Below, piece after piece: positions 1-64,000 of a stretch of 64,000 nt of DNA. The first letter of the stretch is position 1. Each line of letters opens with the position of its first letter. The position numbers and the translations under genes are program-made. The notes under the pieces were generated by a model, which saw only the letters and a list, made by a program, of their open reading frames with translations, was not told the DNA's origin and searched no databases. Source of the stretch: Neisseria wadsworthii 9715 (GTDB taxonomy: Bacteria; Pseudomonadota; Gammaproteobacteria; Burkholderiales; Neisseriaceae); the NCBI RefSeq assembly GCF_000227765.1, contig NZ_JH165159.1, forward strand, positions 1,626,675-1,690,674. The letters run 5' to 3'.

Positions 1-25
1 ATACTCATTTTTCCGAGGAGCTGCC

Positions 26-910
26 ATGCCGGAACTTTACCATACCGACCTCACCCGCTTTACCGAATCGGCCAAACAATTCCCCAATATTTTCAAAGCC
101 CGCGCGGTAGACAGCCACAAAGGCACCCACGGCACGCTGGGCATCGTCGGCGGCGCGGCAGGCATGAGCGGCGCCGTAGTGCTGGCCGCCGAAGCCGCGA
201 TTTACAGCGGCTGCGGTAAAGTTTGGGCGGGCTTCAACCAAAGCGCGCTGCCCATGCCGCTGATTCCCGAGCGCCCGGAAATCATGCTTGCCACCGCAGC
301 AACCCTGCAAAAACGCAACGACATCACAGCCTGGGTTATCGGCTGCGGGCTGGATTTGGAAGCATCCGGCACCCTGCTGCTGCACACCCAATTCACTCTC
401 TCACACGACATCCCCCTGCTGCTCGACGCCGACGCGCTCACTCTGGTCGCCCACGATGAAAATTTGGCCGCCACTTGCCGCGAGCACCCCGCGCTCGTGC
501 TCACGCCCCACCCCGCCGAAGCCGCGCGCCTGCTCGGCAGCAGCACGGCCGCCGTACAGGCAGACCGCGTAGCCGCCGTACAATGCCTGTCTGAAAGATT
601 CAACGCAACCGTTGTATTAAAAGGCCGCCACAGCTTGGTTGCCGAACCCGGCGCAGCGCTCTACACCAACACCAGCGGCAACGCAGGGCTGGCCACCGCA
701 GGCAGCGGCGACGTGCTCAGCGGCATCATCGGCGCCCTGCTCGCACAAGGCATTCCAATCGGAGAAGCCGTCCGCGGCGGCGTGTGGCTGCACGGCGCGG
801 CGGCCGATGTACTGCGCGATTCGCAAATCGGCGAAATCGGCATGCTGTCGGGCGAGCTTGCACCGGCGGCACGCTGGCTGCGCAACCGTCTGGTTGCCGC
901 ACTTGCTTAA
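26..910 (+). CDS. nnrD: ADP-dependent NAD(P)H-hydrate dehydratase
   Basis: This 294-residue protein belongs to the YjeF C-terminal (ribokinase-like) family. It repairs damaged cofactor by dehydrating S-NAD(P)HX back to NAD(P)H using ADP. Visible marks are the early glycine-rich segment HGTLGIVGGAAGMSGA, the LTPHPAEAARLL motif and the C-terminal GNAGLATAGSGDVLSG nucleotide/catalytic motif, whose Asp is the expected catalytic residue. The N-terminal epimerase domain found in the fused E. coli protein is absent. The start at 26 is supported by a GAGGAG ribosome site a few bases upstream. A DUS copy (584-595) lies inside the coding region. Family assignment is confident; activity is inferred. Confidence 0.9.
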   Translation: MPELYHTDLTRFTESAKQFPNIFKARAVDSHKGTHGTLGIVGGAAGMSGAVVLAAEAAIYSGCGKVWAGFNQSALPMPLIPERPEIMLATAATLQKRNDITAWVIGCGLDLEASGTLLLHTQFTLSHDIPLLLDADALTLVAHDENLAATCREHPALVLTPHPAEAARLLGSSTAAVQADRVAAVQCLSERFNATVVLKGRHSLVAEPGAALYTNTSGNAGLATAGSGDVLSGIIGALLAQGIPIGEAVRGGVWLHGAAADVLRDSQIGEIGMLSGELAPAARWLRNRLVAALA

Positions 911-913
911 AGA

Positions 914-925
914 TGCCTGTCTGAA
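914..925 (+). repeat. single DUS, TG dialect
   Basis: One exact TGCCTGTCTGAA just after the nnrD stop codon, without an inverted partner. The terminator hairpin of nnrD is a separate structure at 968-997. Confidence 0.9.
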
Positions 926-967
926 AAATACCCTTCGGCCAAAGCGATTATTAACCAAGCCACAGTT

Positions 968-997
968 AAAATCGGGTAAAATAAGCCCGATTTTTTT
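968..997 (+). terminator. intrinsic terminator of nnrD
   Basis: The arms AAATCGGG (968-975) and CCCGATTT (986-993) pair perfectly and run into a T tract. The structure lies between nnrD and purM, only 30 bases before the purM start, so purM probably has its promoter in or near this gap. Confidence 0.75.
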
Positions 998-1026
998 ACC
1001 CTCATCACCAACTGAAAGAACCCGAC

Positions 1027-2061
1027 ATGAGCGATTCATTGAGCTACCGCGACGCAGGCGTGGATATCGACGCAGGCGACCAACTCGTTGAAAACATCAA
1101 ACCTTTTGCCAAACGCACCATGCGCCCCGAAGTGTTGGGCGATTTGGGCGGCTTCGGCGCACTGGTGGAAATCAGCAAAAAATACCAAAACCCCGTGCTC
1201 GTTTCCGGCACCGACGGCGTAGGCACCAAACTGAAACTGGCTTTCGACTGGGACAAACACGACACCGTGGGCATCGACCTCGTGGCCATGAGTGTGAACG
1301 ATATTCTCGTGCAAGGCGCAGAGCCGCTGTTTTTCCTCGACTACTTCGCCTGCGGCAAACTCGATGTCGCCCGCGCTACCGACGTGATTAAAGGCATTGC
1401 CCAAGGCTGTGAAGAATCCGACTGCGCCCTCATCGGCGGCGAAACCGCCGAAATGCCCGGCATGTATCCCGAAGGCGAATACGACTTGGCCGGCTTCGCC
1501 GTGGGCGTGGTGGAAAAAGACCAAGTGATCAACGGCCGCAGCATCGTACCCGGCGACATCGTGCTGGGCTTGGCTTCCAACGGCGCACATTCCAACGGCT
1601 ATTCATTGGTACGCAAAATCATCGAGCGCGACCAGCCCGATTTGGACGCACCGTTCGACGGCAACAAAACCCTGCGCCAAGCCATCATCGCACCCACGCG
1701 CCTGTATGTAAAACCGATTCTCGCCGCGCTGAAACAGTTCACCATCAAAGGCATGGCGCACATCACCGGCGGCGGCATCACCGAAAACGTACCGCGCGTG
1801 CTGCCCGAAAACACCGTTGCCCAAATCGACGCCGAAGCATGGGAAATGCCCAAGCTGTTCCAATGGCTGCAACAAACCGGCAATGTGGCGCAACAAGAAA
1901 TGTACCGCACCTTCAACTGCGGCATCGGCATGGTGGTCATCATCGCCAAAGAAGATGCCGACGCAGTGCAGAAATTCTTGGCCGAACAAGGCGAAACCGT
2001 TTACCGCTTGGGCGAAATCCGCGCACGTAACGGCGACGAACACCAAACCCAAGTGGCCTAA
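1027..2061 (+). CDS. purM: phosphoribosylformylglycinamidine cyclo-ligase (AIR synthetase)
   Basis: The 344-residue product has the usual length for PurM, which closes the imidazole ring in purine synthesis (FGAM + ATP to AIR). Family motifs are [17 protein letters not shown] at the N-terminus, [16 protein letters not shown], the [11 protein letters not shown] segment, and [16 protein letters not shown] near residue 245. The start at 1027 gives the conserved N-terminus [11 protein letters not shown]. The gene stands alone between a terminator hairpin and an inverted DUS pair of the AG dialect, so it looks monocistronic. Nothing unusual is seen apart from the foreign-dialect DUS downstream. 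Confidence 0.97.
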
Positions 2062-2085
2062 CATCAGGCTTAGTTCACTAAACAG

Positions 2086-2117
2086 AGGCCGTCTGAAAAC
2101 ACCTTTTCAGACGGCCT
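2086..2117. terminator. inverted DUS pair, AG dialect (AGGCCGTCTGAA)
   Basis: AGGCCGTCTGAA at 2086-2097 faces its exact complement at 2106-2117 across an 8-base loop, after purM. This is the AG-DUS of other Neisseria and not the TG form used at nearly every other site in the window. It can form a terminator hairpin for purM. Confidence 0.85.
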
Positions 2118-2144
2118 TACCTTCAAATCCAAACCATTAAACCC

Positions 2145-2381
2145 ATGAACATCATCGAAAAACAAGCCTTAAAATTCATCCTCAAACACACGCAGGAAAC
2201 GCATCAGCAGGAAATGTCCGACTACGTTCAAACCCATTGGGCGCGCTACCGTGCAGGCGAAATCAATCTGCAAGAAGCCAAAACGCTGGCCAAACAAACC
2301 CGCCCGATGCTGAAGCCCGAAAGCGTGGCCGAATTGACCGAGTTTGTGAAAACATGGTCTAAGCGGTTGAATTTCAAATAA
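2145..2381 (+). CDS. small conserved-type protein of unknown function
   Basis: A 78-residue charged, mostly helical protein starting MNIIEKQALKFILKH and ending in SKRLNFK. It has no signal peptide, membrane segment or metal motif. The reading frame is closed by clear flanking signals (a DUS pair before, a broken phoU after), and codon use matches the neighbours, which supports a real gene. I do not recognise the family and assign no function. Confidence 0.6.
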   Translation: MNIIEKQALKFILKHTQETHQQEMSDYVQTHWARYRAGEINLQEAKTLAKQTRPMLKPESVAELTEFVKTWSKRLNFK

Positions 2382-2438
2382 AGAGGCGTTATCCCGCCAG
2401 CAATCTGCCTAAATTTACCGTTGTCAAATTTGTGTCAT

Positions 2439-2750
2439 ATGGCAGAACACATTTCATCTCATTTCAATCAAGAGCTGGAAACCGTGCGCACCGAAGTAAT
2501 GCGCATGGGCGGCTTGGTGGAGCAGCGGCTGCAAACCGTTTTAAATGCAATGGCCGGCACCGATGCCGTGATGCTGACCTCCGTTATCGAAGGTGATGGA
2601 GCCATCAACGATTTGGAAATCGCCATAGACGACGCCTGCCGCACCATCATCGCCCGCCGCCAGCCCGCCGCCGGAGCAGGTAAAAGCCGATTTAAGCAAA
2701 TGATTTCAAGCGGCGGATTATGCAGCCTTCGGGCTGCTTTTTTCATTTGA
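2439..2750 (+). pseudogene. phoU: truncated phoU (phosphate regulator), N-terminal fragment
   Basis: The first ~80 residues, from MAEHISSHFNQELE through IDDACRTIIARRQPAA, are the start of PhoU, the helical regulator of phosphate uptake and the PhoR/PhoB response (normally about 230 residues). After ARRQPAA, near base 2670, similarity stops and the frame runs through unrelated sequence to a stop at 2750. The second half of PhoU is not found nearby. The ORF can be extended to a TTG at 2421, but ATG 2439 gives the family N-terminus. A terminator, a foreign-dialect DUS and IS30 debris follow, so the truncation probably reflects a recombination or insertion event. Confidence 0.75.
2722..2743 (+). 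terminator. intrinsic terminator after the phoU fragment
   Basis: GCAGCC and GGCTGC pair around a TTCG loop and are followed by six T residues. The compact UUCG-type loop makes this a strong terminator. It lies inside the extended phoU fragment frame, showing that this sequence is not native phoU coding DNA. Confidence 0.8.
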
Positions 2751-2761
2751 TGCCGTCTGAA
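2750..2761 (+). repeat. DUS, AT dialect (ATGCCGTCTGAA)
   Basis: Exact ATGCCGTCTGAA, the form dominant in N. meningitidis and N. gonorrhoeae. It is directly followed by a partial complement (TTTCAGACAAACAT). It marks the scar between the phoU fragment and the IS30 remnant. Confidence 0.8.
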
Positions 2762-2906
2762 AAATGTTTCAGACAAACATTTCTCCATTGCTGTCATATA
2801 GTTGAAACAAAGTCCGCTTAAACTTGCCGCTATAGTCAATCCACTTACACGATAACGATTCAGAATAGCCGGCAAACCTTACTGTAAACAGTACGGCAGC
2901 ACATGA

Positions 2907-3398
2907 ACCAGAGGAAAAGCACCCGGCCGTGTCGGCATAGAAAACCGACCCGCCATCGTTGACCAAAAATCCCGTATCGGCGATTGGGAAGCCGACACCA
3001 TCGTCGGTAAAGATCAAAAAAGCGCATTATTGATTTTGGTTGAGCGGGTTACCCGCTACACCATCATCTGCAAGTTGAAAAACTTCAAAGCCAAAGACAC
3101 TGCCAACGCCGTCATCAAGGTATTGAAGGCGCATAAAGCCAGAGTCCATACCATTACCATGGATAACGGCAAAGAATTCTACCAACACATCCGAATAGCC
3201 TTTGCCGCCCCTACCATTCTTGGGAGAAAGGGCTGAATGAAAATACTAACGGACTCATCCGCCAATATTTCCCCAAACAAACGGATTTCCGCAACATCAG
3301 CCATCGGGAGATACGCAGGGTTCAAGATGAACTGAACCACCGGCCAAGAAAAACACTTGGCTATGAAACGCCAAGTGTTTTATTCTTAAACCGGTTCC
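2907..3398 (+). mobile_element. IS30-family (IS1655-like) insertion sequence remnant
   Basis: Conceptual translation gives the C-terminal half of an IS30 transposase: RIGDWEADTIVG (first Asp), TMDNGKEFYQH (second Asp), then YHSWEKGLNENTNGLIRQ (Glu) and LNHRPRKTLGYETP. The second and third parts are in different frames, with a frameshift or short deletion near 3200. The N-terminal half and recognisable terminal repeats are missing, so the element is dead. IS1655 is the well-known IS30 element of Neisseria and matches this motif set. Confidence 0.85.
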
Positions 3399-3439
3399 GA
3401 CCATTACTGCCTGAGTATTGCACTCGAAATTCGAATCCA

Positions 3440-3469
3440 AGCCTGTCTGAAAAATTTTCAGATAGGCAT
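3440..3469. terminator. degenerate inverted DUS pair
   Basis: AGCCTGTCTGAA (3440-3451) faces TTCAGATAGGCA (3458-3469). Each arm has one change from the TG consensus, but they still form a hairpin between the IS remnant and the glyA promoter. Confidence 0.7.
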
Positions 3470-3511
3470 TTTGTTTAACAAAGCCGAAGCAAGGTTTATT
3501 CAGTTGCATTG

Positions 3512-3540
3512 TTGACAATCTATATAGAAAGATTCAGAAT
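3512..3540 (+). promoter_or_regulatory. sigma-70-type promoter of glyA
   Basis: A perfect -35 box TTGACA (3512-3517), a 17-base spacer and a -10 box CAGAAT (3535-3540). This leaves an untranslated leader of roughly 85 bases before glyA. An AAGGA ribosome site lies at 3622-3626. Confidence 0.65.
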
Positions 3541-3632
3541 CCAGCGCATTGCTGCGTCTTGTGCTGCGAAGCCTGGGCATGCATTTCTGCATCGGATTTC
3601 TTTTGTAATTTTTTTTAAGAAAAGGAACAAAA

Positions 3633-4883
3633 ATGTTCTCAAAAAGTATCACCATTGAAAAATATGATCCTGAACTGGCGGCGGCGATGGCCGACGAAGT
3701 GCAACGCCAGCAAGACCATATCGAATTGATTGCATCGGAAAACTATGTAAGTTGCGCCGTGATGGAAGCGCAAGGCAGCCAGTTAACCAATAAATATGCA
3801 GAAGGCTATCCGGGCAAGCGTTATTACGGCGGCTGCGAGTTTGTGGATGTGGCCGAGCAATTGGCTATCGACCGCGTGAAAAAGCTGTTTAGTGCCGAAT
3901 ATGCCAACGTTCAGCCTCATTCGGGTTCACAAGCAAACCAAGCTGTTTATGCTTCGGTATTGAAACCGGGCGATACCATTTTGGGCATGAGCTTGGCGCA
4001 CGGCGGCCATCTTACCCATGGCGCTTCTGTTAACATTTCAGGCAAGCTTTATAACGCAGTTACATACGGCTTGGATGAAAACGAAGTGTTGGATTATGCA
4101 GAGGTTGAGCGTTTGGCATTGGAGCATAAGCCGAAAATGATTGTGGCCGGTGCATCTGCTTATGCTTTGCAAATTGATTGGGCAAAATTCCGTGAGATTG
4201 CCGATAAAGTGGGCGCTTACCTGTTTGTTGATATGGCACACTATGCAGGCTTGGTAGCAGGCGGCGAGTATCCGAACCCCGTGCCATTCGCTGACTTTGT
4301 TACCACCACTACCCACAAAACCCTGCGTGGTCCGCGCGGCGGTGTGATTTTGTGTCGCGACAACACGCACGAAAAAGCCCTGAATTCAGCCATTTTCCCT
4401 AGCCTGCAAGGCGGCCCGCTGATGCATGTGATTGCGGCAAAAGCCGTAGCGTTTAAAGAAGCTCTGGAGCCTGAATTTAAAGAATATGCCAAGCAGGTGA
4501 AAGTGAACGCTTCTGCAATGGCGGAAGAATTGGTTAAACGAGGCTTGCGTATTATTTCCGGCCGCACCGAGAGCCATGTGTTTCTAGTTGATTTGCGCGC
4601 CAAAAACATTACCGGCAAAGCAGCCGAAGAAGCTTTAGGCAAAGCGCATATCACCATCAATAAAAATGCGATTCCAAACGACCCGGAAAAACCTTTTGTT
4701 ACTTCCGGCATCCGCGTAGGCACCGCAGCCATCACCACCCGCGGATTCAAAGAAGCCGATGCGCGCGAATTGGCCAATTTGCTAGCTGATGTGTTGGAAA
4801 ACCCTGAAGATACCGCCACACTGGAGCGTGTTGCATCAGCTGCCAAGGCTTTGTGCGACAAATATCCGGTTTACGGTGCTTAA
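3633..4883 (+). CDS. glyA: serine hydroxymethyltransferase
   Basis: The 416-residue product is full length for this PLP enzyme, which converts serine and tetrahydrofolate to glycine and methylene-tetrahydrofolate, supplying one-carbon units. Key motifs are [12 protein letters not shown] near residue 35, [13 protein letters not shown], and the PLP-lysine segment [14 protein letters not shown] near residue 225, with Lys as the Schiff-base residue. ATG 3633 is preceded by AAGGA and a good promoter. The gene stands alone and ends in a DUS-pair hairpin, convergent with hupB. Confidence 0.98.
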
Positions 4884-4902
4884 TTTTTTGAGAAAAGCAA
4901 AA

Positions 4903-4930
4903 TGCCTGTCTGAAACTTTTCAGACAGGCA
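4903..4930. terminator. inverted DUS pair after glyA
   Basis: TGCCTGTCTGAA (4903-4914) and TTCAGACAGGCA (4919-4930) pair with a 4-base loop and lead into a T-rich stretch, a likely glyA terminator. Confidence 0.85.
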
Positions 4931-4947
4931 TTGTTTTTAAAAATATA

Positions 4948-4981
4948 TAAAAAAATCAGGCGGGTATATACCTGCCTGATT
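4948..4981 (-). terminator. intrinsic terminator of hupB
   Basis: An 11-bp stem (4954-4964 with 4971-4981, one G-T wobble) around a TATATA loop, followed on the minus strand by a T-rich tail. It lies just after the hupB stop and next to the glyA DUS hairpin, so the two convergent genes have separate terminators. Confidence 0.75.
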
Positions 4982-5000
4982 GATGTTACTTTAACTGATA

Positions 5001-5270
5001 TTACAGCGCATCTTTCAAAGCTTTGCCTGCACGGAATTTCGGGGTTTTTGCAGCAGCAATAGTCAAAGGCTCGCCGGTTTTGGGGTTGCGGCCTTGACGT
5101 TCAGCGCGTTCGCCAACGTAGAAAGTACCAAAACCTACCAAAGTTACAGTATCGCCTTTTTTCAATGCATTGGTTACAGCATTCATCATACCGTCCAAAG
5201 CTTTGGTTGCGGCGGCTTTAGAAATATCAGCTTCTTGAGCAATTGCTTCGATCAATTCAGACTTGTTCAC
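5001..5270 (-). CDS. hupB: DNA-binding protein HU
   Basis: An 89-residue histone-like protein of typical HU length. It starts [18 protein letters not shown] and carries the DNA-binding arm signature [21 protein letters not shown], where the Arg-rich beta arm and the Asn-Pro tip intercalate DNA. It compacts and bends DNA as a dimer. The gene lies directly downstream of lon on the same strand, an arrangement common in proteobacteria, but has its own promoter in the 217-base gap and its own terminator. Confidence 0.97.
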
Positions 5271-5380
5271 AGTTAAGTCCCTTTCTATCGTTGTAAATTT
5301 ATGAAACCCTCAAGCGGTTGGTTAATCTGCTGAGAATGTAGCGCGTTAATGAAAGATACGGTTTTCTTGCATTTGCGCCT

Positions 5381-5409
5381 TTATAGCAAGTATAAAAAGC
5401 AGGTGTCAA
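5381..5409 (-). promoter_or_regulatory. sigma-70-type promoter of hupB
   Basis: Read on the minus strand: perfect -35 TTGACA (complement of 5404-5409), 17-base spacer, -10 CTATAA (complement of 5381-5386). It lies about 110 bases before the hupB start codon. Confidence 0.7.
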
Positions 5410-5487
5410 GCGAAAAGGTATGAATGGTAAGGCCTGTCTGCGCTTTGGACCGTTTACATCCGACCTTTACAACACATTTTACTTTTT

Positions 5488-7941
5488 TTAATGTTGCGTT
5501 GCTTTCGCGCTTGACTTAGTGCGTCGCCTTGTTTTAGGCAAAGAAGGCGCCTCAATCGGCTCAACGGGCGATGTCACGCCGCTTTCAGGCTGGCGTTCCA
5601 AGCCTAAAGCTAATACTTCATCTATCCATTTTACAGGATGAATCTGCAAACCTTCTTTTACATTTTGCGGAATCTCTTCCAAGTCTTTAACATTTCCATG
5701 AGGAATCAAGACATGTTGGATACCGCCGCGCAAGGCTGCCAAAAGTTTTTCTTTTAAGCCGCCAATCGGTAACACTTCACCGCGCAAAGTAATTTCACCG
5801 GTCATCGCAACGTCGGCACGCACAGGAATGCCGGTAAAAGCCGAAACCATGGCCAAAGTCATGGCAATACCCGCACTCGGCCCGTCTTTCGGCGTAGCAC
5901 CTTCGGGAACGTGAACATGCACATCGTTTTTCTCGTAGAAATCCGGTGCGATTCCCAAAGCCTCTGCACGTGAGCGCACAACCGTCCAAGCAGCGGAAAT
6001 CGATTCTTGCATCACATCGCCAAGCTTGCCGGTGCGTACAATATTTCCTTTGCCTTTCATTACGGCAGCTTCGATGGTCAGCAATTCGCCGCCTACTTCA
6101 GTCCAAGCCAAGCCGGTAACTTGACCAATGCGGTTTTCACTTTCTGCTACCCCGTAGTCAAATCGGCGCACGCCTAGATAATCATGCAGGTTTTTGTCGC
6201 TGACAACGATGGTTTTAGGCTTGGTTTTGCGGGTTTTGGTTTTCTGAGCATCTTCTTTCAACTGCACACTCATAACCACTTTGCGGCAGATTTTGGCAAT
6301 CTCGCGATCAAGTGAACGCACACCTGCTTCACGTGTGTAGTAGCGAACAATATCTCTTACAGCGCTGTTTTGAATTTCTACCTCGCCTTCCTTAACGCCG
6401 TTACGTTTCATCTGTTTGGGAATCAGATATTGCATGGCAATATTGATTTTCTCATCTTCGGTATAACCGGAAAGACGGATGATTTCCATACGGTCGAGCA
6501 GGGCAGGAGGAATGTTCAGGCTGTTGGAAGTGGCAATGAACATCACATCGCTTAAGTCAAAATCTACTTCAACAAAGTGGTCGGCAAATGAGTTGTTTTG
6601 TTCCGGGTCGAGCACTTCCAGCAATGCGCTTGCCGGATCACCACGAAAATCATTGCCGAGCTTGTCGATTTCGTCCAACAGGAAAAGCGGATTTTTTACC
6701 TCTGCTTTAATCATGTTTTGAATGATTTTGCCTGGCATCGAGCCGATATAGGTGCGGCGGTGACCACGGATTTCGCTTTCATCGCGTACGCCGCCTAAAG
6801 CCATACGCACATATTTACGGCCGGTAGCTTTAGCGATTGACTCGCCAAGTGAGGTTTTGCCGACCCCGGGCGGGCCTACCAAGCATAGAATCGGGCCTTT
6901 GAGCTTGTCGGTACGTTTTTGTACGGCTAAATACTCAAGAATACGTTCTTTAACTTTTTCCAAGCCGTAATGGTCTTCGTTTAAAACCAAGTCAGCCTTG
7001 GCAATATCTTTGATAACACGGTTTTTTTTCTTCCACGGCAGTTCGAGCAAGGTGTCAATATAGTTGCGCACTACAGTAGATTCGGCCGACATCGGCGGCA
7101 TCATTTTGAGCTTTTTAAGTTCAGACAGGCATTTGTCTTCTGCTTCTTTGCTCATACCGGCAGTTTTGATTTTGTTTTCCAAAGCTTCCAGTTCGCCGCG
7201 CTCGTCTTCTTCACCCAATTCTTTTTGAATTGCTTTAACTTGCTCGTTGAGATAATACTCGCGCTGTGATTTTTCCATTTGGCGTTTTACACGGCCGCGA
7301 ATGCGTTTTTCAACTTGCAGAATATCCAGTTCAGCTTCCAGCTGACCCAGCAGGAACTCCATGCGTTCGATGATGTCTGCTTTTTCCAGAATCATTTGGC
7401 GAAATTCCAACTTCAATTGAAGGTGGGCGGCAATGGTGTCTACCAAGCGGCCGTTGTCTTCAATGCTGTGGATGGTGCTTACGATTTCAGCCGGAATTTT
7501 TTTATTGGATTTTGTAAATTGATCGAATTGCGACAAAATCGCACGGCGCAATGCTTCTGCATCGGCATTTTTGCTTTCTTTTTCTTCAATATTTTCGGTT
7601 TGCGCTGAGAAATAGTTTTTTCCGGTTTGCACGGAAACTGCGCGCGCACGGCGGATGCCTTCAACCAAAACTTTAACGGTTCCGTCTGGTAATTTTAATA
7701 CTTGTAATACGTTGGCTAATGTACCGACTTGGTACAGATTATCAACCGATGGATCTTCATCGTTCGGGTCACGTTGTGCCAGCAGAAATACGGGGGAATC
7801 GTTTTCCATTGCAGCTTCCAGTGCGGCGATGGATTTTTGTCTGCCTACAAACAGTGGAAGTACCATGTGTGGATAAATCACTACGTCACGCAGTGGTAGG
7901 AGGGGCAGGGTGCCGTAATCCTCGAATTGTTTGTTTGCCAT
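5488..7941 (-). CDS. lon: ATP-dependent protease La (Lon)
   Basis: The 817-residue protein has the three Lon parts in order: an N-terminal substrate-binding domain ([20 protein letters not shown] near residue 13), an AAA+ module with Walker [10 protein letters not shown] near residue 360 and Walker B FLLDEIDK, and a C-terminal serine protease with the active-site segment [14 protein letters not shown] near residue 685. Lon degrades damaged and regulatory proteins in the cytoplasm. It is somewhat longer than E. coli Lon (784), with a basic C-terminal tail ([15 protein letters not shown]). A sigma-32-like promoter precedes it. Confidence 0.98.
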
Positions 7942-7983
7942 AATTGAATTCTGCTTTCTTTAAAAACTTACTTGATGAGCGTG

Positions 7984-8012
7984 AAATTGGGCCGGTAAAT
8001 TTGTTTTTCAAG
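7984..8012 (-). promoter_or_regulatory. heat-shock (sigma-32-type) promoter of lon
   Basis: On the minus strand, CTTGAAA (complement of 8006-8012), 14 bases, then CCCAATTT (complement of 7984-7991). The sigma-32 consensus is CTTGAAA, 13-15 bases, CCCCATNT. It lies about 45 bases before the lon start, and lon is a classical heat-shock gene. Confidence 0.65.
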
Positions 8013-8100
8013 AGATTTTGAATAGATTGTTTTAAGAGGGATTTATGAAAGGGGTGCGTGGATTGAAAATAGCTTTTGCGTTAAAATGTGAGATTCGATT

Positions 8101-8112
8101 TTCAGACAGGCA
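8101..8112 (-). repeat. DUS, TG dialect
   Basis: TTCAGACAGGCA in the lon/ybeD divergent gap. It faces the copy at 8181-8192, but about 70 bases apart, too far for a compact terminator hairpin. Confidence 0.85.
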
Positions 8113-8180
8113 TTCAGTATAGCTTAAAAAGCGAATGGCGGTGTTTTTTATTTTAATCACGCGGTAATCATCCTTATATA

Positions 8181-8192
8181 TGCCTGTCTGAA
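8181..8192 (+). repeat. DUS, TG dialect
   Basis: Exact TGCCTGTCTGAA about 20 bases before the ybeD start, overlapping the leader or promoter region of the lipoate genes. Confidence 0.85.
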
Positions 8193-8214
8193 AAGTAAGT
8201 TTAGGAATGTAACA

Positions 8215-8484
8215 ATGTCTGATGAAAAAAAAACGCTGATCGAGTTCCCTTGTAAGTTCCCTTTGAAAATCATGGGCGCTAAACATCCGGAATTTCCTGC
8301 CGAGGTGATTAAGGCAGTCAAAGTGCATGCACCGGATGCGAGCGAAGAACATTTACAATACCGTGAAAGCTCGAGCGGCAACTACACAGGGCTGACGTTG
8401 CCGGTGAATGTGGAAAATCAAGAGCAGCTCGATAATATTTATCGTGCACTCACTTCCCATCCTATGGTGAAAGTGGTTTTATAA
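8215..8484 (+). CDS. ybeD: DUF493 (YbeD-family) protein
   Basis: An 89-residue protein of the DUF493/YbeD family (family core [16 protein letters not shown]-terminus [11 protein letters not shown]), a small ferredoxin-like alpha/beta fold of unknown biochemical role. It is regularly found just upstream of lipB, as here: its stop overlaps the lipB ATG by one base, so they are translationally coupled. A run of nine A residues at codons 4-7 could allow slippage, but nothing else suggests phase variation. Confidence 0.88.
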
Positions 8485-9089
8485 TGAAAATCTTGCACTT
8501 AGGGTTGGCCGATTATCTGCCGACTTTTGAGGCGATGAAAAAATTTAATGATTCGCGTACCGAAAGCACCGAAGATGAGCTTTGGGTGGTGGAGCATCCG
8601 CCAGTGTTCACGCAAGGTTTGGCAGGAAAGCCCGAGCATCTATTGGTTCAAGATGATATTCCTGTGGTGCAAATCGACAGAGGCGGACAAATTACTTACC
8701 ATGGGCCCGGGCAATTGGTGGTTTATACCATGATTGATTTCAAACGCCGTAAAACAAGTGTTCGCCATATCGTTACGGCTTTGGAAAACAGTATTGTTGA
8801 TACGCTGGCAGCTTATGGAATCAAAGCCTCAGCCGATCCTAAAAGACCGGGGGTGTATGTTGAAGGAAAAAAAATTGCTTCTTTAGGCTTGAGAATTAAA
8901 AACGGCTCGGTTTACCACGGATTAGCGCTTAATATAAATATGGATTTAAATCCGTTTACCCATATTAACCCTTGCGGCTATGCGGGCTTGGAAATGGTGC
9001 AAATGGCCGATTTCCTTAAGCCTTGCCCTTCTGTTGCCGAAGTTGCAGCAAAGTTGACCTCTAATTTGCAAGAAAAATTAGCAATCTAG
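8484..9089 (+). CDS. lipB: octanoyl-[acyl-carrier-protein]:protein octanoyltransferase
   Basis: The 201-residue protein transfers octanoyl groups from ACP to lipoyl domains, the first step of endogenous lipoate synthesis. Family motifs are [11 protein letters not shown] near residue 36, the [16 protein letters not shown] signature near residue 72, the lysine-containing [13 protein letters not shown] near residue 132 and [15 protein letters not shown] with the catalytic Cys. Length is typical. It overlaps ybeD by one base and is followed by lipA after 107 bases. Confidence 0.96.
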
Positions 9090-9196
9090 ATAGAATCATA
9101 CTTCTATTTGAATTTTAATGGCATTATAGTGCATCAAAATATAGCTTATAGATTAATTTAAAGCTACCTCAAGAGAATTGCGAAAGAATACCTGAA

Positions 9197-10174
9197 ATGA
9201 ATAATGAAATGTCCACCAAACTTGATAATGCCCAAGGCGTAAAACACAAAGGTGCAGCTAAAACCGCACGTATTCCGATTAAAGTAGTGCCTTTGGAAGA
9301 AAAACTCAAAAAGCCTGAGTGGATTCGGGCCAAATTGCCCAATAATAAAAAGTTCTTCGAAATCAAGAATATTCTTCGTGATCAAAAAATGCATACGGTG
9401 TGCGAAGAAGCAAGTTGCCCGAATATCGGCGAATGCTTTAGTAAAGGTACGGCCACTTTTATGATTATGGGCGATATTTGTACCCGGCGCTGTCCTTTTT
9501 GTGATGTAGGTCACGGTAGACCGAATCCTTTGGATGCTGATGAACCTAAAAACTTGGCCGAGTCGGTTGCGGCAATGAATTTGCGCTATGTTGTGATCAC
9601 TTCCGTGGATAGAGACGATTTGCGCGATGGTGGCGCGCAGCATTTTGCAGACTGCATTCAGGCCATACGCGAACGAAGCCCGAATACCAAAATTGAAATT
9701 CTGGTGCCCGATTTCCGCGGTCGTTTAGATATAGCACTGCAAATTCTCGCACAAACACCACCAGATGTGATGAACCACAATCTGGAAACCCATCCCCGTT
9801 TGTATAAACAAGCCCGCCCGGGATCAGACTACAAGCATTCACTTGAATTGCTTCGCCGCTATAAAGAAATGATGCCTCATATTCCCACCAAGTCAGGTAT
9901 TATGGTGGGTTTGGGGGAAACTGATGAAGAAGTACGTGAAATCATGCGGGATATGCGGGCGCACAATATTGAAATGATTACAGTAGGCCAATACCTGCAA
10001 CCGAGTGACGGCCATTTGCCGGTGCTGCGTTATGTAACGCCCCAACAATTTAAAGAGTTTGAAAAAGAAGCTTATGAGATGGGTTTCACCAATGCTGCGA
10101 TTGGCGCAATGGTAAGGTCAAGTTACCATGCTGACGAACAAGCTGAACACGCTTGGAAAAATTGTGAATTCTAA
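9197..10174 (+). CDS. lipA: lipoyl synthase (3' end altered by transposon insertion)
   Basis: This radical-SAM enzyme inserts two sulfurs into the octanoyl chain made by LipB. Both Fe-S motifs are present: [12 protein letters not shown] (auxiliary cluster) and [10 protein letters not shown] (SAM cluster); the third element [15 protein letters not shown] is near the end. The last three codons and stop (TGT GAA TTC TAA) are the first bases of the Tn7-like element at 10163. Removing the element restores ...AWKNEA-stop, the sequence left at 19460-19473. The native C-terminal EA is thus replaced by CEF, which should leave the enzyme active. Its original downstream DUS hairpin now lies 9.3 kb away. 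Confidence 0.96.
10158..10162. repeat. target-site duplication, left copy (AAAAT)
   Basis: AAAAT directly precedes the TGT terminus of the Tn7-like element and is repeated at 19460-19464 right after its ACA terminus. A 5-bp duplication is what Tn7-type transposition produces. Confidence 0.9.
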
Positions 10175-10187
10175 CAATAAATGCTAC
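10163..10187 (+). repeat. left terminal inverted repeat
   Basis: It starts TGTGAATTCTAAC and matches the right-end repeat (19435-19459, complement) at 19 of 25 positions. Its first 12 bases are the last codons and stop of the present lipA frame. Confidence 0.88.
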
Positions 10188-10230
10188 TGAACATCGCTCT
10201 TTGGTGCTATACATCGATAAATGGTGCTGA
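10171..10230 (+). promoter_or_regulatory. left-end transposase binding array (three tandem 20-mers)
   Basis: Three head-to-tail 20-base units at 10171-10190, 10191-10210 and 10211-10230. The second and third read ACATCGCTCTTTGGTGCTAT and ACATCGATAAATGGTGCTGA; the first is more diverged. In Tn7-type elements such end repeats are TnsB sites. The array overlaps the possible early start of the tnsE-like gene at 10221, which argues for ATG 10245 as its start. Confidence 0.75.
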
Positions 10231-10244
10231 CATGGAATAACAAA

Positions 10245-11993
10245 ATGCCGGTGACCCAGATTAAAGAATTTCCCAACGACGGAAGAGTTTGGAGAATTGA
10301 TTGGTTCGGAGCGGTACGAAAAAACGATAACGTACCTACGGAACCGACCATTGACGTTTATCTCAGACCTGTATCAGTAACAGACAAAGAGTCTATTGCT
10401 GATTTTGGTTGGTCAAATAAAGAGAGAATATGTTGTCCTGTTGGTGTTGGACAGCTGCCGCTACTTACTATCGGATCTCTATGGGAAAATGGTAAATTAT
10501 TGGATCACCAAATTATTGTGCCTAGTAATCTACCGAATGTTAACATAACTGAAGATTCTGTACGTTTGATTGAAGCAGGGCATAAAGATGAAACTGGTTA
10601 TATCATCAATAAAGCTGCCTTTGATATTGGCGGTTTCAAAAATGGATTATCTGCAAGATGTTTGGCTATTGCGTCTGATGAAGATCCCTACTCAATCATT
10701 ATTCCCGTTGCCGAAGTTATTCGTTTTTATTACGTTATTTCAACCAATTTGGCCAAAATTGCTTTTTTGGGGTCATATGAAACTAATTTCGATCAAATCA
10801 TCGGTGAACGATGCGGTTTTGATTCAAAAACCAAGATTCTCATAATCCATTTACGACAATGGCTTTACGATAATGAGGGATGGGTTTTGGGTAGGATTTT
10901 AAGGGACAAAAATGCACAGCAGGGATTTTTCCAAATTCATCGTTCGTTAGTCAAACAATTAGCGGGCAAGTATCATCAGCCGATGCCGGAAACTAATTTC
11001 CCGTTTCAAGGAAAAACAGACTGGGCTGCACGCTGCCTAAGTTTTAGGAGCGGAGAAAGGGTTCGTACCTTAGTCTTAGAATTATTGCGTTGTGCTGCTC
11101 CCTTTCCTTTTTCTAATTTGGTGGTTATCAGAGACAATGATGGCAGGCAAGCATCTCCAGAAACTGATCTCCCGGAAGCAAATAAACGTCCTTATCTAAG
11201 GAACCAGGGATTAAAATCTGGTACTTCAAAAAAACTGCATAGCATAGAAGAACCCGTGCAGAATATGAAAAGAATGGTTATTGACTATATAAAAGAACGT
11301 TTTGGAGATCTTCGGAATAAAAAACTCATAAAGCTTGAAAAAGAGTTTTGTAATTATAGAAAAACAGACTTACTGCTTTCGCCGCCATCTGAATCGACCA
11401 CAGCATTGGGAACCGGAGACGGTACACTAGGACAGTCCAAAACTGCCCCCGTTTCAATCTCTGTTAATGTTGGGAAAAAAACTGGCATCGCTCAAAAGCT
11501 ACGTTCTCACAGTCGTTCCGAAGCTCTGCCTGCTACCTTTGAAAATATGATGGCCGCCGTCCGATATTTATCAGAGAACTATCAAGATAAAGGTGTTACG
11601 ACAAAAGTATGGCCGACCCTATATATGCCGTTAACTTCTAATCGTAGCAGCCAATGGTCTTATTTAGATACTTCTGCAACAACAACCAACCTAGTCAAAA
11701 CTCCAAGAAGAGTTTTAATTGCCGAACTCAAGATAGGTAATATGCTATTTTGGTTGGTGGAGTTTGAACAGAGAGAATCAGAATCTCTAACTGCTGCTAT
11801 GATATATGGAGCAAGTTCGATGAAGGCTGAAGAAATAAAAAAAATCTTGCATTTGCTTGCTAAGTCAAAAGGAATTTGGAAAAATATTTCAACAAACGGA
11901 AAGTTTCATATCAGGTCTATGAAGCATAGTTGGCCTAGCATTGAGGAGTATGCTTTATCTATCTATAAAATCTGTTCAACAATTTCCGGTTAA
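10245..11993 (+). CDS. TnsE-like transposon protein (tentative)
   Basis: A 582-residue protein with no signal peptide or membrane segment. Layout and local motifs recall Tn7 TnsE, which steers Tn7 to replicating or conjugating DNA: an N-terminal WRIDWFG segment (residue ~16; TnsE also has a WRI..WF segment), an IPVAEVIRFYYVISTNLAK helix, a polar middle, and a C-terminal domain with RRVLIAELKIGNMLFWLVEF and a final HSWPSIEEYALSIYKIC. ATG 10245 has GGAA 7 bases upstream; an in-frame ATG at 10221 lies inside the binding array. The gene sits at the left end, opposite in direction to tnsABC-tniQ, unlike Tn7. The link is by eye only and could be wrong. Confidence 0.5.
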   Translation: MPVTQIKEFPNDGRVWRIDWFGAVRKNDNVPTEPTIDVYLRPVSVTDKESIADFGWSNKERICCPVGVGQLPLLTIGSLWENGKLLDHQIIVPSNLPNVNITEDSVRLIEAGHKDETGYIINKAAFDIGGFKNGLSARCLAIASDEDPYSIIIPVAEVIRFYYVISTNLAKIAFLGSYETNFDQIIGERCGFDSKTKILIIHLRQWLYDNEGWVLGRILRDKNAQQGFFQIHRSLVKQLAGKYHQPMPETNFPFQGKTDWAARCLSFRSGERVRTLVLELLRCAAPFPFSNLVVIRDNDGRQASPETDLPEANKRPYLRNQGLKSGTSKKLHSIEEPVQNMKRMVIDYIKERFGDLRNKKLIKLEKEFCNYRKTDLLLSPPSESTTALGTGDGTLGQSKTAPVSISVNVGKKTGIAQKLRSHSRSEALPATFENMMAAVRYLSENYQDKGVTTKVWPTLYMPLTSNRSSQWSYLDTSATTTNLVKTPRRVLIAELKIGNMLFWLVEFEQRESESLTAAMIYGASSMKAEEIKKILHLLAKSKGIWKNISTNGKFHIRSMKHSWPSIEEYALSIYKICSTISG

Positions 11994-12039
11994 AATATCC
12001 TGGAGCTATCTTTATCAAAGTTAAGTTGAGAATAATAAA

Positions 12040-13884
12040 ATGAAACTAAAAAAAATATCTTTCGATGAAAAAGGATTTCGTAAGTTAAAGAATATTGAAA
12101 TTCCCATTGCTCCGTATATTACAGCAATTGCAGGACATAATGGCATTGGAAAATCTACTATATTAGGTTTGATTGCTAACTGCTCTGGACTTTCTAAAGG
12201 GGAGAAAAGTTTTTTCGGAAAAGTATTTCAATCTAATTTTCAAGAAGCTTTCCATTTGGACTACTTTCAAGATTATGACAACTACCATATAAATGGGACT
12301 AAAAAAGCAGATACGCCTAAGGTTACCGTTCAATATCATGTCGAGACAAACCAAGATGGCAGCTTTATTGAACTCAATAAAATATGTGCAGTAAGTATAC
12401 AAAAACATGCTATCAAGGAGCGGCTCTATAAAAATCATATGATTAAGGTGCCGGAAGATAAGCATATAGATCCAAATCATTCTCTTGATTTAGAAGATTT
12501 TGATAACAATTCATTATCTTCATCTTCTGAACCACTAATTAATATCTGGCGGCTACGTATTATTCCACGAACACAACAATTACCTAATACTCCAGAGATA
12601 GAGGTGTTGGATGAAAAACTTAAAGGAGCTGGTAAAATGCCAATTCCTACCCTGTACTTGGGAATGAGTAGAATGACACCTATTGGTGAGTTTGATGCGG
12701 AACTTATCGATAAAAAAACCATTAGAAAAATGAATGGAGAAGACAAAAACTTTATTGTTAATTCTTTTAAAGATGTATTGTATTTTGATGAATCTGATAA
12801 TGAAATTACAGCTCACTCTTTTTCGAGCTCTAAAAAAAGCTCATATCTCCCTTCTTTTCCATATCATTCTTTTACAGTTTCGTTGGGACAAGATTCACTT
12901 AGCTCAATAGTGACTGCCTTAGCTTCATTCAACTATTTAAAAAGAACCTCCCCTCAAACTTATAGTGGAGGTATTTTGGTAATTGATGAGGTTGACGCTG
13001 GACTACACCCTAGAGCCCAAGAAAAACTGATAAATTTACTTCATACACAAGCTAGGAAACTTAATCTTCAAATTATCTTAACCACACATTCATTAACTGT
13101 CATTAAAACTATCCTGTCCAAAAACGAACATCCAGGAGAGAAGGTAAATGATGTTGTTTACTTACAAGACTCAAACTTTCCTAGGATTATGGAAAATCCC
13201 ACATATACAAAAATTAAAAATGATATGCTTGTGTTAGCCCCTCTTGAAGATAAGCCAGAAACAATAAAGCTTTATTTTGAAGATGATGAAGCATTATTTT
13301 TCTTTAAACAGATATTAAAATACAAAAATATCATTCATGATAAAGACTACTTTGGGAAAGAGCTGGAACTGATCAGCTTAAGTGTCGGATGTAATATTTT
13401 ATTGGATCTACATAAAGGAGATTCATATTTTCAAAGTGTTATTTTAATTCCAGATAATGATGTTTTCTCTAGTGAGTCCAATCGAAAAACAATTGAAGAA
13501 AACCCAAATATATGTCCATTGCCAAATGACTCCACTTTCACTGACAACACAAGACATACTGAACGCAATCCGGAGATGATTCTATATCGTTTCTTGCAAA
13601 GAAAGCTTGAAGGACATAATGATAACTTCTGGAAACAGATGCCTGGTGCCTATACAAGCGACTATGTTAGAGACAGGGTTATTACTCTAACATCAAATTC
13701 TAATCGGGATGAGAATAAAAAATGGTTTCAAGATAATGTGAATTTTATTGAAAAAAGTGGCATCATTGAAAAGTGGTGCGGAGAAAATGAAAAACAAGTA
13801 GATATGTTTTTAGAGAGGATTGTTGAAGCAGTAAATATTGTTTCATGTTCTAAAAGTTACCGTCAAAATCAGCTGGCCAAATAG
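12040..13884 (+). CDS. ABC/OLD-type ATPase with TOPRIM-like C-terminal region (putative defence)
   Basis: This 614-residue protein has an SMC/ABC-type ATPase domain: Walker A GHNGIGKST at ~31-39, then a long insert, Walker B GGILVIDEVDAGLHPRAQ at ~308 and a switch histidine in TTHS. After ~405 comes a region resembling TOPRIM/DUF4435 nucleases: KLYFEDDEALFFFKQIL (acidic first motif) and VILIPDNDVF (Asp-x-Asp-type motif), then an ERNPEMILYRFLQRK segment. The set recalls OLD, Gabija GajA and PARIS proteins, all anti-phage ATPase-TOPRIM systems. It is AT-rich compared with flanking chromosomal genes. A methyltransferase gene follows after 51 bases. A defence role is inferred, not shown. Confidence 0.65.
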   Translation: MKLKKISFDEKGFRKLKNIEIPIAPYITAIAGHNGIGKSTILGLIANCSGLSKGEKSFFGKVFQSNFQEAFHLDYFQDYDNYHINGTKKADTPKVTVQYHVETNQDGSFIELNKICAVSIQKHAIKERLYKNHMIKVPEDKHIDPNHSLDLEDFDNNSLSSSSEPLINIWRLRIIPRTQQLPNTPEIEVLDEKLKGAGKMPIPTLYLGMSRMTPIGEFDAELIDKKTIRKMNGEDKNFIVNSFKDVLYFDESDNEITAHSFSSSKKSSYLPSFPYHSFTVSLGQDSLSSIVTALASFNYLKRTSPQTYSGGILVIDEVDAGLHPRAQEKLINLLHTQARKLNLQIILTTHSLTVIKTILSKNEHPGEKVNDVVYLQDSNFPRIMENPTYTKIKNDMLVLAPLEDKPETIKLYFEDDEALFFFKQILKYKNIIHDKDYFGKELELISLSVGCNILLDLHKGDSYFQSVILIPDNDVFSSESNRKTIEENPNICPLPNDSTFTDNTRHTERNPEMILYRFLQRKLEGHNDNFWKQMPGAYTSDYVRDRVITLTSNSNRDENKKWFQDNVNFIEKSGIIEKWCGENEKQVDMFLERIVEAVNIVSCSKSYRQNQLAK

Positions 13885-13935
13885 ATTAGCTTACTTTATA
13901 ATCAACAACTAAACAGATAGTAAAAAGGTTTCTCA

Positions 13936-14799
13936 ATGGCTGGACATTCCAATCCTCTTACCCCTCTACGTTACCCTGGAGGGAAAGGGGCTTTTGCACC
14001 TTTCGTAAGGGCTGTAATGGATGTCAACAATCTAACGGGAGGGCACTATCTTGAGCCTTTTGCTGGTGGATGTGGCGTGGCTTTAGATCTACTTTTCAAT
14101 CAATATTGCTCTGACATCCATATTAATGATTTGGATTTAGCTATTTATAACTTTTGGAACTCTATTACGAACGATTCAGAAAATTTTCTAGCACTTTTGT
14201 ATGATGTGCCACTATCTGTTGAAGAATGGGAAAAACAAAAAATTATATTGCAGCATCCGGAAGAATATTCTTCGTTGGCTCATGGGTTTGCTGCTTTCTA
14301 TCTAAATAGAACCAACCGGTCGGGTATTTTAAAAGCTGGAGTAATTGGAGGGAAAAGTCAAAATGGAACTTATAAACTAGATGCCCGATTCAATAAAGAA
14401 CGATTGTCCAAATTGATTATTCGCATTGCGAAATATGCAAATCATATCCACATATACAATGAAGATGCTTTATCATTGCTGCAAAAAGTAAATACCTTAC
14501 TACCAGAGAAATCACTTATTTATCTAGATCCGCCATATTATGTAAAGGGACAAGGACTGTATAGGAATTTTTATAATCATAATGACCATGTCAATATTTG
14601 TAATGCCTTAGGTTCTGTGAATCGAAAATGGATAGTCTCGTATGACAATTGCTCTGAAATAAAAAAAATCTATCAGAAATACAGGCAGGATGAGTATTTT
14701 TTGACCTATTGTGCATACAATAAGGTAAAAGGATCTGAGATCATGATTTATGGAAAGGACATAAATATCCCAGAAAAGAGACTATTAATCAATAAATAA
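13936..14799 (+). CDS. D12-class DNA N6-adenine methyltransferase (Dam-like)
   Basis: A 287-residue Dam-type enzyme expected to transfer methyl from SAM to adenine in DNA. Motifs in family order: TPLRYPGGKGAF (motif X, residue ~9), YLEPFAGGCGVALDL (motif I, SAM binding, ~37), and catalytic DPPY in IYLDPPYYVKGQG (motif IV, ~197). Length suits Dam (about 280), but the target sequence cannot be read from the protein. It follows the ATPase gene by 51 bases on the same strand, with no restriction enzyme of a known type nearby, so the two may form one module. It is AT-rich like its partner. Confidence 0.85.
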   Translation: MAGHSNPLTPLRYPGGKGAFAPFVRAVMDVNNLTGGHYLEPFAGGCGVALDLLFNQYCSDIHINDLDLAIYNFWNSITNDSENFLALLYDVPLSVEEWEKQKIILQHPEEYSSLAHGFAAFYLNRTNRSGILKAGVIGGKSQNGTYKLDARFNKERLSKLIIRIAKYANHIHIYNEDALSLLQKVNTLLPEKSLIYLDPPYYVKGQGLYRNFYNHNDHVNICNALGSVNRKWIVSYDNCSEIKKIYQKYRQDEYFLTYCAYNKVKGSEIMIYGKDINIPEKRLLINK

Positions 14800-14836
14800 A
14801 TGGGGAATTATAAGAAAATATTTTTTATAGTAACTG

Positions 14837-15877
14837 TTATTTTAAATGTTGTTTACGATAAAGATTTTTCCTGCTGTTTCTGTTTAAAGTGGCAACTAGT
14901 TTTCTGAATTCTTCTGGACAATCATCAAAATCTTTCAGCATATGGTTATAGCGCAAAACACCATCTTTCCATGCCTGAAAGAGATTGTCCGGATAATTAT
15001 CCATCAGCCACCAACATAAATCCAAAGTATGGTGGCGTTCGATCAGTTCTCTGCTTTCCCATGCTGTACGCTTGCTTTTATCAATTTTTTGTGGTTGTGA
15101 ACCGGTTTTTAGGCATAAATAGGAATATAATTTCGGTGCCAGTCGTTGTGAAGTTAATAGCGTGACAAAGTGGTGCAATATTTTCAAACTGTCTCTATAA
15201 CTGTTTTGTGAACTTTCTACCGGGTAGTGTTCCAACCAAACTAACAGTCTTCGCCATTGTTCAAGTGTATTACCACTCCAAGCTGTAACGGGTTGTGTTT
15301 CTGTACAAGCCAAGTCGGTTTTACACTGCCAGCAGAATTTGAGGGGCCGAAACGCTGTTTCTTGCATATTTCCTATCTCTTGCCGATGGAATGCAACACC
15401 CGCACCGCAATGTGAACATCGGTCGTGAAGTATCACTTTGTGCTTTGGGCAAAAGGTATAGCAGGCAACACGCCATGACACCCTAAAATAAGGTTCATAG
15501 TCTTCTGCCAAGCACAATGGACAGAACAATAAACCGTATCCTACGCGTTTCCGATGGTATATCTGCAAACTGTTTACCCACGTCAGATGTCCTGATGGAC
15601 GTACTTTGTCAAACAAAATGCCCTGAAAACGCCGTAGTGAAGTTCTATCGATTTTCTCCGCACTTATTCCGCTTTTTTCACTTAGCTTTGTAACTATCCA
15701 CTCTGGAATATATCTGTCAATGTCCCGATTCCATATCTCATAATTGTTCCCAAAGACTAAGTTGCAAAATGTCTGAACTTTTAGTCCGTTCGCATGTGCC
15801 GTTCGAACCAGCCATGAAGACAGTAATTCATTATGATACGGATGGGGATGTGCTGGCCAAAGATGTAAGTCAGACAT
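14837..15877 (-). CDS. tniQ: TniQ/TnsD-type target-selection protein
   Basis: A 346-residue zinc-finger protein of the TniQ family, which chooses the insertion site for Tn7/Tn5053-type elements. The N-terminus LWPAHPHPYHNELLSSWLVR is the TniQ signature. Cysteine/histidine pairs follow in LLFCPLCLAED (~124), CPKHKV, DRCSHCGAG and FCWQCKTDL. It is much shorter than Tn7 TnsD (about 508) and closer to TniQ of Tn5053 and of guided elements. It lies 2 bases after tniB, the last gene of the transposition operon, convergent with the methyltransferase gene. Confidence 0.85.
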   Translation of the reverse strand: MSDLHLWPAHPHPYHNELLSSWLVRTAHANGLKVQTFCNLVFGNNYEIWNRDIDRYIPEWIVTKLSEKSGISAEKIDRTSLRRFQGILFDKVRPSGHLTWVNSLQIYHRKRVGYGLLFCPLCLAEDYEPYFRVSWRVACYTFCPKHKVILHDRCSHCGAGVAFHRQEIGNMQETAFRPLKFCWQCKTDLACTETQPVTAWSGNTLEQWRRLLVWLEHYPVESSQNSYRDSLKILHHFVTLLTSQRLAPKLYSYLCLKTGSQPQKIDKSKRTAWESRELIERHHTLDLCWWLMDNYPDNLFQAWKDGVLRYNHMLKDFDDCPEEFRKLVATLNRNSRKNLYRKQHLK

Positions 15878-15879
15878 AT

Positions 15880-16773
15880 CTAAGCCAGTTTGTCTATTTG
15901 CCGCTTCCGCTCAGTAGGTGTTACCCAGCCGATTGAATCAAGCACTTCATGATTTATTTGTTCCGTTTCATTTTGTACAGCAGTTGCGGCAGCTTCTGTC
16001 AGTACCCGAGATAGCTCTCCAATATATCCTTCGCTCATATTGTACAATCTGACGGCAAGTTCTCTCGTTTGCAGTTCAGACGGTCTTTTCAGGGGGATCA
16101 TTCTTTCAAAGCTAACCAATAACCGAAGAAAATTTCTATCTAAGTTCCATCTAGGCAGAACAGCCGGTTCGAATCGGTTGGATAACTGCGGATCAGTTTG
16201 CAACGCACGGAAAGCATCCTTAGTGCCTATACCGACAATCGGTATTTGTAAATCGTTTCCTAGATATTTGATGACATTCAGAAAAGCCCTTTGCCGGTTC
16301 ATGCTACCAGCCAAGATATGATGGATTTCGTCAATAATCAGCATTCTAGTTTGCATACGTTTGAGTAAGTGTATGACTTGAGTCTGCTTCTTATCTATTC
16401 TGTCATGCGATTTATATGGTGCAAAGATTGCATCTAAAATGGTATTGTAAAATCTTCCTTCATCCGGAACAGGTGGAGCCTGAACCAGCAGTACAGGAAC
16501 CAATACACTGTCACCATCTAAATTTTGGTCAGCAGGATGTTTTCTTAAAAAACGGTGAGCCAGCATGGTTTTACCGTTATTGGTATCTCCGACAATCAGA
16601 AGATTCGGCATACGGTGGATTTTGGGATAAACCAAAAGATCTTCCAGTTTGTCCAAAATGTGTCCAGCTTGGGGATAGCCTATCCAATGCGGCGAACGGA
16701 TATGCCAGATGCGTTCCTCTGTATCAGCATCCAAATATGTGGCGGTTTTTGTGTGCAAATGAGGATATTTCAT
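15880..16773 (-). CDS. tniB: TniB/TnsC-type AAA+ transposition regulator
   Basis: A 297-residue AAA+ ATPase linking the TniQ-marked target to the transposase. Walker A is VGDTNNGKTMLAHRF (residue ~62) and Walker B MLIIDEIHHILAG (~148); a sensor-like segment IPIVGIGTKDAFRAL follows. It is half the length of Tn7 TnsC (about 555) and fits the TniB/MuB-like short form. Its ATG overlaps the tnsB stop by four bases (ATGA), so the two are translationally coupled. Confidence 0.88.
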   Translation of the reverse strand: MKYPHLHTKTATYLDADTEERIWHIRSPHWIGYPQAGHILDKLEDLLVYPKIHRMPNLLIVGDTNNGKTMLAHRFLRKHPADQNLDGDSVLVPVLLVQAPPVPDEGRFYNTILDAIFAPYKSHDRIDKKQTQVIHLLKRMQTRMLIIDEIHHILAGSMNRQRAFLNVIKYLGNDLQIPIVGIGTKDAFRALQTDPQLSNRFEPAVLPRWNLDRNFLRLLVSFERMIPLKRPSELQTRELAVRLYNMSEGYIGELSRVLTEAAATAVQNETEQINHEVLDSIGWVTPTERKRQIDKLA

Positions 16774-18671
16774 GACAAATCATCCAAGTCGTCAAACGGC
16801 TGTACATTTTCAAAAGACATTTCAGTCTCCAGCGAATCCGTTTGCGGAAAAGCAGTGGCTGTATTATTGATACCGTTATTCTCTTTGGGAACCGGTTTGG
16901 TTATAGCAATACTTTCATTTTTTTTACGTCGTTGCATCGCTCTGCGTACCGCTTTGGTTTTACCTTGAGCTTGTTCTTCCATCTCGCGCATCTTGCCATA
17001 AGCTGAAAAAATCATTCTTTCGTCAATGTTGGATTTGTGTTCCTGTTTGAGTTGGCGGTTGATTTCCCTTAACTCCCAAATACTCATAACTGGATGGGAA
17101 CTGTCCCGGTAAGGGATAGCAAAATAGCTATTCAATTCAGGGTCAAAAAACCAGATTACGCTGAGATCACGAGGGTCAAATCGAAACACAAACTGACGAG
17201 CCCTTTTCGGGTTTCCCGGTTCTGTTGAACCAATCCAAGTGCGAAGTACATCATGCCAATAATGAATTTTATGGATGGATACGCCATATTGTTGGACGGT
17301 TCTCATTTCAAAAGGCATGAAATCCAATCGGAATTTGGTTTCATCTAGGACTTTAGGCGGCATACCCGTTCCCGGGAGAGAGTCAGTACCGAATATACCT
17401 TCTTTATATTTGGCCATCGGCGACATACCCAATGCTGAATGCATCCTCTGGTGATACACACCGGTAATGAAAGTTGTCAGCCATTTTTCAAATTCTGACA
17501 GTGTAAATACTGCACTGTCTTCGGAATCATAATTACGACGTTCGACAACATTGGAAAAAGTCGTACCGGGCAAAGTATGTATTTCCTGTAAAACCGTACC
17601 CAGTAGTCGCTCTATATGACCACCGAAATGTGGCCGCCCCACCGGACGCCATTCAATGTCGATACCGTATTGTTTACAAGCTTTTTCCAATACTTTGCCG
17701 TGAAACTCCCTTGCATTGTCCAAATGGATTTTTCGTGGTAATCCCCAACACGGCCACAAGCCTTCCACTTCATGCTGGGCAAGCCATTTTTCTTTTGTCA
17801 GTACAGAATGAGCTAGACACAATCCTGCCGATAATGCACTAGGTGGATCAAAGGAAATGTAGAATCCGGGAATCATCCGGCTGAACACATCAACTGCCAT
17901 TGTGATCCACGGGCGACCAATTGGTTTACGGTAAACATCATCCACCAGAATAATATCTAGTTTCGTATGGTCTATCTGAATGACCGCCAACGGAAAATCC
18001 GCATTGGGAAAACTGCCCTTAGACGGTTTAAACTGCTCCTCAGCAGCTTTTTTCCCCTGTCTTTTCGCTATCTTAAACTGAGGATCCAGCTTGCTGATGC
18101 GGGCACGGATAGTATTGTTATGAGGATATGCCAATCCTACATCCAAGCATTGCCGCTTGATCTCGTTAATTATTTGTTGGACTGGCTTTTTTTGTTTGGT
18201 CAGATATTCTTTTTCAATAACGGATTGGACGATCTCTTCGACATTGCTGTCAATACGATAGCAACCTTTGTCTTTTCGGTGTTGTTTGAATAAACCCGTT
18301 AGCAAACCTGTTTCGTGGTATTGCCGAAGCCAGCGGTAAATGGTATTGGTATGAACACCAAACTGTGCAGCTCTTTCTTCAACAGCTTTCTTCGTCCGTT
18401 TTTTATCGTCCAGTAAAGGCTTGATAATCTCAAAACGTTTTGTTGCCGTGGCCCATTCTTGTGCATCGATGGTACTTAAATCTTGGGCGGAAGGAGGTTC
18501 ATTCGTTATGGAGGACAACTCCGCCACTTTAACTTGATAAGTTTTACGGCTTTCTACCTCAGTCAGCAAAACCGTGTCCAAATCCACAATGTTTGTAATT
18601 ACACAGCAGATCCCGTTAAATTCGACCATTGCCCCCGGTCGAATATCTAACACAGCCTTTCCGGTATTCAT
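16770..18671 (-). CDS. tnsB: TnsB/TniA-type DDE transposase
   Basis: The 633-residue DDE recombinase joins transposon ends to target. It has a helix-turn-helix region (GVHTNTIYRWLRQYHETG, ~113), then a retroviral-integrase core with Asp in IQIDHTKLD (~235), Asp in IHLDNAREFHG (~318) and Glu in GGHIERLLGT (~353), and a Mu-type beta-barrel C-terminus. I chose ATG 18671 because it overlaps the tnsA stop as ATGA and has GGAG 8 bases before it. The longer frame to 18782 would overlap tnsA by over 100 bases. A basic C-terminal tail (KTKAVRRAMQRRKKN) probably contacts the regulator. Confidence 0.92.
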   Translation of the reverse strand: MNTGKAVLDIRPGAMVEFNGICCVITNIVDLDTVLLTEVESRKTYQVKVAELSSITNEPPSAQDLSTIDAQEWATATKRFEIIKPLLDDKKRTKKAVEERAAQFGVHTNTIYRWLRQYHETGLLTGLFKQHRKDKGCYRIDSNVEEIVQSVIEKEYLTKQKKPVQQIINEIKRQCLDVGLAYPHNNTIRARISKLDPQFKIAKRQGKKAAEEQFKPSKGSFPNADFPLAVIQIDHTKLDIILVDDVYRKPIGRPWITMAVDVFSRMIPGFYISFDPPSALSAGLCLAHSVLTKEKWLAQHEVEGLWPCWGLPRKIHLDNAREFHGKVLEKACKQYGIDIEWRPVGRPHFGGHIERLLGTVLQEIHTLPGTTFSNVVERRNYDSEDSAVFTLSEFEKWLTTFITGVYHQRMHSALGMSPMAKYKEGIFGTDSLPGTGMPPKVLDETKFRLDFMPFEMRTVQQYGVSIHKIHYWHDVLRTWIGSTEPGNPKRARQFVFRFDPRDLSVIWFFDPELNSYFAIPYRDSSHPVMSIWELREINRQLKQEHKSNIDERMIFSAYGKMREMEEQAQGKTKAVRRAMQRRKKNESIAITKPVPKENNGINNTATAFPQTDSLETEMSFENVQPFDDLDDLS

Positions 18672-19330
18672 CGCTTTCTCCATAATGTAGAATTCATCGT
18701 CAGCGGTAGGTTCAAATCTGCACCGATTTCTCCTACGGCCACTAGATACCATAACACTGGTAAAATCTTTGCCTGATTCCACTCATCTTGAAAAACAGCT
18801 GCAACTAGCTCTCTCGGAGTAGCTGTTTTAAGCTCTTTTAATTTTTGGTCAAGTAGTATCATATATGGCTCGTAATATTCATGCACAACGGCATTCCGCA
18901 TATAGGGCAGCAGAAATCGCACGTTTTGAAGATAGACTGTATGAATTTCAACTTCAGTGACCAGTTTGAACATCCAGCCCTTTTGTCGGCAAAATGCTCT
19001 TGCTGCTTTAAATTTTGGCTGCAATACTGACCAGTTTTTCCTCAAATCGCTTCGGTATTTGACTTCATAGAGAATTATCGTAACAGGTTGCCGACTAGGT
19101 TTGTAGTGCACCAAAACATCAGGTGTGTACATATGCTTTTTGCCGGAATCATCAAACCATTCGATAGAAACCGGTTGTACCTCGAAGCGGATTACATCGG
19201 GATAAAACTCCAATAAACTAAGGAAATCCCGTTCCAAAGAAGATTCATAAGCTGCGCAGCCTACAGACTTAGAATAGGCGGCCATTCCAGTGATATTACG
19301 GTAATTTTTAGGAATTTTTCTGACAGGCAT
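18668..19330 (-). CDS. tnsA: TnsA-type endonuclease
   Basis: A 220-residue restriction-like nuclease that cuts the 5' strands so the element moves by cut-and-paste and not by copying. It shows the fold's acidic residues: Glu in YESSLERDFLSLLEF (~32), Asp in MYTPDVLVHY (~73) and an Glu-x-Lys pair in LYEVKYRSDL (~90); Tn7 TnsA has Gln-x-Lys there. The C-terminus carries the TnsC/TnsB-contact type helical region. It is the first gene of the four-gene operon, nearest the right end, and has no strong ribosome site. Its pairing with short TniB and TniQ makes this a hybrid of Tn7 and Tn5053 layouts. Confidence 0.87.
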   Translation of the reverse strand: MPVRKIPKNYRNITGMAAYSKSVGCAAYESSLERDFLSLLEFYPDVIRFEVQPVSIEWFDDSGKKHMYTPDVLVHYKPSRQPVTIILYEVKYRSDLRKNWSVLQPKFKAARAFCRQKGWMFKLVTEVEIHTVYLQNVRFLLPYMRNAVVHEYYEPYMILLDQKLKELKTATPRELVAAVFQDEWNQAKILPVLWYLVAVGEIGADLNLPLTMNSTLWRKR

Positions 19331-19336
19331 GATAAT

Positions 19337-19451
19337 TCAGTCTCAAATATCGTTGTAATTTTGACTTAAGGATAAATTTTTAACCCGTTTAGCACTAAAT
19401 AATAATGTAGAAAATAAAGTTTTAGGTCGTTTGGGCACCATTTAATGATGG
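19337..19451 (-). promoter_or_regulatory. right-end transposase binding sites (three spaced 20-mers)
   Basis: Complement-strand copies of the left-end unit at 19337-19356, 19389-19408 and 19432-19451, matching the best left unit at about 13-15 of 20 positions. They are spaced, unlike the tandem left array. Such asymmetry lets Tn7-type transposases tell the ends apart. The innermost copy overlaps the region where the tnsA promoter should be, so TnsB may repress its own operon. Confidence 0.65.
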
Positions 19452-19459
19452 AATTTACA
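19435..19459 (-). repeat. right terminal inverted repeat
   Basis: Read inward on the minus strand it starts TGTAAATTCCATC and matches the left repeat at 19 of 25 positions. It ends in ACA on the plus strand. Confidence 0.88.
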
Positions 19460-19464
19460 AAAAT
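19460..19464. repeat. target-site duplication, right copy (AAAAT)
   Basis: Identical to 10158-10162. The bases that follow, GAAGCG then TAA at 19471-19473, are the displaced native last codons and stop of lipA. Confidence 0.9.
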
Positions 19465-19496
19465 GAAGCGTAAAAATGGCCTGGATAAATAAACAA

Positions 19497-19526
19497 TGCC
19501 TGTCTGAAAAATTAATCAGACAGACA
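19497..19526. terminator. imperfect inverted DUS pair (original lipA terminator)
   Basis: Exact TGCCTGTCTGAA (19497-19508) faces a copy with one change (TCAGACAGACA, ending 19526). It lies 23 bases after the displaced lipA stop, so it was presumably the lipA terminator before the transposon arrived. Confidence 0.75.
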
Positions 19527-19550
19527 TTATTTATTAAACTACGCTATCAC

Positions 19551-19579
19551 TTGTGTGAAAAATATAAAGTATGTATAAT
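19551..19579 (+). promoter_or_regulatory. promoter of the rpsF operon
   Basis: -35 TTGTGT (19551-19556), 17-base spacer, perfect -10 TATAAT (19574-19579), about 60 bases before the rpsF start. Confidence 0.75.
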
Positions 19580-19584
19580 CCCTA

Positions 19585-19647
19585 GGTTTTTAACCTTGCC
19601 TTTTGCTTTCGCATGGTAAAAGGCTGTTTAAACCGTAAGGAGATAAC
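19585..19647 (+). promoter_or_regulatory. probable S6:S18-binding leader of rpsF
   Basis: The leader folds into a hairpin: GCCTTTT pairs with AAAAGGC (about 19600-19630), extended by GGTTT with AAACC. A CCG triplet directly follows, next to the AAGGAG ribosome site (19637-19642). A hairpin with a CCG element in front of rpsF is the known S6:S18 autoregulatory motif. The fold was done by eye. Confidence 0.5.
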
Positions 19648-20034
19648 ATGCGTCATTATGAGATCGTGTTTATCGTTCACCCTGATCAAAGCGAGCAAGT
19701 TCCCGCTATGGTTGAACGCTACAAAGCACTTGTTACCGAAAACAGCGGTACTATCCACCGCTTGGAGGATTGGGGTCGCCGTCAACTGGCTTACCCGATT
19801 AACAAAATCCACAAAGCACATTATGTTTTGATGAACATCGAAACCACGCCTGAAGTGGTAGATGAATTGGAAACTGCTTTCCGTTTCAATGATGCAGTAT
19901 TGCGTCATCTGACCATCAAAACTAAAGCTGCAGTTACAGAAGCTTCTCCAATGATGAAAGACGAAAAATCAAAAAGTCTGCTGAGCGCGGAAGCTGCCCC
20001 TGCACCTGTTAAAGAAGAAGCTGCCGAAGCCTGA
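19648..20034 (+). CDS. rpsF: 30S ribosomal protein S6
   Basis: A 128-residue S6, starting [20 protein letters not shown] with the conserved [20 protein letters not shown] region near residue 42. S6 binds S18 and the central 16S domain. The C-terminus is a low-complexity acidic/alanine tail, as in other beta-proteobacteria. ATG 19648 has AAGGAG at the right distance. First gene of rpsF-priB-rpsR-rplI, with priB starting one base after its stop. Confidence 0.98.
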
Positions 20035-20035
20035 T

Positions 20036-20332
20036 TTGGATAATCTATTCCAAATTACTGCCGAACTAACTCAAACCGAAGTACTTCGTTATACACCTGC
20101 AGGTATTCCTGTATTGGATGTCATGCTAAAACATGAGTCCTGGCAAGTAGAAAACGGACAAAAATGTTTGGTTAAGTTTGAATTACCCGCAAAGATTGTG
20201 GGTGAGCAGGCTAAGCAGTGGCAGTATCGTGAAAATACAATGGTTAAAGCGAGCGGCTTTTTAGCGCAGCGCAACCAACAGATATTTAAGCCGATACTGC
20301 GGATTCAAAATATTCAAGAATATAAAGGTTAA
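20036..20332 (+). CDS. priB: primosomal replication protein N (PriB), TTG start
   Basis: A 98-residue OB-fold single-stranded-DNA-binding protein that helps PriA restart replication. The RYTPAGIPVLDVMLKHESW core and the C-terminal LRIQNIQEYKG are typical of Neisseria PriB. The likely start is TTG 20036, one base after the rpsF stop; no ATG gives the full N-terminal strand. The rare start probably keeps PriB low within an operon of highly expressed ribosomal genes. Confidence 0.93.
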   Translation: MDNLFQITAELTQTEVLRYTPAGIPVLDVMLKHESWQVENGQKCLVKFELPAKIVGEQAKQWQYRENTMVKASGFLAQRNQQIFKPILRIQNIQEYKG

Positions 20333-20338
20333 ACGACA

Positions 20339-20569
20339 ATGGCTCGTCAATCATTTAAACGTAGAAAATTCTGCCGTTTTACGGCTGAAAAAATCCAAGA
20401 AGTGGATTACAAACAAGTTGATTTGCTGAAAGATTTCATTTCTGAAAACGGTAAAATCATTCCCGCACGCATCACCGGCACTAAAGCCCGTTACCAACGC
20501 CAATTGACTACCGCAATTAAACGTGCACGTTTCTTGGCATTGTTGCCTTACACCGATCAACACAAATAA
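20339..20569 (+). CDS. rpsR: 30S ribosomal protein S18
   Basis: A 76-residue basic protein with the S18 signature [20 protein letters not shown] and [20 protein letters not shown]. It pairs with S6 on the 30S platform. It starts 6 bases after priB and precedes rplI by 17 bases. Cys 12 is kept, but there is no four-cysteine zinc motif, so it is the zinc-free form. Confidence 0.97.
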
Positions 20570-20586
20570 TTTGGGAGAATCAGATT

Positions 20587-21039
20587 ATGCAAATTATCCT
20601 GTTAGAAAAAATCGGTGGTTTGGGCAATTTGGGCGATGTGGTAACCGTTAAAAACGGTTATGCCCGTAACTTTTTGATTCCCCAAGCCAAAGCGAAGCGC
20701 GCTACTGCTGAAAACTTGAAAGAGTTTGAAGAACGTCGCGCTGAGTTGGAAGCCAAACAAGCTGCGATCTTGGCCGATGCAAAAGAGCGTCAGTCTAAAT
20801 TGGATGGCCAAACCGTTACTGTTGCTCAAAAAGCCGGTGTTGATGGCCGTTTATTTGGTTCTGTTACTAATGCTGATATTGCGGAAGCTATTAAAGCTGC
20901 CGGTATTGAAGTAGTTAAATCGAATGTACGCTTGCCTGACGGCCCATTTAAAGCGATAGGCGAATACGAAGTAGAAGTTGCTTTGCATTCGGATGCTGTT
21001 GCTAAAATTACAGTGGCTGTTGTAGCTGCCGCTCAATAA
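20587..21039 (+). CDS. rplI: 50S ribosomal protein L9
   Basis: A 150-residue L9: N-terminal domain [19 protein letters not shown] with the [13 protein letters not shown] motif, a long connecting helix rich in Glu, Lys and Ala, and a C-terminal rRNA-binding domain. It links domains of the 50S subunit. Last gene of the operon, with GGGAG upstream and a strong terminator downstream. Confidence 0.98.
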
Positions 21040-21067
21040 GGGCTTGAATAATTAGTTTTATCAGCGA

Positions 21068-21106
21068 AACCCTTTAAAGTCGGATAAGACTTTAAAGGGT
21101 TTTTTA
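21068..21106 (+). terminator. intrinsic terminator of the rpsF operon
   Basis: A perfect 14-bp stem (21068-21081 with 21088-21101), loop GGATAA, followed by a T tract. The strongest hairpin terminator in the window that is not made from DUS. Confidence 0.9.
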
Positions 21107-21132
21107 TTAAAAAATAAGCAATATGCTCTAGC

Positions 21133-21260
21133 TATAGTTAATCAACTTAAAAATAGTACACTTATCATACGCGGGCTTGCTCCGAGCATCTTGGGTTTTA
21201 GTAAGGTTGGGTGATATAGTTAATCAACTTAACTTTTACTACGGTGTTATTGCGTCTCAG
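21133..21260. repeat. Correia-like repeat remnant with two direct ends
   Basis: TATAGTTAATCAA occurs at 21133-21145 and again at 21215-21227, in the same direction. The second copy continues CTTAACTTTTACTACGGTG, resembling the start of Neisseria Correia elements (TATAGTGGATTAA...). Between them, 21165-21200 resembles the CATACTCGGGCTTG unit of the element at 42796-42991. No coding sequence is seen between rplI and the adaptor gene (21040-21500). Confidence 0.6.
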
Positions 21261-21297
21261 CAGAAATAAAGTTTATTTGCGATAGGAATAATAGAAA

Positions 21298-21331
21298 TGC
21301 CTGTCTGAAAAAGTTGTTTTTTAGACAGGCA
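21298..21331. terminator. imperfect inverted DUS pair
   Basis: Exact TGCCTGTCTGAA (21298-21309) faces a copy lacking one base of its complement (TTAGACAGGCA, ending 21331). It is about 170 bases beyond the adaptor gene stop. Confidence 0.7.
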
Positions 21332-21500
21332 TTATGTTGTGTCGGTTTTATGTAAGAATTCCATAATTTCATAACTATGGAAAAACCAAAGGATAGCAAC
21401 TGGGCAGGTCGGGTTTTAGGTTCGTATTTTTAGCGTGCTTGGATTGAATGCCGACTAAATCTCGCCTACTCTGTTAATGCCGCATTTCCTATAGTAAAGC

Positions 21501-22499
21501 TTATTTCGGTTCTGCAGATACCAACACGCTCATCCCCGGGCGGATATTGTCTAACGGCTGTATGGGGCGGGCTTTGATTTCGAAAGTGCGCATATCAAAG
21601 CCGTCGTTGTTGCGGGTAGCGCGCCAGGTGGCGTAGTCGGCGAGGACTTTGCTGGCAAACACCTTAAAACGTACGGGTTTCTCACCCAGAGCGGGAATCG
21701 TGCCTTCGAATTCTTTATTCAAACCGAAAGCTTCTAAATAATCTTCACGCACGTTCAATACTACCCACTGGTCTTTTAAATCCACCAGTGTAACCAAAGG
21801 CACGCCTTGCGGTACAACGGCGCCTTCTTCCACCATTACGTCGGCCACTTGGCCTTTAATCGGGCTTTTCAGGTTGGCTTCGGCTTGTGCGACTTCGGCT
21901 TCTTCCACTTTGGCGGCAACTTGTTTGGCTTGGGCTTCGGCTGCTTCTTTGTCTTCAGTACGTGCGCCGGTTTTTGCCATGTCGTATTGTGCTTTAGCAG
22001 CAGCGGCCTGCTCACGGCTGGCGATGTAGTTGGTGTAGGCTTCGTCACGTTTCTGGCGCGACATCAGGCCTTCGTTGGCTAAGTTTTGTACGCGGCGGTA
22101 AGAGGTTTCGGCGAGTTCGGCGGCGGCTTGTGCACGTTTCCATGCGGCGTGTGCCATTTCGATTTCCTGCGGGCGTGCTCCGTGCTCGGCTTTGCGTGCC
22201 ACTGCATCGGCAGCATCTTGTGCGGCTTTGGCTTGTTTGATTTTGGCGGTAATCTCGGGGCTGTCCATTTCAATCAGTTGTGTGCCGGCTTCGATGTTTT
22301 CGCCTTCTTTCACTAAAATTTTGCTGATACGGCCGGGTACTTTGGCGGCAATATCGGTTTCTTGTGCATCCATCTGACCTTGCAATACTACAGGGTCGGG
22401 CTTGGCAGCCAACCATACGCCATAGGCAATCACGCACACTAAAATCAACAATACGATAATCAGAGCGGTGGAGCGGGTTTTGTTTTCACTTTTTGTCAT
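21501..22499 (-). CDS. HlyD/YbhG-type periplasmic efflux adaptor
   Basis: The 332-residue membrane fusion protein has one N-terminal transmembrane anchor (STALIIVLLILVCVIAYG, residues ~10-28), a lipoyl-type half (VLQGQMDAQETDIAAKVPG, KVPGRISKILVKEGENIEAG), a long alanine-rich coiled coil (~80-200) and a beta-barrel with the partner lipoyl half (SPIKGQVADVMVEEGAVV). It should bridge an inner-membrane exporter to the outer-membrane channel encoded just upstream. No ABC or MFS pump gene is next to it; after its stop there are only repeats. The substrate is unknown. Confidence 0.88.
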   Translation of the reverse strand: MTKSENKTRSTALIIVLLILVCVIAYGVWLAAKPDPVVLQGQMDAQETDIAAKVPGRISKILVKEGENIEAGTQLIEMDSPEITAKIKQAKAAQDAADAVARKAEHGARPQEIEMAHAAWKRAQAAAELAETSYRRVQNLANEGLMSRQKRDEAYTNYIASREQAAAAKAQYDMAKTGARTEDKEAAEAQAKQVAAKVEEAEVAQAEANLKSPIKGQVADVMVEEGAVVPQGVPLVTLVDLKDQWVVLNVREDYLEAFGLNKEFEGTIPALGEKPVRFKVFASKVLADYATWRATRNNDGFDMRTFEIKARPIQPLDNIRPGMSVLVSAEPK

Positions 22500-22515
22500 G
22501 GTTTATCTTTCTTTT

Positions 22516-22552
22516 TTCAGACAGGCATGGGTAGAGGCAATGCCTGTCTGAA
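22516..22552. repeat. outward-facing DUS pair between efflux genes
   Basis: TTCAGACAGGCA (22516-22527) and TGCCTGTCTGAA (22541-22552) in the 61-base gap between the channel and adaptor genes. They can pair through a 13-base loop and might attenuate transcription into the adaptor gene. Confidence 0.8.
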
Positions 22553-22560
22553 AGCATGCT

Positions 22561-24072
22561 TTATTTCGTCACTCGGTTTTTCATCAATAATTTTACATCG
22601 GCTTTGCGTTCATAATCTGTCAGCCTTTCGGGCACGCCGCTGCTTTCGAGGAGTTTGGCCAAAGATTGTACATAATCATTGGCGGCTTTGGCGCGTTCGG
22701 TTTCGGCTTTGGCGAACTCGGTTTCGGCTTTCATTAAGTCGGCCACGGTATTCACGCCTTCGCGCAGCCCTGCTTGTTTCAGGCGGAGCACTTCTTTGGC
22801 AAGGTTGACGTTACTGCCGCGGCGGATGTAGTCGGTGCGTGCGTTTTCAACGCTGCGCCAGTTTTTCTCTACCAGCAGCATTATGTTTTCGCGGAGTTCT
22901 TCATCGCTTTGTTCGGCCTGAATGATTTGCTGGGCAGAGGCGTGATTCATTGCACGTCGGTCAATTTGGCTGTATAGCGTCCAGCTCATATTTACACCGG
23001 CGACCCAGCTGCCTTTTTCGCGGGTCTGATAGGCACCAAACAAATTGACGTTGGGCATATAGCGCGCTTGCCCTGCTTTATGCATGGCTTCGGCCTGATG
23101 CTTTTTGGCGTTGACTTTTTTAAAGCCCGGATGGTTTGCCAAAGCTAAATCTTGAAAGTATTCAACCGGTTCGATCGGTTTGGTAAGAATAAAAATCGGG
23201 GTGGTTTGTTTGACTGGAGTATTGCGCTTGAGCAGACGGCGCAGGGCGGTTTCGGCGAGTATGGCATCGTTATGTGCTTTTTCTGCCTCGCGTTTGGCGT
23301 TTTCAAACGTAGTTTGCGCTTCCAAGCGTTCAACTTTGGAGATCAAGCCTTCTTCCAAAGCGCGTTTGGCGGTGTAATCGTAGCGGGAAATGGTGCGTAC
23401 AGATTGATCGTGCAAGCCGGCGGCCATGCGTGCGAGCTGGGTGCCGAAATAGCGCTCAACCAGTGTGCTGTTTAATTCGTTGGCGGTAAGCAAGGTATCC
23501 GCTCCGGCCTCTTCGACCTGGGCTTTCAACAGGTTTTTAACTGCTTTTGTGGTGCCGCCGTTGTACACCGGCCAAATGGCAATCAACGAGGCATTGCTGG
23601 TGCTGCCGCGCTGATCGTAAACGATTTCATCGGGTATGCCCGAAGAAATGCGGTTGGCTGTGTTGCTCAGTAAAGATGAAATAGAAGGGTCGATACCGCT
23701 TAAGGTTGCGCTGTTGCTGCCTCGGTCTAAGACATGTTGCTTGATATCGTCCACATCGACATCGCCGCGAACACGGTATTTGGAGGCGGATGCGTCCAGC
23801 ACCAGGCTGGGGCCGCCCAATCCTTTTGCTGCATCGCTTTGCAGCTGTCGGGCGGACTCAAACGCTTGAGCAGCGGCAAGCTTGGGGGATTGCTGCATCA
23901 ATTCTGATCGAGCTTCTTGAAAACTTAAGGCGTTTGAGCCGGTATGTTCTGCATTTTCCTGCTCTGTATGTGGGATAACGGGTAGCTCTTGCGCTAGTGG
24001 GGAAGCGGCTGCACTGAGGGGAAAGGTCACAAGAAAAGGCAGATAAATTATAGATAAAGCGGTTTTTCTCAT
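22561..24072 (-). CDS. TolC-family outer-membrane efflux channel
   Basis: A 503-residue protein with a signal peptide (MRKTALSIIYLPFLVTFPLS, cleavage likely after the following AAA) and two repeats of the long-helix/beta-strand OEP fold. Each repeat has Ala/Glu-rich coiled-coil stretches, for example SKVERLEAQTTFENAKREAE (~245) and ADLMKAETEFAKAETERAKA (~445). Together with the adaptor after it, the protein should form a channel across the outer membrane. The gene comes first, then the adaptor after a 61-base DUS-containing gap. Confidence 0.9.
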   Translation of the reverse strand: MRKTALSIIYLPFLVTFPLSAAASPLAQELPVIPHTEQENAEHTGSNALSFQEARSELMQQSPKLAAAQAFESARQLQSDAAKGLGGPSLVLDASASKYRVRGDVDVDDIKQHVLDRGSNSATLSGIDPSISSLLSNTANRISSGIPDEIVYDQRGSTSNASLIAIWPVYNGGTTKAVKNLLKAQVEEAGADTLLTANELNSTLVERYFGTQLARMAAGLHDQSVRTISRYDYTAKRALEEGLISKVERLEAQTTFENAKREAEKAHNDAILAETALRRLLKRNTPVKQTTPIFILTKPIEPVEYFQDLALANHPGFKKVNAKKHQAEAMHKAGQARYMPNVNLFGAYQTREKGSWVAGVNMSWTLYSQIDRRAMNHASAQQIIQAEQSDEELRENIMLLVEKNWRSVENARTDYIRRGSNVNLAKEVLRLKQAGLREGVNTVADLMKAETEFAKAETERAKAANDYVQSLAKLLESSGVPERLTDYERKADVKLLMKNRVTK

Positions 24073-24142
24073 GGTAGGTGGTTTGCTGCCGGAATGCAGC
24101 GAGGTTTGTTAGTGTTAAATAAAATGTATTCTACACAATCTT

Positions 24143-24154
24143 TTCAGACAGGCA
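24143..24154 (-). repeat. single DUS, TG dialect
   Basis: TTCAGACAGGCA directly after the stop of the META lipoprotein gene and before the TolC gene, unpaired. Confidence 0.85.
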
Positions 24155-24160
24155 TCAATC

Positions 24161-24592
24161 CTAATCTTCTGTAATGAAGCGCATGGACTTGCCTTCAGGG
24201 CTATTTAAAATTAATTCGTGCCCTTGAACGATGTAGCTATTGATGCTGTTAAGTTTACTCAGAAAGGTTTGCTCCAGCTTCATGGTTTCCGCACAATACA
24301 TGCGGGTGGCGACCACGCTGCTGAAGCTTATTTGGCCGGCATTCATTTTCTCGGCGCTGAACATTAATTGGTTACAGCCCATATAGGCATGTATTTTAGG
24401 TAGTTTTGTCCAATCCATTGTGGCTTTGGCGTTAATCAGTTGGTCGCGGCTGAAGCCTTCCATTTCGATAAGTTTCCAAATGCGTTTAACGTGTGTGCTG
24501 TCATGTGGGGGAACAGCGCTGCCGGATTGTTGTGGTGTGACGGTACAGGCCGCAAGCAATAGTAGAGCTGATGCGATGAAAGGCAGTTTCAT
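24161..24592 (-). CDS. META-domain (HslJ-like) lipoprotein
   Basis: A 143-residue lipoprotein: signal peptide with lipobox LAAC (Cys 16), a short linker, then a META/HslJ-like domain. Recognisable pieces are the WKLIEMEGF opening (E. coli HslJ has a similar W.L....G start), YMGCNQLMFSA and RMYCAETMKLEQTFLSKLN. In HslJ and related proteins the domain is linked to heat-shock or antibiotic tolerance; the biochemical role is unclear. It stands alone on the minus strand between the TolC gene and pyrG. The gap to pyrG contains a DUS hairpin and a repeat fragment. Confidence 0.75.
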   Translation of the reverse strand: MKLPFIASALLLLAACTVTPQQSGSAVPPHDSTHVKRIWKLIEMEGFSRDQLINAKATMDWTKLPKIHAYMGCNQLMFSAEKMNAGQISFSSVVATRMYCAETMKLEQTFLSKLNSINSYIVQGHELILNSPEGKSMRFITED

Positions 24593-24682
24593 TGTCCGAT
24601 CCTATCTTATGCTGGAGAAACTAAGCAAGAGTGATTGTACACGGATTCTTTGTGGGGTTGGTTGATTCGAGGCGTTGAAAAA

Positions 24683-24715
24683 TGCCTGTCTGAAAACCAC
24701 TTTTTCAGACAGGCA
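24683..24715. terminator. inverted DUS pair between META gene and pyrG
   Basis: TGCCTGTCTGAA (24683-24694) faces TTCAGACAGGCA (24704-24715). Neither flanking gene ends here (they are divergent), so its job as a terminator is uncertain. Confidence 0.8.
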
Positions 24716-24738
24716 TGATCATTATTCAAACTTTTACC

Positions 24739-24765
24739 GTCATACTCAGGCTTGGCCCGCGTATT
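24739..24765 (+). repeat. fragment of the CATACTCGGGCTTG repeat family
   Basis: The unit CGTCATACTCAGGCTTGGCC resembles the arm at 42883-42908 and the segment at 21165-21190. No second arm is present. The rest of the gap up to pyrG has no further feature except the promoter. Confidence 0.5.
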
Positions 24766-24869
24766 CCCTCAATTCCAAATCCATACACGAACAAGAAAAA
24801 ATAGCTGCCTACACAGTTACTGTTTTTTAGTTATTTCACTTATAAACCACCTCCCCAAACCCACCGTAA

Positions 24870-26558
<1,689 letters not shown>

Positions 26559-26576
26559 TACCGTGTAAAAAGAAAA

Positions 26577-26610
26577 TGCCTGTCTGAAAAATCACTTTCT
26601 CAGACAGGCA
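26577..26610. terminator. inverted DUS pair after pyrG
   Basis: TGCCTGTCTGAA (26577-26588) faces CTCAGACAGGCA (26599-26610, one change). Shared terminator between pyrG and the convergent receptor pseudogene. Confidence 0.85.
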
Positions 26611-26627
26611 TTTGTTATCAGCATTCC

Positions 26628-29351
26628 TTAAAACTTTTTGCTCAAAGAAAAACGGAACGCCCTACCCGGTGCCGGCATATTCGACCGGGTAATCGGGTCG
26701 AAATAATAGCGGTTGGTCAGGTTGGTGCCCGAAAACTCCACACTTAGGTCGTTTTTAAAGTTGTATTTCACATAGGCATCCACAATGGCGGCAGCATGCC
26801 ATGGAATTGAGCCGTTCAACCCGGTCACATTGGTATCAGAATTGCGATAGTATTTTTGGGCATACTCTTTCGCTTCCGCCGAACGCTTGTAGCCGGTATG
26901 GTAGGTCAGGCGGCCGCCCGCTTCCAGCTTGCAGTCGAAGAAACGGCCGCCCACCAGCAAATTGAAATTGTATTTCGGCAATTCCATATTATACATGTAG
27001 CCCAATGGGAAACCGCCGTCTATACATTTCGGCGATTGACCGAAATCAACATCCGTCCGCGCCGCCTGATTTTCATCACACACGCGGTTGCTCAGCAGAT
27101 AATTAGCGCCCAATTCGGCAAAAAACTTGCCGTTATCACAGCGGGAAGAAAGCTCCAAGCCCGAAGTGGCCCATTTGTCGCGCTGTATAAAAGTGAGTTC
27201 GTCGCCTCGGTCTATCGGGTTTCGGATGGTGTTTTTATACCATGCCCAGCTTAATATCGGCATTTTCAGGATTGCCCGGCAAGATGTGCCGTAAATTGTG
27301 CACATAGTCGATTTTCAGATTGGTACCGCGCTCCGGCTTCATTTTGTAGGAACGTCGGCTTGCGCTAAAGCCGGAAATGTCCTCGAAGCTGCTCGGCATC
27401 CGTGTGGTTTGCGCCCATCTGCCGTAAAGCCTGCCGTTGTCGCCCAACCGGTAAGATAAGGAAAAAGTGGGCGACCAGGCATGTGCTTTTCTTTTAATCA
27501 GCTTCTCCTTCCAACCCGAGTTTTCCAAAGCTGCCATTTGCGCTCTGAGTGTTCCGGCTTTAGCTTCCAATTCTGGTCTGCGCTCCGGTTCGAAGTTTTT
27601 TCCAAACTATCTTCAATCAAGCTCAAATCCCTTCCCAGAGATTGGTATCTTGCAAGCACGCCGTCGCTTTCGCCGCCGATATCAATATTCTCTATCTGCT
27701 TACCGTTCTGTCCCGACAATTGCGGCACCCGCCAGCCGTTTTTCTCTGCTTGGCCGTTTAAGAAAGGGTTGTCTGAGCGCGATATTTTGCCGTATTCATC
27801 ACGCGGAATCATATAAGTATTGCTCTGCCAAGCTAGCTGATCCGCTTCCTGCTCAGTCATACCGGTTTCAATATAGCTTCTGCTTAAGCGCTTTGTCCTG
27901 CTCTTCATAATGGATAATATAGCCAAGCTCGCCGGATAATATGCTATTCAGCTTGCCGTAATCCTCTCCCGTCATGGTATATTCCGGCGACACGCCGTTA
28001 CGCCGCAAATTATCCTTTGATAAGTGATTTTGCCGCTCATTCCACTCTATTCTCTCTCTTTCCATAAATAAATCATGCAATGAACGGGTTTTGCCCAGCA
28101 ATTCATTTGCCCAAGTGTCTTCAGAGCTGTAATGGTTGTAGCGCGCGCCGGCATTTACCGAAATCCGGTCTGTCGGCCGCCAATTGAAATTGAAATAAAG
28201 TTTATATTCATCCCGTTTACCTTGCCTAGGCGTGCTACCCAAGATACATCTTGCTCCGCCAACTTCCTCCAAGTATCGTCCGGCGTGCCGAGCTTTTCAT
28301 ATTGATAGCTGCCGCCCAAGGTTAAGTTTAAAGTGTCGTGCAGCTTCATTTTATTGGTCAGGTAAACGCCCAAACGGTTATTGGTGTTCTTATTCAGCGA
28401 GCCGTGAAGAACGGTGGTTCTCTGCAGGCTACTCAAGCTATGGTTTCGCGAATTTTTATAGTTGCCCAAATCGTAAACCATGCCACCGCTGTTTTGCAGC
28501 ATCATATCGGCTTTGTTCAACCAAATGCCGCTTTCCAAATCAAGCCAGCGGTTTTCTGGCTTCCAGCGGTAATCCAGCGTGTAGGTATCCATTTTGATTT
28601 TGCTTAAAGGCCATTGCGGCAGTAGGGGGCCGTCTCTTGTTTCTATACCATAAATCCTTGAGGGCATAATTTCACCGTATCGGCTGTCCAAGCGACGGTA
28701 GCCAAGCTGGATAGACTGTTTGTCGGTAAGTTTGAACGTACCTTTCAGCAAAAAATAGCGGTTGTTCAAAGAAGTGTTCAATACTTCGCTACGCTCTTCA
28801 AACATATTCTCCTGAATATTTTGTGAAGCAATACCGGGAATGATCACTCCCCCTGCATGATAAATCTGCTCATAACGGTGCTTGCCGCCCTTACCTGGAT
28901 AATGGTTGCCGTGATAGCGGTAGGCATAAGCGGCCACCAGCTCCGTGCGATCGGTTTTGGCCGCCACGGCAACCCGCGCAGCTTGATCATGCCCGAATGT
29001 TTTGGCATCGCCGCCTGCTTTTTTAGGCAACTTGTGAAAATGGTTGGCCAAATCTTGATAGCTGACGCGCAGCTGTGTGCCCACCAGATTGAGGTCGGGA
29101 ACACGTTCACCCGCCATATTATTGGCCGCTTCCACCCGGATATCGGCACCGAATTTGCGGTCGGGCTTTACAATATCGTCGGCTTCCAGTGTTTTAATCG
29201 CAATGCCGCCTACCGAGCTTTCAAACCCGCAGGTCAGCGAAGCGCCTTTTTCCACCCTGATGCTGCTGATCAGCATCGGGCCGATATTAAGTGCGGCTTT
29301 TGCTACCGTTATATCCTCTCCAAACCGTAACGCCGTTTTCGGCGCCGTCAA
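26628..29351 (-). pseudogene. decayed TonB-dependent outer-membrane receptor
   Basis: Five consecutive pieces in changing frames together spell one TonB-dependent receptor: 29351-28155 (part of plug and early barrel), 28272-27868, 27926-27498, 27570-27235 and 27305-26628, so at least four frameshifts. Landmarks are ISSIRVEKGASLTCGFES and GGIAIKTLEADDI in the plug and the barrel end NRYYFDPITRSNMPAPGRAF with terminal Phe. Signal peptide, TonB box and the first part of the plug are missing. Such receptors import iron or haem complexes. It diverges from a broken Slam gene, suggesting an old Slam-dependent haem/iron uptake locus. The present gene cannot make a working receptor. Confidence 0.85.
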
Positions 29352-29475
29352 TCGTTATATAACAACTTTAACCGTACATGCGACACAGCTTTCGGCGTTA
29401 AACGCTAACCAACTCTTTTTTAATCAAAACAACCGATACAGTGACGTGCTGTATCAGTTTCCTCATTCATTGTTT

Positions 29476-29486
29476 TCAGACAGGCT
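29476..29486 (-). repeat. partial DUS before the Slam remnant
   Basis: TTCAGACAGGC followed by T in place of A (about 29476-29487), directly before the first ATG of the Slam remnant. Confidence 0.6.
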
Positions 29487-29489
29487 TTT

Positions 29490-30534
29490 ATGTTGAAAAG
29501 ATTAGTTTATTTCTGTTTAGCACGTTTATTATTTGAAGACCAATTAAATCAGGAATCAGCGGAAGAGTTTGCCAAAATTCCTGCGGAGCAAGTGTCCGAA
29601 GCAGTAAAAGACAATACCCGCTTATTTCAATGCTTTGGAAAATCGACAAAAATGGCAAGACTCTGTTTCTAGAGGTTTAATATGGAGCAGCAATATAAAC
29701 GAAGGCTCAGACGGTCCGGAGTGCCTGCATATTGAAGAATTAGGCGACATTTGGGAGCATTGTCAAAACGGCGAACCATCGGAAAAAGCGCTTGGCATCA
29801 ATTATGAAGCCGCCGCTTCCCGCCGCTTTCAAATCAGCGGACACCACGGCTTGAACACCCGCATACTGGCATACGGCAAAATCTACCGAAACCATCAAAA
29901 ATACAATGAACACACGCTCAATGTAAGCGCAGGCTACCAATTTGCCAACGCCAAGCGCACAGTCACTTTGGCGCCTTTGTGGGAATGGAGCAGCAGCGGC
30001 CAACATGCACAACACCGCGCTTACGGCGCCCGCGCAGAATGGAACGAAGCCCGCAGCCGCTGGTCGTGGAACACCGAAGCCGAATGGAAAAAGCAGGTCT
30101 ATTTCAACAGCGACATGAAACACAATAACCACCGCCTGTTTTCCGTGTTCAACACTTTGTCATACGGCTTGCGGGATGATGTTGTAATCTTCGGCGGTTT
30201 GGACTGGCAGCAGCGCTTTTCCGAAGAACCGACCGAAAGCTACCGCCAACCCGCTATCCGGCTGGGAGCGGCAAAACAATTTGCCGGCGGCTTCGACGCC
30301 TCGCTCTACACCCTGCTCCGCCACCGCTCCTACAAACAAGAAAATGAATTCTTAGGCAAACGGCGCAGGGATAACGAACAAATCTACACCTTAAACCTCG
30401 GCTCCGACCGCTGGAAAATAGCCGATATGAAACCTGTATTCACACTCAAACACCGCCGCGTTAATAGCAATATCAAATGGTTAAACAGTTTCAAACAAAA
30501 TGAAATCGGCATTTCTCTAATAAAGCAGTTTTAA
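29490..30534 (+). pseudogene. broken Slam (surface lipoprotein assembly modulator)
   Basis: The C-terminal ~290 residues (from 29635) form a Slam/DUF560-type 14-strand barrel: GLIWSSNINEGSDG, ALGINYEAAASRRFQISG, HTLNVSAGYQFANAKR and the end SFKQNEIGISLIKQF. Slam proteins bring lipoproteins such as TbpB or HpuA, or haemophores, across the outer membrane in Neisseria. Upstream, 29490-29672 holds a short start (MLKRLVYFCLARLL) in another frame, and most of the periplasmic TPR domain is absent. The gene is therefore deleted and frameshifted. No substrate lipoprotein gene remains between it and the receptor remnant. Confidence 0.75.
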
Positions 30535-30544
30535 AACCCGCCAA

Positions 30545-30571
30545 TGCCTGTCTGAAAGTTTCAGACAGGCA
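30545..30571. terminator. inverted DUS pair after the Slam remnant
   Basis: TGCCTGTCTGAA (30545-30556) and TTCAGACAGGCA (30560-30571) with a 3-base loop. Confidence 0.85.
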
Positions 30572-30650
30572 TTAGTTACATGCCGGCGCCGCCCAGTTTT
30601 AAAGCTGTTGTGTTAAAATCCGAATCTATTTTTCATTCAAACACATTCTT

Positions 30651-32639
30651 ATGTCGAACCCAGCAAAGCAATACAGCGAATCCAGCATCACCGTCCTCAA
30701 AGGCTTGGAGCCGGTAAAAGAACGGCCGGGCATGTACACCCGCACCGACAGCCCCACCCACATCTGCCAAGAAGTGATCGACAACGCCTCCGACGAAGCA
30801 CTCGGCGGTTTTGCCGATGAAATCAAAGTGGAAATCCATGAAGACGGCTCGCTTTCCGTGCGCGACAACGGGCGCGGCATTCCGGTGGGGCTGCATCCGG
30901 TGGAAGGTTTGCCGGTGGTGGAGCTGGTATTCACGCAGCTTCATGCGGGCGGCAAGTTTAACAAGAAAGACGGCGGCAGCGCGTATGCCTTTTCAGGCGG
31001 CCTGCACGGGGTGGGCGTGTCGGTAACCAACGCGCTTTCCAAACGCCTCGAAGTTACCGTGAAGCGCGAAGGCAAAATCCACCGCATCGTGTTTGCGGGC
31101 GGTGCGGTGGTGGAGCCGCTGGCCGAAGTCGGCAAATGTGCGGTGAAAGACAGCGGCACCGAAGTGCGCGTGTGGCCCGACGGCAAATATTTTGAAAGCC
31201 CGCAATACAGCATAGCCGAACTCGAACGCCTGTTGCGCGCTAAAGCCGTGTTGCTGCCGGGCGTTACCGTGTCGCTTACCCGCCCCGTTAAAGGCCTGTC
31301 TGAAAAAGAAGTGCAGACATGGCATTACCCCAACGGCCTCAAAAGCTATCTGCTCGACTTAATCAGCGAGGCGCAGGAAGCCGTGCCGGTGTTCGCTTCG
31401 GAAAACTATATTTCAGACGGCCACGACAGCGATTTCAGCACGGGCGAAGGCGCGGCGTTTGCGCTCACTTGGCTGGAAGAAGGCTCGTGCAACAGCGAAA
31501 GCTATGTCAACCTGATTCCCACCCCGCTCGGCGGCACGCACGAAGCAGGCTTGCGGCAGGCGGTGTTCCAAGCGGTAAACAACTTCATCAACCACCACAA
31601 CCTGCTGCCGCGCGGCGTGAAAGTGCAGAGCGACGACGTGTTCGGCCGCGTGGCATTCGTGTTGTCCGCCCGCGTGCTCGACCCGCAATTCCAAGGCCAA
31701 ACCAAAGACAAGCTCACCAACCGCGACGCGCTCAAGCTCGTGGCCGCCGTATCGGGCGACCCGCTGGAATTGTGGCTCAACCAAAACGTCGAAGCCGGTA
31801 AAAAAATCGCCGAACTCGCCATCAAGCAGGCACAGGCACGGATGCGTTCGGTGAAGAAAATCGAAAAGAAAAAAGGCAGCGGCGTGGCCGTGCTGCCCGG
31901 CAAGCTCACCGATTGCGAAAGCGAAGACATCCGCGAAAACGAACTCTTCTTAGTGGAGGGCGATTCGGCAGGCGGCTCGGCCAAACTCGCGCGCGATAAA
32001 GCCACCCAAGCCATTTTGCCCTTGCGCGGCAAAGTGTTGAACAGCTTTGAAGTGCATCAAGACCAACTGTTCGGCAATGCCGAAATCCACGACATCGCCG
32101 TCGCCATCGGCGTTGACCCGCACGGCACGAACGACAACCCCGATTTAAGCGGCCTGCGTTACGGCAAAATCGCCATCCTCTCCGATGCCGACGTGGACGG
32201 CTCGCACATCCAAGTGCTGCTGCTCACCTTGTTTTACCGCCACTTCCCCAAACTGGTTTCAGACGGCCACATCTATGTCGCCCAGCCGCCGCTGTTTCGC
32301 GTGGATGTGAACGCACAAGGCAAAAGCAAACCCGCGCGCAAATTCTACGCACTCGATCAGGGCGAATTGGACGGCATTTTGGAGCGGCTGCAAAAAGAAG
32401 GTGTAAAAGAAACCGCCTATTCCATCAGCCGTTTCAAAGGCTTGGGCGAGATGAACCCCGATCAGCTCAAAGACACCACCATGCACCCCGACACCCGCCG
32501 CTTGTTGCGGGTCAGCATTCCCGAAGGTGCGGGAAAAGAAACGCATGATATTTTTGTCAAACTGATGGGCAAAGGCGAAGCCGCCAGTCGCCGCGCATGG
32601 ATGGAAGCCGAAGGCGATAAAGCTGAAGTGGATATTTAA
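30651..32639 (+). CDS. parE: DNA topoisomerase IV subunit B
   Basis: A 662-residue GHKL ATPase subunit that, with ParC, unlinks daughter chromosomes. The ATP site shows EVIDNASDEALGG (~43), DNGRGIPVGLHP (~73) and SGGLHGVGVSVTNALS (~117). The TOPRIM domain has LVEGDSAGGSAKLARD (~428) and SDADVDGSHI (~508). Length and the GLEPVKERPGMY start fit ParE better than GyrB, which has an extra ~170 residues in gram-negatives. Inside the gene are two TTCAGACGGCC words (31412, 32258) of the AG dialect and one GGCCTGTCTGAA (31293). ATG 30651 starts MSNPAKQYSESSITVLKGLE. Confidence 0.95.
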   Translation: MSNPAKQYSESSITVLKGLEPVKERPGMYTRTDSPTHICQEVIDNASDEALGGFADEIKVEIHEDGSLSVRDNGRGIPVGLHPVEGLPVVELVFTQLHAGGKFNKKDGGSAYAFSGGLHGVGVSVTNALSKRLEVTVKREGKIHRIVFAGGAVVEPLAEVGKCAVKDSGTEVRVWPDGKYFESPQYSIAELERLLRAKAVLLPGVTVSLTRPVKGLSEKEVQTWHYPNGLKSYLLDLISEAQEAVPVFASENYISDGHDSDFSTGEGAAFALTWLEEGSCNSESYVNLIPTPLGGTHEAGLRQAVFQAVNNFINHHNLLPRGVKVQSDDVFGRVAFVLSARVLDPQFQGQTKDKLTNRDALKLVAAVSGDPLELWLNQNVEAGKKIAELAIKQAQARMRSVKKIEKKKGSGVAVLPGKLTDCESEDIRENELFLVEGDSAGGSAKLARDKATQAILPLRGKVLNSFEVHQDQLFGNAEIHDIAVAIGVDPHGTNDNPDLSGLRYGKIAILSDADVDGSHIQVLLLTLFYRHFPKLVSDGHIYVAQPPLFRVDVNAQGKSKPARKFYALDQGELDGILERLQKEGVKETAYSISRFKGLGEMNPDQLKDTTMHPDTRRLLRVSIPEGAGKETHDIFVKLMGKGEAASRRAWMEAEGDKAEVDI

Positions 32640-32750
32640 ACTTAAAGCCTTTACAAAACAACCATTCGCGCAGCTGAAGAATGATGAACTTATCATTAAG
32701 AAAAACATTCTAAACGCTTGGTAGTTCAAGACAGTCTTTTTAATAAAGAA

Positions 32751-32780
32751 TGCCTGTCTGAAAATGTTTTCAGACAGGCA
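32751..32780. terminator. inverted DUS pair before rbsK
   Basis: TGCCTGTCTGAA (32751-32762) and TTCAGACAGGCA (32769-32780), 111 bases after parE. Likely the parE terminator. Confidence 0.85.
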
Positions 32781-32824
32781 TATCATATATTTTCAAGCAA
32801 AACCTGTTATCGCCGGAGAATCAA

Positions 32825-33724
32825 ATGAATGCCCACAAAATCGTCGTTATCGGCAGCATTAATATGGATTTAGTTACCTCATCGCCCCGTTTTCCTAAAC
32901 CGGGCGAAACCTTACTAGGAACGGGTTTTCATCAATATATGGGCGGAAAAGGGGCCAATCAGGCCGTGGCCGCCGCGCGCTTAGGCGCAGAAGTTTCACT
33001 TATCGGCGCGGTTGGTTCGGATCATTTCGGGCAGGCTTTATTAGACAATCTGCGAAAAGAACATGTCAACACGGATGCCGTGCGCATTATTCAAGACCGG
33101 CCCAGTGGAATGGCAAACATCACGGTAGCAGAAGGCGATAACCATATTATTGTGGTTTCAGGCGCCAACTTTTCACTTACCCCGACTGATATACATAACG
33201 AAGAACAACGTATTGCCAATGCCGATGTGGTTATGGCACAACTGGAAACCCCGCTAGACACTGTAATTGCCGGCGCCGAGCTGGCGAAAAAATACAGTAA
33301 GCCCTTTATTCTCAACCCCGCTCCCGCTCAAAAACTGCCGCAGGAGCTAATCAATTTAACCAGCATACTTACCCCAAACGCTTACGAGCTCGCGATTAGC
33401 TTAGGCCTGTCTGAAAACTTGTCTCCGGAAGAAATGTTACGACAATCACCTTGCCAAGTGGTCATGACTTTAGGTTCAAAAGGCGCACTATTCAATGATG
33501 AAACCGGCGCACAATATAGCCAGCCCAGCTTTACAGTCACTCCTGTCGACACAACCGGCGCAGGCGATACGTTCAATGGTGCTTTAGCAGTGTTCCTTAA
33601 ACAAGGTTTACACGAGGCAGTAAAAAAAGCCTGCGCGGCCGCAGCCATTTCAGTTACCCGCCCGGGCGCACAAGGTGGCATGCCTTTATATAAGGAATTG
33701 GAAGCGTTTTTAACCAAACAATAA
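32825..33724 (+). CDS. rbsK: ribokinase
   Basis: A 299-residue PfkB-family sugar kinase that phosphorylates ribose to ribose-5-phosphate. Ribokinase features are VIGSINMDLVTSSPRFPKPG at the N-terminus, GGKGANQAVAAARLGA (~40, substrate binding) and the catalytic DTTGAGDTFNGALAVF (~240) with the catalytic Asp in GAGD. A GGAGA ribosome site precedes ATG 32825. No ribose transporter is adjacent, so the source of ribose is open; the nucleoside hydrolase at 37168 could supply it, which is only inference. One GGCCTGTCTGAA word lies inside (33403). Confidence 0.92.
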   Translation: MNAHKIVVIGSINMDLVTSSPRFPKPGETLLGTGFHQYMGGKGANQAVAAARLGAEVSLIGAVGSDHFGQALLDNLRKEHVNTDAVRIIQDRPSGMANITVAEGDNHIIVVSGANFSLTPTDIHNEEQRIANADVVMAQLETPLDTVIAGAELAKKYSKPFILNPAPAQKLPQELINLTSILTPNAYELAISLGLSENLSPEEMLRQSPCQVVMTLGSKGALFNDETGAQYSQPSFTVTPVDTTGAGDTFNGALAVFLKQGLHEAVKKACAAAAISVTRPGAQGGMPLYKELEAFLTKQ

Positions 33725-33802
33725 ACCGGCTACCGAAAAAGCCGGAAACATATCACTCTGCTTGACGAATATAATGTAACTTCTGAATCGCAAATAAGGT
33801 AA

Positions 33803-33836
33803 TACCTGTCTGAAAAATCACTTTTTCAGACAGGTA
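33803..33836. terminator. inverted DUS pair, variant TACCTGTCTGAA
   Basis: TACCTGTCTGAA (33803-33814) and its exact complement (33825-33836). Both arms carry the same G-to-A change, so base pairing is kept. Shared by rbsK and the convergent hexosaminidase gene. Confidence 0.8.
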
Positions 33837-33856
33837 TTTCTCAAATTACTCTTTGT

Positions 33857-36037
33857 TTAAACCACTTCTACCACTATGTCAGTATCAACATACAAGTGAT
33901 TATTGCCGTGTTTATACAGGCTATAGCTCACATTGTCTTTCAACTCACTGGCACCACTGAATGACCAATCTGAAGACAATGTCAACATGTCATCGGTATC
34001 ACCGTTGAGCCATACGAAGGAATAGCTGGAAAGCAAATCGTCAGCCAGAGAAACATCAACCAACTCCGAAGCAGAACTCTTCAGATTGATTACTTCACCA
34101 TCTCGATTTTCTTTCGTAATATCCAAAGTTACTTTCGACAAATCGTCTTTATTAATTGAATCCGCATTGGTTTTGCTGATCAACGCTGCCAAACCGTTGG
34201 CGCTCCATTCGTAAATCTGATCATCAGTCAGATTATCGGCATTTTCACCCCAAATCGTTAAGGACGAGCCAATGACCTTTCCGGTATCGGTAATCAGGTC
34301 GGAATGATCTTTACCATCCCAAACGCTCAAATCCCACATAGCTTGAATATCGCTGGCCATATGTGCACCGCTTTCGGCATTGGTTACGCCGTCATCGGGT
34401 ACGAAATACAGGTAATACCAGTTGTAATTCAAAACATCAAAGCCGTCGTCCAGCAAGTCTTTCATGCTTGCGCGCTCTGCGCGACGATCAGCTGCCACCG
34501 AATCAACACCCGGATTACCGTCGTAACTCCAATAGGTAATTTCGATTGAATGGTTTAATTCTTTCAAGCTGGTTTTCAAAAGGCCGTCGTTCCACATGCG
34601 TGTTTTCAAGCCTTGCTCTTCCAAGAATTTCGATAAGGTATTGGCATAAGTGATGAACTCGTGATTGTTCAAAGCACTGTAACCAAACTCATCACCGCCG
34701 ATATGGAAGTGTTTGCTATTGCCCTGCATCAAGCCGATTACTTCGGTATAAAGGCTCTTCACAAAATCAATAGCCTTAGGATCGGTAATCTTGATTTCAT
34801 CGTTTACCACTTCGGATTTGATGCTCTTCACATAATCCGCACCTTTGTGATGCTCCAACAAATCAAAGATTGCGTCCATATGATTGGGCGTGTCTACCTC
34901 CGGAATCAGCTCTACACCTTTGGCTTTAGCATGAGACACAATATCGGCAATCTGCTCGTAGCTCAAAAACTGTTTGCCTGTTTTAGGATTGGTGTAAGTA
35001 CCGTCTTCATTTTGGGTAGCATTCGCAGCGCGTTGATCAAGCACGGTGCTTTCAAACGCGTAATTTTCATCGTCCGATAAATGCAGTTGCAAAAACGTGC
35101 CGCCTGATTTGCTGATGGTATCAATATATTTTTTAATTACATCGGCAGAATAGAAATGTTTGGCAATATCCAGCGTCAAACCACTTTGCTTGCCATTTAC
35201 TGCAGGTTGCGGCGCGGGCTCTGCTTGCTCTGTTGCAGAATGATTAGGGTCAACGATATTGCCGGTGCCCTCTGTTGTTTCCGGCACAATGTTTTCTTTA
35301 GCCGAAGGAGTCGATTCCGGCGCATTATTGCTTTCTTTCGGTGTTGAATTTTCTACTTTTGTTTCCGGCTTAGGAGCGGGCTCTTCCGATGGTTTAATGT
35401 CACTGGCAGGTGGAGAAGCAGGGTCTTCAGCAGGCTTGGCTTCCTCAGCAGGTTTAGCTTCAGGCGATTCAGCTGTTACTCGAGCAGTGCTTGGTGTTTG
35501 ATCTTCTTTCACTGAATGTTCTTCAGAAGATGCAGCAGGCTGTGTTACGGAGCGTTCCTCTCCCATGCTCCGCTTTCGAGCTGTTTTTTCTTGACCATTA
35601 TCTGAACTACCACCGGATGAACCTCCGGCAGCTGCCGCAGCCAAACCGGCCAGTAACAAACCCGAACCACCAACAATCCAAGGCATTTTGCCGGAACCTG
35701 AGTCATTGATAGGCGCTATCTCTTCTGCACCACCATCAACAACACTTGAATCATCGGCAACATCAACAGAAGCATTTTTTGCTAAATGTGTATAACCGAT
35801 ATGGTTATGAGCGGTTTGTATTTGATCTTCCGGAATAATCCAATTTTCAGTAAAAAGTTGGTAAGTTTCCTGATCTTCTAGGGCTAAAGCTCCTTCTGAA
35901 TTTAATTCCTCCGCAATTAATTGACCATTCTCAATGTCCGACAAAGGAATTTCTTTTGATTGGTTTATAATCTCTTGCATATGTGTGAGCTCATGTTGTT
36001 TGAATTTTGAACTTGGCATATGATGTTTAAATTTCAT
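33857..36037 (-). CDS. dispersin B-like GH20 hexosaminidase, secreted or surface type
   Basis: A 726-residue protein in four parts. Residues 1-115 are polar; ~117-137 a hydrophobic/glycine patch (PWIVGGSGLLLAGLAAAAAG); ~140-280 a Pro/Glu/Ser/Lys linker; ~282-630 a glycoside hydrolase 20 domain close to dispersin B: GLTLDIAKHFYS, LQLHLSDDENYAFES, ELIPEVDTPNHM, catalytic HIGGDEFGY (Asp-Glu near 448) and ITYWSYDGNPG. Dispersin B cleaves poly-N-acetylglucosamine and disperses biofilm. The last ~85 residues (LNGDTDDMLTLSSDWSF, YSLYKHGNNHLYVDTDIVVE) resemble C-terminal units of type I-secreted adhesins. There is no classical Sec signal. GGGGA precedes ATG 36037. The export route is inference. Confidence 0.8.
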   Translation of the reverse strand: MKFKHHMPSSKFKQHELTHMQEIINQSKEIPLSDIENGQLIAEELNSEGALALEDQETYQLFTENWIIPEDQIQTAHNHIGYTHLAKNASVDVADDSSVVDGGAEEIAPINDSGSGKMPWIVGGSGLLLAGLAAAAAGGSSGGSSDNGQEKTARKRSMGEERSVTQPAASSEEHSVKEDQTPSTARVTAESPEAKPAEEAKPAEDPASPPASDIKPSEEPAPKPETKVENSTPKESNNAPESTPSAKENIVPETTEGTGNIVDPNHSATEQAEPAPQPAVNGKQSGLTLDIAKHFYSADVIKKYIDTISKSGGTFLQLHLSDDENYAFESTVLDQRAANATQNEDGTYTNPKTGKQFLSYEQIADIVSHAKAKGVELIPEVDTPNHMDAIFDLLEHHKGADYVKSIKSEVVNDEIKITDPKAIDFVKSLYTEVIGLMQGNSKHFHIGGDEFGYSALNNHEFITYANTLSKFLEEQGLKTRMWNDGLLKTSLKELNHSIEITYWSYDGNPGVDSVAADRRAERASMKDLLDDGFDVLNYNWYYLYFVPDDGVTNAESGAHMASDIQAMWDLSVWDGKDHSDLITDTGKVIGSSLTIWGENADNLTDDQIYEWSANGLAALISKTNADSINKDDLSKVTLDITKENRDGEVINLKSSASELVDVSLADDLLSSYSFVWLNGDTDDMLTLSSDWSFSGASELKDNVSYSLYKHGNNHLYVDTDIVVEVV

Positions 36038-36090
36038 TTTTGTTCCCCGATAATCTTTAAATTTTCAATATTTGCCCAAATATCAAATAA

Positions 36091-37062
36091 TTAATGAGTT
36101 CTTTTTATCTGAAATTCATACTCTCGTAAAGCATTTTTTATGCCGCTTATCTCTTTTATAGACCGAATACATTGAAATAGCCCATCAGCATGGGGATACG
36201 CTTTTTTCATCATCCCCAACCATTGTTTCAATCTTGCAACAGGATATTTGTTTTCTCCTTCTTTCTCTACGCACAAATCTACAAACAGCAAAATCCAATC
36301 CATGATTTCTTCAAACGGCATTGGCCGAACCGGTTCGCCATTTTCATACTGTTTAATCTGCCTTGCCAAATCCGGCACCATCACAGCCCCACGACCCAGC
36401 ATCACACTGTCGCAACCGCTTTCCTCTTTAATCCCTATATAGTCAGCCAGAGTGAATACATCACCGTTTGCCGTAACCGGAATATCCACAGCTTCAGCAA
36501 TTTTACGCACCCATATCCAATGGGCAGGCGGTTCGTAACCTTCTACTTTAGTGCGTGCATGTACGGTTAAGCCGCAGGCGCCGCCTTCATTAATCGCACA
36601 GGCATTTTCCAAAGCGAGCGTTTTATCCTCAAAACCCAAACGCATTTTTGCCGTAAGTGGTATATGTTCGGGCAAAGCATCCCGTAGGGTTTTCACAATA
36701 CGGAACACTCTGTCCGGCTCCTTCAGTAAAACTGCGCCTCCTTGATGCTTATTTACCGTAGGTGCGGGGCAACCAAAGTTGAGATCGATTTTTTCCACGC
36801 CAAACCGCACTGCTGCCAACGCATTGACTGCCATATTTTCTGCATCACTACCTAAAAGCTGCACTGTACACGGCACACCTGAAAATGTTTTATTACCGTG
36901 TGCAATTTCAGGTGCATATCTTAACCAAGTCGCACGGGAATGCACCGTGTGCGTGATACGCACAAACTCACTCACACACTCGTCAAAACCACCGATACGC
37001 GTTAATAAATCACGCATCACATCATCAGTTAACCCCTGCATCGGGGCCAGCACCAAACGCAT
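36091..37062 (-). CDS. dusC: tRNA-dihydrouridine(16) synthase
   Basis: A 323-residue flavoenzyme that reduces uridine to dihydrouridine in tRNA. FMN barrel motifs: LAPMQGLTDDVMR at the start, VQLLGSDAEN, and catalytic Cys in KIDLNFGCPAPTVNKHQGG (~98). LTVHARTKVEGY and TANGDVFTLADY follow. The short C-terminal helical domain and overall length fit DusC, not DusA or DusB. It diverges from the nucleoside hydrolase gene. Confidence 0.92.
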   Translation of the reverse strand: MRLVLAPMQGLTDDVMRDLLTRIGGFDECVSEFVRITHTVHSRATWLRYAPEIAHGNKTFSGVPCTVQLLGSDAENMAVNALAAVRFGVEKIDLNFGCPAPTVNKHQGGAVLLKEPDRVFRIVKTLRDALPEHIPLTAKMRLGFEDKTLALENACAINEGGACGLTVHARTKVEGYEPPAHWIWVRKIAEAVDIPVTANGDVFTLADYIGIKEESGCDSVMLGRGAVMVPDLARQIKQYENGEPVRPMPFEEIMDWILLFVDLCVEKEGENKYPVARLKQWLGMMKKAYPHADGLFQCIRSIKEISGIKNALREYEFQIKRTH

Positions 37063-37072
37063 ATCTCAACAA

Positions 37073-37084
37073 TGCCTGTCTGAA
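37073..37084 (+). repeat. single DUS, TG dialect
   Basis: Exact TGCCTGTCTGAA in the 105-base gap between divergent dusC and the nucleoside hydrolase gene, where both promoters must lie. Confidence 0.85.
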
Positions 37085-37167
37085 ATTAAGAAAAGCGCAT
37101 ATTGTATCGTTATCTTGGCTGCGTTACACTTCCAACTTCCTCCTAATTTTTATCGGTGCGCTTGAAT

Positions 37168-38121
37168 ATGTCTGAAAAAATCCGCTTAATCATTGATACC
37201 GACCCAGGCCAAGATGACGCAGCAGCCATTCTGATGGCACATGGCTTAGCCAAACGCGGGTTGATTGACTTTATGTCGATTACCGTAGTAGCCGGCAATG
37301 TAGGTATCCGCTATACCTCTGAAAATGCACGGATTATTTGCGATTGGGCCGGAAAGGAAAATTTTCCTGTGTATTCAGGTGTTGCCAAACCGCTGCTGCG
37401 GAATCTGGTTACCGCCGAAGAGGTGCACGGCAAAACTGGTTTGGACGGCGTTGAACGCCATTCCCCCCGTTGCCCGTTACAAGAGCAGCACGCCGTGAAC
37501 TATTTGATTGATACTTTACGTGCAGCAGAAGACAACAGCATTGTCATCTGCCCTATCGGCCCGTTAACCAATATCGCCCAAGTTTTAACGCTTGCACCGG
37601 ACTGCGCGCGTGCTATCAAACGGATTGTTTTGATGGGCGGCAATTATTTCGAAGCGGGTAACATCACGCCCGCGGCGGAGTTCAATTTTTATTGCGACCC
37701 GCACGCCGCACAAATCGTGTTGCAAAGCGGCGTACCCACAACCATTTTGCCGCTCGATGTAACCCACAAAGCATGCATTACCACCCCCCGTATGGATGTG
37801 TTGCGTCAGCAGAATAATAAAAACGGCCCGCGTTTGGCCGGCATTCTGCAAAGTTATGAGCGATACGACATTCAAAAATTCGGCACCGAAGGCGGCCCGT
37901 TGCATGACCCCTGCGCGATTACTTGCGCGGTGTTTCCCGAATTATTCCAAGGTCGCGAATGCTATGTTCAAGTGGAAACTTCCAGCGAATTAACCATGGG
38001 CGCGTGTGTGGTGGATTGGTGGAATTCAACCGGCAAACCGGCAAATGCTTATTGGGTAACCGAAGTTGATGCAGATAGAATGTTTGAAGAAATGGCTTTA
38101 TCTATCGGGCAATTGCCTTAG
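37168..38121 (+). CDS. inosine/uridine-preferring nucleoside hydrolase
   Basis: A ~317-residue enzyme that splits nucleosides into base and ribose. It has the diagnostic N-terminal Ca-binding motif LIIDTDPGQDDAAAILMA, the VVAGNVG segment, PIGPLTNIAQVL (~130), VLMGGNYFEAGNITPAAEFN (~155) and the late HDPCAITCAVFP Asp. ATG 37168 (MSEKIRLIIDTDPG) is preferred to the upstream GTG 37156. Cytoplasmic, monocistronic. It may feed ribose into rbsK nearby (inference). Exact substrate preference cannot be read. Confidence 0.9.
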   Translation: MSEKIRLIIDTDPGQDDAAAILMAHGLAKRGLIDFMSITVVAGNVGIRYTSENARIICDWAGKENFPVYSGVAKPLLRNLVTAEEVHGKTGLDGVERHSPRCPLQEQHAVNYLIDTLRAAEDNSIVICPIGPLTNIAQVLTLAPDCARAIKRIVLMGGNYFEAGNITPAAEFNFYCDPHAAQIVLQSGVPTTILPLDVTHKACITTPRMDVLRQQNNKNGPRLAGILQSYERYDIQKFGTEGGPLHDPCAITCAVFPELFQGRECYVQVETSSELTMGACVVDWWNSTGKPANAYWVTEVDADRMFEEMALSIGQLP

Positions 38122-38131
38122 ATCTTAAGAA

Positions 38132-38182
38132 TGCCTGTCTGAAAACAAACAGAAAGGCCGTCTGCAATATTTCAGACGGCCT
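38132..38182. terminator. mixed DUS cluster: one TG copy plus an AG-dialect hairpin
   Basis: TGCCTGTCTGAA (38132-38143) is followed by AGGCCGTCTGCA (38155-38166, one change) facing TTCAGACGGCCT (38171-38182). The AG pair forms the hairpin after the nucleoside hydrolase. Two dialects side by side within 51 bases. Confidence 0.85.
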
Positions 38183-38203
38183 TCTCTCCTTAAAATATCG
38201 AAT

Positions 38204-39787
38204 ATGAAAATGAACGACACTGCCGAAAAAATACCCGTTACCGCTGCCATGATGGTTAAAAATTCCGAAAAATACCTAGCAGAGGTATTACAGTGCCTGA
38301 GCGGTTTCGACGAAGTATTACTATTAGACAACGGTTCGACCGACCGCACACTCGAAATCGCTGCATGTTTTAACAACGTAAGCATACACAAACACGAGTT
38401 CATCGGTTTCGGCCCCATGAAAAACCTTTCGGCCAAGCTTGCACGCCATGATTGGATTTTCAGCATAGACAGCGATGAAATCGTTACACCCGAGTTGATG
38501 CAAAGCATACGCCAAGCGGATTTATCGCAAACCAACCGCATATACACCCTCTCCCGCTTAAATCATTATCGCGGCCGTGCAATCAAAGGCTGCGGCTGGT
38601 ATCCCGACATAATCTGCCGCCTCTACAACCGCAAACACACACGTTTTAACGACCGTCAAGTTCATGAATCATTAGAGCAACCGGAAGGAACCCAAATTGC
38701 TGCTCTAAAAGGCGAACTTTTGCATTATTCTTTTGATTCTGCCGATGGTTTGATTCAAAAAATGCAGCAATACACTTCACTTTATGCAGACCAATTCCGT
38801 TTTACCAAACGCACCTCTGCCGGCAGCGCAACTTTGCACGGATTTTCTTCTTTTATTAAAAACTATTTCATCAAACAAGGTTTTAAATATGGCAGCGACG
38901 GGTTTACCATCTCCTTTTCCAATGCTGCCGGTTCTTTTTACAAATACATCAAGCTAAATGAGCGCAACCAAGCTTTGCGGGTATCGCTGCTCATCACCAC
39001 TTACAACCGCCCCGATGCCTTGCAAAAAGTGCTTTATTCCACACTCCAGCAAAGCGTCAAGCCCGTTGAAATCTTAATTGCAGACGACGGCTCTCGTGAA
39101 GATACGGCAGAAGTTATCCAAATATTCGCTTCACATTGCCCAATCCCGGTCAAACACCTATGGCAGGAAGACGACGGCTTCCGCGCCGCTCAAGCCCGCA
39201 ACCGTGCCATCGCAGCCGCAAACGGTGAATATATGGTGATTATTGACGGTGATATGGTGCTGCATCCCGAGTTTATCCGCGACCACATACAAGCCGCCCA
39301 AAAAAACACGCTTATCCAAGGCTCGCGCGTTATGCTCACCCAAGAGAAAACCGCAGAGTTGCTCAGCCGATCCGACCAAACAGAACCCATTTCTCTTTTC
39401 GATAAAGGAATAGAAAAACGCTTATCAGCTTTGCGCTGCAGTCATTTAAGTAAATTCATTTGGCGCAAAAAAAGCCAAAGCCATAAATCCATTAAAAGCT
39501 GCAATATGGGCTTTTTTCGGGAAGATGCATTGGCAGTCAACGGCTTTAACAACGAATTTGTCGGTTGGGGCAGAGAAGACAGCGAATTTGTCGCCCGCCT
39601 CTATCATCACGGCTTAAAACGCCGCAACCTGAAATTCAGCGGCATTGCCTACCACTTATGGCATCATGAAGCAGAACGCGATGCTCTGCCGCACAACGAT
39701 GCGCTTTTGAACAAAACGCTGGAAAACAAACTGACACGTTGCGAAAACGGTGTGAATCAATTCTTGATGGTAGACACTGAAAATTAA
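38204..39787 (+). CDS. two-domain family 2 glycosyltransferase (WaaE/LgtF-like + GT2)
   Basis: A 527-residue fusion of two GT-A enzymes. Residues 1-~250 resemble WaaE/LgtF lipooligosaccharide glucosyltransferases: VTAAMMVKNSEKYLAEVLQ, LLLDNGSTDRTLEIA, and DWIFSIDSDEIVTPEL with the DSD metal motif. Residues ~260-527 are a second GT2 domain: SLLITTYNRPDALQKVLYST, ILIADDGSREDTAEV, GEYMVIIDGDMVLHPEF (DGD metal motif) and a galactosyltransferase-like NEFVGWGREDSEFVARLYHH end. Such proteins build cell-surface sugars; donor and acceptor are unknown. The two domains are normally separate proteins, so this may add two sugars in order. Confidence 0.83.
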   Translation: MKMNDTAEKIPVTAAMMVKNSEKYLAEVLQCLSGFDEVLLLDNGSTDRTLEIAACFNNVSIHKHEFIGFGPMKNLSAKLARHDWIFSIDSDEIVTPELMQSIRQADLSQTNRIYTLSRLNHYRGRAIKGCGWYPDIICRLYNRKHTRFNDRQVHESLEQPEGTQIAALKGELLHYSFDSADGLIQKMQQYTSLYADQFRFTKRTSAGSATLHGFSSFIKNYFIKQGFKYGSDGFTISFSNAAGSFYKYIKLNERNQALRVSLLITTYNRPDALQKVLYSTLQQSVKPVEILIADDGSREDTAEVIQIFASHCPIPVKHLWQEDDGFRAAQARNRAIAAANGEYMVIIDGDMVLHPEFIRDHIQAAQKNTLIQGSRVMLTQEKTAELLSRSDQTEPISLFDKGIEKRLSALRCSHLSKFIWRKKSQSHKSIKSCNMGFFREDALAVNGFNNEFVGWGREDSEFVARLYHHGLKRRNLKFSGIAYHLWHHEAERDALPHNDALLNKTLENKLTRCENGVNQFLMVDTEN

Positions 39788-39790
39788 ACA

Positions 39791-39821
39791 ATGCCTGTCT
39801 GAAAATAGTTTTCAGACAGGC
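39791..39821. terminator. inverted DUS pair after the glycosyltransferase
   Basis: TGCCTGTCTGAA (39791-39802) and TTCAGACAGGCA (39810-39821), between two convergent genes. Confidence 0.85.
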
Positions 39822-39867
39822 ATTTTAAAAGGACCCGAAATAAATTGGCTGCCTAAGCCTTTAGCAA

Positions 39868-41481
39868 TCAACCGCCTGCTTTAGGCTGGCTTGCAGCTGC
39901 TTTTGGAGCGCTTGCCGCCTGAGATTCTTGAAATTCAATCACGTCATCAATGTCCACATCATCAGGTTCGCTTCTAAGCGGCTTGCCGTTAAACAGCAAC
40001 TGGCTGTCTTTTAACATCATTTGAGTGCTTATATGGCCGTTGTTTACCGTAATATAACCGTCACGGTTCATCGAAGCCACCACATTCTCCACCATCAAAC
40101 GCAAGGTTTCGTTAATATCATCCAAGCTGGCGCGACCTTCGGCGGCATCTTCAGCATTAACCGTAAACACATTGCGCGCCTGATTGATTACCAAACTCTC
40201 CAGCAGCTTTTGCGGCACCTGCAATTTGAAATCGGCATGCGTTTTTTTGATTAAAGCGTTGAAATTATTCAAATCAGGTTGTGTGAGACCGTTAAACTTC
40301 AACTCGCCGCTGGAATACACTTTACCTTGCGGCATCTTCAAATCGAAAGCACGCACTTTAATCACCGGGTTATTGATAAACAAACCGGCCGCTTCGTTTT
40401 TCGCCGCCTGAATCAACATATCCTGAATTTGCTGGCCGGTCATTTCTTTGGATGCGGCTTCGGCCATTTTGTTTTTCAAAACCAAAAGGCTCTTAGCGTC
40501 CAGATGCTCGGCGGCCACATCAATATTCAAAGGGCCGTATTGTTCGTCGCCATACACCAGATTGGCAAACTGAAACTTGCCTTCGCTGTTAATCCAGTCG
40601 CCGTTTTCCGCCATCTTGGTATCAAATTGCAGCTTGTCCACCACAATTTTAGAAGGGGCTACTTGGCCGGTAGGATTGATGAAAGCACCAATCTGCAAAT
40701 CGGTTACCAGGTTAATCAGCTCGTTGATTTTTACATTGTAATCAACGCCTTCTTTCCAGACCACAGAAAATTTATCCAGCTTGAAGCTGCTGTTGCCGAG
40801 CGACAGCCGGGTTTTGCCGTCTTGGGTTTGCGTGTTGATTTGCAGATTTTCCAGCGACACGTCACCCTTATCGGCCAGCTTGGCAAGCAATGCGGGCGCC
40901 TGGTAGCTGTGGCTGTAATCCGACCAGCCCGGCTGATAATCGGTGGTGCCGTTCATGCCTTTCCAATTCAGCTTGATGCCCGACAGCTCTTCGTAGTCAA
41001 AAGCAGGCATACTGGCGGTTAATTGGCCCGAACCGTTTAAGTGAATCACATTGCTTAAAACCAATGGCGCCTGATCGCCGAAAAACCGCTTGAGTGCTTT
41101 TTCCGTTTCAGGATGATATTTGAACTCGGTTTCCACTTTTGCGCTAACCGGTGTCAAACCGGAAGCAAACGGACCGTGTTTGATATGGTTCACTACCGTA
41201 ACCGGCTCGTTCAAGATGGTTTTCAGATTATCCGGCAGATATTGCTGCATGTTTTTCAGCAATGTGGGCTTCAATCTGATAACGGTCGTTTCCTTAGCAC
41301 TGAACCAACCGCGTTCGTATTGACGTGATTCAACTGTGAGAAAGCTGGCTTGGGCAAGCAATTGGTGCTGCTCGTTTAATACTTGCTCGGCTTTTTGCCC
41401 GAGAAAATAAGGCGCGCCGCCAAATACGCCGGCCAGCGCCAAGACAATACCGGAAACTCCGATGGGTATCAGCTTTTTCAT
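39868..41481 (-). CDS. ydgA: DUF945 (YdgA-like) periplasmic/membrane protein
   Basis: A 537-residue protein of the YdgA/DUF945 family. It starts MKKLIPIGVSGIVLALAGVF, an N-terminal membrane anchor, followed by the family hallmark FLGQKAEQVLNEQHQLL. The rest is soluble and repetitive in beta structure, with a C-terminal Ala/Pro-rich tail. I chose ATG 41481; the open frame extends 24 codons further but adds no family sequence. In E. coli YdgA is a membrane protein of unclear role. It stands alone between two DUS hairpin regions. Confidence 0.78.
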   Translation of the reverse strand: MKKLIPIGVSGIVLALAGVFGGAPYFLGQKAEQVLNEQHQLLAQASFLTVESRQYERGWFSAKETTVIRLKPTLLKNMQQYLPDNLKTILNEPVTVVNHIKHGPFASGLTPVSAKVETEFKYHPETEKALKRFFGDQAPLVLSNVIHLNGSGQLTASMPAFDYEELSGIKLNWKGMNGTTDYQPGWSDYSHSYQAPALLAKLADKGDVSLENLQINTQTQDGKTRLSLGNSSFKLDKFSVVWKEGVDYNVKINELINLVTDLQIGAFINPTGQVAPSKIVVDKLQFDTKMAENGDWINSEGKFQFANLVYGDEQYGPLNIDVAAEHLDAKSLLVLKNKMAEAASKEMTGQQIQDMLIQAAKNEAAGLFINNPVIKVRAFDLKMPQGKVYSSGELKFNGLTQPDLNNFNALIKKTHADFKLQVPQKLLESLVINQARNVFTVNAEDAAEGRASLDDINETLRLMVENVVASMNRDGYITVNNGHISTQMMLKDSQLLFNGKPLRSEPDDVDIDDVIEFQESQAASAPKAAASQPKAGG

Positions 41482-41675
41482 TGTATCGCTAGAAATGTAA
41501 AAAAATAGAGGATAGCATTTTTTAAAGTTTTTGTCCCGACCGCAGAAAAGCACCCTATTGCGATGGTTTTATATAACCAAGAAGCATTAGCTAACAATCA
41601 TTCATTCTTTTTCTTATTAAAAACCCTTCTTTAAAATGAAGAAGTCATCTCTAAAATTAAGCAAAAGGAAATGGA

Positions 41676-42713
41676 ATGAAACCCAAACACTTGATTGCCT
41701 TATTAACGGTATTCGCCCTACCCGGCTGCGCCCCCGAATCCGGCGACAAATCGGCATCGGCTCCGAGCGATAAAGTTGCCGCCTCAACGCTGCTGAATGT
41801 TTCATATGACGTAACCCGCGATTATTACAAAGACTACAATCCCATTTTCACCAAACACTACGCAACCAAACATCCTAACGTAACCATTAATATCCAACAA
41901 TCACACGGCGGCTCCAGCAAGCAGGCTTTGTCGGTAGCAAACGGTTTGCAGGCAGACGTGGTTACGATGAATCAAAGTTCGGATATTGATTTATTGGTAC
42001 AAAAAGGTTTGGTCTCCTCCGATTGGCAAAAACAGTTTCCGAATAACGCCGTACCCTTTACCAGCACGACGGTTTTCTTGGTTCGAAAAGGCAACCCTCT
42101 GCAAGTTAAAGATTGGTCGGATTTAGCCAGAGATAATATCAAAGTGGTGGTTGCCAACCCCAAAACCTCCGGAAACGGCCGTTATTCTTTTCTGGCAGCC
42201 CATGCTTATGCGTTAAAAACCAATCAGAATGATGAATCCAAAGCAATCGAATTTACTAAAAAACTCTTAAAAAACATTCCGGTATTTGAAAACGGCGGGC
42301 GGGCAGCCACCACTACTTTTGTTCAGCGCAACATCGGCGATGTGTTGATCACATTTGAAAACGAGGCCAATTTGGCCGCAAAACAATTGGGCAATGGCAA
42401 TTTTGAAATCGTTTACCCCAGTTATTCGATTTTAATGGAAAGCCCTGTTGCAGTAGTCAACAGCGTTACCGATAAAAAAGGCTCAACCGCAGCCGCAACC
42501 GAATATCTGAATTATTTATGGAGCAAACCTGCACAAGAGCTTGGCGCCAAGCTTTACCTGAGGCCTACAGACAAAGATGTGCTGGCGGCAAACGCAGCTA
42601 CATTCCCGAAAGTCGAAACATTCCGCCCGACGGAGGTGTTCGGCCCCTGGGATCAGATTATGAAAAAATACTTTGCCGACGGCGGTTTATTTGACCAGCT
42701 GACCACCAAATAA
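41676..42713 (+). CDS. sbp: sulfate-binding protein, probable lipoprotein
   Basis: The 345-residue periplasmic receptor feeds sulfate (or thiosulfate) to CysTWA. Sbp/CysP motifs: LLNVSYDVTRDYYKDYN (~42), QQSHGGSSKQALSVANG (~75), ADVVTMNQSSDIDLL (~97), NPKTSGNGRYSFLAA (~150) and GGRAATTTFVQRNIGDVLI. The signal peptide ends FALPGCAPES; Cys 18 could be lipidated, although Pro at -2 is unusual in a lipobox. Most gram-negative Sbp proteins are free in the periplasm. An AAGGAAATGG ribosome site precedes ATG. It converges on the cysTWA operon, from which it is split by a Correia-like element. Confidence 0.93.
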   Translation: MKPKHLIALLTVFALPGCAPESGDKSASAPSDKVAASTLLNVSYDVTRDYYKDYNPIFTKHYATKHPNVTINIQQSHGGSSKQALSVANGLQADVVTMNQSSDIDLLVQKGLVSSDWQKQFPNNAVPFTSTTVFLVRKGNPLQVKDWSDLARDNIKVVVANPKTSGNGRYSFLAAHAYALKTNQNDESKAIEFTKKLLKNIPVFENGGRAATTTFVQRNIGDVLITFENEANLAAKQLGNGNFEIVYPSYSILMESPVAVVNSVTDKKGSTAAATEYLNYLWSKPAQELGAKLYLRPTDKDVLAANAATFPKVETFRPTEVFGPWDQIMKKYFADGGLFDQLTTK

Positions 42714-42737
42714 CAGTTACCCTTAACGATAAACAAT

Positions 42738-42765
42738 GCCTGTCTGAAAACTTTCAGACAGGCAT
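42738..42765. terminator. inverted DUS pair after sbp
   Basis: TGCCTGTCTGAA (42738-42749) and TTCAGACAGGCA (42754-42765), loop of 4. Confidence 0.85.
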
Positions 42766-42795
42766 TTATGTTAAACCCGGGCATAACGGATGCTT

Positions 42796-42991
42796 TATAG
42801 TTAATCAACACATTTTTAATACAAGGCAGCAAGCCGAAGACAGCACAGATACAGTCAATTCACTTAAGTTTAATAACGATACCGTCATACTCGGGCTTGA
42901 CCCGAGTACCTTGAGTTCTGGTAAGCTTAGGAGATACTCGGGTCAAGCCCGAGTATGACGAGCGTGCTATTTTTTAAATTGATTCACTATA
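42796..42991. repeat. Correia-like miniature element with internal 26-bp inverted repeat
   Basis: The ends TATAGTTAATCAA (42796-42808) and TTGATTCACTATA (42979-42991) are inverted repeats with one mismatch, the typical TATAG...CTATA ends of Correia elements. The left part (ACAAGGCAGCAAGCCGAAGA, 42821-42840) resembles the Correia core. Nested inside is a perfect 26-bp inverted repeat, 42883-42908 with 42935-42960, each arm itself palindromic (ACTCGGG...CCCGAGT). It fills the gap between the 3' ends of sbp and cysA and could form strong RNA hairpins. Confidence 0.75.
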
Positions 42992-43001
42992 TATCTGCCG
43001 C

Positions 43002-44090
43002 TTAAATCACATATTCCACCATCTCGGGCAGCTTGAATACGATGTGCTTTCTAGGATACAGCCACACCCTTTGCCCCAATGCAAACGGCTCAGTACGGTA
43101 TTCATTATGCGGAACCAACACCTGCAACATCCGGCTGTTGCCCGTGCGCTTCAACATAAGCCGAACCATAGAGCCGGTGGTTTGTATGGAAGCTATTTCC
43201 GCTTCTCCGATACTGTTGCCGCCCGCTTTTGCAGATAGTGCCAAATCATGCGGGCGAACATAAGCCACTACATTTTGCCGCTCATGCCCCCGGCCTTCCA
43301 GTTTTTCCTCATAACCGCCGATAAACAGGCTGCCCTGCTCTATTTTTGCATTTTCAAACGCGTTTACCTCGCCGAGAAATTCTGTAACAAACACATTCTC
43401 CGGCTCATGATATAAATCATCGCCGCTGCCCGTTTGCTCAATTACCCCGTGGTTCATTACCACGATACTGTCGGCCATTTCCAGAGCTTCCTCCTGATCA
43501 TGCGTAACCAACACACTGGTAATTCCCAATTCATGATGGATTTGACGCAGCCAATAACGCAATTCTTTCCGCACCTTAGCATCCAGCGCGCCAAACGGCT
43601 CGTCCAGCAGCAACAGTTTGGGTTCGGTAACCAGTGAGCGAGCGAGCGCGATGCGTTGGCGCTGGCCGCCCGAAAGTTGGCCGGGATAAGCTTTGGCAAG
43701 ATGCTCAAGCTGCACCAGCTTGAGCAGGCTGTAAACTTTCTCTGCAATTTGGCTTTCCGCCGGCCTGATTTTCCGCGGCAGCACCTGCAAACCAAAAGCA
43801 ATGTTATCAAACACATTCATATGCCTAAACAGTGCATAATGCTGAAACATAAAACCGACTTTACGGTCGCGCACATGCTTGCGGGTCACATTTTCGTCAT
43901 CAAAGAAAATGCCGCCTCCATCTGCATGCTCCAAACCCGCAATAATCCGCAAGAGTGTGGTTTTGCCGCAGCCCGAAGGGCCGAGCAGCGCCGTGAGGCT
44001 TCCTGTCGGAATGGTCAGATTAATGTTTTTCAAGGCATGAAAACTGCCGAAATATTTATTGAGTTGTTCAATGCGTATGGTCATGCTCAT
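43002..44090 (-). CDS. cysA: sulfate/thiosulfate ABC transporter ATPase
   Basis: A 362-residue ATPase energising sulfate import. It carries Walker [12 protein letters not shown] (~33), the signature [15 protein letters not shown] (~138), Walker [15 protein letters not shown] (~158) and the switch His in [10 protein letters not shown]. The C-terminal ~120 residues form the regulatory TOBE-like domain ([12 protein letters not shown]). Last gene of cysT-cysW-cysA, 39 bases after cysW with a DUS in that gap. Confidence 0.96.
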
Positions 44091-44115
44091 GCTCCATTAA
44101 ATTATTTACGGTTGT

Positions 44116-44127
44116 TTCAGACAGGCA
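44116..44127 (-). repeat. single DUS between cysW and cysA
   Basis: TTCAGACAGGCA inside the operon gap of 39 bases. It is unpaired and so should not stop transcription. Confidence 0.85.
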
Positions 44128-44129
44128 TC

Positions 44130-44981
44130 CTAATTACCGGCCGATTCAAGCTGCTTTTGCCGCCTCCAGGCCAACACGTTCTGCAACAACAAAGTAAGCA
44201 AGGCCAATAAAGCCAGCAGGCTGGACAAAGCGAATGCGGCAGTAAAGTTATACTCGTTATAAAGAATCTCCACCTGCAAAGGCAGCGTATTGGTTTGCCC
44301 GCGAATGTGGCCGGACACCATGCTTACCGCGCCGAATTCGCCCATAGCCCGTGCATTCGTCAGAATAATTCCGTAAAGCAGCGCCCATTTGATATTGGGC
44401 AGAGTGATGCGCCAAAACATCTGCCGGCCGCTCGCGCCCAAAATCAATGCAGCTTGCTCCTCACTGTCTCCCTGAGCCTGCATTAAAGGAATCAGCTCCC
44501 GCGCTATAAACGGAAAAGTAACAAATAAAGTAGCCAATATCATTCCGGGCAGAGCAAACACAATCTGAATACCGCGTGCTTCCAGCCAGCCGCCCATCAC
44601 ACTGTTAGCACCGAATAAAAGCACAAACATTAACCCGGCCACCACCGGCGATACGGAAAAAGGCAAGTCCAACAAAGTGGTAAACAACTGCTTGCCGCGG
44701 AAATCGAAACGCGTGAGCAACCAGGCCAGCGCAACGCCTATCACGATATTTACCGGCACCACAATTGCCGCAATCAGCAAAGTCAGCTTAACCGCATGCA
44801 AAGCATCCGCTTCAGTCAGCGCGGCAAGATAAAGCCGCCATCCCTTTTCCAGCGCGTTCCAAAACACAGCAACCAGAGGCATCACCAGCATCAGGCCGAG
44901 AAACAATAGCGCCGTTCCGATTAACGCATAACGCACAATGCGCGACTCGGTAAGCAGAGGATTGGTTTTAGCCGTATTCAT
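44130..44981 (-). CDS. cysW: sulfate/thiosulfate ABC transporter permease CysW
   Basis: A 283-residue inner-membrane permease with about six hydrophobic helices, beginning RYALIGTALLFLGLMLVMPL. The binding-protein-dependent permease loop contacting CysA is EEQAALILGASGRQMFWRIT (~170). It pairs with CysT to form the channel. 22 bases separate it from cysT upstream. Confidence 0.94.
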   Translation of the reverse strand: MNTAKTNPLLTESRIVRYALIGTALLFLGLMLVMPLVAVFWNALEKGWRLYLAALTEADALHAVKLTLLIAAIVVPVNIVIGVALAWLLTRFDFRGKQLFTTLLDLPFSVSPVVAGLMFVLLFGANSVMGGWLEARGIQIVFALPGMILATLFVTFPFIARELIPLMQAQGDSEEQAALILGASGRQMFWRITLPNIKWALLYGIILTNARAMGEFGAVSMVSGHIRGQTNTLPLQVEILYNEYNFTAAFALSSLLALLALLTLLLQNVLAWRRQKQLESAGN

Positions 44982-45003
44982 AGTCTCACTCCGTCAAACA
45001 CGC

Positions 45004-45834
45004 TCAACGCTTGCGCTTAGCCAAACGCCATTGCAAAATATTTAAGATAAATAAAATCACAAACGAAATACCCAGCATAAATAAAGCCACGGCACTCGCA
45101 CCCTTCACATCAAACAACTCAAACTTGCCGGCAATAATCAAAGGCAGAATTTCCGACTCCATCGGAATATTTCCCGCAATAAAAATCACAGAGCCGTACT
45201 CGCCCGTTGCCCGCGCAAACGCCATGCCCGCACCGGTTATCAGAGCAGGCAGAATTTCCGGCAGCAACACGCGGCGGAACACCGTAAAACGGCCCGCCCC
45301 CAAAGACACCGCAGCCTCTTCATATTCGGCCGGCAACTCTTCCAAAACAGGCTGCACGGCACGCACAATAAACGGCAAGCTCACCACAACCAGAGCCACC
45401 CAGATACCCAACGGCGTAAACGCCACCTTGATACCGAAAGGTTCCAGCCAACGCCCGATCCAACCGTTAGGCGCATAAAGCGTGGCCAGCGCCACCCCGG
45501 TTACGGCAGTCGGCAGCGCAAAAGGCAAATCAACCAAAGCATTTACCAGCCCCTTGCCCCAGAATCGGTAGCGCACCAACACCCAAGCCACCAGCGTACC
45601 GAACACCACATTGGCCAACATGGCGAAAAAAGAAGTTTTCAGCGTGAGCCACACCGCAGCCAACGTACGCGGTTCGACAATCTGCTGCACAAAATCCGCC
45701 CACCCCATGCCGGCTACCGTCGCAACCAGCATCGCAAAGGGCATCAGCACCATTAACGAAAGTGTCAGCATACTCAGCCCGAGCGTCAGCTTGAAACCGG
45801 GCAAAACAGTTTGTGTTTTCAGCAACAGCATCAT
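45004..45834 (-). CDS. cysT: sulfate/thiosulfate ABC transporter permease CysT (CysU)
   Basis: A 276-residue permease, partner of CysW. It starts LPGFKLTLGLSMLTLSLMVL with a long first helix and contains the EAA loop EYEEAAVSLGAGRFTVFRRV (~170). First gene of the minus-strand operon. Its promoter should lie in 45835-45970 but no clear boxes or Cys regulator site were seen. Confidence 0.94.
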   Translation of the reverse strand: MMLLLKTQTVLPGFKLTLGLSMLTLSLMVLMPFAMLVATVAGMGWADFVQQIVEPRTLAAVWLTLKTSFFAMLANVVFGTLVAWVLVRYRFWGKGLVNALVDLPFALPTAVTGVALATLYAPNGWIGRWLEPFGIKVAFTPLGIWVALVVVSLPFIVRAVQPVLEELPAEYEEAAVSLGAGRFTVFRRVLLPEILPALITGAGMAFARATGEYGSVIFIAGNIPMESEILPLIIAGKFELFDVKGASAVALFMLGISFVILFILNILQWRLAKRKR

Positions 45835-45849
45835 TCCACCTTATCTTAA

Positions 45850-45879
45850 TGCCTGTCTGAAAAATGATTCAGACAGGCA
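45850..45879. repeat. inverted DUS pair upstream of cysT
   Basis: TGCCTGTCTGAA (45850-45861) and TTCAGACAGGCA (45868-45879), placed just before the cysT start codon and thus within its leader or promoter, an unusual place for a terminator. Confidence 0.8.
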
Positions 45880-46000
45880 TTGCTTAGATTCCATAACACA
45901 ACAGCAGCCGACACATGTTAAAGACAACACGGCCATTTGAAAAAGAACATAAAATTGTAACTAAATACACTTTAGTTATAAGCATTCCGCACAAACAAAA

Positions 46001-46029
46001 TGCCTGTCTGAAAAGCTTTCAGACAGGCA
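46001..46029. terminator. inverted DUS pair after the membrane protein gene
   Basis: TGCCTGTCTGAA (46001-46012) and TTCAGACAGGCA (46018-46029). It lies 28 bases beyond the stop of the minus-strand gene at 46057 and probably ends its transcript. Between this and the pair at 45850, 121 bases hold no other feature I can name. Confidence 0.8.
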
Positions 46030-46056
46030 TTGTTCATACCGCTCACCAATCTCTAT

Positions 46057-46434
46057 TTACAGCAACACAAACACCAACGCAAGTATCGCGGCATAAACAA
46101 ACATAAACATCACGGAAATTGCCGGCACGCCCCGATTAATAACGCGGCAGATGTTATACAGCATGTGCCCCACCGTATACCAATACACCGAATTGAGCAT
46201 CAAAAAGCTGCCGTAATGATCCGTGTATTCCGAAGAAAAAAGAGAAAAAGGCCAAGCAGTTATATAGCTTAACGGCGCAGCCAAGCTACCGCCTTTCACA
46301 TAAAACACCAAAGCATTACCGGCAAAATAAACCCCTGCGAACCATACCCCAATCCATGCGGGTTTAAGCCAAAGTTTTATCTGGCAACACACAGATCGGC
46401 AATCATTTTTTGGAAATGCCTGTCTGAAACCCAT
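46057..46434 (-). CDS. small membrane protein of unknown function
   Basis: The 125-residue frame has three hydrophobic stretches (WIGVWFAGVYFAGNALVFYV, ~28; SYWYTVG-like region ~85; SVMFMFVYAAILALVFVLL at the end), so an inner-membrane protein is likely. I do not recognise the family. The start is uncertain: the first codons from ATG 46434 are made by a DUS read through (46417-46428), and a GTG near 46392 would begin VCCQIKLWLKPAW. It lies 18 bases after mtn on the same strand and may be co-transcribed with it. Confidence 0.55.
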   Translation of the reverse strand: MGFRQAFPKNDCRSVCCQIKLWLKPAWIGVWFAGVYFAGNALVFYVKGGSLAAPLSYITAWPFSLFSSEYTDHYGSFLMLNSVYWYTVGHMLYNICRVINRGVPAISVMFMFVYAAILALVFVLL

Positions 46435-46452
46435 ACTACCGGCCTTTCTGAA

Positions 46453-47154
46453 TTACAGACTGCTGATAATCGAATTAACCATCTTGGCGGAATTTACCGC
46501 CGCTGTTTCCAAAAATTCTTCAAAACTAATATTGGCTTTTTCATCAGCCAAATCCGATACGGCGCGGATTATGACAAACGGCACACCGAATTGCTCGCAC
46601 GTCTGCGCAATCGCCGCAGCCTCCATTTCTACAACCTGCACGCCGAAGAAATTCTGGCGGATACGCGCCACCTGCTCCGCACTGTGGATAAACTGATCGC
46701 CGCTCACAATCAAACCTTTATGAATCCGCGCACCTGCAAAAACCCTTGCCGCTTTACCCGCCGCGCGAACCAAATCATTATCGCTTTCAAACGCAGGCCG
46801 CAATTTCGGCACTTGGCCGATTTGGTAGCCGAACGCAGTCACATCCACATCATGGTGCGCAATCAGCGTACCCACCACTACGTCGCCCACCTGCAAAGCC
46901 GCACCCAAACCGCCGGCGCTACCCGTATTAATCACGCAGTCGACCTGATAGCGGTTAATAGCCAGCGTGGTTGCAATAGCAGCGTTCACTTTACCGATGC
47001 CACTGAGTGAAAGAATCACTTCTTTATTAAATAAGCTGCCGCGATAAAAGGTGAAATTACCGAATTTTTCTTCTTCAGGATGGTGCATCAAGTTTTTCAG
47101 GAGCTCGATTTCCTGCTCCATCGCACCAATAATGGCAATCGTATTCGCTTTCAT
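46453..47154 (-). CDS. mtn: 5'-methylthioadenosine/S-adenosylhomocysteine nucleosidase
   Basis: A 233-residue enzyme that removes adenine from MTA and SAH, recycling methionine and starting AI-2 formation. It has IAIIGAMEQEIELLKNLM with the catalytic Glu at the start, ILSLSGIGKVNAAIATT (~50), INTGSAGGLG (~76), VVEMEAAAIAQTC (~173) and the catalytic Asp in IIRAVSDLADEKA (~197). Full length. The short gap to the following membrane gene holds its stop and a ribosome site. Confidence 0.96.
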   Translation of the reverse strand: MKANTIAIIGAMEQEIELLKNLMHHPEEEKFGNFTFYRGSLFNKEVILSLSGIGKVNAAIATTLAINRYQVDCVINTGSAGGLGAALQVGDVVVGTLIAHHDVDVTAFGYQIGQVPKLRPAFESDNDLVRAAGKAARVFAGARIHKGLIVSGDQFIHSAEQVARIRQNFFGVQVVEMEAAAIAQTCEQFGVPFVIIRAVSDLADEKANISFEEFLETAAVNSAKMVNSIISSL

Positions 47155-47324
47155 AGGCTTCCTTCCGACCGGCTGTTATCGTTTACAAAGGCATAATGCA
47201 ACCTTACTGCAACACAAGTAAGGCTGAAACTGTGTCTATTTGTTTTCTTATTAATGTTGATTTCGGTCATTTGTTGTAAAACCTGTAAAAGCAAGGGAAC
47301 TTAAATCCGATTATACATATGGTC

Positions 47325-47333
47325 TGATATAAT
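47325..47333 (+). promoter_or_regulatory. extended -10 promoter before pilU
   Basis: TGATATAAT (47325-47333) is a perfect extended -10 element, TG-N-TATAAT; no good -35 is visible, as is common for such promoters. It sits ~130 bases before the pilU ATG. The rest of the 310-base mtn-pilU gap shows no other feature. Confidence 0.55.
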
Positions 47334-47464
47334 TGCACGGTTCAGCCTTCCAGCAAATACACTCGATGCCAAAGAGTGCCATACCAGAAAAAAGAACTTT
47401 AAATATTTCAAACACTTTAATTAGTCAATAAACAATACCATTGTCTTTTAAGGTTTCTTCACCC

Positions 47465-48604
47465 ATGGATAACACATTACACGATTCAATTGACACAAAA
47501 GACGAGCTTTACCAATGGCTTCGGTACATGGTGCAATACAAAGCGTCTGACTTATTCATAACCACGGGCTTTCCTCCGGCTGTAAAACTCGACGGTAAAA
47601 TCACCCGTTTAAGCGACCAGCCGCTCACACCCGAACGCTGCATTGAAATCGCCGCTTCGGTGATGAATCCGAAACAGCTTGAAGAATTCACCACCACCAA
47701 TGAATGCAATTTCGCCATTCAGCTTCCCGGCACAGCCCGTTTCCGCGTAAACGCGATGGTGCAGCGCGGTGCAACCGCTCTGGTACTCCGCCAGATCAGC
47801 AGCGAAATTCCTTCTTTCGAGCAATTGAATCTGCCGCCTGTTTTACAGCAAGTAGTTATGCGCAAACGCGGCCTGGTTATTTTTGTCGGTGGCACAGGCT
47901 CCGGCAAATCCACTTCACTGGCCTCGCTGATCGACTACCGCAATGAACACGGCAACGACCACATCATTACCATTGAAGACCCGATTGAATTTGTACATCA
48001 GCATAAAAACTGCATCATCACCCAGCGCGAAGTCGGCGTAGATACGGAAAACTGGTTTGCCGCCCTGAAAAATACTTTGCGCCAAGCGCCTGATGTGATT
48101 CTGATTGGCGAGATTCGCGACCGTGAAACCATGGAATATGCCCTGGCATTTGCCGAAACAGGCCACTTGTGCATGGCCACACTGCATGCCAACAGTTCCA
48201 ACCAAGCGCTTGACCGTATCATCAACTTCTTCCCCGAAGAGCGCCGCACCCAGCTTTTGACCGATTTGTCATTGAACCTACAAGCCTTTATTTCTCAGCG
48301 CCTCATCCCGTTGGAACACGGCAGAGGCCGTATTGCCGCAGTGGAAGTGTTGCTGAATTCTCCGCTAATCTCCGATTTGATTCACCGCGGCGAAATCCAC
48401 AACATCAAAGAGATTATGAAAAAATCGACCGATATCGGTATGCAAACTTTCGATCAGGCTTTATACAAACTGTATGAGCAAGGCTCTATCAGCTTCCAAG
48501 AAGCCATTAAAAATGCCGATTCAGCCAACGACTTACGCCTCGATATCCAATTGCGCAGCCGTCGCGGCCGCAGCCAGGGCGTGGATCTAGAAATCATCGG
48601 TTAA
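47465..48604 (+). CDS. pilU: type IV pilus retraction ATPase PilU
   Basis: A 379-residue PilT/PilU-class hexameric ATPase. Starting at ATG 47465: MDNTLHDSIDTKDELYQWLR, then the family ASDLFITTGFPPAVKLDGKI. ATP motifs: Walker A FVGGTGSGKSTSLA (~150), Asp box TIEDPIEFVH, Walker B DVILIGEIRDRETME (~215) and the His box GHLCMATLHAN (~235). The retraction AIRNLI segment of PilT is absent, and the C-terminus (RSRRGRSQGVDLEIIG) is that of PilU. An upstream TTG (47441) is a possible but weaker start. PilU assists twitching and DNA uptake, fitting a genome rich in DUS. pilT is not beside it here. Confidence 0.92.
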   Translation: MDNTLHDSIDTKDELYQWLRYMVQYKASDLFITTGFPPAVKLDGKITRLSDQPLTPERCIEIAASVMNPKQLEEFTTTNECNFAIQLPGTARFRVNAMVQRGATALVLRQISSEIPSFEQLNLPPVLQQVVMRKRGLVIFVGGTGSGKSTSLASLIDYRNEHGNDHIITIEDPIEFVHQHKNCIITQREVGVDTENWFAALKNTLRQAPDVILIGEIRDRETMEYALAFAETGHLCMATLHANSSNQALDRIINFFPEERRTQLLTDLSLNLQAFISQRLIPLEHGRGRIAAVEVLLNSPLISDLIHRGEIHNIKEIMKKSTDIGMQTFDQALYKLYEQGSISFQEAIKNADSANDLRLDIQLRSRRGRSQGVDLEIIG

Positions 48605-48631
48605 AGAGAAAGTGTAATCTATTAATCACAA

Positions 48632-48660
48632 TGCCTGTCTGAAAAAGTTTCAGACAGGCA
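48632..48660. terminator. inverted DUS pair after pilU
   Basis: TGCCTGTCTGAA (48632-48643) and TTCAGACAGGCA (48649-48660), between convergent pilU and argB. Confidence 0.87.
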
Positions 48661-48688
48661 TTGTTTAATTAAGTAATATAAACCAGCT

Positions 48689-49683
<995 letters not shown>

Positions 49684-49705
49684 TCGCTTCACGCAAAGCA
49701 GCAAC

Positions 49706-50119
49706 TTATTTCAGAAAATTCTGCATCACAATCCTTGCGATATCATCCAAACCGAAACCATCCGCATCTGCTGCACTGCCGTTCGGCGTTAGGCTGTCGA
49801 TAATTTGCGGCAGATATTGTGATAACAAATTACCCGCCTGCGCGCTGTCCACGCCTACCGAAGAAGCTGCTTTTTCCAACGTGCCGCCGCCCAAAGCGTC
49901 TTGAATCTGGGAGGCGGACACAGATTCATTGCTGCTTTGGTTGGAAATCCACGAATTCAATATATCGCCCAACCCACCTTGTTGAAGCTGATTAATAAGA
50001 TTACCCGCTCCGCCGTTTTGCTGCATCAGCTGCATAACCAGTTGAAGCGCCGTATTTTGGCTACCTGAGCTGCTAAGCGCAGAGCTTGCCGCACCGATTA
50101 AAGTATCCATTAAATTCAT
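49706..50119 (-). CDS. YidB/DUF937-family protein
   Basis: A 137-residue protein: MNLMDTLIGAASSALSSSGS, Gln/Gly-rich middle (QQNGGAGNLINQLQQGGLGD) and the family end QIQDALGGGTLEKAASSVGV, SAQAGNLLSQYLPQIIDSLTP. This YidB-like fold contains repeated short helices; the function is not known. Stands alone between two DUS hairpins. Confidence 0.75.
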   Translation of the reverse strand: MNLMDTLIGAASSALSSSGSQNTALQLVMQLMQQNGGAGNLINQLQQGGLGDILNSWISNQSSNESVSASQIQDALGGGTLEKAASSVGVDSAQAGNLLSQYLPQIIDSLTPNGSAADADGFGLDDIARIVMQNFLK

Positions 50120-50194
50120 TGCGTATCCTTATACCAAACGTATTCATATATATTTACAGCCGACCACGCTGTTTCAGCCAATCATGTAACATGA

Positions 50195-50234
50195 TGCCTG
50201 TCTGAAAATAATCTAGGATATTTTCAGACAGGCA
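50195..50234. terminator. inverted DUS pair overlapping the ruvX stop codon
   Basis: TGCCTGTCTGAA (50195-50206) and TTCAGACAGGCA (50223-50234). The second copy contains the complement of the ruvX stop (50224-50226), so the last ruvX codons (DMMPV-stop) are read from a DUS. Confidence 0.85.
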
Positions 50235-50706
50235 TCATATCGCCTTCATTATTTCCATCAAACCATTCAACCGCACCGCTTTCAAACAAGCTATGCAGAA
50301 TCGCCTGCGCCGCTACTTGATCAAGCACGCTTTTCTGTTTACGGCCAAACACCTGCGCCTCAGCCAACAAACCCTCCGCATAAACCGACGACAAGCGTTC
50401 GTCCACCCAATACACAGGCAGCTTATAACGGCCATGCAGACGACGGCCGAATTTGCGTGATAACCGGGTCAACTCATGTTCCGCGCCGTCCGTATGCGTA
50501 GGCAAACCCACGGCGAAATAATGCGGCTGCCATTCCTTAACCAGCTTATCAATCGCGGCAAACTTCGCTTCATTGCTCTCACCTGTTACCGTCGTGAGCG
50601 GATGTGCCAAACCGATTTCCGCATCACCTTGCGCAACCCCGATGCGTACCTCGCCGAAATCAAAAGCCAAGGCCGTACCTCGCGGCACCTTGATTGCCTC
50701 AGGCAT
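50224..50706 (-). CDS. ruvX: YqgF/RuvX-family nuclease
   Basis: A 160-residue RNase H-fold protein, probably acting on Holliday junctions or pre-16S rRNA. Motifs: [16 protein letters not shown] with the first Asp (~13), [14 protein letters not shown] (~72) and [16 protein letters not shown] with acidic residues (~100). Its start overlaps the yqgE stop by 8 bases; the two are regularly paired in proteobacteria. The C-terminus runs into a DUS. Confidence 0.9.
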
Positions 50707-51259
50707 GACCTGCGCCTCCCATCAGCGTTTGCGGAGAAACACCCAGTTTCGCCATGGCCGCTTCGTAGCGCTCTTCATGCGGCAAATCAAATAAAATCCG
50801 CTCATCAGCAGGCACGGTCAACCAAGAATTGTCCATCAATTCTTGCTCGAGCTGCCCTTCCGACCAACTCGCATAACCAATGGTAATCACAGCTTTTTGA
50901 ACCAAGTCCGACTGGCTGAGTTTCTCGATAATATCCCGTGAAGTCGTCATTGCCACATGATCATTTACTGCCAAACTGCTCTGCCAAGAGCCGATCGGCA
51001 TATGTACCACAAAACCACGGTCAATCTGCACAGGGCCGCCCATCATCACCCACTCCCCTTTAAAACGCTCCGGTGTATGATGTCCTGCCGCCTCAAACAC
51101 CAAATCCATCGTAACCGGAGAAGGCTTATTAATAATAACACCGAGTGCGCCGTCTTCATTATGTTCGCATAGATACACCACACTGTTTTCAAAAAACATA
51201 TCGTTCATAGAAGGAGCGGCAATCAGAAAATGATCTGTCAGATTCATGCTGAATTTCAT
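50699..51259 (-). CDS. yqgE: YqgE/AlgH (DUF179) protein
   Basis: A 186-residue DUF179 protein: [20 protein letters not shown] at the N-terminus, [19 protein letters not shown] (~28), [17 protein letters not shown] (~70) and [18 protein letters not shown] (~125), all family signatures. Its role is not established; the name AlgH comes from alginate regulation in Pseudomonas. It is the first gene of yqgE-ruvX. ATG 51259 or the Met at residue 5 could be the start. Confidence 0.92.
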
Positions 51260-51386
51260 ATTATTGATTCATTCCGTAAACATAACGGCTAATATGGGTA
51301 TCAATCCACTAAATACAATAGGGCTGTTCGGCACGCGCAAATCCGTTATAATCGGTAAGATTTCGTCTGCTTAACTATAATTAACC

Positions 51387-52646
51387 ATGCAACTGAAGCC
51401 CCTATTGCTCACTGTTCTTTTATGTCTGAGCCTTCCCTCATTTGCCCAGCCCAGCCAAAAAGAGCTGCAAAATATCCAAAAAGCCATCAGCAATGCGCAA
51501 ACCGACCTGAAACAAAAACAGGCCGCCCAACGCCGCGCGCAAGCAGCATTAAATGCCAGTCTGAACGCATTAGAAAAAGCCCGGGCAGAGCTGGCCACCA
51601 TTACCCGCCAGCAAAACGCAGCCTGGAATCAGTTGCAGAAATTACAAAACGAATTGGAAAAAGTCAAAACCGAAGTCACCGGCACAAAAGCCCAAATCAC
51701 CCGTCTGCTCGCGGGCCACTATAAAAACCGCCAACCCAACTCTATTTCATTGTTCTTGAAAAATGCCGAACCCGGCCAAAAAGCCCGTTATCTGGAATAT
51801 ATCAAACATATTAACCAGGCCAACGAAAAAGTGATAAACAATCTGGTTAAACAGCAAAAAGAGCTCGAGCAACAAGAAAAAGCCATTGATGCCGAGCTGA
51901 ACCGCCTAAAAAAACTCAAAGCAGCCCAACAAGCCGCGCTCAAAAAACTGGGTAAAACCCGCAGCGCGGCGCAGCAACAAAGCAACGAGCTCAACGCCCA
52001 AATCAGCAGCCAAACCCAGAAAATTGCCAAACTACGCGAAGACGAGCGCCGGCTGAACAACATCCTCGCCGATATTTCACGCCGCAACGCCGCCAGCAGA
52101 AAAGCTCAAGCCCAAAGCCGCAAACAAGCCGCACAAGAGCGCATCAAAAAATCCAATCAATCACAAAAACAAACCAAACAAAAAAACAACACTGCTGCTC
52201 CGCACGGCAACCTTACCGCTGAAGACCGCGCCTTATCCGGGCCGGATCAAAGTCAAGGCAGCAGTTTCAGTCGCATGCAGGGCAGATTGCGCAAACCCGT
52301 CGGCGGCAGCGTAACCGGCCGTTTCGGCCAAGCGCGTGCCAGCGGCGGCACATGGCGCGGTGTATTCTTCGCCACCCCGCCATCCGGTGTAAGCAGTGTT
52401 GCCTCAGGCACCGTTGCCTATGCCGGCACGCTTGGCGGCTACGGCAATACCGTTGTGGTAGATCATGGTGGCGGCTATGTCAGCATCTATACCGGCCTAA
52501 ACAGTATCGGTGTGAGCGGCGGCTCAAACGTAGGCTCCGGCAGCTATATCGGTACAAGCGGCACTTTACCGGCCGGCGAGCAAGGTTTGTACTTTGAAAT
52601 CCGCTACCGCAACCAGCCCATGAACCCACTTTCATGGATAAGGTAA
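51387..52646 (+). CDS. envC: EnvC-like murein hydrolase activator (degenerate M23 domain)
   Basis: A 419-residue protein: signal peptide (LKPLLLTVLLCLSLPSFA), long coiled coil from ~20 to ~250 rich in Lys, Gln and Glu, then a C-terminal LytM/M23 fold (GGSVTGRFGQARASGGTWRG, VVVDHGGGYVSIYTGLN, YFEIRYRNQPMNPLSWIR). Positions that bind zinc in active M23 peptidases lack the usual His and Asp, as in EnvC, which does not cut murein but activates amidases at the septum. It acts in the periplasm during cell separation. It lies 117 bases before the protease gene, as in other Neisseria-like genomes. Confidence 0.85.
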   Translation: MQLKPLLLTVLLCLSLPSFAQPSQKELQNIQKAISNAQTDLKQKQAAQRRAQAALNASLNALEKARAELATITRQQNAAWNQLQKLQNELEKVKTEVTGTKAQITRLLAGHYKNRQPNSISLFLKNAEPGQKARYLEYIKHINQANEKVINNLVKQQKELEQQEKAIDAELNRLKKLKAAQQAALKKLGKTRSAAQQQSNELNAQISSQTQKIAKLREDERRLNNILADISRRNAASRKAQAQSRKQAAQERIKKSNQSQKQTKQKNNTAAPHGNLTAEDRALSGPDQSQGSSFSRMQGRLRKPVGGSVTGRFGQARASGGTWRGVFFATPPSGVSSVASGTVAYAGTLGGYGNTVVVDHGGGYVSIYTGLNSIGVSGGSNVGSGSYIGTSGTLPAGEQGLYFEIRYRNQPMNPLSWIR

Positions 52647-52763
52647 CGATTCATTAGCATATTTTTACCCGTGATTGGTTGATACTGAAAAACAAATCCA
52701 ATAAAGTTCCACAGTTCGTAACTGCCTCCGACAGACACAGAAAGAAAGAGAAAGCAAAAAATA

Positions 52764-54221
52764 ATGGCCAATTCTACTTTGAAAAAAGTCGCTCTTTATA
52801 CCCTCGGCGCTTTCAGCGGCGTGATACTGAGCCTGAGTGTTCAGAGCTATGCAGCAGAAAAAGACAGCCAAAGCTCACTGCCCGTGCAGTCTATCCGCAC
52901 CATGGCAGAGGTATACGGGCAGATTAAAGCCAATTATTACCAAGACAAAACCGACGAAGATTTGCTCGAAGGCGCCATGAAAGGCATGGTTGCCGGTTTG
53001 GATCCGCATTCTGAGTTTATGACCAAAAAAGACTATACCGACCTTAAAGAATCGACCTCGGGAGAATTCGGCGGTTTAGGCATGGAAATCGGCGCAGAAG
53101 ACAGCTTCGTAAAAGTAATCGCACCGATTGAAGACACACCCGCCGAACGTGCCGGCGTAAAAAGCGGCGACTTTATTGCCAAAATCGACGGCGTATCCAC
53201 CCGTGGCATGACCGTACACGAAGCTGTGAAAAAAATGCGCGGCAAACCCGGCACATCCATCACATTAACCCTTTCACGCAAAGACGTTAATAAACCGATT
53301 ACCGTAAAAATCACCCGCGCCATCATTAAAGTGAAAAGCGTGCGCTATAAGCTGCTCGAACCGGGCTACGGTTATGTGCGCATCAGCCAATTCCAAGAGC
53401 GCACTGTTACCGCTTTAAACGATGCCCTCAAAACCCTGCATAAACAAAACAGCGGCGCACTCAAAGGCCTGATTATCGACTTACGCGACGACCCGGGCGG
53501 TTTGCTCAACGGCGCGGTAGGTGTATCGGCCGCCTTCTTAAAAGAAGGCCAACCGGTAGTCAGCACAAAAGGACGTGACGGTAAAGAAGGCTTGAAACTT
53601 TCTTCCGTTAAAAAAGATTATATGATCGGCATGGGGCAAGACCCGCTGGCGGGTGTACCGGCTGAAATGAAGCACATCCCGATTACCATCTTAATCAACT
53701 CAGGCTCCGCTTCAGCTTCCGAGATCGTAGCCGGTGCGCTGCAAGACCATAAACGCGCCGTTGTCGTGGGTACGCAAAGTTTCGGTAAAGGCTCCGTACA
53801 AACCGTATTGCCGCTTTCCAACGGCGGCGCGGTCAAACTGACAACCGCGCTTTACTACACACCTAACGACCGTTCGATTCAGGCACAAGGTATCGTGCCC
53901 GATGTGGAAGTGAAAGATAAGAAACGCTTATTTGAAAGCCGAGAAGCCGACCTTGCCGGCCACATCGGCAATCCAAGCGGCGGCACGGAAGTTAACGGCA
54001 ACATCTTTGAGCCTGACGAAGCCTCATCTTCGCCCGGTGCAAAAGATGAAAAAGAAGAAAAAGAAGATCTTTCTTCTCGCCGCGAACCCAATCCGGCTAA
54101 AGACGACCAATTGAGAAAAGCCTTAGAGCTGGTGAAATCGCCCGCCCAATGGCAAAAATCTTTAGGTTTGGCTGCAAAAAAACCCGCGCCGAAAAAAGAA
54201 AACAAAGAAGATAAAGAATAA
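52764..54221 (+). CDS. ctpA: C-terminal processing protease (S41, CtpA/Prc-type)
   Basis: A 485-residue periplasmic serine protease. N-terminal signal/anchor (KKVALYTLGAFSGVILSLSV), PDZ domain (EFGGLGMEIGAEDSFVKVIA, ~95; then GVKSGDFIAKIDG) and S41 catalytic core with Ser in LINSGSASASEIVAGAL (~312) and Lys in TQSFGKGSVQTVLP (~337). It trims protein C-termini and often matures penicillin-binding proteins and cell-wall enzymes. The Lys/Glu-rich tail (PAPKKENKEDKE) is unusual in its charge. It may act with the EnvC-like protein just upstream. Confidence 0.94.
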   Translation: MANSTLKKVALYTLGAFSGVILSLSVQSYAAEKDSQSSLPVQSIRTMAEVYGQIKANYYQDKTDEDLLEGAMKGMVAGLDPHSEFMTKKDYTDLKESTSGEFGGLGMEIGAEDSFVKVIAPIEDTPAERAGVKSGDFIAKIDGVSTRGMTVHEAVKKMRGKPGTSITLTLSRKDVNKPITVKITRAIIKVKSVRYKLLEPGYGYVRISQFQERTVTALNDALKTLHKQNSGALKGLIIDLRDDPGGLLNGAVGVSAAFLKEGQPVVSTKGRDGKEGLKLSSVKKDYMIGMGQDPLAGVPAEMKHIPITILINSGSASASEIVAGALQDHKRAVVVGTQSFGKGSVQTVLPLSNGGAVKLTTALYYTPNDRSIQAQGIVPDVEVKDKKRLFESREADLAGHIGNPSGGTEVNGNIFEPDEASSSPGAKDEKEEKEDLSSRREPNPAKDDQLRKALELVKSPAQWQKSLGLAAKKPAPKKENKEDKE

Positions 54222-54249
54222 TTTTTCAAATAGTGCCGTTAAACATTAA

Positions 54250-54277
54250 TGCCTGTCTGAAAAATGTCAGACAGGCA
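54250..54277. terminator. imperfect inverted DUS pair after ctpA
   Basis: TGCCTGTCTGAA (54250-54261) faces TGTCAGACAGGCA (complement with one change, ending 54277). Confidence 0.8.
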
Positions 54278-54350
54278 TTTATTATCACGATAACCCATAA
54301 AAACCATGAAACTGAATGTTTCAGAATCTTGCCGTGAAAAAAATATTTCA

Positions 54351-54406
54351 TACAAGGTAGCGAACCGCAGGCAATACAAAGCCTGCAGCAAGTGAAGGGC
54401 CTTGTA
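54351..54406. repeat. Correia-core-like hairpin remnant
   Basis: TACAAGG (54351-54357) pairs with CCTTGTA (54400-54406), and GCAGGC with GCCTGC inside. The left half resembles the Correia core (ACAAGG...GCCGCAGACAGTACAAA type). TATAG ends are missing. Low certainty. Confidence 0.35.
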
Positions 54407-54496
54407 CAAAATATCCAACTTCATAGCAATACAAGCAAAATGCTTGTCTGAAAGTCTACAAAATTAATCAAACACAATGTAACAAGGAAACAACTT

Positions 54497-55012
54497 ATGA
54501 AATTGAAACACAGTCTGTATCTTTTACTTTTTTTACTTGGCGGCTGCATTTATATCGGCCATCCTGACGATGTGTATAATACTATTCCCGATATCCACAC
54601 AGAAGCGCCCCGCTCCGAGCGCAACCCGCTTCCGCGTAAGCCTGGGCAATCAGGCACCTACCTTATCCGAACTCCCGATGACAGGTGCCTTGATTTGAGT
54701 GGTGCTAACAATAAAGACATCATCGCCCATACCTGCCACGGTAAAAGCAACCAACAATTCACCTTCCACAATGACAGCATCCGCGTACAAGGATTATGTT
54801 TGGATGTGGCCGGTAATCAAACCCAAGACGGCGCGCCCGTTATCGCCTACCAATGTCATGGCAAAAGTAACCAGAAATGGTATCGCGAAGGTAAAACCAT
54901 CCGCAGCGCACTGAACGGCAAATGTCTGGATGCCGGCAAACATAAAAACCAAATCCGCCTATACCATTGTGATGGCAGTAGCAACCAAAGATTTTACATA
55001 TCCGCTTATTAA
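54497..55012 (+). CDS. ricin-type beta-trefoil lipoprotein
   Basis: A 171-residue lipoprotein: signal peptide with lipobox LLGGC (Cys 17), a short Pro/Arg-rich linker (~30-52), then one three-lobed ricin B-type lectin domain. The lobes carry repeats of the form RCLDLSG..., LCLDVAGNQTQDGAPVIAYQ and KCLDAGKHKNQIRLYHC, each followed by a SNQ-F/W motif (SNQQFTFH, SNQKWYRE, SNQRFYIS). Such domains bind galactose-type sugars. It has no catalytic part, so a surface sugar-binding or adhesion role is possible. An AAGGAAAC ribosome site precedes it. Stands alone between DUS regions. Confidence 0.85.
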   Translation: MKLKHSLYLLLFLLGGCIYIGHPDDVYNTIPDIHTEAPRSERNPLPRKPGQSGTYLIRTPDDRCLDLSGANNKDIIAHTCHGKSNQQFTFHNDSIRVQGLCLDVAGNQTQDGAPVIAYQCHGKSNQKWYREGKTIRSALNGKCLDAGKHKNQIRLYHCDGSSNQRFYISAY

Positions 55013-55031
55013 TTTCTAAACATACTAAAGA

Positions 55032-55061
55032 TGCCTGTCTGAAAACATTTTCAGACAGGCA
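55032..55061. terminator. inverted DUS pair after the ricin-lectin lipoprotein
   Basis: TGCCTGTCTGAA (55032-55043) and TTCAGACAGGCA (55050-55061), directly upstream of the palindromes that precede ribB. Confidence 0.87.
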
Positions 55062-55078
55062 TTCATTTCAAATCTATA

Positions 55079-55096
55079 TTTTACTTTAAAGTAAAA
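55079..55096. promoter_or_regulatory. perfect 18-bp palindrome, putative operator 1 of ribB
   Basis: TTTTACTTTAAAGTAAAA reads the same on both strands. It lies 80 bases before the ribB start, whose N-terminus is a helix-turn-helix domain of the phage-repressor type. Confidence 0.65.
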
Positions 55097-55110
55097 ATAA
55101 ATACAATTAT

Positions 55111-55128
55111 ATAAAACTTTACTTTTAT
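55111..55128. promoter_or_regulatory. imperfect palindrome, putative operator 2 of ribB
   Basis: ATAAAACTTTACTTTTAT matches its own complement at 14 of 18 positions and shares the CTTTACTTTT/AAAGTAAAG half-sites with 55079-55096. The two centres are 32 bases apart, near three helical turns, with a TATAAA-like -10 between or over them. Confidence 0.5.
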
Positions 55129-55176
55129 TTGTGGCGAGCGTAATATCCGCTTTTTAGTTCATAACACCCTCATAAC

Positions 55177-56532
55177 ATGAATCTTACCGATCAGCGCCGT
55201 AAAAACCTGCGCTTATGGATAGACCGCCTACATCAAGGGCGGCAATCACTTTTTGCCGCAGAAACCGGTATCAATCAAGGTGAGCTTTCCGCCCTTTTAA
55301 AAAACAAACCCTTCGGCGAGCGCAAAGCCCGCAAAATCGAACAATCAGCAGGCATGCCCGCTATGTGGCTCGACGGCAACTACTCCGAAACCACATCAAC
55401 CGCAAGCCCAAATTCTCCAAACCCTCAGAAAACAAACGCCAACACTATGCAAATCTCACCTATATCCGAAATTCTGGCCGACATCAAAGCCGGCAAAATG
55501 GTCATCATCACCGATGCAGAAGATCGAGAAAACGAAGGCGACCTCGTTATGGCCGCCCAATTCGTTACCCCGCAAGCCATCAACTTCATGATCAAACACG
55601 CTCGCGGCCTGGTTTGCCTGCCAATGAATGATGCCATGGTCGACCGCCTTAACCTGCCGCAAATGACGCAAAAAAACGGCGCCCAATACGGCACCAACTT
55701 TACCGTTTCCATTGAAGCAGCCCACGGCATTTCCACCGGCATCTCCGCCGCAGACCGCGCCCTCACCATTCAAACTGCCGTATCGCCCAACGTTAAACCC
55801 GAAGACATCGTACAACCCGGCCATATCTTCCCGCTGCGTTCACAAAAAGGCGGCGTATTGGTGCGGGCCGGACACACCGAAGCAGCGGTCGATCTTGCCG
55901 AAATGAGCGGCCTTTCTCCTGCCGGCGTTATCTGTGAAATTCTCAACGACGACGGCACTATGGCGCGTATGCCCGAATTAATGAAGTTCGCCGAAGAACA
56001 TAACCTCAAAATCGGCACCATCGCCGATTTAATCGAATACCGCAGCCGCACCGAAAGCCTGCTCGAAGAAATGGGTGATACTACCGTACAAACCCCTTGG
56101 GGCACTTTCCAACAGCATGTTTATGTAGACAAACTCTCCGGCGAAACCCATCTGGCTTTAGTTAAAGGCGAACTGTCGCCCGAAACAGAAACTCTTGTGC
56201 GCGTACACGAACCCTTCAGCGTAATGGACTTTCTACAAGCCGATCCCAACCATTCCTGGCCGCTGCCCAAAGCGCTGGAACATATCCAAAACGCCGCCAG
56301 CGGTGTGATTATTCTACTGCACCGCACGGAAGACGGCGACGCTCTGCTTGACCGCACCTTGCCGAAAAACACATTCCAAATCAAAAAGTGGGATAGAAAA
56401 ACCTACGGCATCGGCGCCCAAATTCTTGTAGGATTAAACGTGAAAAAAATGCGCGTAATGGGCAAACCCTCTTCTATGAACGGCTTAACCGGCTTTGGCT
56501 TGGAAGTAACCGGCTTTGAAGCGGCGCCTTAA
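55177..56532 (+). CDS. ribB: RibB (3,4-dihydroxy-2-butanone-4-phosphate synthase) with N-terminal HTH and RibA-like C-terminus
   Basis: A 451-residue three-part protein. Residues 1-67 look like a Cro/C1-type helix-turn-helix (SLFAAETGINQGELSALLKN, then ARKIEQSAGMPAMWLDG). A ~22-residue Ser/Asn/Pro linker follows. From ~91 (MQISPISEILADIKAGKMVI) is RibB, with active-site ITDAEDRENEGDLVMAA, a riboflavin synthesis enzyme using ribulose-5-phosphate. From ~290 is a GTP-cyclohydrolase-II-like domain in which the zinc cysteines are missing (VRVHEPFSVMDFLQADPNHS), so probably inactive, as in RibBX proteins. A start at Met 91 (55447) is possible, but neither start has a clear ribosome site. The HTH fusion with palindromes upstream suggests self-control. 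Confidence 0.85.
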   Translation: MNLTDQRRKNLRLWIDRLHQGRQSLFAAETGINQGELSALLKNKPFGERKARKIEQSAGMPAMWLDGNYSETTSTASPNSPNPQKTNANTMQISPISEILADIKAGKMVIITDAEDRENEGDLVMAAQFVTPQAINFMIKHARGLVCLPMNDAMVDRLNLPQMTQKNGAQYGTNFTVSIEAAHGISTGISAADRALTIQTAVSPNVKPEDIVQPGHIFPLRSQKGGVLVRAGHTEAAVDLAEMSGLSPAGVICEILNDDGTMARMPELMKFAEEHNLKIGTIADLIEYRSRTESLLEEMGDTTVQTPWGTFQQHVYVDKLSGETHLALVKGELSPETETLVRVHEPFSVMDFLQADPNHSWPLPKALEHIQNAASGVIILLHRTEDGDALLDRTLPKNTFQIKKWDRKTYGIGAQILVGLNVKKMRVMGKPSSMNGLTGFGLEVTGFEAAP

Positions 56533-56553
56533 ACCATTCGATATAAAAAACCA

Positions 56554-56611
56554 TGCCTGTCTGAAAATTTTAGCTTCGCAGAAACCTGCATTGCTCGTTT
56601 TCAGACAGGCA
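56554..56611. terminator. inverted DUS pair between ribB and lplT
   Basis: TGCCTGTCTGAA (56554-56565) and TTCAGACAGGCA (56600-56611) with a 34-base loop; the arms extend by several bases, so a hairpin can still form. Serves two convergent genes. Confidence 0.8.
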
Positions 56612-56615
56612 TGGT

Positions 56616-57923
56616 TTACTTCATACCCAAATAAGACTTCAAATCTTCCCATATCTTCGGCTCCAGCTTCAAAAGATAATAAAGCATGCCGAGATTACCC
56701 AATGCGGCTAAAAAATAAAGCAGGTTAATGCTGTCAAACAAAAATAAAAGCAAGGCACTAGCCAGAGCGGCAATAACCATAAACAAGCCGTTCACGATAT
56801 TGTTGGCGGCAACAGCGTGCGCGCGAAAGCTGTCGCTGCTGGCAGTTTGCAGCCAAGTATAAAGCGGCACGGAGAAAAAGCCGCCGAAAAATCCTATGGT
56901 AACCATACAGGCCATGATTGGCAAAGAGCGGGGCTGTGAAAGGAAATACCACACGCCGTTCAACTCAACATGGTGCGTGCCGTAAGTGAGCCACACCAGC
57001 AACACCCCGGACAAGGTCAAGCCCAAAGTGCCGACGGCAACCAAGCCTAAACGGAGCCGTTCGTGGCTGAGTTTGGCGCACAATACTGAACCTGCGGCAA
57101 TGCCGATGGAAAACAAGGCAAGCATCAGGTTGAACACATTGTCGTTGCCGCCCAAATGGATTTTAGTAAAGGTGGGCAATTGAGTGGTATAAACCGCACC
57201 AATCAGCCAAAACCACGAAATGCCGATAATCGCGGTATAAAGTTCGCGCTGGGCGAATGTGGCTTTCAGCAGGCTACAAGTGCTGCGGGCGATATTCGGA
57301 TCAATCCGCACATCCGGCCGCTTGGCGGCTACCGGCGGCATAAATACACTAGTTACAAACCCCACGAATGCAGTCAAAATGATTAATGTTGCCACCACAT
57401 AATGGCTCATGCCGGCAACAAACGTACCCAAAATCTGACCAAACAAAATCGCTAAAAACGTACCCGACTCAATCAGGCTATTGCCCATAATCAGCTCTTT
57501 ACTATTCAGATAATCGGGCAAAATGGCGTATTTCAACGGCCCGAACAAGGTAGATTGCGCTCCCATCATAAACAGGCAAGCCAACAGCAGAGGAGCGGAC
57601 TGAATCAGAAAACCGTAAGCGGCTACCAACATAATCAAGATTTCCAATATCTTAATTATGCTGGCAAGTTTCGCTTTATCGAATTTGGTGCTAAATTCAC
57701 CGGAAATCGAAGAAAACAAAAAATAGGGCAAAATAAACAGCAATGCCCCCAAATTCAGCATTTGGCTGGGCTGCAGCCAAGCATTATCGCCCAAACCGTA
57801 AAAGCTAATAGACACAAACAGTGCGGTTTTAAACAGATTATCATTGAATGCGCCGAGAAATTGCGTGCCGAAAAGCGGCGCAAAACGGCGACCGACAGCG
57901 AAATTAAGATTGTCTTTGATCAT
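56616..57923 (-). CDS. lplT: LplT-type MFS lysophospholipid transporter
   Basis: A ~435-residue MFS protein with 12 hydrophobic helices. It starts MIKDNLNFAVGRRFAPLFGT and has FLGAFNDNLFKTALFV (~25), the LplT-typical opening, and a Gly-rich MMGAQSTLFGPLKYAILPDY loop. In E. coli LplT flips lysophospholipids inward for the acyltransferase Aas; no aas is beside it here. ATG 57923 is preferred to the longer frame reaching 58028, which overlaps ccoS. It overlaps the ccoS stop by 20 bases. Confidence 0.82.
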   Translation of the reverse strand: MIKDNLNFAVGRRFAPLFGTQFLGAFNDNLFKTALFVSISFYGLGDNAWLQPSQMLNLGALLFILPYFLFSSISGEFSTKFDKAKLASIIKILEILIMLVAAYGFLIQSAPLLLACLFMMGAQSTLFGPLKYAILPDYLNSKELIMGNSLIESGTFLAILFGQILGTFVAGMSHYVVATLIILTAFVGFVTSVFMPPVAAKRPDVRIDPNIARSTCSLLKATFAQRELYTAIIGISWFWLIGAVYTTQLPTFTKIHLGGNDNVFNLMLALFSIGIAAGSVLCAKLSHERLRLGLVAVGTLGLTLSGVLLVWLTYGTHHVELNGVWYFLSQPRSLPIMACMVTIGFFGGFFSVPLYTWLQTASSDSFRAHAVAANNIVNGLFMVIAALASALLLFLFDSINLLYFLAALGNLGMLYYLLKLEPKIWEDLKSYLGMK

Positions 57924-58119
57924 GTTTCTCTTCCGCCGCAGAATCAACCGGCTTGGATTTACCCTCTTCAGGATGATATTCGTCATCGTCCATAATAATC
58001 CGGTGCGCCGGGCCTTCCAAATCATCAAACTGCCCGTTTTTGCCTGACCACCAGAAAAAATAGCCGATTAAAAATGCCAGAATGATACTCAATGGTATCA
58101 GAATATAAATGCTTTCCAT
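57904..58119 (-). CDS. ccoS: cbb3-type cytochrome oxidase assembly protein CcoS
   Basis: A 71-residue protein: MESIYILIPLSIILAFLIGY is one transmembrane helix, followed by FFWWSGKNGQFDDLEGPAHR, the CcoS family core. CcoS helps insert haem and copper into cbb3 oxidase. The oxidase genes themselves are not in the window. Acidic polar tail after residue 45. Confidence 0.9.
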   Translation of the reverse strand: MESIYILIPLSIILAFLIGYFFWWSGKNGQFDDLEGPAHRIIMDDDEYHPEEGKSKPVDSAAEEKHDQRQS

Positions 58120-58122
58120 GGT

Positions 58123-58437
58123 TTACATCATTCCTGTCATATCGCCCAATATCAGCGATTGTGTGCCGATTCTTAAAAATTCGTTACGCAAGCTGCCGAT
58201 TTTCTCCGATTCTTTATAAAGATTAATCCGGTCTTTTTCCACGCGCCAGCAAAACGGCTGCGTTAAATCGCCAAACTCTTCCAGCACTCTCAAAGCCGCC
58301 TGATCTTGAGGCTTCGTTTCGCTTTGCAGCTTAACAATAAAACGCCCGCTCTGCGGGTGTGCGTTTTCATCATCCGGCAACATAATAAAAAAGCCTAAAT
58401 GCTCGCCCGCTTGGTTATGAATACTGAAATAATGCAT
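58123..58437 (-). CDS. protein of unknown function next to ccoS
   Basis: A 104-residue soluble protein (MHYFSIHNQAGEHLGFFIML ... LILGDMTGMM) without signal peptide or membrane helix. It has mixed alpha/beta character and no motif I recognise. Its stop is 3 bases before the ccoS start, so it is first in a three-gene minus-strand group with ccoS and lplT. Confidence 0.6.
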   Translation of the reverse strand: MHYFSIHNQAGEHLGFFIMLPDDENAHPQSGRFIVKLQSETKPQDQAALRVLEEFGDLTQPFCWRVEKDRINLYKESEKIGSLRNEFLRIGTQSLILGDMTGMM

Positions 58438-58447
58438 GGCTTAAAAA

Positions 58448-58459
58448 TGCCTGTCTGAA
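58448..58459 (+). repeat. single DUS, TG dialect
   Basis: TGCCTGTCTGAA ~10 bases upstream of the minus-strand gene ending at 58437, unpaired. Confidence 0.8.
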
Positions 58460-58593
58460 AAATCATCAAACATGAGAATTTAAACCCCTTTAAGCCAAGC
58501 TGCAAGACACAGATTATATTCGGCTTGTAAACAATATGTTATTTTGTTAAGCCGTTTGCAAAATCTAACAAATAGGAATATTACGGCTTATAA

Positions 58594-59240
58594 ATGCTAA
58601 AATTAAAACGTTTTTTCTTATTTCAATTATCATCGCATCTCTCAGTGCCTGCCAAAGCCTGCCTAAATTTTCAAACAATTACGCCGATTACGATAAGCTT
58701 CCGCTCAGCGAAGCCGAGTTTTTAAAACGCACCGCAGATATTCAGAAAGCTGCCGCCAGACTTGAACCTCAACACACGATTTATTTCGACAAAGATTGGC
58801 AAGAAATAGAAGGGGCTGATCCAAAAGCTTATATTGCACTCTACAACAAACACAGATGCTCAATCATGAAGAATTTGTTAACGCCAAGGACGAATGGCTG
58901 ATTCCGTCGGAGTTCGCCTTTACCCGCGCACAATTTCCAACTATGCATACGATGAATTTGAATCTCTTCAATATAATCAAGAGTTCGCGCTGAACCAACC
59001 GGCAAGCAAGTATTCCGTGCTTTTCCCCTCGTAAGATTTATTGAGCCGCACGGCTTGATTGTTGTCTCACACAAAAACAAACAAAACAAGAAAGGCGTAC
59101 TCAACCGGCAAGGCCGATGGGGAGTACAACCTGAATTTGATGAGATTTACCTCTCCGAAGAAGAGCCTTCCATCGCAGTAAAAAATGCCCAAGGCTGGGG
59201 AACTTACGATTTCAGCGGCAAGCAGATTATTCAGCCATAA
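58594..59240 (+). pseudogene. decayed WG-repeat lipoprotein
   Basis: Reading across at least three frame changes gives: a start MLKLKRFF, a lipobox-like ASLSACQSLPKFSN, TADIQKAAARLEPQHTIYF, then GVRLYPRTISNYAYDEFESL, and a final frame (59055-59240) with GVLNRQGRWGVQPEFDEIYL and AQGWGTYDFSGKQIIQP, typical WG repeats. It was probably a secreted lipoprotein. The first frameshift lies within the first ~10 codons, others near 58860-59040. No intact reading frame of useful size remains. Confidence 0.7.
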
Positions 59241-59249
59241 ACATTTGTT

Positions 59250-59286
59250 TTCAGACAGGCATTATTCCCAACAATGCCTGTCTGAA
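59250..59286. repeat. inverted DUS pair, outward-facing
   Basis: TTCAGACAGGCA (59250-59261) and TGCCTGTCTGAA (59275-59286) after the WG pseudogene. The following ~390 bases (59287-59678) are AT-rich with no gene; a TATAAT near 59616 could be the -10 of the next gene. Confidence 0.75.
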
Positions 59287-59678
59287 AACTTGTTTATTAC
59301 GCAGCTTCAAATTTTTGCATATCTACCATCTCGCTTTACCCCAAAATAGACTCTTAAACTTAAGCCGCCTACGACATTTGCATACCATTAATCTTTAAAC
59401 AATTAGCAAAAAATATAATTTGTTTACAATGTTTATACAAAAGCAATGAAACTATATTAAACCAATAATAATGGCGGTTTGCTGTTCTACAACCTATCGA
59501 CTGTTTGAGTCTGACCACATTGATTATTGCTTGAATAATCCAATCAAACCATACACAAACTAAATTCCAAAAATAAAGATAATTTTAAATTGAGAAAATA
59601 TATAAATAAGTTTATTATAATTATCAAAACTATATCAAAATAACTAATTCGCAATACAACGGAAAAAGGATTTGCATT

Positions 59679-60083
59679 ATGAAAAAATATTTATTTGTTT
59701 GTATGTTATTTCCACTTGCCCTTACCGCTTGCCAATCCAGCTCGCCAAGATTTGTCCACTTAGAGCAGCCTGAATATAACCACGGCAAGCTCTATATTTA
59801 TCGCCCGCATAACTACAAAAACGCCAAAGTTGTTTACGAAGTTTATGCCGGAGACATCAAAATAGGCCATATACACAATGGCCATCACATCCATAAAGAT
59901 CTCCCCTTCGGCATCCATAAAGTCCATTTAAAAAATGCACAAACATCACTAAACGTACCTCTACGTATTGATGAAATAAAATGCCTGCGCCTCACATTTA
60001 ACGAACAGCAGCAGCCCGTGTTGCAAAAAATGCTCTATGAACAATGCAAAGTAGACATTCTGTCCACCAAATCATCAATATAG
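59679..60083 (+). CDS. DUF2846-like lipoprotein
   Basis: A 134-residue lipoprotein: signal peptide MKKYLFVCMLFPLALTACQS with lipobox LTAC (Cys 18). The body has GKLYIYRPHNYKNAKVVYEV, KIGHIHNGHHIHKDLPFGIH and a Cys near the end; this resembles DUF2846 lipoproteins, which have a YIYRP start to a small beta-sandwich. Function unknown. AAGGA (59666-59670) precedes the ATG. Its 438-base upstream gap is the longest unexplained AT-rich stretch in the window. Confidence 0.7.
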   Translation: MKKYLFVCMLFPLALTACQSSSPRFVHLEQPEYNHGKLYIYRPHNYKNAKVVYEVYAGDIKIGHIHNGHHIHKDLPFGIHKVHLKNAQTSLNVPLRIDEIKCLRLTFNEQQQPVLQKMLYEQCKVDILSTKSSI

Positions 60084-60137
60084 TAAGCAATAAGCACTAA
60101 AATTACAAACTTTCATATCCTCAATAAAGGGAAAACT

Positions 60138-61097
60138 ATGTATTTTGTCCCCCTGCCCAACCGGAACGGCATGCTTCAGGTATCGGATACCCACCAAATC
60201 TATTGGGAAGAGTCAGGCAACCCAAAAGGCATTCCCGTGATCTTCCTGCACGGCGGCCCCGGGGCGGGAGCATCGCCTTCATGCCGTGGATTTTTCGACC
60301 CCACCGCCTACCGCATTATTATCATTGATCAGCGCGGCTGCGGCCGCTCCCTGCCTTTTGCCGAAACCCGAGAAAACACCACTTGGGATTTGGTAGAGGA
60401 TATTGAAAAAGTCCGCGAAATGCTCGGCATCAACAAATGGCTGATATTCGGCGGCTCTTGGGGCAGCACGCTCTCGCTGGCCTATGCCGAAACCCATCCC
60501 GACCGCGTGCTCGGCCTGATTTTGCGTGGCATTTTTCTGTGCCGCCAAAACGAAATCAACTGGATTAACGAAGCCGGCGGCGTCAGCCAAATTTATCCCA
60601 AGCAGTGGCAAAACTACATTGCGCCCGTACCGAAAGAAAAGCGTGGCAACCTTGTTCAGGCTTACCACGAAATGCTGTTTTCCAAAGACCACACCGTTGC
60701 TCTTCACGCAGCTAAAGCCTGGGCAGATTGGGAAAGCTGGCTGATTCAGTTCGAGCCCAAACCCGTAGATGAAGATGCAGAAAAATCCCTCGCGATCGCC
60801 CGCATCGAAAACCATTATTTTATGCACTTGGGCTGGCTGGAAGGCGAACGCGCCATTTTGCGCAATATCCGAAAAATCCGCCACATTCCCACCATCATCG
60901 TGCAGGGCCGCTATGATATGTGCACCCCCATGCAAAGCGCTTGGGATTTAAAACAAGTATTCCCCGAAGCAGAGCTTCGTATAGTCCAGGCTGGCCACTC
61001 CGCTTTCGACAAACCCTTATCTGCCGCCCTAATCAAAGCATGCGATGAATTTGCCGCCCGCCTGCAACACAACGAAGGGCAGGATTATGCAGACTAA
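60138..61097 (+). CDS. pip: proline iminopeptidase
   Basis: A 319-residue alpha/beta hydrolase that removes N-terminal proline from peptides. Motifs: IPVIFLHGGPGAGASPSC (oxyanion hole, ~35), DQRGCGRSLPF (~62), nucleophile Ser in WLIFGGSWGSTLSLAYA (~108), Asp in IIVQGRYDMCTPMQSA (~260) and catalytic His in RIVQAGHSAFDKP (~288). Cytoplasmic, full length. AAAGGG precedes ATG 60138. Confidence 0.95.
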   Translation: MYFVPLPNRNGMLQVSDTHQIYWEESGNPKGIPVIFLHGGPGAGASPSCRGFFDPTAYRIIIIDQRGCGRSLPFAETRENTTWDLVEDIEKVREMLGINKWLIFGGSWGSTLSLAYAETHPDRVLGLILRGIFLCRQNEINWINEAGGVSQIYPKQWQNYIAPVPKEKRGNLVQAYHEMLFSKDHTVALHAAKAWADWESWLIQFEPKPVDEDAEKSLAIARIENHYFMHLGWLEGERAILRNIRKIRHIPTIIVQGRYDMCTPMQSAWDLKQVFPEAELRIVQAGHSAFDKPLSAALIKACDEFAARLQHNEGQDYAD

Positions 61098-61147
61098 AGC
61101 AGATTCTGATAAGATTCAGCAGTTTTAAACCATTTAGCAACACACTT

Positions 61148-61172
61148 TCAGACAGGCATATGCCTGTCTGAA
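61148..61172. terminator. back-to-back DUS pair after pip
   Basis: TTCAGACAGGCA (61148-61159) and TGCCTGTCTGAA (61161-61172), separated by one base; it can only form a hairpin with a very short loop. It lies between pip and trpS. Confidence 0.75.
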
Positions 61173-61200
61173 AAACATTCCAGCAGAAAGCAGCCTGATC

Positions 61201-62211
61201 ATGACTAAAAAACGCGTGCTCACCGGTGTTACCACTACCGGCATTCCCCACTTGGGCAACTACGTCGGCGCCATCCGTCCCGCCATCCGCGCCAGCCAAA
61301 ACGAAAACACAGAATCTTTTCTCTTTCTGGCTGATTATCACGGCATCATCAAATGCCACGACCCGGAAACCATCCACCAATCCACCCAAGCCGTAGCCGC
61401 CACCTGGCTGGCCTGCGGCCTCGATCCCGAGCGCACCACGTTCTACCGCCAAAGCGATATTCCCGAAATCCTCGAATTAAATTGGATTCTCACCTGCATT
61501 ACCGCCAAAGGCCTGATGAACCGCGCCCACGCCTACAAAGCCGCCGTGCAGGATAATCTCGACAAAGACCAGGAAGACCAAGACCATCAAATCGAAATGG
61601 GCTTATACAGCTACCCCATCCTGATGAGTGCCGACATCCTTATGTTCAACGCCCACGACGTACCCGTAGGCCGTGACCAAATCCAACACGTTGAAATGGC
61701 GCGCGACATCGCAGGCCGTTTCAACCACCGCTTCAAAGAGCTGTTTGTGTTGCCTGAAGCCAAAATTGAAGAACATGTAGAAACCCTGGTCGGCTTGGAC
61801 GGCCGAAAAATGAGCAAAAGCTACGGCAACACCATCCCGCTTTTTGAAACCGAGAAAAAGCTGCAAAAATCAGTCAACAAAATCATCACCAACCTGAAAG
61901 AGCCAGGCGAACCTAAAGAACCGGGTGAAAGCCCATTATTTGAAATCTACAAAGCCTTCGCCACCGAGCAGGAAACCCAAGAATTCACTCGCATGCTGGC
62001 CGAAGGCTTGGCCTGGGGTGAAGCCAAAAAAATCCTCGGTGCCAAACTCAATGAAGAATTAGCGCCCAAACGCGAACGCTACAACGAGCTTACCGCCAAC
62101 CCCGCGCAAATCGAAGACATCCTGCAAGCCGGCGCCGCGCGTGCACGCAAAGAAGCCCGCATTTTGTTGGATAAAGTGCGCGATGCAGTAGGCATCCGCG
62201 CGCTGAAATAA
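61201..62211 (+). CDS. trpS: tryptophanyl-tRNA synthetase
   Basis: A 336-residue class I synthetase. Signature HIGH-like [12 protein letters not shown] (~15), KMSKS in [16 protein letters not shown] (~200). Tryptophan/ATP site: [20 protein letters not shown] (~138). Length and start [20 protein letters not shown] fit the family. Full-length, monocistronic between DUS hairpins. Confidence 0.97.
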
Positions 62212-62230
62212 CACGGCCGCCACGCAGCAA

Positions 62231-62261
62231 TGCCTGTCTGAACACTTTTTTCAGACAGGCA
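62231..62261. terminator. inverted DUS pair after trpS
   Basis: TGCCTGTCTGAA (62231-62242) and TTCAGACAGGCA (62250-62261). A -10-like TATAAT (62293-62298) before mpl follows. Confidence 0.87.
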
Positions 62262-62333
62262 TTGCATATTAGAAAATATCAACTTTCACAGCTATAATAC
62301 ACACCTTTCATTGTTTTCAGCGAAACCCACACC

Positions 62334-63710
62334 ATGAAACACATCCACATTATCGGCATCGGCGGCACCTTTATGGGCGGCCTGGCAGCAGTTGCCAAAG
62401 AAGCAGGCTTCAAAGTTACCGGCTGCGATGCCAAAATGTATCCGCCGATGAGTACCCAGCTTGAAGCTTTAGGCATAGGCGTACACGAAGGATTCGATGC
62501 CGCGCAGTTGGATACCTTTCAAGCCAATGTTTATGTAATCGGTAATGTGGCCAAGCGCGGCATGGACGTGGTTGAAGCCATTTTAAACCGCGGCCTGCCT
62601 TATATTTCCGGCCCGCAATGGCTGTCTGAAAACGTATTGCAAGGGCGTTGGGTGCTCGGCGTAGCGGGCACACACGGCAAAACCACCACCGCTTCCATGT
62701 TGGCCTGGGTGTTGGAATATGCCGGTTTGGCTCCCGGCTTTCTGATTGGCGGCGTGCCGCAGAATTTCAGCGTATCCGCCCGCCTACCGCAAGCGCCGCG
62801 CCAAGATGCGGATTCCGTTTCGCCGTTTTTCGTCATTGAAGCCGACGAATACGACACCGCATTTTTCGACAAACGCTCCAAATTTGTTCATTACCGCCCG
62901 CACACCGCTATTCTGAATAATCTGGAATTCGACCATGCCGACATTTTCTCCGATTTGGCCGCCATCCAAACCCAATTCCACCACTTGGTGCGCACCGTTC
63001 CCGCCGAAGGCCTGATCGTCTGCAACGGCACTGAGCAAAGCCTGCGCGACACACTCGATAAAGGCTGCTGGACGCCTGTCGAATTTTTCGGCGGCAAAGA
63101 AGGCTGGCAGGTCGGCGCAGTAGACGCAAACGGCGCGTTTGACGTGTTGCTCAACGGCGAAAAAGCCGGCCATGTGGCTTGGGACATTATCGGCGAGCAC
63201 AACCGCATGAACGCGCTGGCCGTGATTGCAGCCGCCCGCCATGCCGGCGTGGACGTAAAAACCGCCTGCGAAGCCTTGAGCCGATTCAAAAATGTGAAGC
63301 GCCGCATGGAAACCAAAGGCCAAATCAACGGTATCACCGTTTATGACGATTTCGCCCACCACCCCACCGCCATTGCCACCACCGTTGCTGGCTTGCGCCA
63401 AAAAGTCGGCAGCGCGCGCATTCTGGCCGTATTGGAGCCGCGTTCCAACACCATGAAACTGGGCACCATGAAAGCCGCCCTGCCGGCAAGCCTGAGTGAA
63501 GCCGACCTGGTATTCTGCTATTCCGGCGGAGTAGATTGGGATGTGGCCGAAGCCCTGTCACCGCTCGGCAGCAAACTGCATGCCGGCAGCGATTTCGATG
63601 CCTTTGTTGCCGAAATCGCTAAACAGGCGCAAAGCGGCGACCATATCCTGATTATGAGCAACGGCGGCTTCGGTGGCATTCACGACAAGCTGCTCGCTCA
63701 ATTGAAGTGA
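62334..63710 (+). CDS. mpl: UDP-N-acetylmuramate:L-alanyl-gamma-D-glutamyl-meso-diaminopimelate ligase
   Basis: A 458-residue Mur ligase that recycles murein tripeptide. N-terminal GIGGTFMGGLAAVAKEAG (~8), ATP loop GVAGTHGKTTTASMLAW (~105), central Mg motif VIEADEYDTAFFDKRSKF (~163; the Mpl form), VYDDFAHHPTAIATTVAGLR (~337) and a C-terminal LIMSNGGFGGIH, which is typical of Mpl. It belongs to cell wall recycling. ATG 62334 gives MKHIHIIGIGG. Confidence 0.95.
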   Translation: MKHIHIIGIGGTFMGGLAAVAKEAGFKVTGCDAKMYPPMSTQLEALGIGVHEGFDAAQLDTFQANVYVIGNVAKRGMDVVEAILNRGLPYISGPQWLSENVLQGRWVLGVAGTHGKTTTASMLAWVLEYAGLAPGFLIGGVPQNFSVSARLPQAPRQDADSVSPFFVIEADEYDTAFFDKRSKFVHYRPHTAILNNLEFDHADIFSDLAAIQTQFHHLVRTVPAEGLIVCNGTEQSLRDTLDKGCWTPVEFFGGKEGWQVGAVDANGAFDVLLNGEKAGHVAWDIIGEHNRMNALAVIAAARHAGVDVKTACEALSRFKNVKRRMETKGQINGITVYDDFAHHPTAIATTVAGLRQKVGSARILAVLEPRSNTMKLGTMKAALPASLSEADLVFCYSGGVDWDVAEALSPLGSKLHAGSDFDAFVAEIAKQAQSGDHILIMSNGGFGGIHDKLLAQLK

Positions 63711-63731
63711 TTCGCCCAAGCAAATACACAA

Positions 63732-63777
63732 TGCCTGTCTGAAAGTTTCAGCTTTGCAGAAAACTTTCAGACAGGCA
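63732..63777. terminator. inverted DUS pair after mpl
   Basis: TGCCTGTCTGAA (63732-63743) and TTCAGACAGGCA (63766-63777), arms extended by TTTC/GAAA so that a long hairpin with a loop of about 14 is possible. It lies between mpl and the convergent partial gene at the right edge. Confidence 0.85.
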
Positions 63778-63879
63778 TTTCTATTTATTAAATCGTAATC
63801 ACACGGCAGTTATATTCAGGCTTTAAGCATGCATAACGAAACCACGGTGAAATAACCATTCGCTGCACACAACCGCGCC

Positions 63880-64000
63880 TCACTCGGAAACCGCGCCGCC
63901 GTCCGAAAGCCCGTTCAATTCATCCTGTGCTTTTTTCACTTCGGCTTCCAAACCTGCAATGCGCTCAAGATAGCGTACATAATTGCGTTCGTTGCCGTAG
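63880..64000 (-). CDS. C-terminal end of an unidentified gene (cut by window edge)
   Basis: Read on the minus strand from the window edge, the last ~39 residues form a charged coiled-coil-like end: YGNERNYVRYLERIAGLEAE, VKKAQDELNG, then LSDGGAVSE and a TGA stop (63880-63882). Heptad-like spacing of Leu and Ile suggests a helix. Too little is visible to name the protein. Confidence 0.5.
   Translation of the reverse strand, partial: YGNERNYVRYLERIAGLEAEVKKAQDELNGLSDGGAVSE

What the first reader, a model, noticed from the sequence alone, without database searches (positions are those of the whole stretch)
12040..14799. Candidate defence module: ATPase/TOPRIM-like protein plus D12 adenine methyltransferase
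The two AT-rich cargo genes sit 51 bases apart on the same strand. The ATPase has OLD/GajA/PARIS-like features with an acidic TOPRIM-like tail; the second gene is a Dam-type methylase. I know of no named anti-phage system made of exactly this pair. One logical model is that methylation marks self DNA and the nuclease attacks unmarked DNA. Transposon cargo is a common home for such systems.
Basis: inference. Interest (0 to 1): 0.75.

Follow-up and report, generated by a model that had tools for sequence, protein, structure and literature searches.

The report
Methylase paired with guard-like nuclease ATPase
A jumping gene in this bacterium carries two linked genes, one that chemically marks DNA and one that looks like an ATP-driven nuclease; the same pair recurs across very different bacteria, and the marking enzyme belongs to a known anti-phage system in which it works with a different partner, so it is probably a phage-defence module with interchangeable weapons.

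Summary
Two AT-rich genes, 51 bp apart on the + strand, lie inside a 9,297-bp Tn7-like transposon (10163-19459). Gene 1 (614 aa) is an OLD/PARIS-like ABC ATPase whose tail carries invariant TOPRIM-type acidic residues (E414, D472, D474; 76 of 76 aligned homologues). Its tail profile matches DUF4435 (AriB of PARIS); fold search of the tail alone is inconclusive. The pair is real: 66 of 80 retrieved ATPase homologues have a D12 methylase within 2 kb, against 1 of 20 control PARIS/OLD loci.

Seen from the methylase, the neighbour is PD-lambda-5_A (a ParB-like protein), this ATPase, or both: 24, 14 and 1 of 41 viral loci, 2 without either. A methylase tree rejects a single switch between partners, and a switch occurs inside the window's own genus. 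Conserved target-recognition residues do not differ between partners.

Best reading: a variant of PD-lambda-5 in which a PARIS-like ATPase-nuclease replaces or joins subunit A, using methylation to tell self from foreign DNA. Trigger and substrate (DNA or tRNA) are not shown. New variant of a known kind.

The parts
12040..13884 (+). ABC/OLD-like ATPase with C-terminal TOPRIM (DUF4435-like) domain, 614 aa; ATPase about residues 1-399, TOPRIM-like about 402-614
13273..13284 (+). TOPRIM motif 1 region, codons 412-415 (Y-F-E-D); E414 and D415 invariant in 76 of 76
13453..13461 (+). TOPRIM DxD motif, codons 472-474 (D-N-D); D472 and D474 invariant in 76 of 76
13936..14799 (+). D12-class N6-adenine DNA methyltransferase, PD-Lambda-5_B family, 287 aa (DPPY motif at residues 198-201)
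10163..19459 (.). Tn7-like (Tn6022-like arrangement) transposon that carries the pair; flanked by 5-bp duplication AAAAT; inserted in the last codons of lipA
10221..11993 (+). TnsE-like protein, 590 aa, near the left end (weak TnsE_C match, below cut-off)
   Evidence: arrangement compared with PMC10293859 (passages)
14837..15877 (-). TniQ target selector
15880..16773 (-). TnsC/TniB ATPase
16770..18782 (-). TnsB transposase
18668..19330 (-). TnsA endonuclease

Best explanation
The pair is a two-gene anti-phage module, an alternative-partner form of PD-lambda-5. The methylase (same family as PD-lambda-5_B) marks an adenine motif on resident DNA. The ATPase-TOPRIM protein is the effector. Its ABC ATPase head senses either DNA that lacks the mark or interference with the methylase, and then releases the TOPRIM nuclease. 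By analogy with AriA/AriB the outcome is most likely abortive (nucleic-acid damage that stops the infected cell), with direct cutting of unmarked phage DNA as the close alternative. Shown here by sequence: the two families, the catalytic motifs, the conserved pairing, and the repeated exchange of effector on one methylase platform. Inferred: defence function, self-marking, trigger, substrate and abortive outcome.
For: Pairing: 66 of 80 ATPase homologues have a D12 methylase within 2 kb (52 of them within 120 bp; median gap 16 bp for the 51 of these on the same strand), against 1 of 20 control PARIS/OLD loci. In the window's genus 3 of 46 species match the tail and all 3 have the methylase (in G591 the ATPase is broken and the two genes lie on different contigs); the methylase is in 5 of 46 and the other 2 have the PD-lambda-5_A-like partner (L143's partner scores 683 bits). 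Exchange of partner: 41 viral methylase loci give 24 PD-lambda-5_A-like, 14 ATPase, 1 both, 2 neither; the methylase tree needs at least 12 changes, and AU tests reject holding the 67 ATPase-only rows together (p 2e-5) and holding the 33 ParB-only rows together (p 4e-6). Same mark: of 115 positions of the presumed target-recognition region, 21 are at least 80% conserved with the same residue in both partner classes and 0 with a different residue. Modification link: ATPase homologues without this methylase sit beside Type I R-M genes in 4 loci and near C5 methylases in 2. Defence link: PD-lambda-5 protects E. coli against phage and was cloned in an mrr-region deletion host (PMC9519451); in two E. 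coli prophages opened, methylase and ATPase lie between the replication endonuclease and portal genes, a known P2 defence hotspot; a sister species carries a Type III R-M system in the same transposon slot.
Against: No activity was measured for either protein. Tail-only Foldseek found no match at E <= 0.001, and the tail (residues 370-614) gave no PADLOC match. DUF4435 itself is not called in any of 76 tails at E <= 0.05, and OLD-like_TOPRIM_1 only in 1 of 76 (E 0.0079). The methylase could be an orphan regulator. 14 of 80 ATPase homologues have no PD-lambda-5-type methylase (>= 180 bits) and in one more it is 3.8 kb away; four of the 14 (L076, L083, L091, L101) have no modification gene nearby that I recognised by eye, so the ATPase does not strictly need this methylase.
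Confidence: 0.68

Rival explanations
1. Restriction-modification-like: the ATPase-TOPRIM is itself the restriction enzyme, an OLD-type DNA nuclease that cuts DNA lacking the adenine mark, and the infected cell survives.
For: Full-length profile matches OLD proteins (hhalign 99.2, E 1e-19) through the DxD; whole-model best Foldseek hits are OLD, Retron-Eco8 OLD and GajA; the two-gene form has no other nuclease; the presumed target-recognition region is conserved. Broken ATPase reading frames with an intact methylase are seen (L005, L030; G591), as when a restriction gene is lost.
Against: The tail matches DUF4435/AriB (77.5) and not OLD TOPRIM (0.4) at profile level, although DUF4435 and OLD do not find each other either (0.42). 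No target-recognition module in the ATPase was identified.
Confidence: 0.32
2. Guard/abortive: the ATPase head senses phage inhibitors of the methylase or R-M system (as AriA senses Ocr) and unleashes an AriB-like nuclease on host tRNA.
For: DUF4435-like tail; homologues beside or inside Type I R-M loci, as PrrC is in EcoprrI (recalled); the ATPase stands with both PD-lambda-5 genes in 13 loci where subunit A is supported by PADLOC at about 137 bits or more and the methylase by my profile; PARIS itself lies near a PD-lambda-5 pair in G133.
Against: In 43 of the 65 ATPase loci with this methylase no subunit A was seen, so there is often no separate restriction activity to guard; trigger unknown; tRNA cleavage not testable here.
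Confidence: 0.36
3. Not defence: an orphan methylase and an OLD-like ATPase act in maintenance of mobile elements (stability, replication control), the pair being a plasmid/transposon addiction module.
For: The pair is found on mobile DNA (plasmids, prophages, this transposon); an archaeal OLD protein (Cran1) has a housekeeping role (PMC12796447, passages).
Against: Close family link to an experimentally tested defence system (PD-lambda-5), the P2 defence hotspot, neighbouring R-M genes, and the cargo slot exchanged for a Type III R-M system in a sister species.
Confidence: 0.12

Closest known systems
PD-lambda-5 (Vassallo et al. 2022, PMC9519451; PADLOC PD-Lambda-5_A/_B)
   Same: Same adenine methylase family (393 bits), same two-gene layout, same conserved residues in the presumed target-recognition region, mobile-element location; some loci carry PD-lambda-5_A, the methylase and this ATPase together
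   Different: The partner is an ABC ATPase-TOPRIM protein instead of the ParB/Srx-like PD-lambda-5_A; no PD-lambda-5_A by model PDLC04014 in the own genome
PARIS (AriA + AriB/DUF4435; 'class 4 OLD')
   Same: ABC/OLD-type ATPase joined to a TOPRIM nuclease whose profile matches DUF4435; E and DxD residues align
   Different: Single chain; DUF4435 below detection by Pfam; a methylase partner that 6 of 7 PARIS-type control loci lack
OLD nucleases classes 1-3 (P2 Old, Gabija GajA, Retron-Eco8 effector)
   Same: N-terminal ABC ATPase plus C-terminal TOPRIM-type motifs; best whole-model Foldseek hits
   Different: No UvrD helicase or reverse transcriptase partner; OLD-like_TOPRIM (PF20469) not detected; the 13 OLD controls score 405-550 bits to an OLD profile built with them but at most 39 bits to this family's profile; methylase partner
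Type I R-M loci with an embedded nuclease (EcoprrI/PrrC, recalled)
   Same: Relatives of this ATPase sit beside hsd genes (L077, L080, L082, L113)
   Different: PrrC has a different nuclease domain (recalled); here the usual partner is a single D12 methylase

Membership tests
PD-lambda-5 | PD-Lambda-5_B methylase | tested here: met
   PDLC04018 393.3 bits, E 1.6e-118, residues 8-282
PD-lambda-5 | PD-Lambda-5_A partner beside it | tested here: not met
   The partner is the ATPase, with no PD-Lambda-5_A model among its best 25 of 123 matches (the other 98 were not shown); own genome has no match to PDLC04014 at E <= 0.01 (only one of the A models was tried)
PD-lambda-5 | Anti-phage activity | not testable with these tools
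   needs phage challenge
PARIS | AAA_15/AAA_21 ATPase over threshold (32 / 27 bits in PMC9122126, passages) | tested here: met
   65.6 and 69.9 bits
PARIS | DUF4435 (AriB) over threshold | tested here: not met
   No DUF4435 in gene 1 at E <= 0.001 nor in any of 76 tails at E <= 0.05; only a remote profile match, probability 77.5
PARIS | Triggered by Ocr, cleaves tRNA | not testable with these tools
   biochemistry
OLD class 2 / Gabija | OLD-like_TOPRIM PF20469 | tested here: not met
   absent from gene 1 at E <= 0.001; own genome 0 matches at E <= 1e-8
OLD class 2 / Gabija | UvrD-like helicase GajB alongside | tested here: not met
   neighbours are the TnsE-like gene, the methylase and TniQ
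OLD class 3 / retron | Reverse transcriptase and ncRNA alongside | tested here: not met
   No reverse transcriptase among the 7 proteins of the element scanned with Pfam; ncRNA not searched
OLD superfamily | ABC ATPase followed by TOPRIM fold with E and DxD | tested here: inconclusive
   Motifs invariant in 76 of 76 and whole-model best hit is OLD 6p74, E 2.6e-12; tail-only fold match weak, Z 6.2 at best for an OLD structure
Type II restriction-modification | Cognate restriction endonuclease next to methylase | tested here: inconclusive
   No known endonuclease family next to it; whether the ATPase-TOPRIM cuts DNA is unknown
Tn7-like transposon | TnsA, TnsB, TnsC, TniQ | tested here: met
   TnsA_N/C, TniB and TniQ over cut-off; TnsB by Mu-transpos_C over cut-off
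Tn7-like transposon | TGT...ACA ends and 5-bp target duplication | tested here: met
   ends at 10163 and 19459, AAAAT on both sides; uninterrupted site in G582
Tn7-like transposon | TnsE | tested here: inconclusive
   TnsE_C 16.5 bits against cut-off 26.7

The most novel reading that the evidence does not exclude
The D12 methylase is a shared immune platform. One conserved methylation mark is read or guarded by two unrelated, exchangeable weapons, the ParB/Srx-like PD-lambda-5_A and an ABC-TOPRIM (PARIS-like) nuclease, used singly or together. PD-lambda-5 would then be one member of a wider superfamily of modification-anchored systems, and relatives of the ATPase-TOPRIM arm also guard Type I R-M systems.
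Probability: 0.5. Interest if true: 0.72.

Novelty: new variant of a known kind. Interest (0 to 1): 0.58.

Why it matters
It links two defence families that have been filed apart (PD-lambda-5 and the PARIS/OLD group) through one shared methylase. It also gives a direct test of how modification systems are coupled to cell-suicide effectors: same methylase, probably the same mark, two unrelated effectors, with natural loci carrying either or both. If true, loci with this methylase but without PD-lambda-5_A become a recognisable second type of the system.

Tried and rejected
Rejected: (1) 'no link to any named system' - the methylase is PD-Lambda-5_B by PADLOC. (2) 'The ATPase is PD-Lambda-5_A' - that subunit is a different protein, shown by L006 and L007 partners at 577 and 630 bits. 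(3) 'It is Gabija or a retron effector' - no PF20469, no helicase or reverse transcriptase. (4) 'It is PARIS' - DUF4435 below detection, separate family by profile score.

Led nowhere or weak: tail-only Foldseek, nothing at E <= 0.001; VIA second look, no AriB structure among the 50 rows shown, OLD structures mixed with other folds; promoter/terminator scan, 15 promoter-like sites against 14.4 expected, no terminator-like site; megablast of the pair in plasmids, no match; order-level protein search, 30 of 200 genomes with a match, but besides the own locus only partial, weak ones (E 1e-7 or worse); AriAB fusion model, 2 of 299 genomes, used only as controls; Mesorhizobium plasmid hit opened but it carries no annotation and was not analysed; accession search in papers, 0.

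Rows dropped: of 80 viral methylase loci only L157-L197 (41; at least 33% identical) were scored for partners; L198-L236 (39, at most 31% identical) were left out. Of 17 genomes, 12 besides the own one were opened; G282, G378, G219 and G255 (135-139 bits) were not opened for their methylase. Controls: both AriAB matches, all 5 DUF4435 matches and 13 of the 23 OLD matches; the stretches differ in length (6.3-13 kb). My ParB-like profile was trained on some of the loci it then labels: of the 24 'both' loci, PADLOC gives PD-Lambda-5_A at about 137 bits or more in 13, weakly (28-34 bits, N-terminal part only) in 6, and not at the thresholds used in 5. Rows are not dereplicated (e.g. L157/L158), except identical methylases in the tree; the 6 loci labelled 'none' and methylases outside 240-345 aa were left out of the tree. 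Broken ATPases with intact methylases (L005, L030, G591, perhaps L172 and L197) against no clear reverse case (partial methylases at L008, L154 and L196 lack an intact ATPase too) is suggestive only.

Full report
WHAT IS THERE. They are the AT-richest genes of the element (GC 0.333 and 0.356; TnsE-like 0.393; tns genes 0.425; outside 0.481). Pfam gives AAA_21/AAA_15 for the first and MethyltransfD12 for the second, all over cut-off. Around them are TnsA, TnsB, TnsC/TniB and TniQ on the minus strand and a 590-aa protein with a sub-threshold TnsE_C match on the plus strand near the left end. PMC10293859 (passages) describes a TnsE near the left end, away from the other genes, for Tn6022-type elements. 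The ends are at 10163 and 19459, with related terminal repeats and AAAAT on both sides. A sister species, G582, shows the uninterrupted site in the last codons of lipA.

THE METHYLASE HAS A KNOWN FAMILY. PADLOC places gene 2 in PD-Lambda-5_B (393 bits, E 1.6e-118). PD-lambda-5 was found by phage selection in E. coli. [quoted passage not shown] The mrr deletion suggests an active DNA-modifying enzyme (my inference). The known partner, PD-Lambda-5_A, is a different protein: on a Kosakonia and a Vibrio plasmid the gene before the same kind of methylase scores 577 and 630 bits to PD-Lambda-5_A models. It bears NPR and GNRR motifs (alignment) and is annotated ParB/Srx-like in the Vibrio record.

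THE ATPASE. Its PADLOC matches shown (best 25 of 123) are ATPases of other systems (best mad3, 69 bits), and the tail alone gave none. An AlphaFold2 model from 76 homologues has mean pLDDT 86.7. Its best whole-chain Foldseek hits are OLD 6p74 (E 2.6e-12), the Retron-Eco8 effector and GajA. VIA aligns residues 1-399 to PtuA/SMC/Rad50 heads at Z about 15-18. Walker A (K38, 75 of 76, one gap), S281/G283, D316/E317 and H350 are conserved, and in the tail E414, D415, D472 and D474 are invariant in 76 of 76. In the model E414 directly follows strand 408-413 and the DxD follows the strand at 468-470, as in TOPRIM domains (recalled).

The tail modelled alone has pLDDT 91.6, but fold search is only suggestive: no Foldseek hit at E <= 0.001; four OLD TOPRIM rows near the top (Z 5.8-6.2) plus retron Eco2 (5.2) and 6nk8 (5.0), among unrelated alpha/beta folds up to 6.6. 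Sequence profiles are clearer. Tail against a five-sequence DUF4435 alignment gives probability 77.5, E 1.9e-5, over 67 columns that align E with E and DxD with DxD; two unrelated profiles give 0.5 and 1.3, and ten column shuffles at most 0.25. Against OLD the tail alone gives 0.4, but DUF4435 against OLD also gives 0.42, so that miss is uninformative; the full-length profile against OLD gives 99.2 through the DxD.

THE PAIR IS CONSERVED. All 8 plasmid-collection records with a tblastn match to the ATPase also have a methylase match within about 1 kb of it, in Gammaproteobacteria, Bacillota and Fusobacteriota. A scan of GTDB genomes found 273 relatives and kept 80. In 66 of 80 a D12 methylase (E <= 1e-5 to gene 2; at L054 only 26% identical) lies within 2 kb: 37 directly downstream, 14 directly upstream, 1 adjacent on the other strand, 14 at 120-2000 bp. 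With a stricter 180-bit methylase profile within 3.5 kb the figure is 65 of 80. Of the 14 with no methylase of 180 bits, two (L072, L112) end at a contig edge. The control, 7 PARIS-type and 13 OLD loci, has this methylase in 1 of 20, and that one is a PD-lambda-5 pair near a PARIS pair. In the own genus the tail matches in 3 of 46 species and the methylase in 5 of 46, including all three. In G591 the ATPase is broken into several frames and the two genes lie near the ends of two contigs, so their adjacency is inferred.

PARTNER EXCHANGE. In 41 viral methylase loci the neighbour is PD-lambda-5_A-like in 24, the ATPase in 14, both in 1, and neither in 2, one of these starting at the contig edge and one a partial methylase. 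In 12 opened loci of a phylum sample (methylase in 17 of 398 genomes) the counts are 8 ParB-like (two of them, L146 and L153, weak at 65-70 bits and about 1 kb away), 1 ATPase, 1 none with a partial methylase, and 2 with methylases under 180 bits. In the genus, G594 has the ATPase while G582 and G589 have the PD-lambda-5_A-like gene. A tree of 124 methylases (67 ATPase-only, 33 ParB-only, 24 both) needs at least 12 changes between the two single-partner states; starred branches force at least 12 changes for the ATPase-only label and 13 for the ParB-only label; the window, G594 (ATPase) and G582 (ParB) form one supported group of three (SH-aLRT 96). AU tests on this quick tree reject holding the ATPase-only rows together (p 2e-5) and holding the ParB-only rows apart from all 91 ATPase-bearing ones (p 4e-6). 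Twenty-four loci have all three genes by my profiles; PADLOC supports subunit A at about 137 bits or more in 13 of them. Conservation of the presumed target-recognition region (residues 76-190, before DPPY) is alike in both partner classes (mean top-residue frequency 0.55 and 0.57), with 21 shared conserved positions of 115 and none conserved but different. This suggests, but does not prove, one recognition sequence.

R-M CONTEXT. Four ATPase homologues without this methylase lie beside Type I R-M genes: HsdR at L077; HsdM and HsdS at L080 and L082; HsdS at L113. Two have a C5 methylase nearby on the other strand (L079, L097). E. coli: 19 of 5,426 genomes match the pair's DNA, the 10 rows shown all in the methylase part. 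The two opened carry methylase then ATPase between the replication endonuclease and portal genes, a position that PMC9519451 describes as a defence hotspot of P2-like phages. In G588 the same transposon (96.6% identical over the tns part) carries a Type III R-M system in the slot that holds our pair.

HOW IT MOST LIKELY WORKS. Shown: families, motifs, linkage, partner exchange. Inferred from PD-lambda-5, PARIS and OLD knowledge: the methylase marks self; the ATPase head holds the TOPRIM nuclease in check; loss of the mark or of methylase function releases it. The DUF4435-like tail and the R-M neighbours favour an abortive guard slightly over direct restriction; I give these 0.36 and 0.32. They are sub-versions of the main reading.

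KNOWN OR NEW. OLD classes 1-5 as described in passages of PMC12796447 and PMC10568477 include no methylase-paired class in what I saw. PMC12839542 (passages) says OLD-ABC ATPases in ABC-ATPase-anchored R-M-like systems were surveyed earlier by Aravind's group; that paper is not held, so priority for the dyad cannot be excluded. Paper searches used. I therefore file it as a new variant of a known kind, not as a new kind.

Noticed in passing
window 10163-19459: Tn7-like element inserted in the last codons of lipA, bringing its own stop codon; G588 has the same element at lipA with a GAATG duplication and a Type III R-M cargo. lipA or lipoyl does not occur in the main text of two Tn7-like survey papers searched within.
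   Followed up: partly
window 10163-19459: The 12-mer TGCCTGTCTGAA (a Neisseria-type DNA uptake sequence, recalled) occurs 52 times in the window and 0 times in the 9.3-kb element, which fits recent foreign DNA.
   Followed up: no
L249 (G601) about 2193: A near relative keeps both transposon ends but lacks everything from about 10388 to 19201: an internally deleted remnant.
   Followed up: no
L077, L080, L082, L113: Relatives of the ATPase-TOPRIM gene sit beside Type I restriction-modification genes.
   Followed up: partly
L152 (G133) 6201-12378: A PD-lambda-5 pair lies about 1.5 kb from an AriA-like ATPase plus DUF4435 (PARIS) pair.
   Followed up: no
L005, L030, L319 (G591): ATPase reading frames are broken while the methylase is intact; no clear reverse case was seen.
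   Followed up: no
window 26628-29351 (-): Several partly overlapping minus-strand frames look like pieces of one broken outer-membrane receptor gene, by eye only.
   Followed up: no
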